Notes under the pieces: model-generated
Database searches by the model: none
What the model was told of the DNA's origin: nothing
What the model saw: the letters and a program-made list of their open reading frames with translations, nothing else
Shown: piece by piece, positions 1 to 38,784 of the stretch
Position numbering within the stretch: the first letter of the stretch is position 1
Layout: each line of letters begins with the position of its first letter
Assembly (NCBI GenBank): GCA_913056215.1
Contig: CAJXMN010000017.1
Span: 1 to 38,784 of the forward strand
Direction of reading: 5' to 3'
Source of the DNA: an uncultured Flavobacteriales bacterium
GTDB lineage: Bacteria; Bacteroidota; Bacteroidia; Flavobacteriales_D; Crocinitomicaceae
DNA length: 38,784 nt
Program-made: the position numbers and the translations under genes

Positions 1-158
1 CAGCCGTGACTACCAGCGAAGGCGGGATTCAGATAGATTGGATTCGCATAAAACTGCGAAAATTGCGGGTCTTGGGCGCGCACCGTTTCAATATTTGAAA
101 TGCAACATAACAGCGTTATAAACGCCCCAAAAGGTATGATTTTATTAATTTTTAGCAT
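1..158 (-). CDS. PorP/SprF-family type IX secretion membrane protein, N-terminal part (gene runs off the left edge)
   Basis: The first 52 codons are visible on the minus strand, starting at ATG 158-156. The product begins with a basic, hydrophobic signal peptide (about residues 1-29, ending near VRA, with cleavage likely just before QDPQ). It continues DPQFSQFYANPIYLNPAFAG, which is the hallmark opening of PorP/SprF-like outer-membrane proteins that serve the type IX secretion system and gliding machinery. In this family the rest is a beta-barrel of about 300 residues, which lies outside the window. A TATTTTTG box (minus strand, 179-172) sits about 14 bases upstream. The gene is divergent from porU. 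Family assignment is strong for such a short piece; many paralogues exist per genome, so the exact member cannot be named. Confidence 0.85.
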   Translation of the reverse strand, partial: MLKINKIIPFGAFITLLCCISNIETVRAQDPQFSQFYANPIYLNPAFAGSHG

Positions 159-171
159 AGTACTTCTTTCA

Positions 172-179
172 CAAAAATA
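172..179 (-). promoter_or_regulatory. Putative -7 promoter box (TATTTTTG) of the PorP/SprF-like gene
   Basis: Read on the minus strand, 179-172 is TATTTTTG, a match to the Bacteroidetes TAnnTTTG element, 13 bases from the start codon. No clear TTG -33 element is seen at the usual distance, so this rests on the -7 box alone. Confidence 0.4.
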
Positions 180-335
180 CACAAACAACTGTCAATTTTA
201 CGAAAAATTTCGCGCATAGTTACAAAAATATCAAAGTTCTTTTAAAATATCCTCTAAAAATTGGCGTTTTCCAAAAGTAACACGTAATTATTTCGAACTT
301 TTTACGATTTTTGAAGTTATATAAACATATAAAGT

Positions 336-3300
336 ATGAAGCAAACTAGTATCCTTATAATATTGTTTACCCTATTTGGTTACGCTGAACTTTTGTTGGC
401 CCAAGAAATCTCCTTAAAACTAAAGTGGGGGCAAACAATGGATACTGTCTATACAGAAACGGATGCAGTCAAGTATCCACGTCTGAACAATAGTTATTTC
501 AACGGTTCTGATTTCCGATATTTGAAGTCATTTCAACGATCGAACAGAAATGTTACTTGGAAGATTCAGGTACTCAATTATGAAGTAGAAGATGTAACTG
601 AAGAGGAAATGCGTTTTATCGATCGTATGGATTATGATATTTCCGAAGATCTGCAAATGTCATTTAAAAATCACCAACGCATGGGGGAACCCATTTGCTC
701 TATTGAATTGTTCCCTTATATAATAGAGGATGGTCAGGTTCAGCGACTGATAACGGTTGAACTTAAGAAAAACCAAGAGCCTGTTTACAACACAAAAACA
801 CATGAGTTTGCTGAAAACTCGGTGTTACAAGCGGGTACGGGTAGTTGGTATAAGGTAAGTCTGCAACAAACAGGTGTCTATAAAATCAATTATTCATTTT
901 TGGAAGAGATTGGAGTGGATGTTGATGGGTTAAGTGCTGATGCGATTAATGTTTTTGGAAATGGTTTTGGACGTTTGCCAGAGTCGAATGCCCAGGATCG
1001 ACCAGATGATTTAATCAAAAATAGCATTCAGATGTTTGATGGTGGGGACGGGGCTTTCGACGAAGGAGATTATTTTATTTTTTATGGACGTGGTCCACAT
1101 CGATGGGAACTTGGAAACAATGGTGCTTTTAAGCGGGTACTGAATAACTATTCGGGTGTATCGACTTATTTTATAAATATAAATAGTGCTGAAACACCTG
1201 CACGTATTCAAAGTGCGGACCTTTCATCCGTTCCTAGTACGAATACTGTTACAGATTATAATAGCTTTACCATACACGAACAAGAGTCCTTGAATTTAAT
1301 TAAAGGAGGTCAGCGATGGTATGGAGAAGTGTTTGATACTGAATTGACACAGACATTTTCGATGAATATACCGAACATCAATACGAGTGCTGATGCTACA
1401 GTAAAGGCATTCATGGCTTGTAAAGAAGGTAGTAGTGGCGGAAACACCAATTTTGAAGTCAGACATAATGGAACGCTCGTTGGGAGCTCTGCTTTTTCTC
1501 AAACAAGTAGCGATAGCTATTCAAGAACTGGTTTTACTTCCATGCCTGGCAATCTCAATCTTTCTTCAAGTACTTTCAGTTTATCTGTCCGATTTAATCG
1601 CGTGACACCTACAGATGTTGGTTATCTTGATTATCTATTAGTGAATACACGTAGTAACCTTACTTATGGGGTGGGTGATTTAGACTTTAGAGATGTTAAT
1701 TCAGTAGGTCCAGGTAACGTCAGTACCTTTGAAATCACCAACACTCCCTCAGATGCCAAGGTTTGGGAAGTGACTACTGTGACCAATCCGAGAAGTGTTC
1801 AGGGAAATTTGATAAATGGAACAATGCAATTCAAAGTGGCCACGGATAGTTTGCGAACATTTATCGCATTTGATCCGTCAAATTATAAAACGCCTGTATT
1901 TGTAAAAAAAGTCCGTCATCAGAACTTACATGGTCTGGCACAAACAGATAATCTCATCGTAACCCATCCGTTATTTTTAAGTCAAGCTAATCGTCTGGCG
2001 TCATTGCATGAGAACAATGGTGTAAGCACCCACGTGGTGACAACAGATCAAATTTACAATGAATTTTCTGGAGGTACTCAGGACCCAACGGCTATTAAAT
2101 TTTTCGCTAAAATGTTTTATGACAGAGCAGAAGGGGACCCCAATAAAATGCCGAAATATTTAACGCTGTTCGGAGATGGAACTTATGACCCTAAGGAACG
2201 CGTCAGTAATAACAATTATATGGTTCCAGTTTACCATACGGTAACATCGGAGGGATATATATCCACATTATTATCTGATGATTATTTTGGCTTTCTAGAC
2301 GAGAGCGAATCATTCGATCCGAGTGACGAACTGGATATCGCTGTTGGAAGATTAGTAGCTACAACGGAAGAGGATGCGATCAATCTCGTGAATAAAATTG
2401 AACATTATATGAAGAATGGTTCTAATCTTTATGCTGGCGACGATTTATCATGCGGTGAAGATGGCTATATTAGTACGCATGGTGATTGGCGCTTACGATA
2501 TACCTTAGTTGCGGATGATGAAGAAAATGGTTATTTCGTTGTCAATGACTTAGAGCCAGCTTATGATTATGTTAAAACGAATTATCCTGTAATGAATGCC
2601 AGAAAAATTTATTCAGATGCTTATACACAGACAACGACAGCGGGAGGTGAAAGGTATCCCGATGTAAATGAGGAGTTGGACCGCTCGATCGCCTCTGGTT
2701 CTATTTTAACTTGCTATGTCGGGCATGGTGGTGCGATGGGGGCGGCCTCTGAAAGAATTATCACTATTGGTCAAATTCGAGACTGGGATAATATTGACAG
2801 GTTAACACTTTTTGTTTCGGCAACGTGTGAGTTTGGTCGTATTGATGATAATGAACGTGTTTCTGCAGGAGAATGGATGGCGCTGAATAAAACGGGGGGA
2901 GCTATAGCCCTTATGACTACTACGCGAGCAGTATACTTTACAACAAACTCCATTACTACCAAAAGGTTCTTTGAAAATGTCTATGAGAAAAATACGGATC
3001 GAGAGCCGTTGACGTTTGGCGAAATCATTACACGGACAAAGAATGATGTAGTGGGTGGATCAAATAATAAGAGAAGCTTTATGCTGCTAGGCGACCCTGC
3101 GCTAAAAATTGCATTACCTCATGAAAAAGTAGTTCTCGACTCAGTGAACAACGTTGATGTAACCCAGCAGAATGATACGATAAAGGCCTTGTCGAAAGTA
3201 CGGATGCGCGGGCATTTGGAAGATCAATATGGAAATATGTTGTCGAATTACGATGGTATTTTGCAACCGTCAATACTTGATAAACCGAAAGATTTTCAGA

Positions 3301-4205
3301 CCTTGGGGCAAGATGCAGGATCGCCTGTTATCAATTTTGAACAACAACTCAACGTTCTTTTCCGAGGGAAATCAAGTATTAATAATGGTGAGTTCGAGTA
3401 CGAATTTATAGTGCCTAAAGATATTGACTACAGTTATGGTCAGGGTAAGGCGAGTTACTATGCAAATGACAAACAGGATGTTTCCGCAGGAGGGTATTCC
3501 AATAGTTTTATCATAGGTGGCGTAGATACGACTGGTTTAGATGATAACGAAGGACCTGAATTGACGCTTTACCTCAACGATGATAATTTTGTCAATGGTG
3601 GGCTCACAGACGCTACCCCTGTCTTAATAGCTGAGTTGTATGACGAAAGCGGAATTAATACAGTAGGGAATGGAATTGGTCACGACATTACTTTAGTTAT
3701 CGACCAGAATACAAGTGATGCCAAGGTGCTGAATGAATACTACAGTTCTGATTTGGATACCTATAAAAGTGGCGAATTGAATTATCAATTGTCAGAATTG
3801 TCTGAAGGATTACATACCTTGACCATGAAAGCCTGGGATGTCAACAATAATTCGAGTGAGCAAACGATTGAATTCACGGTACAAGAGAGTGCTGAAATCG
3901 CACTTGATCACGTTTTAAATTATCCTAACCCATTTACAACTAAAACAGAATTCTTTTTTGAACACAATCAAGTATGCGCGGCGTTAGAAACGCAAGTGGA
4001 AATTTTCACAGTGACTGGGCGCTTGGTGAGAACGATAAATAGAATTGTAGAAACGCGTGGATTTAGGACGGAAGGAATATTATGGGATGGTAAAGATGAG
4101 TTTGGTGATCAACTTGCAAAAGGTGTTTACGTATATCGTATTACAGTTGAAAATCCGGATGGACAAACTGCTCGTGCTATGGAAAAATTGTATCTTTTAA
4201 AGTGA
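336..4205 (+). CDS. porU: Type IX secretion system sortase PorU (gingipain-like C25 peptidase)
   Basis: PorU is the cell-surface sortase that removes the C-terminal signal of T9SS cargo and attaches cargo to lipopolysaccharide. The 1289-residue product starts with a signal peptide (cleavage likely after LLLA near residue 22). The C25 catalytic region shows the His in CYVGHGG (His797) and the Cys in SATCEFG (Cys831), followed by SAGEWMALNKTGGAIA and FMLLGDPAL, which is typical of the gingipain fold. The C-terminus (from about residue 1190) has NYPNPFTTKTEF, then WDGKDEFG and GVYVYRI, a T9SS-type beta-sandwich domain; PorU is known to keep its own. Length fits the family. It lies directly upstream of porV, its usual partner, with a 109-base gap that holds a possible promoter. 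No frameshift or missing catalytic residue is seen. Confidence 0.93.
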   Translation: MKQTSILIILFTLFGYAELLLAQEISLKLKWGQTMDTVYTETDAVKYPRLNNSYFNGSDFRYLKSFQRSNRNVTWKIQVLNYEVEDVTEEEMRFIDRMDYDISEDLQMSFKNHQRMGEPICSIELFPYIIEDGQVQRLITVELKKNQEPVYNTKTHEFAENSVLQAGTGSWYKVSLQQTGVYKINYSFLEEIGVDVDGLSADAINVFGNGFGRLPESNAQDRPDDLIKNSIQMFDGGDGAFDEGDYFIFYGRGPHRWELGNNGAFKRVLNNYSGVSTYFININSAETPARIQSADLSSVPSTNTVTDYNSFTIHEQESLNLIKGGQRWYGEVFDTELTQTFSMNIPNINTSADATVKAFMACKEGSSGGNTNFEVRHNGTLVGSSAFSQTSSDSYSRTGFTSMPGNLNLSSSTFSLSVRFNRVTPTDVGYLDYLLVNTRSNLTYGVGDLDFRDVNSVGPGNVSTFEITNTPSDAKVWEVTTVTNPRSVQGNLINGTMQFKVATDSLRTFIAFDPSNYKTPVFVKKVRHQNLHGLAQTDNLIVTHPLFLSQANRLASLHENNGVSTHVVTTDQIYNEFSGGTQDPTAIKFFAKMFYDRAEGDPNKMPKYLTLFGDGTYDPKERVSNNNYMVPVYHTVTSEGYISTLLSDDYFGFLDESESFDPSDELDIAVGRLVATTEEDAINLVNKIEHYMKNGSNLYAGDDLSCGEDGYISTHGDWRLRYTLVADDEENGYFVVNDLEPAYDYVKTNYPVMNARKIYSDAYTQTTTAGGERYPDVNEELDRSIASGSILTCYVGHGGAMGAASERIITIGQIRDWDNIDRLTLFVSATCEFGRIDDNERVSAGEWMALNKTGGAIALMTTTRAVYFTTNSITTKRFFENVYEKNTDREPLTFGEIITRTKNDVVGGSNNKRSFMLLGDPALKIALPHEKVVLDSVNNVDVTQQNDTIKALSKVRMRGHLEDQYGNMLSNYDGILQPSILDKPKDFQTLGQDAGSPVINFEQQLNVLFRGKSSINNGEFEYEFIVPKDIDYSYGQGKASYYANDKQDVSAGGYSNSFIIGGVDTTGLDDNEGPELTLYLNDDNFVNGGLTDATPVLIAELYDESGINTVGNGIGHDITLVIDQNTSDAKVLNEYYSSDLDTYKSGELNYQLSELSEGLHTLTMKAWDVNNNSSEQTIEFTVQESAEIALDHVLNYPNPFTTKTEFFFEHNQVCAALETQVEIFTVTGRLVRTINRIVETRGFRTEGILWDGKDEFGDQLAKGVYVYRITVENPDGQTARAMEKLYLLK

Positions 4206-4232
4206 TGATACAATAAATTTTTATGAATTGCG

Positions 4233-4240
4233 TATATTTG
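4233..4240 (+). promoter_or_regulatory. Putative -7 promoter box (TATATTTG) upstream of porV
   Basis: TATATTTG in the porU-porV gap is an exact TAnnTTTG match, about 75 bases before the porV ATG. No convincing -33 TTTG is found 18-20 bases upstream. It may give porV and ispF a promoter independent of porU. Confidence 0.4.
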
Positions 4241-4314
4241 TATGATGTGATCTGCTAACTTTAGAAATAGTGGGTCGATGTCGTTATGCAACGGAGTTAA
4301 ACAGATAATTGAAG

Positions 4315-5580
4315 ATGACAAAAAGATATTCTTACTCATTAATCGTTCTATTGCTTGTGGCCCACGTATCATTTGGTCAAAACACCAATGAAACAAATCC
4401 ATCGGATCTACAACTCAATACGATTACTACTGCTGTACCTTTTTTACAGATTACACCAGACTCGCGTTCTGGAGCTATGGGTGATATCGGTACAGCACTG
4501 AGTCCAACAGCGAACTCCTTGTTCTGGAATACGTCGATGCTTTCTTTTACTGAAGAAAAGTCAGAAGTATCACTTTCGTACTCCCCTTGGTTACAAAATA
4601 TTTCAAATGATATCAACCTCTCTCACTTGGGAGGATATGCGCGACTTAATGATCGTAACGTTATAGGAGCTTCTTTACGCTATTTTAGTTTGGGAGAAAT
4701 TGTATTTACAGATAATACGGGAAATGAGACCCGACGTTTTACACCGACTGAGTTTGAAATTTTAGTAGGATACGCTTTCAAATTAAACGATCACTTTTCA
4801 TTAGGATTAAATGGTAAATTTATTCTTTCTGATTTGACCTCTGGTGTCACGGTAGCTGGTTCAGCAACAACTGCTGGTTTAGCTGGTGCGGCAGATCTCT
4901 CTTTTACTTACCGTAATGAAGATGTTAGATATGGTGGTACAAAAGGTGCGTTTGCATTTGGTGCGACCCTTAATAATATCGGTAATAAAATGTCTTATAC
5001 GGTAGAGAATGACCGTGATTTCCTCCCTACGAATTTGCGATTGGGAACAGCTCTTACTTTTGATTTGGATTCCTATAATAGCCTAACGTGGGCACTCGAT
5101 GCTTCAAAGCTTTTGGTTCCAACACCTCCCCGCATTAACAGCGACGGAGATATTATGTCTGGGTATGATCCAAACGTTGGAGTTGTTCCAGGTATGTTGC
5201 AATCGTTTTATGATGCACCCGGGGCGTTAGCAGAAGATGAGAATGGCGATTTTATTGAGAATCAAGACGGTTCTTATGAAACTGTAGAGGGAACTAAATT
5301 TAAAGAAGAACTTTCTGAAATTATGATAGGTTCTGGACTTGAATATTGGTACAACGATTTATTTGCAGCTCGTATGGGGTATTTCTATGAAAATATTAAT
5401 AAAGGGGCTCGGCAACATTTTACTTTCGGTATCGGTTTGAAATATAAACGTTTTGGAATTGATTTTTCTTACCTCACCTCGGTGCGGAGAAATAACCCAT
5501 TGCAAAACACGATCCGTTTTACTTTGCGTCTTTATCTTGGCGAAGACAGAGGTGGCAACGGTTCGGTAAAACCTCAATAA
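4315..5580 (+). CDS. porV: Type IX secretion outer-membrane protein PorV (LptO)
   Basis: PorV is a FadL-like outer-membrane barrel that collects T9SS cargo from the translocon and hands it to PorU. I place the start at ATG 4315 (421 residues), giving MTKRYSYS and a clean signal peptide with cleavage after SFG before QNTN. A TTG six bases upstream is possible but unlikely. The sequence TAVPFLQITPDSRSGAMGDI, just after the signal, is characteristic of PorV, as is the following ATSPTANSLFWN-like region (here TALSPTANSLFWN). The rest alternates short beta-strands and ends in the aromatic strand FTLRLYLGE. It follows porU, and its TAA at 5578-5580 directly abuts the ispF ATG, so ispF is probably co-transcribed and translationally coupled. 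Confidence 0.93.
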   Translation: MTKRYSYSLIVLLLVAHVSFGQNTNETNPSDLQLNTITTAVPFLQITPDSRSGAMGDIGTALSPTANSLFWNTSMLSFTEEKSEVSLSYSPWLQNISNDINLSHLGGYARLNDRNVIGASLRYFSLGEIVFTDNTGNETRRFTPTEFEILVGYAFKLNDHFSLGLNGKFILSDLTSGVTVAGSATTAGLAGAADLSFTYRNEDVRYGGTKGAFAFGATLNNIGNKMSYTVENDRDFLPTNLRLGTALTFDLDSYNSLTWALDASKLLVPTPPRINSDGDIMSGYDPNVGVVPGMLQSFYDAPGALAEDENGDFIENQDGSYETVEGTKFKEELSEIMIGSGLEYWYNDLFAARMGYFYENINKGARQHFTFGIGLKYKRFGIDFSYLTSVRRNNPLQNTIRFTLRLYLGEDRGGNGSVKPQ

Positions 5581-6057
5581 ATGAATATCCGTATTGGTTT
5601 TGGAGTTGACGTTCATCAACTTGTAGCTGGAAGACCGCTATTTCTTGGTGGGGTACAATTGCCTGCTGAAAAGGGAGCACTCGGTCATTCAGATGCTGAT
5701 GTTCTCTTACATGCGATTTGTGACGCTATTTTAGGAGCTGGCAATTTGAGGGATATTGGATATCATTTCTCTGATCAGGATCCAGCTTATGAAGGAATTG
5801 ATAGTAAAATACTCTTGCGTAAATGCTATGAGCTCATTCAACAGAAAGGGTATCACCTTGTAAATATTGATGCAACGGTCATTTTGGAACAACCGAAAGT
5901 GAATCCGCACATTGATCAGATAAAAACTGTCATCTCAGACCAGTTAGACTGTACAGAAGATAAGATATCCATCAAAGCTACTACTCACGAAAAAGTCGAC
6001 TCTTTTGGAGCGGGAGAGGCTATAAAAGCTTATGCAGTCTGTCTAATTAATAAATAA
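5581..6057 (+). CDS. ispF: 2-C-methyl-D-erythritol 2,4-cyclodiphosphate synthase
   Basis: IspF cyclises CDP-ME 2-phosphate to ME-cPP with release of CMP in the non-mevalonate isoprenoid pathway; it is a cytoplasmic trimer with a metal at each active site. The 158-residue product has the full-length fold with metal ligands Asp10 and His12 in GFGVDVHQ and His44 in HSDADVLLHA. The C-terminal signature KATTHEKVDSFGAGEAIKAY is present, although it reads DSFGAGEA where many homologues have GFTGRGEG. The ATG starts on the base after the porV stop codon, with no intergenic space. Downstream it converges on feoB across about 75 bases in which I see no strong terminator. Confidence 0.96.
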   Translation: MNIRIGFGVDVHQLVAGRPLFLGGVQLPAEKGALGHSDADVLLHAICDAILGAGNLRDIGYHFSDQDPAYEGIDSKILLRKCYELIQQKGYHLVNIDATVILEQPKVNPHIDQIKTVISDQLDCTEDKISIKATTHEKVDSFGAGEAIKAYAVCLINK

Positions 6058-6132
6058 TTGTGTCTGTTCATAGCCTCAAAATATAGATACTGATAGTTTT
6101 AGTTATGCTCAGCTCATCTTGCTGATAAAGGA

Positions 6133-8199
6133 TTATGCTAATAGTTGATATGTTCCCAAAGCTGATAAATAGGCGATACCAGTGAAAATTAAAAACTGCC
6201 AGATGGCTACACTCCAGCTTTTTGTCTCCTGACGCACGATAGCGACAGTACTCATGCATTGAAGAGCGAAAACATAAAATATAAGCAGGGAAAAAGCAGT
6301 TGCATATGAAAAATTGATCGATTTTAGACCTTTCTTTCCTTCTATATCTCCTTGAACACTATAAATGGTTGACATTGTTCCTACGAAAACTTCTCGTGCG
6401 GCGAAAGAGGCCACCACTGCAATGCCTATTTTCCAGTCGTAACCCAACGGCTGGATTGCAGGTTCGATTGACTTACCAATAATTCCAAGGTAGGAGTGTT
6501 CCAATTTTTCACTACTCATTTTATTTTCCAGCGTTTTTTGATTGGCGCCTTCTTCATTCATGAGCGATGTATAATGATCTTCAATTTGCTTCATTTCATC
6601 AGCTGGGCCAAAATAGGACAGGAACCAGAGTATAATTGATGCAATCAGGATGATTTTTCCCGCTTCCAATACGAAGGTCTTGCCTTTGTTGATCATGTTG
6701 GAAAGCGCATTTTTCAAGCTGGGAAATTTATAATTGGGTAGCTCCAGAATAAAACTATTATCACTACCAGAAGGAGAAAACTTATGGATGAGGAGCGCTA
6801 TGATTAGACTCACCGCGATTCCTAAAACGTAAAGTCCCATCATAAAAAGCCCCTGGATACTAATGAAGCCCCAAATGTAATCGCGCGGTGCGATAAAAGA
6901 GACCAAAAATACATATACCGGTAGCCGAGCAGAACAACTCATGAGTGGTGTGATAAAAATAGTAATGAATCGTTCGCGTTTATTTTCGATGGATCGAGCG
7001 GCCATGATCGCAGGTATAGCACAAGCAAAGCCACCGACCAGTGGAACAATCGACTTACCATTCATTCCAAATTTCCGCAGCAAACCATCTGTCATAAAAC
7101 TGACGCGCGACAAATAACCTGTATCTTCTAGTATTGCGATCAATCCAAAAAGAATCATAATCTGAGGTACAAATACCAGAACGCCAGCTAATCCAGCAAA
7201 TATGCCATCCGAAATAAAGTCCGCGAAAGCTCCTGCCGGGAGCCATTCAGCAACTGCTTCACCCAGCCATACTACACCATCGTTAATCGCGTCCATGGGG
7301 TAGGCAGCAAACGTAAAAATAGCCTGGAATATGATAAAAAACACAAAAAGAAAAATGAGTAAACCCCAAACGGGATGGGTGACATATTTATCAATATGAT
7401 CAGTAATGGTTCTGCGATTTTTATCCGATTGTTTTGTGATAAAGGTTTTCGTTGCTTTATTCACCCTTTCTACGCGGTCGTTTATTTCAAGTAGCTCTTG
7501 TTTTACAGTGTCGAACTGAAAAGGCTGCATGCGCTCTTCAAAAGTATTCAGGTCAGTTTCTTCGAGATATTCTTTAGCTGCACCTATTTGTTTAAAAAGC
7601 ATGTATTTGCTGCGATGTTCAAATAGATTGCTAACCGCCTCCAATACTTTATGATGTTTTTCTTCATTAAATAGCGAACTCGAAGCTATAGGCAAAGGAG
7701 CACTTAAGCGTTTTTTTAATGCTTCGATTCCCGTGCCTTTACGTGCGCTAATCCCAATTACGGGAACATCGAAGAAATCGCTCATCTTTTCAATGTCGAT
7801 AACATCACCATCTTTCTCGGTGATATCAATCATATTGACCGCTAAAATGGTAGGAATTCCTAATTCGATAACCTGAGACGCAAAAAAGAGATTTCGCGCT
7901 AAATTTGTGCCATCTGCTACAAAAACGATGAGATCAGGGAAAGAAGCGGAATGTGGATTCAATAAGATATCCTGTACAACTTTTTCATCTTCATTTTTGG
8001 AGGAAAGACTGTACGTTCCTGGGAGATCAATTATATCGTAAAGTTCATCATTTGGTAATCGCAATACCCCAGAGCGCTTATCTACGGTTACCCCTGGGTA
8101 GTTTCCGACGCGCTGTCGCATTCCAGTTAATCGATTAAACAGGGAAGTTTTTCCCGAATTGGGGTTGCCGACGAGTGCTATTTTTTTGCGTTGAGCCAT
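6133..8199 (-). CDS. feoB: Ferrous iron transport protein B (G-protein-coupled Fe2+ permease)
   Basis: FeoB imports Fe2+ across the inner membrane. The 688-residue product starts with a G domain: G1 GNPNSGKT (residues 11-18), G3 DLPG (58-61) and G4 NMID (122-125). A helical spacer follows to about residue 270, then a multi-span membrane region with two Gate motifs, including GFACAIPAIMAAR and the paired CSARLPVYVF segment. I choose ATG 8199 (MAQRKKIALV) because homologues begin there; an in-frame ATG at 8271 would add 24 residues rich in Cys/Phe that do not resemble the family, and a likely promoter box lies between the two. No feoA or feoC reading frame is found on either side. The final residues run straight out of the last membrane helix. 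Confidence 0.95.
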   Translation of the reverse strand: MAQRKKIALVGNPNSGKTSLFNRLTGMRQRVGNYPGVTVDKRSGVLRLPNDELYDIIDLPGTYSLSSKNEDEKVVQDILLNPHSASFPDLIVFVADGTNLARNLFFASQVIELGIPTILAVNMIDITEKDGDVIDIEKMSDFFDVPVIGISARKGTGIEALKKRLSAPLPIASSSLFNEEKHHKVLEAVSNLFEHRSKYMLFKQIGAAKEYLEETDLNTFEERMQPFQFDTVKQELLEINDRVERVNKATKTFITKQSDKNRRTITDHIDKYVTHPVWGLLIFLFVFFIIFQAIFTFAAYPMDAINDGVVWLGEAVAEWLPAGAFADFISDGIFAGLAGVLVFVPQIMILFGLIAILEDTGYLSRVSFMTDGLLRKFGMNGKSIVPLVGGFACAIPAIMAARSIENKRERFITIFITPLMSCSARLPVYVFLVSFIAPRDYIWGFISIQGLFMMGLYVLGIAVSLIIALLIHKFSPSGSDNSFILELPNYKFPSLKNALSNMINKGKTFVLEAGKIILIASIILWFLSYFGPADEMKQIEDHYTSLMNEEGANQKTLENKMSSEKLEHSYLGIIGKSIEPAIQPLGYDWKIGIAVVASFAAREVFVGTMSTIYSVQGDIEGKKGLKSINFSYATAFSLLIFYVFALQCMSTVAIVRQETKSWSVAIWQFLIFTGIAYLSALGTYQLLA

Positions 8200-8206
8200 T
8201 GCGGTG

Positions 8207-8214
8207 CAAAAATG
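8207..8214 (-). promoter_or_regulatory. Possible -7 box (CATTTTTG) very close to the feoB start
   Basis: On the minus strand 8214-8207 reads CATTTTTG, one mismatch from TAnnTTTG, only 7 bases from ATG 8199. If used, the transcript would have a leader of roughly five bases and would exclude the longer feoB start. Confidence 0.28.
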
Positions 8215-8446
8215 ACAAAAAAATGTTGTTTTTGCAGTACCTAAACATTGGTATTTTTCAATAACGCTCATAGTATTCGGCTTTTATTTCCATTTAAATT
8301 TTTACCGGTATGAATATTACTCGTTGAACAGGTGTGACATAGTTTTTTACAACCCAATTCAAATTGAATGTGTGAGGTCAAAAATCAATTATTCAATAAC
8401 GAAGGGATTGGAATGAACAGCGTGATGAAACATTTCTAGATTTATT

Positions 8447-8454
8447 TATCTTCG
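8447..8454 (+). promoter_or_regulatory. Possible -7 box (TATCTTCG) upstream of wecB
   Basis: TATCTTCG fits a TAnnTT(T/C)G box and ends 16 bases before the wecB ATG. A TTG -33 element is not evident. Confidence 0.3.
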
Positions 8455-8470
8455 TTGCAAAGATTGAAAT

Positions 8471-9616
8471 ATGAAGAAAATTGTAACCATCATTGGTGCG
8501 CGACCACAAATCATCAAGTCAGCTGCAATATCACGAGCAGTTCGAGATGAATTTGGGGATCAACTACAGGAAGTAATTGTTCATACGGGTCAACACTACG
8601 ACGAAAATATGTCTTCTGTCTTTTTTGACGAAATGAATATACCGGAACCCCATTATAATTTGGGTGTAGGGTCTGCCTCACATGGAAAGCAAACAGCTAT
8701 GATGATCGAACGTCTCGAGGTGATTTTACGCGATGAGGAGCCTAATGGCTTATTGGTTTACGGTGATACAAATTCTACATTGGCAGGCGCGATAACGGCT
8801 TCAAAAATGCATATACCAATTGTGCACGTCGAGGCTGGATTGCGCAGTTTTAATAAGTCAATGCCTGAGGAAGTCAATCGAGTTGTTTGTGATCATCTGT
8901 CGACGTTACTGTTTTCTCCGACAAAAGCAGGGTACCTTCATTTGAAAGCAGAAGGGTTTTCGCCTAAAACGACACCACCTTATTCACCGGATACTCCAAA
9001 GATTTATCATTGTGGTGATATTATGTTGGATAATACACTTTTCTTCAAAGATGTAGCTCTGCAGAAAAATACAGTGATTGAAATGAATCAGCTTCAAAGT
9101 AAAAACTTTTTTCTAAGCACCATTCATCGCGGAGCTAATACAGATCACGCAACCCATTTAACGGCTATTTTTGAAGCTTTTTTAACCATCTTAGAAAATT
9201 TCCCATCGCATTCTATTGTTCTTCCTTTACATCCCCGAACACTTAAAAACATGGAAGAGAGGTTGGAAAAAGACTTCTTAGAAAACATCAGAAATCATGA
9301 ACGAATGATCATTATTCCCCCCGTTTCTTATTTGAATATTTTAGCACTTGAAAGTAAATGCGATCTTTTAATTACAGATAGTGGAGGTCTCCAAAAAGAA
9401 GCTTATTTCAACGAAAAGCCGTGTGTGATTTTAAGGCCTGAAACGGAGTGGACAGAAATTGTGGAACAAGGTAATGCTGTAATTGCCAATGCTGACAAAG
9501 CGAAGATTGTTGATGGTGTTGATAAGCTGATGCAGAAAAAACTCAAGTTTCCTCCTCTTTATGGTGATGGAAGCGCTGCGGTCTTTGTCTGTGAGCAAAT
9601 TGTTAAGTACCTTTAG
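8471..9616 (+). CDS. wecB: UDP-N-acetylglucosamine 2-epimerase (non-hydrolysing)
   Basis: This cytoplasmic enzyme interconverts UDP-GlcNAc and UDP-ManNAc, a precursor for ManNAc-containing surface glycans. The 381-residue product shows the family motifs in order: GARP (9-12), HTGQH (38-42), GDTNST (98-103), HVEAGLRS (119-126), PEEVNR (132-137) and DSGGLQKEA (from Asp303). These are the nucleotide and catalytic elements of the GT-B-like epimerase fold. The gene is followed after 5 bases by a polysaccharide-deacetylase-like gene and then a GSCFA gene, so all three are probably one operon. No UDP-ManNAc dehydrogenase (WecC) is present in the window, so the fate of UDP-ManNAc is open. Confidence 0.94.
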   Translation: MKKIVTIIGARPQIIKSAAISRAVRDEFGDQLQEVIVHTGQHYDENMSSVFFDEMNIPEPHYNLGVGSASHGKQTAMMIERLEVILRDEEPNGLLVYGDTNSTLAGAITASKMHIPIVHVEAGLRSFNKSMPEEVNRVVCDHLSTLLFSPTKAGYLHLKAEGFSPKTTPPYSPDTPKIYHCGDIMLDNTLFFKDVALQKNTVIEMNQLQSKNFFLSTIHRGANTDHATHLTAIFEAFLTILENFPSHSIVLPLHPRTLKNMEERLEKDFLENIRNHERMIIIPPVSYLNILALESKCDLLITDSGGLQKEAYFNEKPCVILRPETEWTEIVEQGNAVIANADKAKIVDGVDKLMQKKLKFPPLYGDGSAAVFVCEQIVKYL

Positions 9617-9621
9617 TAGAT

Positions 9622-10896
9622 ATGATTACCATTTTCTCAGATTATATCACAAAACGGTTACTCTACACGTTAAGATTAATTTTTGACGATCGTGGGATTG
9701 ATTTTAGAGTCTTGAATGACCCCGATGAATTTAGACGGGCTCAATCGCCAAAATTGGTTTACTCTACCTATCCATTTGATGAAAAAACACTGGTCTTGGA
9801 GCCCTCTGAATTACTGTTTCAGGAAAATATTCGAAACTATGACATTGATCAGACCGATTGGGGTGGTGAGCGTTGCCTGTTACTCGATGGTAAGCTGGAT
9901 CCTCTGGCGAGTATTTTTTATGTCGTTTCTATGTACGAAGAATATTGTTCGGATGTCAGTGACGAACACGATCGCTTTCCCGCATCAGAAAGTTTGCTAT
10001 ATCGATTTGGATGGCTAGATACCCTCATTGTCGAAAGATGGTCTGAAAAACTTATCGATCGGATTGAATCTTTTTATAATTGCAGTTTAAATCGTCAAAA
10101 GATCGGTTTTAATGTGATACCAACTTTTGATATAGACAATGCTTTTGCATACAAACTGAAGGAAGGTTGGCGTAAATGGTTGAGCATTACTCGTGATTTG
10201 ATTCGTTTGGATCGTGAGCGTTTACAGGAAAGAAGTCAAGTACTGAAGGGGATAAAACGTGACCCTTACGATACATTTAGCTACATGCTGTCGCTGAAGG
10301 AAAGCGGTTATGATATTCATCTATTTTGGTTGTTGGGGAACTATGCTACATATGATAGAAATATTAGCTCTGATCATCCGATGCATCGCTCAATCATTGC
10401 TGAAATGACGCAAAGCTTGAAGGTTGGTTTGCACCCCAGTTATAGATCAAATGACAGTCCAGACATTCTCAAGGAAGAAAAGGAACGACTCGAATCGATA
10501 ACGGAGCAATCAATAAAGACGACGCGACAACATTTTTTAAAATTGATTCTACCGTTGACCTATGAGCGTCTAGTGAAAAGAGGATTTACAGATGATTATT
10601 CGCTGGGGTTTGCTGACCATACTGGATTTCGGGCGGGAATTGCCCGTCCTTTTAATTGGTATAACCTGAAAAGGGATCAGGTTTCGGAATTACGACTGCA
10701 TCCTTTCGCGTATATGGATGGAACGTTGAACGAGTATATGCATTTATCCATACCTGAAGCATGCACAAAAGTACATTTGTTGCGAAGTGAAGTAGAAAAA
10801 TTTGGGGGCGATTTCATAATGATCTGGCACAATGAAACTATAGGGGATAAGGGTAAATGGAAAGGATGGAGAAAAGTCCTTGAGTGTGGATTGTAA
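9622..10896 (+). CDS. Polysaccharide-deacetylase-like protein (paralogue 1)
   Basis: A 424-residue protein with no signal peptide or membrane segment. The C-terminal two-thirds resembles the divergent deacetylases found in Bacteroidetes glycan loci: an Asp pair in TFDIDN (Asp170, Asp172), GLHPSYRS (His271), GFADHTGFRAG and IMIWHNE (His403). The N-terminal part (about 1-160) contains YEEYCSDVSDEHDRFPASES, a block also present in the paralogue at 20765-22141. The classic NodB motif (TFDD with HxxxH) is altered, so deacetylation of a nucleotide or lipid-linked N-acetyl sugar is inferred and not shown. It sits between wecB and a GSCFA gene, which suggests editing of acyl groups on a ManNAc-type sugar or glycan. 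Confidence 0.75.
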   Translation: MITIFSDYITKRLLYTLRLIFDDRGIDFRVLNDPDEFRRAQSPKLVYSTYPFDEKTLVLEPSELLFQENIRNYDIDQTDWGGERCLLLDGKLDPLASIFYVVSMYEEYCSDVSDEHDRFPASESLLYRFGWLDTLIVERWSEKLIDRIESFYNCSLNRQKIGFNVIPTFDIDNAFAYKLKEGWRKWLSITRDLIRLDRERLQERSQVLKGIKRDPYDTFSYMLSLKESGYDIHLFWLLGNYATYDRNISSDHPMHRSIIAEMTQSLKVGLHPSYRSNDSPDILKEEKERLESITEQSIKTTRQHFLKLILPLTYERLVKRGFTDDYSLGFADHTGFRAGIARPFNWYNLKRDQVSELRLHPFAYMDGTLNEYMHLSIPEACTKVHLLRSEVEKFGGDFIMIWHNETIGDKGKWKGWRKVLECGL

Positions 10897-10906
10897 GCAA
10901 TGTGAT

Positions 10907-11839
10907 ATGAAGAAAACAACGTTATCTCCTTTAATTACTGAAAAATACGGCTACGACGCGCGATTTGCTTTTTTGGGGAGCTGTTTTTCTCAACATTTAT
11001 CCAATCGATTGGTCAACAAGGCGTTTGATGTATTTGCACAACCGTATGGTGTCATTTTTAACCCCTTGAGTTTGGCTGAAATATTTTTTAACGATCGTGC
11101 TGATTGGCAATCTAGCGTTTTTGATCGCGAAGGGATATACCTTTCATGGATGGCTCACTCTTCTGTATATGGTTTAAAAGCTGAAGTACTCGAAAAGCAA
11201 CTCATCCATCAGCAATCTCGTTTTTTTCAATTTTTAGAAAATACAAACGTATTGTTCGTTACGTTTGGAACGGCTTGGGTTTATATGTTAAAAAACGATC
11301 ATCGGGTAGTGGCCAACTGTCATAAAATGCCGAATGAACTTTTTGTGAAACGGTGCTTATCATCTGCTGAAATTACGGAGTTGTGGGGAAAAGTTGTCCA
11401 AAAGTGTCAAAAGGTTAATCCTCAATTAAAAGTTGTGTTGACAGTGAGTCCGGTTCGACATACAAAAGACGGGCTGGTCAATAATAACAAGAGTAAGGCC
11501 CAATTGATTACAGCAGCACACGAATTATCTGAAAGACATCAAGCTCTAGAGTATTTCCCTGCTTATGAATTAATTATAGACGAACTGCGCGATTACGCAT
11601 ATTTCGAGCGCGATGGTATCCATCCTAATAGTTTGGCGGTTGATCGCGTTGAAGATTATTTTATGGAAACTTATATCAAAGAAAAATCACGATCTGTTTT
11701 AAGGGAGTACGAGAAACTCAAACGACTTCAGGAACATCGTCCCATTCATCCAGAATCTGAGGGGCATAAGCAATTTTTAAGGCAACTAGAAGAACAGAAA
11801 AGAGCGTTTACTGAAAAATACCCACACTTTTCATTCTGA
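10907..11839 (+). CDS. GSCFA-domain (SGNH hydrolase-like) protein
   Basis: GSCFA proteins are common in Bacteroidetes glycan loci and are related to SGNH/GDSL acyl esterases. The 310-residue product has the name-giving FLGSCFSQ near the N-terminus (candidate nucleophile Ser25) and DGIHPNS near the C-terminus (Asp236, His239), the usual Asp-x-x-His pair of SGNH enzymes. Between them lie FGTAWVY and VLTVSPVRH, which match internal conserved blocks. No signal peptide is seen. I choose ATG 10907, ten bases after the upstream stop; a TTG 27 bases earlier would overlap the neighbour and add residues unlike the family. The C-terminal 50 residues are highly charged and probably helical. The substrate is unknown; the operon suggests an O-acyl or N-acyl group on a sugar. 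Confidence 0.85.
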   Translation: MKKTTLSPLITEKYGYDARFAFLGSCFSQHLSNRLVNKAFDVFAQPYGVIFNPLSLAEIFFNDRADWQSSVFDREGIYLSWMAHSSVYGLKAEVLEKQLIHQQSRFFQFLENTNVLFVTFGTAWVYMLKNDHRVVANCHKMPNELFVKRCLSSAEITELWGKVVQKCQKVNPQLKVVLTVSPVRHTKDGLVNNNKSKAQLITAAHELSERHQALEYFPAYELIIDELRDYAYFERDGIHPNSLAVDRVEDYFMETYIKEKSRSVLREYEKLKRLQEHRPIHPESEGHKQFLRQLEEQKRAFTEKYPHFSF

Positions 11840-11942
11840 CTCTGTGCATCTATATTAAATCTGTACCTGACCTCCACAATTTATCATTATCGAAACAATA
11901 AAAAAAATCGGGTTAAGTGTCGTGAAAGAACTATGCGTTGCA

Positions 11943-13235
11943 TTAGTTATGTACAATAGTTCCGGCATAAACACCTCGCTCGTGGGGTAATGGGTTTTCG
12001 AGCTGAACTTTCCAGATATAGACTTTTTCACTTGATGTCATTTTACCTGTACGTTGGTCAGTACCATCCCACGGTTCGTTAGCATCACTCGTTTGATAAA
12101 TAACATCATTGTTATTAGGGTCAAATATTGTTAAGGTAAATGCTACATCTCTTTGAGTTAAAGAGAAAGGCATAAAAGTGTTCGTTTTTGGATTCGAACT
12201 ATGAGGTTTGAATGCATCAACTGCAAGTAAGTTGTACTTTTTATCGAGACGTATAGTTTTTGTTTTCTGACCCACACAACCATTTTTATCTTCTACTTGT
12301 AAGGTGACATTATGGTCTCCTTTCTCAATAAAATGGTATTTAGCTCTAGTTCCTTGTTGACGACTTTGACCATCGAAATTCCAAATAACTTGTTGGTAGT
12401 CATCGTATGTCTCACAAATCGTGACAGGTAACCCATTTTCAAAAATGTTCGATTCAACTGTGAAATCGGGCTCAGGTCGCTCATAAACGCTTATAGACTC
12501 TGTTCCAATGACGCTGTTCGTTTCATCTAAAAATTGGATATCGATAGATGCATCGGGTTTCCACAAGAACTTATGCGCTTTCTTCAATGATTTCAATTCC
12601 CCATTGATTTCAAATTTGACAACTTCATTTTTAGCGCCTTTGTTCATTATTGCAACCTGTTCGCCATTACAAATCTGGCGCGAAGACAAATGACCTATGA
12701 TGTGCTTTCTTTCATTTGTCGCTGATTGCTGTATAGGATCCGGAAGATTGTTAACTTCATGATCGCCGTTGTCTTTTGACACGTCGATATCTTCTGAAGC
12801 CATATTATTCATTGGGTAATTTTGATCACTATCCGTTGCAGGTACTGGAGATGACTCGTTGTCTGTGTGTTCTGAAGACTCAGCATCAATATCAGTTACA
12901 GCCTTATGGGATTGGTTATCGTCAGATTTTTCCTGGACTGTTTTAGAAGTCGCATCATCTGTTGATTTCGAGACATTCTCATTTTGAGGAGTATCGACTT
13001 CAGACAAATCATGTTTACGATCAGTAGTTGTTTCATTGGAATTTAACAGAACAATACCAATTATTGCTGTTGCAGCCACTATTGAAGTAGCCAAAACCCA
13101 TTTCCAGGTCGATGTACCCGTTGATGGCCGTCGTGCATCCAATCGCTCATTCATCGCTTCCCATGCACTGGCGTCATGAGGAGCCTCGAAGTTTTCGAGT
13201 TTTTCCTTAAATGCTTTTTCAAAATTATCTTTCAT
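11943..13235 (-). CDS. Membrane-anchored PKD-like protein with T9SS-CTD-like C-terminus; putative anti-sigma factor
   Basis: 430 residues with a likely type II layout. Residues 1-43 would be cytoplasmic and resemble the short N-termini of Bacteroidetes anti-sigma proteins (FEAPHDASAWEAMNERL). One membrane span follows (about 44-65), then a polar Ser/Asp/Glu/Asn-rich linker (about 66-170). The periplasmic part has a PKD-like domain (about 255-330: VIWNFDG, YHFIEKGDHNVTLQV, NGCVG) and a C-terminal region (about 340-430) with FTLTIFDPNNNDVIYQT, WDGTDQRTG and VYIWKVQL, the pattern of gliding-motility-associated/type B T9SS C-terminal domains. The start overlaps the stop of the ECF sigma gene by 4 bases. 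The role as anti-sigma is inferred from that coupling and from the single membrane span; it could instead be an envelope stress sensor without direct sigma binding. Confidence 0.65.
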   Translation of the reverse strand: MKDNFEKAFKEKLENFEAPHDASAWEAMNERLDARRPSTGTSTWKWVLATSIVAATAIIGIVLLNSNETTTDRKHDLSEVDTPQNENVSKSTDDATSKTVQEKSDDNQSHKAVTDIDAESSEHTDNESSPVPATDSDQNYPMNNMASEDIDVSKDNGDHEVNNLPDPIQQSATNERKHIIGHLSSRQICNGEQVAIMNKGAKNEVVKFEINGELKSLKKAHKFLWKPDASIDIQFLDETNSVIGTESISVYERPEPDFTVESNIFENGLPVTICETYDDYQQVIWNFDGQSRQQGTRAKYHFIEKGDHNVTLQVEDKNGCVGQKTKTIRLDKKYNLLAVDAFKPHSSNPKTNTFMPFSLTQRDVAFTLTIFDPNNNDVIYQTSDANEPWDGTDQRTGKMTSSEKVYIWKVQLENPLPHERGVYAGTIVHN

Positions 13236-13798
13236 CGGTCTAATTTGACAAATTTTTCTTTCAATATATTGCGAAGGTTTTGCTTTGCCTTAGCTAAGTT
13301 TGATTTTGATGTACCCTCACTAATGTCGAGAATATCAGCAATTTCTTTGTGCGAATAATTTTCGACGACGTACAGGTTAAATACTGTTCTGTATGCCGGG
13401 GACAGTTCCTGGATGGCCTGCATGGCATATTCCGCTTTCAATTCAGTCAAATCCTGATCAAAGTTATGTTCTTGACGATCGCTTAAATCATTAAATAAGA
13501 ACTCTTCATCAGTTGAAAACGGTTGACGATTGCGTTTTCGAATAGCATCGATAGAGGCATTCACCATGATTCTGCGCACCCATCCTTCAAAGGATCCTTC
13601 AAAATCAAATTCACTTAGCTTGTCAAAGATCTTTATAAAACCTTCCTGGACCACCTCTTGAGCTCGATCACGGTCTTTTGTATACCGCATACAAACTCCT
13701 AGCATCTTCCCATACAATAAATCAAAAAGTTGCTTTTGTGCACTTCGATCGTGCTTTTTGCACTTTTCAATTATTTCTCTGAGTTGATCGTGTTCCAC
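13232..13798 (-). CDS. ECF-type RNA polymerase sigma factor
   Basis: A 188-residue sigma-70 family protein of the extracytoplasmic-function type. Region 2 is clear at about residues 15-90 (DRAQEVVQEGFIKIFDKL, then FEGWVRRIMVNASIDAIRK). Region 4 lies at about 125-180 (LSPAYRTVFNLYVVENYSHK, then EIADILDISEGTSKSNLAKA), a helix-turn-helix for the -35 element. There is no region 1.1 or 3. It is the first gene of a two-gene minus-strand operon and its end overlaps the next gene, a membrane-anchored PKD protein, in an ATGA arrangement, which suggests that the partner controls it. No match to its own promoter could be judged by eye. Confidence 0.93.
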   Translation of the reverse strand: MEHDQLREIIEKCKKHDRSAQKQLFDLLYGKMLGVCMRYTKDRDRAQEVVQEGFIKIFDKLSEFDFEGSFEGWVRRIMVNASIDAIRKRNRQPFSTDEEFLFNDLSDRQEHNFDQDLTELKAEYAMQAIQELSPAYRTVFNLYVVENYSHKEIADILDISEGTSKSNLAKAKQNLRNILKEKFVKLDR

Positions 13799-14140
13799 TT
13801 TATTTTCAGTTGTTTAACGCGCGTTTTTAGAAGGGGTTGCTTTTCTTAGACAAAAAATAATCTTTTTATCATGAAAATCATTCTTTTTTCAATTTTCAAG
13901 CTGCTCAAAAATAGGAAAAATATAGTAGTGAAGACCACGGAAGAGAGTAACTTTATTTTAAATTAAACCAGGTGTTCTCAAATTATTATCATGTACATTA
14001 AAATGTTCCTGGCACAGTATACTAGACTGTTATCTTCAGATTATGTAGAGGTTCAAAATATTGGCTTCAATTTACTTTTAATCACGTTAAAATGATTACA
14101 TTCGTAGCAAACGTAAAATGTTAATCAAAAACAATAGATA
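13799..14140. other. Gene-free divergent region between the sigma factor gene and mdh
   Basis: The 342 bases between these divergent genes are AT-rich. They must hold the sigma gene promoter (minus strand) and the mdh promoter. I find a possible mdh -7 box at 14097-14104, a run of A/T around 13848-13915, and one 31-codon open frame (13871-13966) with no supporting signal. No RNA gene, repeat or terminator is recognisable. Confidence 0.6.
14097..14104 (+). promoter_or_regulatory. Possible -7 box (TACATTCG) of mdh
   Basis: TACATTCG fits TAnnTT(T/C)G and ends 36 bases before the mdh start codon. The -33 region (TTTACTTTT near 14071-14079) has no clean TTTG, so support is modest. Confidence 0.33.
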
Positions 14141-15079
14141 ATGAAAGTTACAGTAGTTGGAGCTGGGAACGTTGGTGCCACGTGTGCAGACGTATTAGCC
14201 AAGAGAGAAATTGCGAATGAAATTGTATTACTCGATATCAAGGATGGTTTTGCAGAGGGTAAAGCATTGGATATCTGGGAAACTTCTCCCATCAATATGT
14301 ACGATTCTCGCACTACGGGGTCAACAAATGATTACTCAAAAACAAAAGATTCTGATGTGGTTGTGATTACTTCTGGTATTCCAAGAAAACCAGGTATGTC
14401 TCGCGACGATTTGATCGCAACGAATGCGGGCATCGTGAAGTCGGTAACAGAAAATGTAGTTAAACATTCACCAGATGCTAAGATTATTTGTGTATCCAAT
14501 CCGTTGGATGTCATGACTTACTGTACTTACCTGACGGCAAAAATTGATTCATCGCGAGTATTTGGTATGGCGGGTGTTTTGGACACGGCGCGGTACCGTT
14601 CTTTCCTCGCTATGGAGTTGGATGTTTCGCCAAAAGATATTCAGGCAGTCCTAATGGGGGGGCATGGTGATACGATGGTTCCACTTCCACGATATACAAC
14701 TGTAGGTGGAATTCCTGTAACAGAGTTGATTGCTGAAGATAAACTCAATGATATCATAGAACGCACTAAGTTTGGTGGTGGAGAAATTGTAAAGTTACTT
14801 GGTACATCTGCATGGTATGCACCAGGTGCTGCAGCTGCACAAATGGTAGAAGCTATTGTTCGCGATCAAAAACGAATCTTCCCAGTTTGTGCTTGGTTGC
14901 AAGGTGAATACAATATGAAAGATATCTACCTTGGAGTTCCTGTAGTTTTAGGTAAAAATGGAATTGAGAAGATTTTAGAATTGGACTTGAACCCTGAGGA
15001 AAAAGCAATGCTCGAAGAGTCAGCTTCCGCAGTTAAAAATGTGATGAAAGTATTGGATGATATGGACGTTGTTTCATAG
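14141..15079 (+). CDS. mdh: Malate dehydrogenase
   Basis: Mdh oxidises malate to oxaloacetate with NAD+ in the TCA cycle in the cytoplasm. The 312-residue product has the Rossmann motif GAGNVGATCA (from residue 7), SGIPRKPGMSRDDL with the substrate-binding arginines, VSNPLDVMTY, and the catalytic His in MGGHGDTMVP (His175). The LDH-like type (as in Bacteroidetes and Chlorobi) fits better than the proteobacterial type. Length is normal for the family. It is a single-gene unit: upstream is a divergent sigma operon and downstream is a clear hairpin terminator at 15099-15133. Confidence 0.97.
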   Translation: MKVTVVGAGNVGATCADVLAKREIANEIVLLDIKDGFAEGKALDIWETSPINMYDSRTTGSTNDYSKTKDSDVVVITSGIPRKPGMSRDDLIATNAGIVKSVTENVVKHSPDAKIICVSNPLDVMTYCTYLTAKIDSSRVFGMAGVLDTARYRSFLAMELDVSPKDIQAVLMGGHGDTMVPLPRYTTVGGIPVTELIAEDKLNDIIERTKFGGGEIVKLLGTSAWYAPGAAAAQMVEAIVRDQKRIFPVCAWLQGEYNMKDIYLGVPVVLGKNGIEKILELDLNPEEKAMLEESASAVKNVMKVLDDMDVVS

Positions 15080-15098
15080 CTGACAGTTCATTTGATTT

Positions 15099-15133
15099 TA
15101 AAAAGGGAGTCTTGAAAAAGGTTCCCTTTTTTA
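15099..15133 (+). terminator. Rho-independent-type terminator after mdh
   Basis: AAAAAGGGA (15100-15108) pairs with TCCCTTTTT (15123-15131) around a 14-base loop, and the run of T continues to 15132. It is 20 bases after the mdh stop codon. The A/T symmetry means it could also act on the minus strand. Confidence 0.75.
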
Positions 15134-15264
15134 TTTGCTATATGTCACGTCCTGAAATAGCGTTAAACAACTTTTTTGTAACAATATAAAAGACAGTTAT
15201 TATGTGAAAATAACTTAGCCACCTCTCATAAGTTCTCTTAATGACTTTTAAGATAGTTTTTGCT

Positions 15265-16968
15265 TTAAAAATGTAGCGTATAGTTCAAGGTTCTTTCATT
15301 TCCGCAGTGATCAATTGCACGAATGTTGACTTGCTTTTTACCTTCCAAACTTTCCGGAGGATGGAAGTAAAAAGCCCTGCGTTTTGGTTCCCAGCTCAAT
15401 AGATGCCACTTGCCGTCAATGTAGATGTCGTAATCTGAGATTCCTGATTGGTCATCATCTATGCGCAGGACCAATGTTCGGCCTCGAACATGACTTCCAT
15501 CCGAAAAGTTGGCGGTGCGAATAGTCGGAGGTAATGTGTCAAGTGCAGGTTCGAATAACCCAAAATTGCGCGAATCAACGTGAATCCATCCTTTACTCGT
15601 GTTACCATTTAATGCAGAGGTATAGCCATTGGCATTCGTTCTTTTTACATACCACCGCGAACCTAAAGTGGTGTCCACTTTCATCATGAGTTGGAAATAA
15701 TCATCTAATGGAATTGCACTTGAACCAAAGCGCAACAATCCAGCCTTGCTTTCCAGAATGCGAGGGATAGGCTCATAAACCAGATGCGGTGGGAATAGTA
15801 AATAATGAGTACTGTCTACATGTAAAAAAGGAGTGTCAGGATAGAGTTTGTTTTTTCCTTTATAAAGAACGTGTTGTTGCGGTTGTTCGCCTCGTGCTAT
15901 AGATAATTTAAATGACATTGATGATCGATTGCCATGGGTGTCATAACAGCTGTATGTTATTTTATAGGATTTTCCGGGTTCGACATTCAATATTCCGTTG
16001 TTTTTAAGTGTGCGGTAAATGGGAAGTTCATTATGCCTCGTTTTGAACGTTTTTTGGTAATGCTTTCGTCGCCGATGGTACTCCTCATAATCTTTGTGTG
16101 TATTGATTTGACGGTTTGTGAAAAATGAGATTCTCGACATATTCTGAGTAAAAACAGTATCACCATTAACTACCAGGTACGCTCGATGAATACCACAAAT
16201 ATTATTGGCTGCATTAAGTTGATCAATGGCATCTACAGCAAATCCTAAACCACCATTCTTAGCTGCGAAATCTGCTGGCAAGGTGATGTGACTATGACGA
16301 ACGCGATAGTTCCCCTGATTACCATAAACCGAAAAGCGTTTTGACTTATTGGGAATACGATACCCTTCATTGGTGAGTGAATAAATTTTTAGGCCACGAA
16401 TTTGAGGTTTACGCGTATCTTTAATATCAAAATTGAACATCAAAGGGTTGAGGGCGTCTTCAGATACTGTTTCTCGAATTTCGAAATGCAGATGAGGAGC
16501 AGTGCTTCCACCAGTATTTCCTGATTTAGCGATGATTTGTCCACGTCTTACTTTCAAACTGTCTTTCGGAGGGTAATAGTTAATCGCGAAGTCCTGACTA
16601 GAATGTTGAACACGTTGCTTTAGTTCTTCAATCCCTCCAGCAAAGGACTCGCAGTGGGCGTAAACAGAAGTGAGGCCGTTGTAGTGATCTATATATACTG
16701 CCTTGCCATATCCCCACGGCGAAACCTTGATACGCGATACGTAACCATCATCAATAGCGTATATATTGTATCCTGTTCTTCGATTTGTTTTGTAATCAAT
16801 TCCAGTATGGAAATGATTACTTCTCAATTCACCGAAATTCGCTGCCAAAACAGGCGATATTTTTAAGGGTGGATGGAAAGAAACACTGTCATAGTTAATG
16901 GTTTGTGACCAAGAGCTACTGATCATTGTTAGTACAGCAATAATAGTAAAAAGACGACTTTTTATCAT
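15265..16968 (-). CDS. M23-family metallopeptidase (LytM-like), secreted
   Basis: A cell-wall-directed zinc peptidase or LytM-domain regulator exported to the periplasm. The 567-residue product starts with a signal peptide (cleavage likely after SWS before QTIN, residues 21/22). The M23 domain comes early: His54 and Asp58 in FHTGID, then GYGKAVYIDHYNG and YAHC (His105), GQIIAKSGNTGGSTAPHLHF with His159 and His161. All zinc ligands and the catalytic His are kept, so it should be active. The remaining 370 residues are beta-rich with no named domain that I recognise; one part, DDDQSGISDYDIYIDGKWHL, looks like an Ig-like repeat. An exact TATATTTG box lies 5 bases upstream of the start, so the mRNA leader may be almost absent. 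Confidence 0.9.
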   Translation of the reverse strand: MIKSRLFTIIAVLTMISSSWSQTINYDSVSFHPPLKISPVLAANFGELRSNHFHTGIDYKTNRRTGYNIYAIDDGYVSRIKVSPWGYGKAVYIDHYNGLTSVYAHCESFAGGIEELKQRVQHSSQDFAINYYPPKDSLKVRRGQIIAKSGNTGGSTAPHLHFEIRETVSEDALNPLMFNFDIKDTRKPQIRGLKIYSLTNEGYRIPNKSKRFSVYGNQGNYRVRHSHITLPADFAAKNGGLGFAVDAIDQLNAANNICGIHRAYLVVNGDTVFTQNMSRISFFTNRQINTHKDYEEYHRRRKHYQKTFKTRHNELPIYRTLKNNGILNVEPGKSYKITYSCYDTHGNRSSMSFKLSIARGEQPQQHVLYKGKNKLYPDTPFLHVDSTHYLLFPPHLVYEPIPRILESKAGLLRFGSSAIPLDDYFQLMMKVDTTLGSRWYVKRTNANGYTSALNGNTSKGWIHVDSRNFGLFEPALDTLPPTIRTANFSDGSHVRGRTLVLRIDDDQSGISDYDIYIDGKWHLLSWEPKRRAFYFHPPESLEGKKQVNIRAIDHCGNERTLNYTLHF

Positions 16969-16973
16969 GAGTG

Positions 16974-16981
16974 CAAATATA
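16974..16981 (-). promoter_or_regulatory. -7 promoter box (TATATTTG) of the M23 peptidase gene
   Basis: The minus strand of 16981-16974 is TATATTTG, an exact match to the Bacteroidetes -7 element. It ends only 5 bases from the ATG at 16968, predicting a leader of about 3 bases. A -33 TTTG is not seen at the normal distance. Confidence 0.45.
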
Positions 16982-17093
16982 GCGTAATTGTGCTTTTTTT
17001 GCGATTGATTTATTCAAAAGTAACGCATAGTTTTAGCTTTTATTCTGTTCACGATCAACTTTACCGTAAAGTCGATAAAATCAAAAAAAATAG

Positions 17094-17124
17094 TTGCATT
17101 ATATGCGTGTTAATGTTACTTTTG
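17094..17124 (+). promoter_or_regulatory. Promoter (TTG - N20 - TACTTTTG) for the coiled-coil/zapA unit
   Basis: A TTG at 17094-17096 and TACTTTTG at 17117-17124 fit the Bacteroidetes -33/-7 pair with normal spacing. The start codon of the next gene follows 16 bases later. It is one of the best promoter matches in the window. Confidence 0.6.
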
Positions 17125-17140
17125 TACGAGTCGTTTTGTA

Positions 17141-17434
17141 ATGAAGAAAATTGATCAAGTCATAGCGCAAATTGAGTCGCAAGTAGCCCAGATAAAGGAA
17201 GCTCTTGGACATGCTGAGATGGAGAACAAATCATTGCAGGAGGAGGTGTCTCTTTTGCGTAATAAGTTGGAACAAACTGAAGCGCAAGCGAATGAATACC
17301 GCTCTAAATACGATGAAATAGCTCGAATTCAATCTGCTGAGTCTTCGGTAAATGAAGATCCGGTGACAGAAGAAGAAATCGATGCTTTAGTAAGGGAAAT
17401 TGACACGTGCATAAATCGCTTGAAAGCTGAATAA
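17141..17434 (+). CDS. Small coiled-coil protein upstream of zapA
   Basis: A 97-residue soluble protein, mostly one coiled coil (about residues 5-70) rich in Glu, Gln and Lys with leucine-type heptads: KIDQVIAQIESQVAQIKEAL, then SLLRNKLEQTEAQANEYRSK. The C-terminal end is acidic (VTEEEIDALVREIDTCINRL). It starts right behind a strong promoter match and is followed after 3 bases by zapA, so the two are surely co-transcribed. The layout recalls the E. coli ZapB partner of ZapA, but I see no sequence basis for calling it ZapB. A role as ZapA partner or in FtsZ-ring organisation is inferred from context. Confidence 0.72.
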   Translation: MKKIDQVIAQIESQVAQIKEALGHAEMENKSLQEEVSLLRNKLEQTEAQANEYRSKYDEIARIQSAESSVNEDPVTEEEIDALVREIDTCINRLKAE

Positions 17435-17437
17435 TAT

Positions 17438-17728
17438 ATGAGTACAATGTCCATAAAAGTAGTGCTTGCCGGACGGAATTATCCGCTCACCATCAACGAA
17501 GGGGAGGAGGATAAGGTTCGAGAGGCCGTTGCGGACATTAATAACAGTATAAAGCGACTTCAAGAGAATTATGCAGTAAAAGATATGCAGGATCTATTAG
17601 CTATGACGGCATTGCGTTTGGCAACGCGTTCATCAGATGAACCTTCGCCTTCGAATGCCGAATCTATGATTGAGGAACAAGCAGTAGTAGAAAAACTACA
17701 GGCTTTGTCGCAATTTGTTCAGGAATAG
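17438..17728 (+). CDS. zapA: Cell division protein ZapA
   Basis: ZapA crosslinks FtsZ filaments at the division ring. The 96-residue product has the expected order: a short beta-rich N-terminal domain (SIKVVLAGRNYPLTINEGEE) with the family pattern of an LxGxxYPL-like segment, then VREAVADINNSIKRLQ, and a long C-terminal helix with a DLLAMTALRLA segment. It matches the size of the family (about 95-110 residues). It is the second gene behind the promoter at 17094-17124. A hairpin followed by a T-run lies 29 bases after the stop codon, before rny. Confidence 0.88.
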   Translation: MSTMSIKVVLAGRNYPLTINEGEEDKVREAVADINNSIKRLQENYAVKDMQDLLAMTALRLATRSSDEPSPSNAESMIEEQAVVEKLQALSQFVQE

Positions 17729-17757
17729 TTGATGAGATTTTGTTGATGGTTGTATTT

Positions 17758-17799
17758 CCCATGATTTCAGTGGTGGTCACTGACGCATGGGATTTTTTA
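17758..17799 (+). terminator. Hairpin with T-run between zapA and rny (terminator or attenuator)
   Basis: CCCATG (17758-17763) pairs with CATGGG (17786-17791) and TCAGTG (17767-17772) with CACTGA (17778-17783) around loop GTGGT, with a small internal loop. TTTTTT follows at 17793-17798. It has the form of an intrinsic terminator, yet ends just 17 bases before the rny ATG. Confidence 0.75.
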
Positions 17800-17815
17800 T
17801 TTAAAAAAATATATT

Positions 17816-19348
17816 ATGGATATAGTGATAGGAATAGTGATTGGTGCTGTGGGAGGAGCTGTAATAGCGGTGGTTATTCAAAATGTGGTGCTCAAGAATC
17901 GAAAAATGCAGCTGATTAAGGATGCAGAAAATGAGGGAGAATCGATTAAAAAAGACAAGATTATTCAAGCCAAGGAGAAATTTCTGCAACTGAAGGAGAA
18001 TCATGAGAAAACGATTAAGGATCGCGAACGCAAGTTGCAATCTGCAGAAGATCGCACTAAAAACAAGGAGAAGAGCCTTTCACAAAAGATTGAAGATGTC
18101 AACCGAAAAGAAAAGCGCATTGATGGTCAGAAAAAGAATCTCGATGATAAAATTAAGTCGGTCGACTTAAAGCACCAGGAATTAGAAAAAACTCAAGAAA
18201 AACGTGTAGCTGAATTATCGCGTATTTCAGGAATGGATCCTGAAGATGCAAAAAAGACTTTAATGGAGGCTTTAAAAGATGAAGCGCGCACTGAAGCGAT
18301 GGCACACATCAAAGATATTGTGGATGAGGCAAAATTGAATGCGAATCAAGAAGCCAAAAAAATCATCATTCAATCTATTCAGCGATTGGCACATGAACAG
18401 GCTATAGAGAATGCTGTTTCGGTGTTTAATATTGACTCCGATGAGGTGAAAGGTCGAATTATTGGTCGGGAAGGAAGAAACATTCGAGCACTAGAAGCTT
18501 CGACAGGAGTTGAAATAGTTGTCGATGATACTCCCGAAGCAATATTGCTTTCTTGTTTTGACCCGATCAGACGAGAAATTGCACGATTAGCCATGCACCA
18601 GCTGGTTACAGATGGTAGAATTCATCCTGCACGTATTGAGGAGGTCGTAGCAAAAACACGCAAAACGCTGGATGAGGAAATTGCAGAAACGGGACGCAGG
18701 ACATGTATCGATTTAGGAATCCACGGATTGCATTCTGATTTAACACGTATGGTTGGACGTATGAAGTATCGATCTTCTTACGGTCAAAACTTGTTACAAC
18801 ACAGTCGAGAGGTAGCGAATATCTGTGCGATTATGGCGTCTGAACTTGGCTTAAATGTGAAACTTGCGAAACGGGCTGGACTTTTACACGATATTGGTAA
18901 AGTGCCCGAAGATGAACCCGAATTGCCTCATGCTATCCTAGGAATGAAACTCGCTGAAAAACACGGAGAAAAAGCGGATGTGTGTAATGCTATTGGAGCT
19001 CACCACGACGAAATTGAAATGAATACATTGATTGCTCCAATCGTTCAAGTTGCCGATGCCATCTCTGGAGCTCGTCCAGGAGCGAGACGCGAGATTGTCG
19101 AATCATACATCAAACGAATCAAGGAACTGGAGAATTTGGCGGTTGGTTACGATGGAGTAACTAAAGCGTATGCAATTCAGGCGGGACGTGAACTGCGTGT
19201 TTTAGTAGAAAGTGAAAAGGTCTCTGATTTAAAGGCCGATGAATTGTCGTTTGCGATTTCGCAAAAAATCCAAACGGAAATGACTTATCCGGGTCAAGTG
19301 AAAGTGACACTGATTAGAGAGAAACGAGCGGTGAACTACGCCAAATAA
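17816..19348 (+). CDS. rny: Ribonuclease Y
   Basis: RNase Y is a membrane-anchored endoribonuclease that starts mRNA decay. The 510-residue product has an N-terminal membrane helix (about 3-25, [18 protein letters not shown]), a long charged coiled coil (about 30-190), a KH domain with [13 protein letters not shown] (GREGRN from 217) and an HD domain with [12 protein letters not shown] (His358, Asp359) and AHHDEIE. All catalytic motifs are intact and length is typical. It lies downstream of zapA but a hairpin with a T-run ends 17 bases before the start, and no promoter box fits in that gap, so its expression probably depends on read-through. A terminator follows the gene. Confidence 0.96.
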
Positions 19349-19372
19349 TACTGAATATACTGCTTACATACG

Positions 19373-19404
19373 AAAATAGCTCGCCTTTTTGGCGGGCTAT
19401 TTTC
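19373..19404 (+). terminator. Strong hairpin terminator after rny
   Basis: AAAATAGCTCGCC (19373-19385) pairs with GGCGGGCTATTTT (19391-19403) around a TTTTT loop; the A/T flanks supply the T-run. It lies 24 bases after the rny stop and separates rny from the flippase gene. Confidence 0.82.
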
Positions 19405-19406
19405 AG

Positions 19407-19434
19407 TTGAATGCAAGTATAAAATGTATATTCG
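19407..19434 (+). promoter_or_regulatory. Putative promoter (TTG - N17 - TATATTCG) of flippase gene 1
   Basis: TTG at 19407-19409 and TATATTCG at 19427-19434, with 17 bases between, lie directly after the rny terminator. The flippase ATG is 14 bases downstream. The C in the -7 box is a deviation from TAnnTTTG. Confidence 0.45.
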
Positions 19435-19448
19435 TGCTTCACTAACGA

Positions 19449-20738
19449 ATGATGTGGAGTAATTTGAACATAAGGTCCGAGTTTGTGAAATCCGTTATGG
19501 TGCTCACTTCTGGAACTGTTATAGCGCAGATTGCTAGTTATGCTGTCACACCAATCATTACTCGTCTTTTTACGACCGAAGATTTTGGTGAATTTGGTGT
19601 TTTTATGCGTGTGGTTGCTTTTTTAACAGCGATAGGTACTGCGCGATATGAGTTGACGATTCCTTTGCCCAAACTTCACCAACATGCGTTTCTGCTATTT
19701 CGCCTATCATTAAAAATCGCATTGATCACTACAGGTGTATCCTTACTCGCTGGATTAGCAGTATGGAGCTTTTACAGTTCTTCTGTAGAAATGTTGGCGA
19801 TCGTATTGCTTTTGAGTGCAACGACTTTTTTCATGATATTTAAAAATATCGGGACGAATTGGGCGATACGCAACAAGGTTTTTCGCAGAATTTCCGCGGT
19901 GAATATTACGACATCCGCAGCTACAAATACCTTTAAGCTCGCTGCTGGATTCTGGGGCTGGGGAGCATTTGGTCTAATTTGTGCTACTTTTGTCGGTACC
20001 ACGATTGGTGTCTTTTGGTTTGTCAAAGATTTTTTTAGTTCTAAACGAAATTTTAAAGTACTGCAGTCTCCACGAAAAATGCGGTGGCTAAGTCATCATT
20101 ATCGCGAGTTTCCTCGGGTCAACTTACCACATACCCTTATCGATACTACACGGGAACTTGGAATTGCTTTTTTTCTGACATACTACCTTTCTACTGCTAC
20201 ATTTGGGGCGTATGACTTATCTTTTAAAATGTTGAAAATCCCGTTACTATTGATAGGTACATCCATTAGTCAAGTCTTATTTCAAAAAGCATCAGAAAAA
20301 TTTGCTGATAGATCGGCTTTGTACCCACTTTTACGACGAGTTGTCATTATTCTGCTGGCGTTGTCGATAGTGCCGTTTGGCGTCGTTTTTTTCGCAGGTA
20401 CACCGTTGTTTGCATTCGTTTTTGGAAGCGAATGGGAGTTCTCTGGCACGATTGCAGAAGCGCTGGCACCCTGGTTGATGATGAACTTTGTAGCTTCTAC
20501 TATATCATTAATTCCTTCAGTGATCCAAGAGTTGAAATGGTTTTTCTGGGTCGGAGTAGCAACTTCGATTATTCAGCTTTCACTGTTTGGCTTTTTTGAT
20601 GTGATTGCCCAAATGTTTGATTATTCAGCCATTGAATTGTTCGAAAGAATCAGTTGGATCATGACTGTGTTTTTTATTATTGTGATTATATGGGAGTTGC
20701 GCTTAATCAAACGCTCTGATGAGAAACGAGCGCTATAA
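19449..20738 (+). CDS. Polysaccharide flippase, Wzx-like (copy 1)
   Basis: Integral membrane protein of the oligosaccharide flippase family that moves lipid-linked sugar units across the inner membrane. The 429 residues hold about 12 predicted hydrophobic segments, opening with SGTVIAQIASYAVTPIITRL and FGEFGVFMRVVAFLTAIGTA, a family-typical start. Conserved positions shared with the copy at 25267-26562 include RLFTTEDFGEF versus RIYSPNEMGIF and the stretch RWLSHHYREFP versus RWVFKRYRHFP. It is transcribed alone, behind its own promoter, and converges on the deacetylase-like gene with only 26 bases between stops. Substrate cannot be predicted from sequence. Confidence 0.85.
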   Translation: MMWSNLNIRSEFVKSVMVLTSGTVIAQIASYAVTPIITRLFTTEDFGEFGVFMRVVAFLTAIGTARYELTIPLPKLHQHAFLLFRLSLKIALITTGVSLLAGLAVWSFYSSSVEMLAIVLLLSATTFFMIFKNIGTNWAIRNKVFRRISAVNITTSAATNTFKLAAGFWGWGAFGLICATFVGTTIGVFWFVKDFFSSKRNFKVLQSPRKMRWLSHHYREFPRVNLPHTLIDTTRELGIAFFLTYYLSTATFGAYDLSFKMLKIPLLLIGTSISQVLFQKASEKFADRSALYPLLRRVVIILLALSIVPFGVVFFAGTPLFAFVFGSEWEFSGTIAEALAPWLMMNFVASTISLIPSVIQELKWFFWVGVATSIIQLSLFGFFDVIAQMFDYSAIELFERISWIMTVFFIIVIIWELRLIKRSDEKRAL

Positions 20739-20764
20739 ACGCATATAGCAGGAATTGAGGGGAG

Positions 20765-22141
20765 TTAAGATTGTTTAAAATGTTGAGAACTTCTTGCGAT
20801 GATTTCGACGAAATCCTCGTAAGATGGTCCTATCTTCCTCCAATGTGGATGATGAATGTTATTATTGTGCCATAAAAACACTAATTCTCCTTCGTATTTG
20901 CGTACTTGATGAGTGAGTGTCTTTAGCTTGCTCTTCATGGTTTTTACCTTCTGGGTTTGATGAACTAAAGCCACGTCCATCAAAATAAGCGGACGTTCAA
21001 TGAGTTGAAGCTGTCTTCGTTCGACAATGTCGAAAAAGGGATAGGGATAGCATATTCCTGCTCTAAAACCAATATGTTTTGTATAACCTATGGAGCTATC
21101 GTATTTCATTTGATCTTGCTCCCAGGATCGCAAAGTATATGGGAGATTTATTCTCAAGTAATGGTGACGCCCTTCTACTATTTTTTGATTACTTGCATTT
21201 TCAAGTCGTTTTTTTTCTTCAGAGAAGAAGGACTGTTTATTTTTAACGCGATAAGAGGGATGAATACCTACAATATGATTTTTGTTCTGAATACTTTGAA
21301 TAGCTTTTAAAGTGTGAGGATGATTAATGGAATAACGAAAGTCCTCTTCACCTTTTTTTCCAGGAATAAAATAAAAGTGTGAGATTAAATTGTATTGTTC
21401 AGACACTTTCATAAATCGTTCAAAAGTCCAGCTGTCATCATTTTTAGGATTAACAGCAACCTGAACCCCTTTTTTAAAAGAGCGAAAAAATTCTTTTATG
21501 CTGCGTCTTCTGATTAAGTCTGCTCCAAGAATACGTAATTGTTTGAAAAACGGAAAAGCTCGTGTAATTTCGTCAACATCGTGTGTAATGAGCGGTTCAT
21601 AGTGGCGATTATATGAGATCGTATTACAGTTCCATTGACTCAAAAGGGATCTAAAAAATTCGATATATTCATTCACGATCGGTCGTTCGTGAAATTGTTC
21701 CCTAACTGCAAGTGCCGAGCTATCTGGAAACCGATCGTGTTCATCTCTATCATCACTGATCGTCTCCTCCCATCTAGTTAACATAAAAAAAGCGCTGGCG
21801 ATCAAATCAGCTGATAATATATATGTTTTATCCTGATGAAGATAATCATCAGTGCCAAAAATAGTGCGGATGGAAAAGGTTACTCCATTAAATCCGAGGG
21901 AGCACTCCTTGGTCTTCTCAGGAACTATATATTGATTAATAATGGGTTTAGTTTCATTTAGCCTGCACCAAAAGTGATCTTCAATCTTCAGTGAATTCCC
22001 GTGCTCATCTGAAATAAGGTAAAAGGGTTCGTTGTGTTCTGTGAAGGAGTATTGGACATCATTAAAATAGGCAAAAAGAACGCGGAAGGTATATTTGCGT
22101 TCAACGAGAAATGAAGAGGGAAGTGTAATATTGATTTTCAT
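20765..22141 (-). CDS. Polysaccharide-deacetylase-like protein (paralogue 2)
   Basis: 458 residues, clearly homologous to the protein at 9622-10896. Matching blocks are DEHDRFPDSSALAVREQF (versus DEHDRFPASESLL), ITHDVDE (His187, Asp188, Asp190), VGIHPSYRVKN (His294), KERLEN/KKRLEN-type helix, IGFRAGICYPY and VFLWHNNNIHH (His425). The Asp/His set could form a metal site like that of NodB deacetylases, but the canonical motif is altered. No signal peptide, so it probably acts in the cytoplasm on an activated sugar or lipid-linked glycan. It is the last gene of the MaoC/CitE/CitE/AAC(3) operon, and its start overlaps the AAC(3) stop by 4 bases. A removal of N-acetyl to free an amine for another acyl group is an attractive but untested role. 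Confidence 0.75.
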   Translation of the reverse strand: MKINITLPSSFLVERKYTFRVLFAYFNDVQYSFTEHNEPFYLISDEHGNSLKIEDHFWCRLNETKPIINQYIVPEKTKECSLGFNGVTFSIRTIFGTDDYLHQDKTYILSADLIASAFFMLTRWEETISDDRDEHDRFPDSSALAVREQFHERPIVNEYIEFFRSLLSQWNCNTISYNRHYEPLITHDVDEITRAFPFFKQLRILGADLIRRRSIKEFFRSFKKGVQVAVNPKNDDSWTFERFMKVSEQYNLISHFYFIPGKKGEEDFRYSINHPHTLKAIQSIQNKNHIVGIHPSYRVKNKQSFFSEEKKRLENASNQKIVEGRHHYLRINLPYTLRSWEQDQMKYDSSIGYTKHIGFRAGICYPYPFFDIVERRQLQLIERPLILMDVALVHQTQKVKTMKSKLKTLTHQVRKYEGELVFLWHNNNIHHPHWRKIGPSYEDFVEIIARSSQHFKQS

Positions 22142-23046
22142 TTGAAATTGATGTTTTCCTGACCTTTCACTTTGCGGCTGTTGATTTTGTAGTAAAAAGC
22201 GCCGAGTGCCTTTTTAAACTTACCTCGGAAAAGATGTTGCAGGATAAATTTGAAATATGAAGTGTCTGAAAAAGACCAACTCAATCTACAGCTGATGCAA
22301 CCAGGATCATCACAGAGTATGGAGGTAGGATCTTCTTTTAAGTGTTTTTTTTCAATAGCGTATGTTTGTTCTAAGTCAGTAACTTTAAGTCGTGTATTTC
22401 CGATCGGTACATCAGCAAGTACGGCACCTTTTTTTTTGAAGAGTGGCATTAAATTATTGAAACCAAATCCACATCCGCCTACCCAGTTGACTTCGAAAAA
22501 TTGAATTTGACCTTCCTTGTTTTCATAGTAGACTCCTTTTTTAATTTTATCTTGCTCAAAACCCTCTTCACATAAGACGATATGTGTAGTTCCAACACCT
22601 GGTACTTTTTCTTCGGGACCTATTTTTATATTTTTACCTTTCTTATTGACCATCTCCTTAAGCACGCCATAAGCGAAGTCGCCTTTCTTGTGATTTTCTG
22701 TTAATTTTCGAGCTTCTCGCCCAATAGCAATAAATTTTTGTATTGGATGCTTGCTTCGATAGGAATCTGGATGCTTAATCATTGTGTTGGCAACCGCACC
22801 AGCGTAGGAAGGAGTATCGTCATTTACTACCTTTCGTTGATTTTCACTTTTAAACTGAGTTTCAACAAAGGCGTCGGAAACGAGTGTACCTTCTTCTCCT
22901 ACCACATCTAAAAATGCATCAATCAGTGTTTGAGGTCCTCCAGAGATTTTACCAATAGACTTCAATGATACTTTAAGATTCAGCAGGTCTCCCTTTTCAA
23001 TACCGGCTTCCTTAATGGCCTGAATAAGCGTTTCTTTTTCAATCAT
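22138..23046 (-). CDS. AAC(3)-family N-acyltransferase (probable amino-sugar acyltransferase)
   Basis: 302 residues of the antibiotic_NAT fold: MIEKETLIQAIKEAGIEKGD, then GKISGGPQTLIDAFLDVVGEEGTLV, the RSKHPIQKFIAIG block (family RSxHPxxSxxAxG) and a VPGVGTTHIVLCEE block in place of the usual GxGxxxxTxxHxxE. AAC(3) proteins transfer acyl groups from CoA to amines; in a glycan locus, amino-sugar acylation is more plausible than drug resistance. Odd feature: a C-terminal CX4CX2C cluster (Cys245, Cys250, Cys253), plus VGGCGFGFN, not expected in drug-modifying AAC(3). The gene overlaps the upstream CitE-like gene by 4 bases (ATGA) and the downstream deacetylase-like gene by 4 bases, so its function is tied to theirs. 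Confidence 0.82.
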   Translation of the reverse strand: MIEKETLIQAIKEAGIEKGDLLNLKVSLKSIGKISGGPQTLIDAFLDVVGEEGTLVSDAFVETQFKSENQRKVVNDDTPSYAGAVANTMIKHPDSYRSKHPIQKFIAIGREARKLTENHKKGDFAYGVLKEMVNKKGKNIKIGPEEKVPGVGTTHIVLCEEGFEQDKIKKGVYYENKEGQIQFFEVNWVGGCGFGFNNLMPLFKKKGAVLADVPIGNTRLKVTDLEQTYAIEKKHLKEDPTSILCDDPGCISCRLSWSFSDTSYFKFILQHLFRGKFKKALGAFYYKINSRKVKGQENINFK

Positions 23047-23945
23047 AGATGATCACTTTTTTTTGAAGCATTGATGCGCTTTACCTTATTCATAACATTT
23101 TGAGCGCGCTTTTCCATGGGTGGACCGATAAGTTTCCCATCCATAAGTGCTACACCTAAACCTCGTTCTTTACTCTCTTCTATGGCTTTGATAATTCGCT
23201 GAGCTTCTTTAATCTCTTCTTCAGATGGGGTAAATGCCTGATTGGCAATAGCTATTTGAGTGGGATGAATGATCAGTGTACCAGAAAAACCAAGTTCACG
23301 TGCTAATTTTACCTCCTTTTCAAAACCTTCCAAGTTGTGGATATCCAGAAAAGGGGTGTCAATAGCATCGATTTTTGCAGTTCTTGCAGCCATGACAACT
23401 AAAGAACGCGGAACAAGTAAACTGGCGCCATGTTCCTTATGGAGACCATCGAGATCTGTTAGATAATCTTCACCGCCCAGAACAAGTGCGTTGACACGTT
23501 CTGATGCTGTGGCAATATCATAGGCTTTTATCATCGCCGAGCCGGTTTCGATTAACGGACAAATTTTAAATTTCCCAGGCGTAAAACCTTTATCGATTTC
23601 TAATTGTGATAATAATTTATCGAAATAAATGATATCCTTTTCGTCGCGTACTTTGGTAAACATAATACCGTCTGTTCCTTCTTGTAAACTTGCTTCGAGA
23701 TCGTCGAAGAGCATCCCAGAATCAATAGGGTTAACACGGATATAAACTTGTTGTGAATACGACTTCTTACCAAGATAATGTGCGATATTATCACGAGCTC
23801 GTTCTTTATCCTTCTGAGGAACAGAGTCTTCTAAATCGAGTATTAAGGCATCTGAAGAAAAACTTCGCGCTTTCTCTAAGAATTTTGTCATGTAGCCCGG
23901 CACAAAAGTCATTGTGCGCAAACTTTTTTTTACGGTATTACTCAT
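23043..23945 (-). CDS. CitE-like HpcH/HpaI-family lyase (copy B, 300 residues)
   Basis: Member of the HpcH/HpaI aldolase / citrate lyase beta family, Mg-dependent enzymes that split or form 3-hydroxyacyl-CoA esters (malyl-, methylmalyl-, citramalyl-CoA). Visible family blocks: FVPGYMTKFLEKA, DALILDLEDSVPQKDKERAR, VYIRVN, MFTKVRD, PLIETGSAM with Glu133, LVLGGEDYLTDLD with Asp160 (likely Mg ligands, 27 apart), and GFSGTLIIHPTQIAIANQAF. These features support an active lyase/synthase, but acyl-CoA specificity cannot be read. The start overlaps the end of the sister CitE-like gene by 8 bases and the stop overlaps AAC(3) by 4 bases. Confidence 0.87.
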   Translation of the reverse strand: MSNTVKKSLRTMTFVPGYMTKFLEKARSFSSDALILDLEDSVPQKDKERARDNIAHYLGKKSYSQQVYIRVNPIDSGMLFDDLEASLQEGTDGIMFTKVRDEKDIIYFDKLLSQLEIDKGFTPGKFKICPLIETGSAMIKAYDIATASERVNALVLGGEDYLTDLDGLHKEHGASLLVPRSLVVMAARTAKIDAIDTPFLDIHNLEGFEKEVKLARELGFSGTLIIHPTQIAIANQAFTPSEEEIKEAQRIIKAIEESKERGLGVALMDGKLIGPPMEKRAQNVMNKVKRINASKKSDHL

Positions 23946-24744
23946 GGTTTAAAATATTAAGTGCTTTTTTGATTTTTGGAGGAGTTGTCAGGACCCCGTC
24001 ATCATGCATGGTATACCCTGAATCTTTTTCTTGAGCATGTGCCAAAATCATTTTTGCCCAGCGAACCTCAGCCTTACTGGCTTTAAAAATGGAATTGATG
24101 TGATCTATTTGATCTGGATGAATAGAAAACTTACCTACAAACCCCATCGATCGCGCTTTATGACATTCGTCTCTGTAAGTATTGAAATTAGATCGCTCTG
24201 TAGCGATAACATCAATCGGAAAGGTGTTATTTGCATAGCACGATAAAACGAATTCTGACTGAACATTTTTCCTCAGTTCCAAAAGGCTCTCATTCTCATA
24301 AGGAATATGTTGAAACATATCTTCAAGTCCGAGTCCTGCATACGTTATTTCAGGTGCCTTTAATATAGCATCGGCTTGTTTGAGATCACAAAATTGTTCA
24401 AAGAGTGGCAGGAGAGAAACTGATTGTTGGAGTGCTTCTCGCAACAGCGTAATGGTATCGGGTTTTCCTATTTTAGGAATTACGATGCCCGAAATTTGTT
24501 CTGAAATGGTTTGAAGTAATTCCACGTCTTTTTCAAAATGTTCTGTTTCCCTTGCATTGATGCGAACGTAACAATTTGGTATGTCCGATGCAAGCTGCTT
24601 GACGTTTTGACGCGCTTTTTCTTTATTTTCATTCGATACAGCATCTTCTAGATCTAGAATGAAGGCATCCGCTTGGAGTTGAGGACATTTCTCCAGAAAA
24701 TGATCATTATTTGCAGGGATAAAGTGAAAGCTTTTAATCATCAT
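23938..24744 (-). CDS. CitE-like HpcH/HpaI-family lyase (copy A, 268 residues)
   Basis: A second, divergent CitE-like protein next to copy B. It keeps FHFIPANNDHFLEK, DAFILDLEDAVSNENKEKAR, CYVRINARE, IVIPKI, Glu116 (in LPLFEQFCDL) and Asp142 (in GLGLEDMF), 26 apart, and GFVGKFSIHPDQIDHINSIF. It differs from copy B in length (about 30 residues shorter) and in the metal-site surroundings (LFEQF against LIETG). It may work as a heteromer with copy B or act on a different acyl-CoA. Overlaps the MaoC gene by 11 bases and copy B by 8 bases; translation is likely coupled. Confidence 0.84.
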   Translation of the reverse strand: MMIKSFHFIPANNDHFLEKCPQLQADAFILDLEDAVSNENKEKARQNVKQLASDIPNCYVRINARETEHFEKDVELLQTISEQISGIVIPKIGKPDTITLLREALQQSVSLLPLFEQFCDLKQADAILKAPEITYAGLGLEDMFQHIPYENESLLELRKNVQSEFVLSCYANNTFPIDVIATERSNFNTYRDECHKARSMGFVGKFSIHPDQIDHINSIFKASKAEVRWAKMILAHAQEKDSGYTMHDDGVLTTPPKIKKALNILNHE

Positions 24745-25204
24745 TGCGCTTTCTTTTCTTGATCAAGACCGAACGTTCAAAACTGAGTACGTCCTCATCG
24801 TTCTGATTCGAAGCATAAGTGATAACGGAAACAATCCCCCGGTCATCTTTAGAGGAAGATTCGCGTTTATCCAGGATTTCAGTGCGGGCATAGATGGTAT
24901 CGCCAATGAAGGTAGGTCTTAAGTGTTTGACTGATTCATACCCTAAATTTGCTACAGCTTTTCCACTAATATCTGCCACTGTTAAACCGACTGCCAAAGA
25001 AAACACCAACGTTCCAACAACAAGAATTTTTCCGTGCTGTTGTTGTTCAGCATAATTAATATCTAAATGAACAGGGTGATGGTTCATCGTTAACAATGAA
25101 AAAAAGTTGTTGTCCGACTCAAAAATGGTTTTACTGCTCGCGTGTTGAATGGTTTCTCCAGCGATAAAATCTTCATAAAAATTTCCAAATGATGGATTGA
25201 TCAT
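24734..25204 (-). CDS. MaoC-family acyl-CoA hydratase (mesaconyl-/itaconyl-CoA hydratase-like)
   Basis: 156-residue single hot-dog domain. The block DNNFFSLLTMNHHPVHLD (from residue 31, with Asn41 and His46) and the later VANLGYESVKHLRPTFIGDT and ILDKRESSSKDDRGIVSV are, as I recall the family, typical of MaoC hydratases acting on mesaconyl-CoA, itaconyl-CoA or related unsaturated dicarboxylic thioesters; the family normally has Asn where other hydratase-2 enzymes have the catalytic Asp. No FAS or PhaJ context. It is the first gene of a five-gene operon behind a TATTTTTG box at 25238-25231, and overlaps the CitE-like gene behind it by 11 bases. Expected reaction: reversible hydration of an enoyl-CoA to a 3-hydroxyacyl-CoA that CitE could cleave, or the reverse. 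Confidence 0.8.
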   Translation of the reverse strand: MINPSFGNFYEDFIAGETIQHASSKTIFESDNNFFSLLTMNHHPVHLDINYAEQQQHGKILVVGTLVFSLAVGLTVADISGKAVANLGYESVKHLRPTFIGDTIYARTEILDKRESSSKDDRGIVSVITYASNQNDEDVLSFERSVLIKKRKRNDD

Positions 25205-25230
25205 AGCATCTTTTTCTTACAATTCTTCCA

Positions 25231-25238
25231 CAAAAATA
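25231..25238 (-). promoter_or_regulatory. -7 promoter box (TATTTTTG) of the MaoC/CitE/AAC(3) operon
   Basis: On the minus strand, 25238-25231 is TATTTTTG, an exact TAnnTTTG match that predicts a leader of about 24 bases before ATG 25204. It lies in the 62-base gap behind the flippase gene, so the acyl operon can be transcribed separately. No -33 TTG is obvious. Confidence 0.45.
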
Positions 25239-25266
25239 GAATTTATTCAGGTAATAAAATTTCTTC

Positions 25267-26562
25267 TTAGGGATTTGATACGTTTTCAATTTGTTTAAGG
25301 ATAATCCGACGGGCAAAGATATAAGTCATTAAGTACACGATGCTCATGGCAACAGCGTATACGCTTACAGCATAAAATGCATTTAAGTTGAAATAATAAG
25401 TGGCTCCGAAACTTACCAACACAAATAAAACTCGAAGTACATTCGTAAAGAGAGCAATTGAATGTTTTTCAAAAACCAGAAATACGCGACTCACTGGTGT
25501 GAACACTAATCTGAAAAATGCCAAGAAAGCTAGGATTTGACTAAAAACACCCGCATCGTACCATTCTTCCCCAAAAAAGAATGAAAATAATATCGGACTA
25601 AAAACAATGAGGATTAAAGTGGGAGCGATACCTAAAAGAACCAATTTTCGAACTAATTGATTCGAAAGTTTTAATAAGGATTTGGGGTCAGATTTACCGT
25701 TAGCTGCAGCTTCAGCATAAAATACATCACCTATGGCAGTTCCTATTAGTACAACAGGAATGTTGACTATTAGGTTTGCTAAACCATATTGACCGACTAC
25801 AGCAGTGCTGAAAATTGATGTTAGAAAAAATACTGGTAGCTCCAACCCACCTCGGGAAAGTAATTGTGAGGGCAATGTAAGTAGAGGGAAATGACGATAA
25901 CGCTTAAAAACCCAACGGATTTTTCTCAAAGAAATATTTTTCAATAATCGAGGGTCATCGGATAGAAGTTTGCGAAATAAAGTCAGTGATCCAGCACACT
26001 TCCCAATTACTTGACCGATGATAAGTCCCGCGGAACCAAACTTGATCAAGCCTAAAACTATTTGGGATAAATTTTGCCCCAAACCTTGAAATAATTTGGT
26101 GATCGAAATTTTTTTAAAGTTTTTTGTCCGCAATGCCCATTGTAATAGTATTGTATAAAGACCAGCTAATAGGAGTCCTACAGGGATTAAAAACACTAAA
26201 TTTCCCAGTTTTTCAGCATTGAACAATCCAAGAATTTGTTCTTGTAGAATTAATAAGATAAGTGTAGACAGAATGCTGGTAATGAATAGTATGAGGATGC
26301 TAAGCGCGATTGTGTTAATACTGATGATCTTATTCTTAGCTATTGGTATACTATATTCATACTTTAGAGAAGCAGAAATCAATAAGATATTGAGAATAGA
26401 TGTGTATAAGAAGAATATCCCCATCTCATTCGGTGAATAAATTCGAGTGATTAAAGGAGAAAATATAACATTTAGAAACTGAGCGAAAGCTGTTCCTAGG
26501 GACATCCATGCAACGTTTTTAGAGAAATCGTTTTTGAATATGTGCTTGAACTTTGAAATCAC
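25267..26562 (-). CDS. Polysaccharide flippase, Wzx-like (copy 2)
   Basis: 431-residue integral membrane protein of the same flippase family as the product of 19449-20738. It opens with NVAWMSLGTAFAQFLNVIFS and the motif PLITRIYSPNEMGIFFLY, and has about 12 hydrophobic segments, for example TIALSILILFITSILSTLI and LVFLIPVGLLLAGLYTILLQ. An exact TAGATTTG box lies 16 bases upstream of the start. It is divergent from the Wzz-like gene and lies upstream of the MaoC operon on the same strand (62 bases apart). With copy 1, the locus has two flippases, which suggests two repeat units or a paralogous sugar substrate. Confidence 0.85.
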   Translation of the reverse strand: MISKFKHIFKNDFSKNVAWMSLGTAFAQFLNVIFSPLITRIYSPNEMGIFFLYTSILNILLISASLKYEYSIPIAKNKIISINTIALSILILFITSILSTLILLILQEQILGLFNAEKLGNLVFLIPVGLLLAGLYTILLQWALRTKNFKKISITKLFQGLGQNLSQIVLGLIKFGSAGLIIGQVIGKCAGSLTLFRKLLSDDPRLLKNISLRKIRWVFKRYRHFPLLTLPSQLLSRGGLELPVFFLTSIFSTAVVGQYGLANLIVNIPVVLIGTAIGDVFYAEAAANGKSDPKSLLKLSNQLVRKLVLLGIAPTLILIVFSPILFSFFFGEEWYDAGVFSQILAFLAFFRLVFTPVSRVFLVFEKHSIALFTNVLRVLFVLVSFGATYYFNLNAFYAVSVYAVAMSIVYLMTYIFARRIILKQIENVSNP

Positions 26563-26577
26563 TTCCGAACTTTAAAA

Positions 26578-26585
26578 CAAATCTA
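26578..26585 (-). promoter_or_regulatory. -7 promoter box (TAGATTTG) of flippase gene 2
   Basis: The minus strand of 26585-26578 is TAGATTTG, an exact TAnnTTTG match, 15 bases from ATG 26562. With the plus-strand box at 26688-26695 it makes this region a divergent promoter. Confidence 0.48.
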
Positions 26586-26687
26586 ATTTAAAACATGAGA
26601 AATATTTTAAAAACGAACATAAAATCTTTTGTGCTAGGATTAACACCAAAAATTATAGGCTATCGTCAAATCTTTAATATAAAGTTA

Positions 26688-26695
26688 TATTTTTG
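26688..26695 (+). promoter_or_regulatory. -7 promoter box (TATTTTTG) of the Wzz/polymerase operon
   Basis: TATTTTTG lies 20 bases before the ATG at 26716 and is an exact TAnnTTTG match. The -33 position has no TTTG. Confidence 0.42.
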
Positions 26696-26715
26696 CGAAT
26701 ACTAAAACAATTTTA

Positions 26716-27666
26716 ATGACTGATATAAATGGTAATAACTCAGTTTCATTAACTGATTTTATAAAATTATCTATTTTAAACTGGAAGCTATTTGTTGGTT
26801 TTTCGTTGCTTTTTGGGGTTCTGTTTTTTCTATACGCCTATTTTTCTGTAAAAGAGTATCAATCGGAGGCCGTTATTTCTATGAAATTAGATAAAAAGAT
26901 TGAAACTAGTTATGGAGTGTTTAAGCCGATGAACACGAGAACTACGGACTATGCAAAATTATTTCGAAATCTTGAGATTATAGAAAAAACCATTTTCGCT
27001 ACGGATTATGATATCGCGCCTGCCGACTTTAATTCTAATCTGAACCTGACTATTTCAGAGGCTAATGAAACATCGATCAAAATTAGCTTAAAATCTGAAC
27101 ATGAAGGTGTTGGAAAACTTTTGGCTGAGCATATAAGTAATTTTAAATCACTCGTTAATGAACAATTTAACGAAGAAGCTTATTCACGTTACAGTTACGA
27201 TCTCACAAAGAAATTAGAATTTGCTGGACAAGAGATGGAACGTCTTGAAAATGAAATCCAACGGATGGAAGAGAAATTCACGCCTTCATCGTTTAAAAAC
27301 CTATCAAAGGAGCAGTTGAAACAAATTCGAAATATGGGGTTTAGTGTTGATGTTTTGGACTATTTTGGTATTCAACGAAGAAATTATGACGAAAAACTGT
27401 TCAATATGAAAACGACACATCTTAAAAGAGGTGTAGAAAAGGAAATGTTGACACGTCGTATAAGTGATTATAAGAACTCTTCTTCTGATGAGCTATTCAA
27501 AAAATACAATTTTGTAAATCAGTTTGTCGTCCTGTTTAGTGCACCTACCGAACCGAGTTCACCAATAAATGTCGACCTTAAGAAAAGAGTTCTTTTAGGC
27601 GTCTTTTTAGGCTTGTTTATTGGTTTGCTTATTGTCTTTTTTAGGGCTATTGGAAATAAAGAATAG
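26716..27666 (+). CDS. Wzz-like polysaccharide co-polymerase (chain-length regulator)
   Basis: 316 residues with the classic co-polymerase layout: one membrane span near the N-terminus (about 22-42, LFVGFSLLFGVLFFLYAYF), a large periplasmic domain with a coiled coil (about 155-190, EFAGQEMERLENEIQRMEEK), and a second span at the C-terminus (about 291-310, RVLLGVFLGLFIGLLIVFF). A Pro-rich segment before the second span (APTEPSSPINVDL) matches the usual Wzz pattern. No cytoplasmic tyrosine kinase domain is fused. It is the first gene of the plus-strand assembly operon and probably sets polymer length for the Wzy-type protein behind it. Confidence 0.83.
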   Translation: MTDINGNNSVSLTDFIKLSILNWKLFVGFSLLFGVLFFLYAYFSVKEYQSEAVISMKLDKKIETSYGVFKPMNTRTTDYAKLFRNLEIIEKTIFATDYDIAPADFNSNLNLTISEANETSIKISLKSEHEGVGKLLAEHISNFKSLVNEQFNEEAYSRYSYDLTKKLEFAGQEMERLENEIQRMEEKFTPSSFKNLSKEQLKQIRNMGFSVDVLDYFGIQRRNYDEKLFNMKTTHLKRGVEKEMLTRRISDYKNSSSDELFKKYNFVNQFVVLFSAPTEPSSPINVDLKKRVLLGVFLGLFIGLLIVFFRAIGNKE

Positions 27667-27686
27667 TATTTCCGAACATTAATTTT

Positions 27687-28976
27687 ATGACCTTCAATTT
27701 AACTAAAACTGGTGATTTTATTCGATCAAACAAGCTGATCATTGCTTTATTGTTTTTTAGGGGTCTTCTCGATTTAATTTACCTTATTTATTTGGGACCC
27801 TTCTATGGTTATGCTGGTTTTGTTATAGAAATTAACTACTTAAAATACATTCTATCATATGTTACGTTAATTATCGTTTTTAACCTTGTCCCCTTTGAGA
27901 ATGAAAAGATTTCAGAGGTAATAATTCAATTTTTCTTTGTCACAGTATATCTACCTTTGACTTCTTACTTTGCCCTTGCAGGAGGTAGTTTGAGCTGGTT
28001 TATCATTTTTACGATATTCTGGTGCATCATTTTTATGATCAATCGGTTAGACCTGAATTGGAAGTTACTCACTCCAAAAACAAACTATTCTGAACTTAAG
28101 GTCAAGGGAACCGTTGTAATTTTTGTTGTTCTGGTTTTTAGTTTAATTTTTTCTTTAGTGGATTTAAAATTTAATTTTAGTCTGCTTGATGTCTATGAGT
28201 TGCGCAAGGAAAACCCAGTTGGTGCTATACCACTATCGGGGTATATCGTTAACTGGACAGGGAAAATATTTCTGCCTTTTTTATTGATTGTTTCTATCGT
28301 TAAATTCAAAAGATATATCAATTGGTTCTCCATTGCGATGATTGCCTTAATTGTGCTTTTATTCACTATTACAGGTCATAAGAGCTACTTATTTATGATT
28401 CCAGCAATCTATGGAACGATATGGTTGTTACGAATGAAAAACTTTTTCTTTGGACTCATAATGGTTTTCATTGTAATTTCTGTTGTTGGTCTTCTACTTT
28501 TTTTTCTGATAGATAATACCTTAGTGCTAAGCTTATTTGTGAGAAGAACTTTGTTTATGCCTGCTCAAATTTCGTTTTATTATTATGATTTTTTTAATGG
28601 GAATCCCATTTATTTGTCAAATAGTATTTTAAAGTCGTTTTTTGAGTACCCCTATGCATTAGAGCCACCATACTTAATCAGTAAGCATTATTTTAACAAG
28701 CCAGAGATGTCTTCCAATAATGGAATCGTCGCAGATGGGTTTGCTCATTTTGGACTTTTAGGAGCAGTTATTTGGTCAATACTCTTCGCTTTATTGCTAA
28801 AAATTTTAGATATTTTGACTTTTGGAAAAAACAAACTGATATTCTGGACATTAATTTTGTTAGGGGCAAGAGTTTTTTCTGGTGGTAGTTTGTTAACAGG
28901 CCTTTTGTCCCACGGTTTTCTCGTGATTATTTTGATTGCTTATTTTTATCCATCTCAAAAGAAAACAGTTCAATGA
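27687..28976 (+). CDS. Wzy-like oligosaccharide repeat-unit polymerase
   Basis: 429-residue integral membrane protein with about 10-12 hydrophobic segments and very high Phe/Ile/Leu content, typical of Wzy. A polar region between spans contains FFEYPYALEPPYLISKHYFN and SNNGIVADGFAHFGLLGAVI, and the late DGFAHFG segment recalls the conserved end of O-antigen polymerases. It starts 20 bases after the Wzz-like stop and its end overlaps the GT4 gene in an ATGA arrangement. AT content of this gene is visibly above that of the housekeeping genes, as often in O-antigen loci. Polymerase function is inferred from topology and context. Confidence 0.75.
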   Translation: MTFNLTKTGDFIRSNKLIIALLFFRGLLDLIYLIYLGPFYGYAGFVIEINYLKYILSYVTLIIVFNLVPFENEKISEVIIQFFFVTVYLPLTSYFALAGGSLSWFIIFTIFWCIIFMINRLDLNWKLLTPKTNYSELKVKGTVVIFVVLVFSLIFSLVDLKFNFSLLDVYELRKENPVGAIPLSGYIVNWTGKIFLPFLLIVSIVKFKRYINWFSIAMIALIVLLFTITGHKSYLFMIPAIYGTIWLLRMKNFFFGLIMVFIVISVVGLLLFFLIDNTLVLSLFVRRTLFMPAQISFYYYDFFNGNPIYLSNSILKSFFEYPYALEPPYLISKHYFNKPEMSSNNGIVADGFAHFGLLGAVIWSILFALLLKILDILTFGKNKLIFWTLILLGARVFSGGSLLTGLLSHGFLVIILIAYFYPSQKKTVQ

Positions 28977-30073
28977 AAATTTGTCATTTGACAACAGTTC
29001 ACCCTCGAAATGATATTAGGGTATTTTATAAAATGTGTAAGTCTATTGCTGAAATCAACGTTGAAATCTCATTGATAGTCGCAGATGGAAAGGGTGATGA
29101 TACCGTAGATCAGGTGAATATTATTGACGTTGGATCCTACCAATCAAGTCGATTCAAGCGTTTGTTCGTTGCGCAAAGGAAAATGTTGCAAACAGCCTTA
29201 GAACTTAATGCTGATTGTTATCAGCTGCATGATCCAGAGTTGTTGAAAATTGCACCAAAGCTGAAACGAAGAGGAAAGAAAGTTATTTACGATAGTCATG
29301 AGGATGTCCCAAAGCAAATACTTTATAAAAAGTGGTTAGGGCCATTATTTATGCGGAAAATCATTTCAAAAGTTTACGATTGGTACGAGAAAAATACTGT
29401 TCTAAAATTAGATGGTCTTATTTCAGTAATCGAGGAGATAACTGAAAAGTTTAAATGTCCAAATATGATAACGATAAAAAACTATCCAATAGTTGAAGAG
29501 TATCAAGCGCATGTCAAAATCAATGACAATCGAAAGAAAAAGATCATTTATGTTGGTAGTATCTCTGAGGAGCGTGGTATAATGGACTACTTAGATGCAA
29601 TGAAAAAACTAAAAAGTGATTTTACATTGGTTCTCGTTGGTAGTTTTTCTTCAATACAATTGAAAGAAAAGTGTCTAAATCATCCTGCTTGGAGAGAGGT
29701 GGAGTACCTTGGTTTCCAACCCATGGAAGAGGTAGTTAAACTGTTAGGCGAATGTTTTATGGGCTTATGCGTTTTGCATCCTGAGCAAAATTATTTGACG
29801 AGCCTACCAACAAAAGGTTTCGAGTATGCTTCAGCTCAATTACCCATGATTATGAGTAACTTTGATTATTGGCGGGATTATTTCGAAGGTACATGCATCT
29901 TCGTACAACCTAAAAATAGCGATGGTATTTTAAAGGCAATCGAAACATTAATTAATGATCATTCGAAATACGAAGCGATTCAAAAAACTCAATTCAATCG
30001 TTCGAAAATATATTCCTGGGAAAATGAAGCAAAGAAACTCAAAGGATTTTATGATAAGATAGTGTCCAGTTGA
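28973..30073 (+). CDS. Glycosyltransferase family 4-like protein
   Basis: 366-residue GT-B-fold retaining glycosyltransferase. It begins MKICHLTTVHPRNDIRVFYK (a frequent opening of bacterial GT4), has DCYQLHDPELLKIAPKLKRR and KVIYDSHEDVP in the N-terminal domain, and the C-terminal donor domain starts at IIYVGSISEERGI (about 188-200), followed by LPTKGFEYASAQLPMIMSN, the expected donor-binding E-containing region. Donor and acceptor sugars cannot be told. It overlaps the Wzy-like gene by 4 bases and is followed by 95 bases with a promoter-like box before the next gene. Confidence 0.88.
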   Translation: MKICHLTTVHPRNDIRVFYKMCKSIAEINVEISLIVADGKGDDTVDQVNIIDVGSYQSSRFKRLFVAQRKMLQTALELNADCYQLHDPELLKIAPKLKRRGKKVIYDSHEDVPKQILYKKWLGPLFMRKIISKVYDWYEKNTVLKLDGLISVIEEITEKFKCPNMITIKNYPIVEEYQAHVKINDNRKKKIIYVGSISEERGIMDYLDAMKKLKSDFTLVLVGSFSSIQLKEKCLNHPAWREVEYLGFQPMEEVVKLLGECFMGLCVLHPEQNYLTSLPTKGFEYASAQLPMIMSNFDYWRDYFEGTCIFVQPKNSDGILKAIETLINDHSKYEAIQKTQFNRSKIYSWENEAKKLKGFYDKIVSS

Positions 30074-30114
30074 TAAGATATGCCCGTCCCGTTAGCTAAA
30101 TTCGAAGAATAAAG

Positions 30115-30122
30115 TAACTTTG
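30115..30122 (+). promoter_or_regulatory. Possible -7 box (TAACTTTG) upstream of the O-antigen ligase-like gene
   Basis: TAACTTTG is an exact TAnnTTTG match 46 bases before the ATG at 30169, inside a 95-base gap. The -33 region has TTAG, so this is a partial match. Confidence 0.35.
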
Positions 30123-30168
30123 CGTAGTAAGCAGTTTTGAAGTGTTATAATTTTAGTGTTAATCGTCA

Positions 30169-31668
30169 ATGGAATTTTATAAAAAAATGAAACAGCTGCA
30201 GCCATTAGACTGGGCTTTACTTTTAAACGCTGTTTCTATTATGTTTCTAAAAGCTGTTCCCTATTTTTTAACTTTACTTCTCATTGTTTTGATTGTTGAA
30301 TTGATTAGAGGTAATGTTGCTTGGGGAAATACATCTGTAAAAATATTAATTATAATTGGAACCCCTATTTTATTAGGAGCGGTTGGTCTTATTTATACTG
30401 AGAATTTAGATAAAGGGTTGGAAGAATGTTCTCGCTTACTGCCCTTTCTGATTTTCCCCATTGTTTTCAATTTTTATAGACCAAAGAACTACTCTTTTTT
30501 TAAGAAAGCGGCACTTAGTCTCTTTGCACTTGCTTTAGTTGTGCGATTAGTTGTTAACTTCTACGAATCAATTATTGATTATCAAGCAACTGGTGAGATG
30601 CATCATTTGTTCTACACATATTTTGTAGCTGATATTAATATCGTGTCCATATTTATTTTTTTTGCTATACTTTACATATTAGAGTATTTCATATCGAATA
30701 ATTGGAGTGGAAGGCGAATCGTGACACCCATTATACTATTAGCTATGCTATCTTTCAGTATGATATTTCTTCAAGGTAGAATTGTTCTATTGGGGTTTTG
30801 GTTATCCCTCATTATCTTATTTTGGATTTATAGAAAGTTTTCGAAGAAGTGGATGTTACTAGCCGTGTTGGGTGTTACTATTGGTGCCTTCTTTATACCC
30901 AATTTTAATTCTAGATTTAGCAACATTAATAAGAATTTTAAAGAACAACCACATCTTCAAAAGGATATGGAAAAAGCAGAAGGAGGTGAGGTTCAAGAAG
31001 AAAATATGATCGTGAAGGCGATGAAAAGGCATAGTACCGTTTTGATGTTGATATTATTTGGAGCTATTTTGATAGTGGTCCTTTTTTTTACGCCCTTTCA
31101 CCGATTTGCACCTCATTTAATTGTTGTATATCTAATATTGTCGTTGATTGGAGTTGTCTTAAGTGCTGATAATGAAGATTTTCATACGGAAGCTAAGCGT
31201 TTAGTTGCTAAACAAAAACGAGGAGAACTCTTTGAAGAAGGGCTTTCAACTTCTGAAAAATATCGACTCAACGCTCTTTTGACTTCTATAAGTTTGATTC
31301 AACAGCGTCCTTGGTTAGGTTATGGAACAGGAGACTGGCGAGATGCGCTCACCGTAGAGTATTATAAGCGAAAATTGAAACAAAACTTTATAGAACAAAC
31401 GGCCCCTCATAATCAGTATTTTAGGACTTGGCTGCGTCATGGCATCTTTGGTTTCCTCGCTTTTCTTGCTTATTTGTTTTGGCTCGTTAAGGGAACAGTT
31501 AATCATTCCATGACTGGAAGATATGCTTTTGTATTATGCATAGTATTGAGCGCAGTAGGCTACGACATTTTTGATGTTGGAGGATCAATTCCTTTCATTG
31601 CTTATTTTTCATGTTTATTTTTCATAATACCTCCTTCTCATATTAACGAAAATCAAAAGCTTCAATGA
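30169..31668 (+). CDS. O-antigen ligase/polymerase-family membrane protein
   Basis: 499-residue multi-span protein. An internal EECSRLLPFLIFPIVF, then SLIQQRPWLGYGTGDWRDAL and APHNQYFRTWLRHGIFGFLA are hallmarks of the Wzy_C/WaaL-like family; the loop before the HNQY block carries the conserved Arg and His used for transfer in such enzymes. Odd feature: between FNSRFSNINKNF and the LNALLTS block there are two extra hydrophobic segments (LMLILFGAILIVVLFF and LIVVYLILSLIGVVL) flanked by charged stretches, where most relatives have one uninterrupted periplasmic loop. It may be a ligase joining polymer to lipid A or an acceptor, or a second polymerase. Context (Wzz, Wzy-like, two glycosyltransferases) supports a role in assembly. 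Confidence 0.78.
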   Translation: MEFYKKMKQLQPLDWALLLNAVSIMFLKAVPYFLTLLLIVLIVELIRGNVAWGNTSVKILIIIGTPILLGAVGLIYTENLDKGLEECSRLLPFLIFPIVFNFYRPKNYSFFKKAALSLFALALVVRLVVNFYESIIDYQATGEMHHLFYTYFVADINIVSIFIFFAILYILEYFISNNWSGRRIVTPIILLAMLSFSMIFLQGRIVLLGFWLSLIILFWIYRKFSKKWMLLAVLGVTIGAFFIPNFNSRFSNINKNFKEQPHLQKDMEKAEGGEVQEENMIVKAMKRHSTVLMLILFGAILIVVLFFTPFHRFAPHLIVVYLILSLIGVVLSADNEDFHTEAKRLVAKQKRGELFEEGLSTSEKYRLNALLTSISLIQQRPWLGYGTGDWRDALTVEYYKRKLKQNFIEQTAPHNQYFRTWLRHGIFGFLAFLAYLFWLVKGTVNHSMTGRYAFVLCIVLSAVGYDIFDVGGSIPFIAYFSCLFFIIPPSHINENQKLQ

Positions 31669-31750
31669 TGCTGTCTTTTCCCTGAATGCTGTTCTTAATA
31701 TTAACCTTTAAAATGAATTATTATTCTGAACCCATCATCTGCTAATTACT

Positions 31751-31758
31751 TATATTTG
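31751..31758 (+). promoter_or_regulatory. Possible -7 box (TATATTTG) upstream of the GT2 gene
   Basis: TATATTTG is an exact match to TAnnTTTG in the 190-base gap before the GT2 gene, but the start codon is 100 bases downstream, so it would give a long leader. No -33 TTTG at normal distance. Nothing else is recognised in this gap. Confidence 0.38.
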
Positions 31759-31858
31759 TAGAACACTTTAATCATAGTGTATTCAGTTTTACTGGTTGCC
31801 CCCTTAAAATGCAACAAAAAGAAGAAGTTGGCTGATTAAATTATTTATTTCGTTAAGC

Positions 31859-32878
31859 ATGAAAAATAAGTTGTCCGTTGTCATACCCTGTAAGAATGAA
31901 GTGAAGCATATCGAAGAATGTATACGTGCTATTTACCTGTGTGATTTACCCACCGATATAGTAATTTCCGTACTAGTGGTGGATGGAATGAGTGATGATG
32001 GAACACGAGAAAAAATAAAAGCACTTAAGAGGGAGTATCCGAGTTTATTCTTACTCAATAACAAAATGGAATTAACTCCTTACGCATTTAATATTGGTGT
32101 TAACGCTATTGAATTCGATTACCTTCAAATAATAGGAGCACGCCACATTGTTTCTACTAATTATCTGGATGAATGTCTGTACTATTTAAAGAATAATCAG
32201 AACATTTGGTGCGCTGGAGGACGGATTCTTAACACTTACACCAATAATACATCTCGAATAATTGCGAGTGCCATGGCAACTTCTTTTGGCATGGGTGTCG
32301 GAAATTTTCGGACACTTCAAAAGACGTGTTTTACTGATACGGTTACAAGTCCCATGTATCCGAAATTTGTATTTGAAAAAATTGGTTATTTTGATGAACG
32401 ACTGATTAGAAATCAAGATGACGATTTTAATTTCCGTGTTCATAGAGCTGGAGGTAAAATTTTATTTATCCATGATATTTTTTTAAAGTACTATGTTCGT
32501 GCAAGTTTGAAAAATTTGCGTAGACAATTCTTTCAATACGGATATTGGAAAGTTTTCGTCAATAAAAAACACAAATCAATTACGACCTTAAGGCAGCTAG
32601 TGCCATTGTTCTTTGTAATATTTTTAGTCTTACTACCATTTTCTTTACTTGTTCCTCCGATATTTTTTTATATATTTTCACCAATATTCGTCGCTTATTT
32701 ACTGCTCGTATTTGTAACTGGCTTTAAACTTATTAAAGAATCTAAAGATTTGTTGACTGGTTTGCTCGTTTATCCAACTATGCATGTCACCTACGGACTC
32801 GGATATATTTATGGGGTTATTGATTTTATCCTGTTAAATAAAACGCCGTCGGATAAACAGAAAAGGTTGTCTAGATAA
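31859..32878 (+). CDS. Glycosyltransferase family 2 protein with C-terminal membrane segments
   Basis: 339-residue inverting GT-A glycosyltransferase. It opens with LSVVIPCKNEVKHIEECIRA and has VVDGMSDDGTREKI (nucleotide-binding Asp), AGGRILNTY, and RNQDDDFNFRVHRAGG (the ED-like catalytic block, here DDDF). The C-terminal part has hydrophobic segments LVPLFFVIFLVLLPFSLLVP and IFSPIFVAYLLLVFV, as in ExoA-like enzymes that act at the membrane. Last gene of the plus-strand assembly block. Its stop codon is only 6 bases from the stop of the convergent hydrolase gene, so no terminator separates them. Confidence 0.9.
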   Translation: MKNKLSVVIPCKNEVKHIEECIRAIYLCDLPTDIVISVLVVDGMSDDGTREKIKALKREYPSLFLLNNKMELTPYAFNIGVNAIEFDYLQIIGARHIVSTNYLDECLYYLKNNQNIWCAGGRILNTYTNNTSRIIASAMATSFGMGVGNFRTLQKTCFTDTVTSPMYPKFVFEKIGYFDERLIRNQDDDFNFRVHRAGGKILFIHDIFLKYYVRASLKNLRRQFFQYGYWKVFVNKKHKSITTLRQLVPLFFVIFLVLLPFSLLVPPIFFYIFSPIFVAYLLLVFVTGFKLIKESKDLLTGLLVYPTMHVTYGLGYIYGVIDFILLNKTPSDKQKRLSR

Positions 32879-32884
32879 TTGCCT

Positions 32885-33832
32885 TTATCTCCCCAAATGA
32901 AATAATGCATCTCCTTTGTTAACCAAAGGCATTTCGTTGACATTGAAAATGTAACCTTCAAATGGTGCCTTCACAGATCGCTCGAATTTCCCGTATGGAT
33001 CCGCTATCGTCGCAAGGATAGTTCCCTTTTCTACAAACTGCCCATTTTCAATACGTAAATTCAGCATTCCTGAACTACTTGCCCGCAGCCATCGTGAATC
33101 GCGAATAACTCGACCGGATTGTTCCGGGAGCTCCTCAAAGTAACGAATGCCCAGGTGGGTCATCACTCTTTTTGTGCCAGCTATGGCCTCATCAACGATA
33201 AAGTTATCGATACGGTTTGATTTACCGCCTTCGAACAATATATACTGTTTCCCTATCTTGGATACTGCGTGGCGAATCGATTTTGTGATTAACTTTGAGT
33301 CCAAAATGTAAGGAGCATTGAAAACTTCACACAACTCTTTAGTGGCATCATCGCGAAAATCACACCGGGTTTGGGGATAGTTATGTCGTTGTGCAGCTCC
33401 AGTATGATAGTCAATCACAACATCTACTAGTGGTGCAATTTCTTTCATGAATATGTAGGCAAACTGACTGGCCAGTGAACCATTTTTTGTGCCGGGAAAT
33501 GATCTGTTGAGGTCTCGGCCATCAGGAAATTCACGAGAGTGGTTCAGAAATCCAAAAATATTAAATACGGGAATACATATCACCGTTCCGTGATTTGGTT
33601 TATTCCACCCTTTTTTGATCATACGTCGCACGACTTCTGTACCATTAATTTCATCACCGTGTAATCCTGCTAGTAAAAGGAGTGTTGGTCCTTTCTTTCT
33701 TGCATGTTGTATAATGACAGGGATTTGAATTGGTGTGTTGGTGTGGAGTTTAGCCACCTCCAGCATAACGCGCCCCCCTTTTCCTGGTTTTATTTCTGTT
33801 CCTAATAATTCGAGTGAAGGTCTTTTTCTCAT
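32885..33832 (-). CDS. Succinylglutamate desuccinylase / aspartoacylase-family zinc hydrolase
   Basis: 315-residue M14-like zinc enzyme. Metal ligands are visible: His58 and Glu61 in LHGDEING and His143 in DYHTGAAQ; FPDGRDLNRSFPG (residues 102-114) is the substrate-binding signature. The C-terminal 70 residues (ENGQFVEKGTILATIADPYG, then VKAPFEGYIFNV) look like the lipoyl-like domain of the family. Family members remove acyl groups from N-acyl amino acids. It is the last gene of the corA/protease/RimK operon and its ATG overlaps the rimK-like stop by one base (TAATG). Context suggests it deacylates or trims products of the RimK-like ligase, but the substrate is not known. Confidence 0.86.
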   Translation of the reverse strand: MRKRPSLELLGTEIKPGKGGRVMLEVAKLHTNTPIQIPVIIQHARKKGPTLLLLAGLHGDEINGTEVVRRMIKKGWNKPNHGTVICIPVFNIFGFLNHSREFPDGRDLNRSFPGTKNGSLASQFAYIFMKEIAPLVDVVIDYHTGAAQRHNYPQTRCDFRDDATKELCEVFNAPYILDSKLITKSIRHAVSKIGKQYILFEGGKSNRIDNFIVDEAIAGTKRVMTHLGIRYFEELPEQSGRVIRDSRWLRASSSGMLNLRIENGQFVEKGTILATIADPYGKFERSVKAPFEGYIFNVNEMPLVNKGDALFHLGR

Positions 33833-34707
33833 TATCGTGTATTTCGTTCAATATAACTGATAATTTCTCCAGCTATATCATTGTGGGTTGCCCGTTCAAT
33901 CCCTTCGAGACCTGGTGATGAATTCACCTCGAGCACTAAAGGCCCGCGACTCGATTGCAGCATGTCTACACCCGCAACTCCAAGGTTGAGTGCCTTTGCT
34001 GATCGAATAGCCGTTTTTTCCTCCGCTTCACTCAGTTCAACGACCTGAGATGATCCTCCGCGATGCAAATTGGAACGGAATTCTCCTGTCTTACCTTGAC
34101 GCTTCATGGCGCCGACAACTTTACCATCCACGACAAAAGCACGTAAATCAGATCCTGCAGATTCTTTGATGAATTCTTGAACAATAACTCGAGCTTTCAA
34201 TCCATTAAAGGCTTCAAGTACAGATGTTGCCGCTTTTTTCGAATCAGCTAGCACAACACCTAAACCTTGTGTTCCTTCCAGTAATTTAATCACCACTGGA
34301 ACTCCTCCTACTGAATCGATAACGCTCTCTACGTTTTTCGAATAATTGGTAAATACCGTCTTGGGCATGCCGATTCCCGATTTTGTTAAGAGTTGTAACG
34401 AACGGAGTTTATCGCGAGAATCAGTTAAACCACGAGATATCACCGTTGAAAAGACTCCCATCATTTCAAATTGACGTACCACTGCTGTACCATAAAAGGT
34501 GACAGACGCTCCAATTCTTGGAATGATTGCATCATAACCTTTTAAATAGTGATCGTTGTAATAGAGTTGAGGCTGCTCTTCCTCAATGAGTATGTTACAC
34601 TTGAGATGATCGATAACATCCACCTCGTGACCATGTTTTAAACTCGCTTCAACAAGTCGGCGCGTTGAATAAAGATTTGCATTTCTGCTGAGAATACCAA
34701 TTTTCAT
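33832..34707 (-). CDS. rimK: RimK-family alpha-L-glutamate ligase (ATP-grasp)
   Basis: RimK adds glutamates to the C-terminus of ribosomal protein S6; relatives make other glutamyl bonds. The 291-residue product has an ATP-grasp core: [55 protein letters not shown], and the metal-binding [20 protein letters not shown]. The N-terminal part ([20 protein letters not shown]) matches the RimK opening. It overlaps its neighbours on both sides by 1-4 bases, with a RimB-like protease gene before it. Substrate is inferred from family; S6 should be the first candidate. Confidence 0.88.
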
Positions 34708-35144
34708 GCGTTAATTTTGTTTTTCATATTATAGGAATTATTCGATTCTGCTGTATCGATCAAAAAACGATGATTCAACAATTTTCGTCCCAAAAGTACG
34801 GGATATCGCATCAAATCGCGACGTGACAATGTAAATTCTGTGTTATATGTCTTGCCAAATAAAACAATATTACCTTGAATAATATAGCGTTCTTGTAGCT
34901 CTCCACTTGAACTGCGCACTTTTTTGCGCTGATACACAGGGATTGTCACCTTTTTTCCACTGAACCCCTGTTCATCTTCGGCTAAAAAAATAACTTCTAA
35001 CCCGCCTGGCGTTTCATCAATGTGAGAGCAATGTATGGTGCACGTGTAGGCACCCGAATCCGTTTTGACTTTTACGTTCTCGAGCTCAAACGCAGGCAGA
35101 TCAGCTATATCATCTTTACCAATAATTTGTTTTTGGGCTTTCAT
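34704..35144 (-). CDS. RimB-like retropepsin-type protease (ATP-dependent zinc protease family)
   Basis: 146-residue protein. The start at ATG 35144 makes the classic ATGA overlap with the corA stop (TGA 35143-35141); longer frames upstream overlap corA. It has the aspartic-protease-like motif [11 protein letters not shown] (Asp29, Ser30, Gly31, Ala32) and the conserved end [20 protein letters not shown]. Such proteins are found next to rimK and in RimB of Pseudomonas they cut poly-glutamate tails made by RimK. No metal-binding motif is evident despite the family name. Its place right in front of rimK supports that pairing. Confidence 0.82.
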
Positions 35145-36205
35145 ATCCATTTTTTTCGCTTGAAAAAGATAATCATTATGATCGAAACAAGCACCATAAA
35201 TCCGAGGGTATACCAATATCCATTTTTAAAACCGAGCTCGGGCATGTGTTGAAAATTCATACCATAAACCCCGGCAATAAAGGTGAGTGGGATGAATATT
35301 GTAGAAACAATAGTGAGTACTTTCATCACATTGTTCATGCGATTGGACACGCTATTCATATATAAATCGAGTAAACTACTCGCCGATTCCCGGAAAACTT
35401 CAACGGTTTCTATTACTTGTATAGTATGATCATAAAGATCTCGAACAAATAGTTTGGTTTCGTCTTCAATGAAAGTAGAATCTAATTTTTCAAATCGACT
35501 AACAACTTCTCGTAAGGGGTAGATGGCTCTTCTAATGTGCAACGCTTTCCGCCGAATATTGTGAATTTCCGCGAGTAAATGTTCATCTGGTTTTTCGAGT
35601 AACGATTCTTCGATCGACTCTATTTGTTCACCAAAATACTCCAGTGTTACAAAATAATGATCAATGATAGCGTCGAGTAAAGCATAGCCAAGATAATCTG
35701 CATTGCGTTTTCGTATTTGGCCGCTTGAGCTGGCCAGTCGTTTCCGAACAAAATCGAATACGTCTCCTGTTTTTTCTTGAAAAGAAATGATGAGATTTCC
35801 TGAAATGATAAAGGAAATTTGCTCATTTTCGAGCTGATCTTCCTGAATCATGAACATGTTAACGACCACGTGAATGTAATTTTCAAATTCATCGAGTTTA
35901 GGACGTTGACCAATATGTAAAATATCCTCGCCAGAAAGCTTGTGTATAATATCTTGTTCTACTAAATATCGAATGATAGCCGTATCATGTAAACCGGATA
36001 TGTTCAGCCAGTTGACGCATTGGTTTTGAGATACATGATCCATGGCTTCCTGAATGGACGGATAACGGGACTCTTCGTAATGTTCCTGATTAAAGGTAAT
36101 GAGATCAATTATTGGCTGTTCCATTTTTTGAGATCCCGTAAAATTTAAAGATCCTGGAGCAAGTCCTATAGTATTCGAAATCGTATTTTGACGCTGGTTC
36201 GGCAT
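35141..36205 (-). CDS. corA: CorA-type magnesium/cobalt transporter
   Basis: 354-residue CorA pentamer subunit for Mg2+/Co2+ influx. The N-terminal cytoplasmic domain (about 30-285) is followed by two membrane helices, with the YGMNF signature (Gly-Met-Asn, Met316) at the end of the first and a C-terminal second helix ending in the basic KRKKWI. Length and layout fit the family. It is the first gene of the minus-strand unit with the RimB-like protease, rimK and the desuccinylase-like gene, a grouping that is common in some Bacteroidetes but has no obvious mechanistic link to Mg2+ transport. Upstream is divergent from the aminotransferase gene. Confidence 0.94.
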   Translation of the reverse strand: MPNQRQNTISNTIGLAPGSLNFTGSQKMEQPIIDLITFNQEHYEESRYPSIQEAMDHVSQNQCVNWLNISGLHDTAIIRYLVEQDIIHKLSGEDILHIGQRPKLDEFENYIHVVVNMFMIQEDQLENEQISFIISGNLIISFQEKTGDVFDFVRKRLASSSGQIRKRNADYLGYALLDAIIDHYFVTLEYFGEQIESIEESLLEKPDEHLLAEIHNIRRKALHIRRAIYPLREVVSRFEKLDSTFIEDETKLFVRDLYDHTIQVIETVEVFRESASSLLDLYMNSVSNRMNNVMKVLTIVSTIFIPLTFIAGVYGMNFQHMPELGFKNGYWYTLGFMVLVSIIMIIFFKRKKWI

Positions 36206-36379
36206 TTACGTATTTTGTATGAAAAATAAGGATATTATTGAAAATAACATTATAGACCACTACATATTTGAGATCAACTGGCCGAATGAAAACGAAATCG
36301 CATGAATTTGGCACCTAATATCAGTATTATTCTTTACGCTAATTCGCATTTTGAAAATCACGATTCTGGAATGAGGGCG

Positions 36380-36409
36380 TTGAATAATGTTTGGGAAACA
36401 TTACATTTG
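36380..36409 (+). promoter_or_regulatory. Promoter (TTG - N19 - TACATTTG) of the aminotransferase/sugar transferase operon
   Basis: TTG at 36380-36382 and TACATTTG at 36402-36409, with 19 bases between, are the best -33/-7 pair in the window. The box overlaps a possible upstream ATG at 36387, which fixes the true start at ATG 36426 with a leader of about 14 bases. Confidence 0.62.
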
Positions 36410-36425
36410 TAAAAATTATAAATAT

Positions 36426-37628
36426 ATGATTCCATTTTCTCCACCGCGAATAGATGAAGAAACAGTTAAAGAAGTTACTGAAGCACTCATGAGTGGGTGG
36501 ATTACTACGGGGCCGCGCACCAAACAGTTTGAAAAAGAGATTACGGCATACGTCGGTTGTGAAACTACAGTTTGCGTGAATTCCTGGACGAACGGCATGC
36601 AGGTCTTGCTCGATTGGTGGGGGATTGGAGCAGGTGATGAGGTGATCCTGCCGGCCTACACCTATTGCGCCTCTGGAAACGTAGTTTTACATAGTGGAGC
36701 GAAACTGATACTCGTTGACATTGATTCGAAAGATTTTAACGCTAGCGTGACGGCTATAGAAAAAGCCATGAGTCCGAGAACCAAGGCTATCGTACCCGTT
36801 GATATTGGTGGATTTCCTTGTGATTATGATGAAATTATTCAGCTTGCTGAGGAAATGAGGTCGACTTTTCAACCGAACAACGAATTACAGCAAAAACTAG
36901 GACGTCCTATCGTAATTGCTGATGCTGCTCATTCATTTGGTGCGCTTTATGGAGGTCAACGGGTTGGGCGTGTAGCAGATATTACGGTTTTTTCATTTCA
37001 TGCAGTCAAAAACCTGACGACAGCAGAGGGGGGAGCTATCTGTTTTCAGCTTCCTGATTCATTTGATCATGAAACGATTTACAAAGAATTTTGCGTTAAA
37101 ATACTCCACGGTCAATCCAAAGATGCGCTGGCAAAAACCAAAAAAGGTGCCTGGAAGTACGATGTAGTAGAACCGGGTTTTAAATGTAATATGACAGACA
37201 TTCAGGCGGCGATTGGTTTGGTAGAATTAAGGCGTTACCCTTCCAATTTAAAAAGGAGAGCGGAGATATTCGAGCTTTATACAACGGCTTTTTCAAAGTG
37301 TAACTGGGCAGAACTACCAGTTTACAAAACACCCCTGAAGGAGAGTTCTTATCATCTGTACCAAATACGTATACGAGATATTGATGGAGCTACGCGTGAC
37401 GCTATTGTTGAATCTGTTGCAGAAAGGGGAGTAGCTGTCAATGTGCATTTTCAACCACTGCCTTTATTAACAGCTTATAAGCGCCGTGATTTTAATATAT
37501 CGGATTATCCCATTGCTCTGGAACGTTACTCAAATGAAATATCGCTTCCTGTCTATTATGATTTAACGGATGATCAGGTAAATACGGTCATCGATGCAGT
37601 AGTCCTGGCAGTAGAGGAATTGACATAA
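36426..37628 (+). CDS. DegT/DnrJ/EryC1/StrS-type sugar aminotransferase
   Basis: 400-residue PLP enzyme that adds an amino group to a keto sugar nucleotide. It begins MIPFSPPRIDEETV, the typical DegT start, and has SGWITTGPRTKQFEKEI, VNSWTNGMQVLLDWW, GDEVILPAYTYCASGNV, VIADAAHSFGALYGG (cofactor Asp) and SFHAVKNLTTAEGG with the PLP lysine Lys195. FKCNMTDIQAAIGLVEL and VHFQPLPLL are the later family blocks. A longer frame from ATG 36387 is unlikely because the promoter lies inside it. Directly followed by a sugar transferase, so it probably makes the UDP-4-amino sugar loaded as the first residue. Confidence 0.94.
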   Translation: MIPFSPPRIDEETVKEVTEALMSGWITTGPRTKQFEKEITAYVGCETTVCVNSWTNGMQVLLDWWGIGAGDEVILPAYTYCASGNVVLHSGAKLILVDIDSKDFNASVTAIEKAMSPRTKAIVPVDIGGFPCDYDEIIQLAEEMRSTFQPNNELQQKLGRPIVIADAAHSFGALYGGQRVGRVADITVFSFHAVKNLTTAEGGAICFQLPDSFDHETIYKEFCVKILHGQSKDALAKTKKGAWKYDVVEPGFKCNMTDIQAAIGLVELRRYPSNLKRRAEIFELYTTAFSKCNWAELPVYKTPLKESSYHLYQIRIRDIDGATRDAIVESVAERGVAVNVHFQPLPLLTAYKRRDFNISDYPIALERYSNEISLPVYYDLTDDQVNTVIDAVVLAVEELT

Positions 37629-37639
37629 ATGAGAAAGGG

Positions 37640-38227
37640 ATGAAGCGACTATTTGATGTGCTTTTTGCTGTGGTCATTTTGCTATTTTTTTCCCCTTTCG
37701 GACTAATTATAGCAATCTTGATATTAACTTCGAGTAAGGGAGGTGTCTTTTATACCCAGGAACGCATCGGTCAACATGGTAAGCCTTTTCAATTGTTAAA
37801 GTTTCGCACCATGAAACAATCTTCGGATCAATCGGGAAAACTCACCGTAGGTATGCGGGACCCCAGAATTACAAGAATCGGCTACTTTTTGCGTAAATAT
37901 AAGATAGATGAATTTCCGCAGTTTGTTAATGTCCTTTTAGGAGATATGAGCGTTGTAGGTCCTCGACCTGAAGTACGGGAATACACCGATTTATATACTG
38001 AAGAACAACGGGATATATTGAGTGTAAAGCCTGGAATTACTGACTACGCCTCACTGCAATATTTTGATGAAAATAGGCTATTGGGAGAAAGTGAAAATCC
38101 AAGAAAGACGTATATCGATCAGATCATGCCCGCTAAAATTGAACTCAACAGGAAGTATCTGAAACGACCAACGCTCGGTCACGATTTAAAAATTATTGGT
38201 AAAACCATTATGCGCATTCTCAAATAG
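37640..38227 (+). CDS. Initiating phosphoglycosyl transferase (small, monotopic PglC-like sugar transferase)
   Basis: 195-residue bacterial sugar transferase that moves a sugar-1-phosphate from a UDP-sugar to undecaprenyl phosphate. It has a single N-terminal hydrophobic segment (about 8-30, re-entrant in this family), then FYTQERIGQHGKPFQLLKFR, the catalytic Asp90-Glu91 in KYKIDEFPQFVNVLLGDMS, and SVVGPRPEVREY. It lacks the extra N-terminal helices of WbaP/WcaJ, so it is the minimal PglC type. It starts 11 bases after the aminotransferase stop, which implies one operon in which the amino sugar is made and loaded onto the lipid carrier. Confidence 0.94.
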   Translation: MKRLFDVLFAVVILLFFSPFGLIIAILILTSSKGGVFYTQERIGQHGKPFQLLKFRTMKQSSDQSGKLTVGMRDPRITRIGYFLRKYKIDEFPQFVNVLLGDMSVVGPRPEVREYTDLYTEEQRDILSVKPGITDYASLQYFDENRLLGESENPRKTYIDQIMPAKIELNRKYLKRPTLGHDLKIIGKTIMRILK

Positions 38228-38266
38228 GAAGTCAAGGATGCAATACCTTTTCTGAATAAATTTCAA

Positions 38267-38295
38267 TTGTTTACGTCAACCTTTTGTTATTTTCG
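38267..38295 (+). promoter_or_regulatory. Putative promoter (TTG - N18 - TATTTTCG) of the right-edge secreted protein gene
   Basis: TTG at 38267-38269 and TATTTTCG at 38288-38295 with 18 bases between. The -7 box has C for T at one position. The start codon follows after 23 bases. Confidence 0.42.
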
Positions 38296-38318
38296 TGCGT
38301 CATGTACTATGAAACTAA

Positions 38319-38784
38319 ATGAATGCGATGTTAAAGTTGTACCTTTTATGCCTACTCTTGCTTTTAAGCTCAATCACCTGCGCACAGCGAGGTGTTCTGG
38401 GGAATCAAACTATTGCAAATCAAGATGTTTCAGTTAATAGTTTTGCGATGCTCTCAGCGAACGCGGTAGCGGGTGCAGCTTCTATTGATGTTGATGATAA
38501 TGCAATGAGTGGTGCTTTCTTTTCGGGTTCGCTCGGTCAGGGAGATTTAGTTTTGATCATTCAAATGCAAGGCGCAGATGTAGATATTAACACCACTGCT
38601 GTCGATAGTTGGGGAGACATTTATACCGCTCAAAACAGTTTTTTTTCTAACGGTTTTGTTAATATCATTACAGAATATGGTCGCGTGTTGGACTATCAAA
38701 GCTCAGGTCATTTTGAATACGCTGAAGTTGCAGGTACATCGGGAACAAACACGATTAATTTGAATTGCGGCTTGCAGCACGATT
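38319..38784 (+). CDS. Secreted or surface protein, N-terminal part (runs off the right edge)
   Basis: The open frame runs from ATG 38319 to the window end without a stop (155 codons). It opens with a signal peptide (MNAMLKLYLLCLLLLLSSIT, likely cleaved before QRGV near residue 22). The mature part is Ser/Gly/Asp/Asn-rich and beta-like: GVLGNQTIANQDVSVNSFAM, then GDLVLIIQMQGADV and GTNTINLNCGLQHD. Such N-termini are common in large Bacteroidetes surface or adhesin-like proteins, many of which are T9SS cargo with a C-terminal sorting domain, but that end lies outside the window. Function unknown. Confidence 0.72.
   Translation, partial: MNAMLKLYLLCLLLLLSSITCAQRGVLGNQTIANQDVSVNSFAMLSANAVAGAASIDVDDNAMSGAFFSGSLGQGDLVLIIQMQGADVDINTTAVDSWGDIYTAQNSFFSNGFVNIITEYGRVLDYQSSGHFEYAEVAGTSGTNTINLNCGLQHD

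Follow-up and report, generated by a model that had tools for sequence, protein, structure and literature searches.

An operon in a surface polysaccharide locus of an uncultured Flavobacteriales bacterium probably serves to decorate an amino sugar of the polysaccharide with an unusual acyl group, using a MaoC/CitE cassette, a VimE-type deacetylase, an AAC(3)-type acyltransferase, and a flippase. Comparisons of gene neighborhoods supported an association of the cassette with acyltransferase and amino-sugar genes in glycan loci. The operon was analyzed in a 38,784-nucleotide stretch of DNA, the whole of which is referred to here as the window.

Results

The five overlapping open reading frames that had been called as one operon were all found in place on the minus strand (Table 1), and the successive overlaps from MaoC to the deacetylase-like gene were 11, 8, 4, and 4 bases. 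Its location between two flippase genes also held, with a PF13440 match in both neighbors, and all five operon proteins scored above the cut-off of a Pfam family. The extent of the operon was amended, however. The upstream flippase gene has the same direction as the operon, no terminator-like site was found in the 62-bp gap that separates it from MaoC, and a flippase gene was directly upstream of MaoC in five of the six AAC(3)-type loci (window included) versus 0 of 72 others. This pattern suggested that the upstream flippase gene is probably part of the operon, which would then be a six-gene unit. The initial annotation had also given the operon its own promoter box. One TAnnTTTG match (25238, minus strand) was indeed located in the flippase-MaoC gap, where about 0.05 matches were expected from the 59 matches in 77,568 bases (both strands). 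A separate promoter was not confirmed, and no sigma-70-like site was detected in the gap.

Table 1. Features of the window discussed in the text
Feature	Position	Strand	Evidence
Core VimE-like gene, outside the operon	9622-10896	plus	NCBIfam VimE 2.8e-52, below cut-off
Second Wzx-type flippase, convergent with the operon	19449-20738	plus	PF13440 56 bits
VimE/CE4-type sugar N-deacetylase (VimE2), the window's second VimE-like copy	20765-22141	minus	PF23019/DUF7033 88.2 bits (cut-off 27)
AAC(3)-fold (Antibiotic_NAT) acyltransferase with LCx4Cx2C motif	22138-23046	minus	PF02522 72.6 bits (cut-off 25)
CitE2, the module's CitE-like protein, Gly at lid Asp position (LIGPPM)	23043-23945	minus	PF03328 147.6 bits
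CitE1, second CitE-like protein, Thr at lid Asp position	23938-24744	minus	PF03328 80.3 bits; metal-site residues kept
MaoC-type hydratase/dehydratase, RipB/Ich- and mesaconyl-CoA-hydratase-like	24734-25204	minus	PF01575 64.5 bits, PF19315 62.9 bits
Wzx-type flippase, probably the operon's first gene	25267-26562	minus	PF13440 58.1 bits; 62 bp before MaoC
Glycan-assembly genes: Wzz-like, one without Pfam match, GT group 1, Wzy_C/O-antigen ligase, GT2	26716-32878	plus	Pfam; Wzz-like gene 22.7 bits, under its Pfam cut-off of 25.5
DegT aminotransferase and Bac_transf sugar-phosphate transferase	36387-38227	plus	Pfam; about 11 kb from the operon

The best 80 of 168 related MaoC loci were compared with 36 control stretches. 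CitE genes were found in 79 of these 80 loci versus 0 of 36 controls, LbH- or AAC(3)-type acyltransferase genes in 76 versus 2, DegT aminotransferase genes in 62 versus 1, and genes of the larger Wzx family in 34 versus 0; AAC(3) was present in 5 of the 80. The MaoC relatives in the best 80 loci were 63 to 77% identical, and the gap between MaoC and CitE had a median of -4 bases (less than 30 in 71 of 74 cases). The expectation that the five-gene order would be found in glycan loci was thus borne out for the setting, but the exact order occurred in the window alone. The loci among the best 80 that had no DegT (18) or no acyltransferase match (4) count against our preferred explanation. In a stricter count, which considered gene clusters within seven genes in 78 rows, among them L072 and the window, 67 rows had an acyltransferase, 61 of the LbH type and 6 of the AAC(3) type. 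Judged from gene content, the conserved core consists of MaoC-CitE together with an acyltransferase.

A search of 395 genomes of the phylum yielded seven strong matches besides the window's own, three of which repeated loci of the 80. All seven had MaoC, a CitE with Gly at the lid position, and LbH, and six had DegT. The cassette was spread over Bacteroidota and a few other bacteria, including Lachnospiraceae. Two loci (L117 and L127) shared a 1,329-bp block with 93.9% identity, which extended from the start of MaoC to about 27 bp short of the end of CitE; an LbH gene preceded MaoC in one locus, and an AAC(3)-like gene followed CitE in the other. Such a block beside different acyltransferases marks MaoC-CitE, at the level of sequence, as a portable module. 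In the MaoC plus CitE tree, the AAC(3) label needed six changes for six rows, at least five of them forced by starred branches. One locus (L121) carried the gene set RmlA, RmlB, WxcM, WxcM, MaoC, CitE, LbH, and DegT. A KAS III-like gene was near the module in five loci and an AMP-ligase-like gene in four (both named by eye). Some loci may therefore be supplied by other acyl pathways, a point that also counts against our explanation.

The window belongs to the rare AAC(3) variant of the module, which comprised six loci, window included. DegT was found within seven genes in none of the 6 AAC(3) loci versus 48 of 61 LbH loci; when cluster AT10, for which no family was given, was also counted, the numbers were 0 of 6 versus 52 of 61 (p=5e-5). 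Such an absence of DegT would fit an amine that has another source. The structural model of the window AAC(3)-like protein (pLDDT 85.3) had AAC-IIIb as its best Foldseek match (2.4e-17), and its score against the NCBIfam AAC_3 model for aminoglycoside resistance was 77.6, under the cut-off of 270. The Antibiotic_NAT family motif is TxPhiHPhiAE, as given in the available text of PMC8956665. The catalytic His of this motif was present in all six module AAC(3) proteins (H155 of the window protein aligned with His183 of BA2930), as was an LCx4Cx2C Cys motif. The motif Glu was replaced by a hydrophobic residue in all six, which counts against our explanation; the window and L107 proteins had a Glu two places beyond the motif position.

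VimE was the sole NCBIfam match of the operon deacetylase (6.3e-55), at 186.5 bits versus a cut-off of 440. The VimE cut-off was reached in 0 of the 99 genomes in the VimE-like family search, and the core VimE-like family was present in 93 of them. In the window, the core gene adjoins UDP-GlcNAc 2-epimerase (8471-9616) and GSCFA (10880-11839) genes. Residues D188, D190, H294, H327, D348, R360, and H425 of the operon deacetylase, which we take to be metal-site residues, did not vary across 32 rows, which represented 29 distinct genes. The top Foldseek matches of its model (pLDDT 78.5) were CE4-type polysaccharide deacetylases (9.5e-09), with a TM score by query of only 0.34. A VimE-type deacetylase occurred with the MaoC-CitE module in the window alone (blastp at 1e-10 across related loci), and a scan of 13 flank genes from the other five AAC(3) loci revealed no deacetylase. 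Our reading thus does not account for the amine of those five loci, which again counts against it.

MaoC again resembled mesaconyl- and itaconyl-CoA hydratases. Its best NCBIfam score was to RipB/Ich (146.9 bits, below the cut-off of 340), and its best PDB match was 8hgn, a beta-methylmalyl-CoA dehydratase (1.8e-33). The best NCBIfam model for CitE1 was RipC/Ccl (104.4 bits; cut-off 375); for CitE2, CitE ranked first (231.3 of 443.4) and RipC/Ccl next (158.9 of 375), both below cut-off. The Mg-binding Glu/Asp and the equivalents of Arg76 and Asp42/Glu44/Asp45 were kept in all 87 rows of the CitE cluster, including CitE1 and CitE2 of the window. In contrast, the equivalent of lid Asp299 was Gly in CitE2 and Thr in CitE1. 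This Asp is conserved across the CitE-like superfamily, except for a Glu in the thioesterase group, according to the text available from PMC3832036. A Gly-lid CitE was present in 78 of the best 80 loci and Glu-lid CitE proteins in 19 loci, and the lid Asp was kept in all three MaoC-CitE pairs outside glycan loci. Large CitE proteins with the same Gly lid were found in other Flavobacteriales (seven distinct genes). The two that were examined both had a MaoC domain and both lay outside glycan loci, so Gly-lid chemistry is not exclusive to glycans. Thus, although the Mg site and Arg are kept in the module's CitE, textbook lyase chemistry cannot be assumed, and the earlier proposal of malyl-, methylmalyl-, or citramalyl-CoA as products of these proteins can no longer be taken for granted. 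An acyl-making step that is not standard counts against our explanation.

Discussion

In the scheme that we favor, the MaoC and CitE proteins would constitute a portable acyl-CoA cassette and supply the acyl donor, the VimE-type deacetylase would free an amine on a nucleotide sugar (most likely a UDP-2,3-diacetamido-uronate), the AAC(3)-fold enzyme would move the acyl group onto this amine, and the flippase at the operon head would help to export the finished unit. We infer each of the reactions and their order, as well as the identity of the sugar and of the acyl group; as a guess, the latter would be a C4-C6 dicarboxylic acid that is either hydroxylated or unsaturated (for example, malyl, methylmalyl/mesaconyl, or citramalyl). 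We know of no glycan structure from any cassette carrier. Wbp-like candidate genes for the proposed uronate (WbpA/B/D/E, assigned from family type) clustered on another contig (C53) of the genome. The initial annotation had proposed this kind of acyl-CoA/N-acyltransfer operon; its glycan context was largely supported by the comparison of loci, whereas the deacetylase was not a regular partner and the lyase chemistry was called into question by the Gly lid.

Several known systems share parts of this scheme. Anthrose-type operons, which use an enoyl-CoA hydratase and are not known to include a CitE, likewise equip a glycan locus with a dedicated acyl-CoA enzyme and with an N-acyltransferase that acts on an amino sugar, but here one or two CitE-like proteins accompany MaoC. 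The best PDB relatives of MaoC are mesaconyl-CoA hydratase/beta-methylmalyl-CoA dehydratases, whose second domain shares the MaoC Asn at what is presumably the place of the hydratase-2 Asp; the operon MaoC is a single domain of 156 amino acids and appears hydratase-like. Malyl-CoA/citramalyl-CoA lyases match the CitE proteins in family, Mg site, Asp-Glu-Asp, and Arg but differ at the lid. The Wbp/Vim pathway of Porphyromonas gingivalis has VimE, the proposed C2 deacetylase of CE4 type, which would expose an amine of a 2,3-diamino-uronate, and VimA, the aminoacyl transferase that would fill it, in the portions of PMC7468200 available. The operon differs in its AAC(3)-fold rather than VimA-type transferase, its attached acyl-CoA cassette, and a VimE2 below the VimE cut-off. 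For the expected product, the accessible text of PMC3210612 describes N-malyl groups on 2,3-diamino-2,3-dideoxyglucuronic acid in marine O-polysaccharides (Pseudoalteromonas rubra and Vibrio vulnificus). These sugars, compared by structure alone, are acylated at N3, whereas the position proposed to be freed by VimE is N2.

Breakdown of itaconate or another C5 acid (Ict-Ich-Ccl), in which MaoC hydrates itaconyl-CoA, CitE splits citramalyl-CoA, and the glycan setting is coincidental, would account for the RipB/Ich, RipC/Ccl, and CitE rankings. The initial annotation had already rated it weaker. We consider it highly improbable because those scores are far under the curated cut-offs, no CoA-transferase or ligase (Ict) is among the five operon proteins (Pfam), the related loci are glycan loci, and the lid Asp is exchanged in the module versus kept in the pairs outside glycan loci. 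Around the related loci, CoA-transferase/ligase families were not among the 25 of 68 and 25 of 104 families listed for the two halves of 217 flank genes, and the AMP-ligase-like cluster noted above, named by eye, was near four loci.

Two other explanations were considered. The operon could produce another form of the T9SS anchoring sugar, with VimE2 deacetylating and AAC(3) adding the group used by the sortase. The genome has 117 matches to T9SS sorting tails, and VimE-like, AAC(3)-like, and GNAT-type (Acetyltransf_6) genes are close together in L078, as are genes in L077 that look similar by eye. This explanation seems quite unlikely, since the window has a separate core VimE-like gene and the cassette also occurs in Lachnospiraceae, which to our knowledge are not expected to have T9SS. 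VimE does belong to a linking-sugar pathway, but the linkers published there are N-seryl or N-glycyl sugars in amide bond to the protein C-terminus (PMC7468200, in the text available). A MaoC/CitE acyl group would offer no amine for such a bond, if, as we infer, the amine of the amino acid is used. Alternatively, the cassette might supply a common acyl-CoA for glycan acyl transfer, such as 3-hydroxybutyryl-CoA via MaoC, with CitE as a thioesterase or accessory protein. 3-Hydroxybutyryl groups occur on several bacterial amino sugars (PMC3210612, same limited text), and the Glu-lid CitE proteins resemble the malyl-CoA thioesterase group at the lid residue (PMC3832036, likewise). We regard this as unlikely given that CitE is nearly constant in the best 80 loci, where it usually overlaps MaoC, and that the L117/L127 block includes both genes, which argues that CitE is not a bystander.

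If glycan decoration by the cassette is correct, a two-gene acyl-CoA cassette moving between surface-glycan loci of gut and marine bacteria would explain the acylated amino sugars of some, and such sugars can influence how phages, hosts, and antibodies recognize the bacteria. These glycans could be predicted from a sequence signature, namely a glycan locus in which MaoC adjoins a CitE carrying an IGPP lid. The CitE group lacks a residue thought to be essential, and its reaction is directly testable. Tentatively, and with more doubt than confidence, we suggest that Gly-lid CitE represents a novel type of enzyme. Lacking the lid acid, it would not deprotonate acetyl-CoA and might use a base-free nucleophile, such as an enolate from malonyl- or methylmalonyl-CoA decarboxylation, in an irreversible aldol reaction; dehydration of the product by MaoC would give an acyl group not yet described. 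Such a decarboxylative nucleophile was hinted at by a carboxyltransferase gene of the MmdA kind, which adjoined the module in four of the five Bacillota loci (an NCBIfam scan covered one of these four) versus 0 of the 75 others among the best 80 loci.

The five-gene operon in its glycan locus

The window was one complete contig of 38,784 bases, and it contained all five overlapping genes described in the initial annotation. Specifically, five minus-strand open reading frames were present, with overlaps of 11, 8, 4 and 4 bases (see table). A co-directional flippase gene was located 62 bp upstream of the five frames, genes for glycan assembly were found in the same window, and a DegT gene lay 11 kb from the operon. 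The window also carried a row of genes for an AstE/AspA-type deacylase, a RimK-type glutamate ligase and a RimB-like aspartic peptidase.

Features of the window and of the compared loci (L-numbers) in other genomes
Location	Feature	Position	Length	Strand
Window	MaoC		156 aa	minus
Window	CitE1		268 aa	minus
Window	CitE2		300 aa	minus
Window	AAC(3)-fold protein		302 aa	minus
Window	DUF7033/VimE-type protein		458 aa	minus
Window	Wzz-like protein, two glycosyltransferases, O-antigen ligase domain protein	26716-32878		
Window	AstE/AspA-type, RimK-type and RimB-like row	32885-35216		
Window	UDP-GlcNAc 2-epimerase, core VimE-like and GSCFA row	8471-11839		
L070	Haloarchaeal plasmid AAC(3)	8989-9834		
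L071	Haloarchaeal plasmid AAC(3)	8968-9768		
L073	CitE-MaoC fusion, Gly lid, outside glycan loci	1981-3972		
L076	CitE-MaoC fusion, Gly lid, outside glycan loci	6787-8805		
L077	VimE-like/AAC(3)-like row	740-4443		
L078	VimE-like/AAC(3)-like row	6863-11735		
L107	Protein between CitE and AAC(3)	11329-12522	397 aa	
L115	MmdA-kind carboxyltransferase	8420-9973		
L130	MmdA-kind carboxyltransferase	8459-9973		
L146	MmdA-kind carboxyltransferase	11336-12877		
L156	MmdA-kind carboxyltransferase	10457-12010		

The MaoC-CitE module recurs in glycan loci of other genomes

A search of the GTDB species set with three MaoC sequences yielded 168 relatives, and the best 80 of the 168 were kept. These 80 were 63-77% identical to the MaoC of the window. 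Their carriers were mostly Bacteroidota; the others were Bacillota (5), Balneolota, Ignavibacteriota, Cloacimonadota, Omnitrophota and Verrucomicrobiota. Gene maps and profiles were applied alike to the 80 loci and to 36 control stretches, hand-picked from 11 genomes at round coordinates.

The glycan-locus setting, which the initial annotation had proposed looking for elsewhere, was found: an LbH or AAC(3) acyltransferase was matched in 76 of the 80 module loci (4 without a match) versus 2 of the 36 controls, and a DegT aminotransferase in 62 (18 without a match) versus 1, with profiles derived from these same module loci. With the same profiles, CitE was matched in 79/80 loci and 0/36 controls, RmlA in 25/80 and 1/36, WxcM in 15/80 and 0/36, and the largest Wzx family in 34/80 and 0/36. 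The LbH acyltransferase alone was matched in 73/80 loci versus 2/36 controls, with a profile that may catch O-acetyltransferases too. In the gene-cluster count, where the names LbH, ATPg, AT10, KAS III and AMP ligase were based on few scanned members or assigned by eye, an acyltransferase cluster lay no more than seven genes from MaoC in 67 of 78 rows.

In a second sample of 395 genomes of the phylum, 11 genomes matched at 1e-35, one of which was the window's own. Seven strong matches besides that of the window carried MaoC-CitE with LbH in all cases and DegT in six, and three of these seven repeated loci already among the 80. The three remaining matches, all in one genus, had a MaoC-CitE pair without module glycan genes in the hit range. 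When CitE1 was used as the search anchor, a Lishizhenia locus was found; Lishizhenia tianjinensis carries the module, as does Gelidibacter sediminis, and both are culturable.

The flank census passed over 26 genes because of their length and, by hand, 2 of 219; in it, the polysaccharide deacetylase family PF22537 was matched by 2 of 108 genes, and the LUD domain had five matches. By gene clusters, of which one member was scanned, a LUD-domain protein was near the module in five loci (L093, L101, L124, L138 and L163). An MmdA-kind carboxyltransferase adjoined the module in four of the five Bacillota loci.

Likely role of the operon and nature of the acyl group

Given these data, the operon probably functions in glycan acylation, as the initial annotation had proposed. 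The other role that was considered, catabolism of itaconate, now appears very improbable. A search for the RipB/Ich family in 198 genomes of the class at 1e-20 gave no match beyond the window's own and so left no Bacteroidia Ich group for comparison. An Arcobacter paper, in its available text, proposes a central-metabolism cluster and not a glycan cluster. Among the open-licence papers listed, as judged by titles and the beginnings of abstracts, none described MaoC with CitE in a glycan locus, and a search of that literature for anthrose gave nothing.

For glycan acylation, our best guess is that the acyl group is a C4-C6 hydroxy or unsaturated dicarboxylic acyl. The available text of PMC3210612 describes amino sugars of marine bacteria that bear N-malyl, 2-hydroxyglutaryl or other acid groups. 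According to the available text of PMC6689899, citramalyl-, HMG- and malyl-CoA are all substrates of one related mycobacterial CitE-like enzyme, and therefore the substrate cannot be deduced from family membership alone.

The module's Gly-lid CitE lacks the lid acid

Malyl-CoA lyases use a C-terminal lid Asp to handle the proton of the acetyl-CoA carbon. The superfamily is described as keeping this residue throughout, the one exception being the malyl-CoA thioesterase group, which has Glu (PMC3832036, available text). We examined the lid in 80 loci with a usable CitE, namely 78 of the 80 fetched loci, locus L072 and the window. Only Gly-lid CitE was found in 55 loci, a Gly-lid and a Glu-lid CitE in 19, and two Gly-lid CitE proteins in 3. 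The window had one Gly and one Thr lid; of the two exceptions, L135 was cut off and L152 had a Thr lid. The other catalytic positions were kept in 87 of 87 rows. An Asp lid was present in three MaoC-CitE pairs outside glycan loci.

Seven CitE proteins of large size (frames of 666-1038 aa) from other Flavobacteriales likewise had a Gly lid; two of them, when examined closely, had a MaoC domain inside and were located outside glycan loci. The idea that the Gly lid is exclusive to glycan loci was rejected because these large CitE proteins share it. The Gly lid thus marks a group of CitE proteins partnered with MaoC and is not confined to glycan loci. An Asn at the catalytic Asp position of MaoC was likewise rejected as a glycan-module trait; it also occurs in non-glycan pairs and mesaconyl-CoA hydratases.

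The acyltransferase is exchanged between loci

Loci L117 and L127 shared a 1,329-bp block that was 93.9% identical and covered MaoC and nearly all of CitE. The acyltransferase beside this block was LbH in L117 and AAC(3) in L127; a further 305 bp matched elsewhere. On a quick 78-row tree of MaoC and CitE, in which the window and L072 sat on long branches and the window's position was unsure, the AAC(3) label required 6 changes for 6 rows. A flippase was directly upstream of MaoC in 5/6 AAC(3) loci versus 0/72 others, as sought with module profiles that may miss other kinds, and DegT was within seven genes in 0/6 AAC(3) loci versus 48/61 LbH loci. These comparisons suggest that MaoC-CitE is a portable cassette with an exchangeable acyltransferase. 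New relative to the initial annotation are the missing lid acid, the wide spread and mobility of the module, the probable membership of the flippase in the unit, and the swapped acyltransferase and amine source.

In the remaining AAC(3) loci, the flanking genes that were scanned encoded mainly glycosyltransferases, Wzy_C, PGA_cap and ATP-grasp proteins. In L107, the protein between CitE and AAC(3) had no Pfam or NCBIfam match.

The predicted structure of the window's AAC(3)-like protein had the AAC(3) fold. The catalytic His was kept in the module's AAC(3)-like proteins and the motif Glu was not. All six carried an LCx4Cx2C motif, which was present in 2/2 haloarchaeal plasmid proteins versus none of 31 ordinary AAC(3)-like rows (28 distinct genes). 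With AAC(3) as the anchor, only the window's own gene was found at 1e-15 among the 395 phylum genomes, and matches in relatives were distant. The haloarchaeal plasmid matches, two of three looked at, had adjoining sulfatases and not the module. In L070 and L071, the AAC(3) protein had the Cx4Cx2C motif, and sulfatases and PIG-L deacetylases were encoded nearby.

The window has a deacetylase as its putative amine source

Most module loci had an aminotransferase that could supply the amine; the window has a VimE/CE4-type deacetylase instead. This VimE-type protein carried the residues invariant among 29 distinct relatives. Its predicted fold was matched best by CE4-type deacetylases, and support for that fold is moderate because the TM score by query was only 0.34. 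For VimE, the proposed reaction is removal of the acetyl group at C2 of a 2,3-diacetamido uronate (PMC7468200, available text). Candidate genes of the WbpA, WbpB, WbpD and WbpE kinds, with family matches mostly below equivalog cut-offs, were clustered on another contig (C53) of the window's genome.

Outside the window, no VimE-type gene was detected close to the module, and therefore the deacetylation step is, as far as visible, specific to the window. Thus, of the five-gene set in the initial annotation, MaoC-CitE with an acyltransferase recurred, but the VimE-type deacetylase accompanied the module only in the window. In L077 and L078, which belong to two other Flavobacteriales families, an AAC(3)-like gene followed a VimE-like gene; this order is an independent sign of a partnership. 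The AAC(3)-like proteins of both loci were without the Cys motif. The two loci shared a conserved order of VimE-like, AAC(3)-like, 328-335 aa (without a Pfam match in L078), GNAT-type and SDR proteins.

A UDP-GlcNAc 2-epimerase gene, a separate core VimE-like gene and a GSCFA gene formed a row elsewhere in the window. This row may be a T9SS linking-sugar locus, since the VimE family was present in 93 of the 99 genomes searched and the window's genome had 117 T9SS tail matches.
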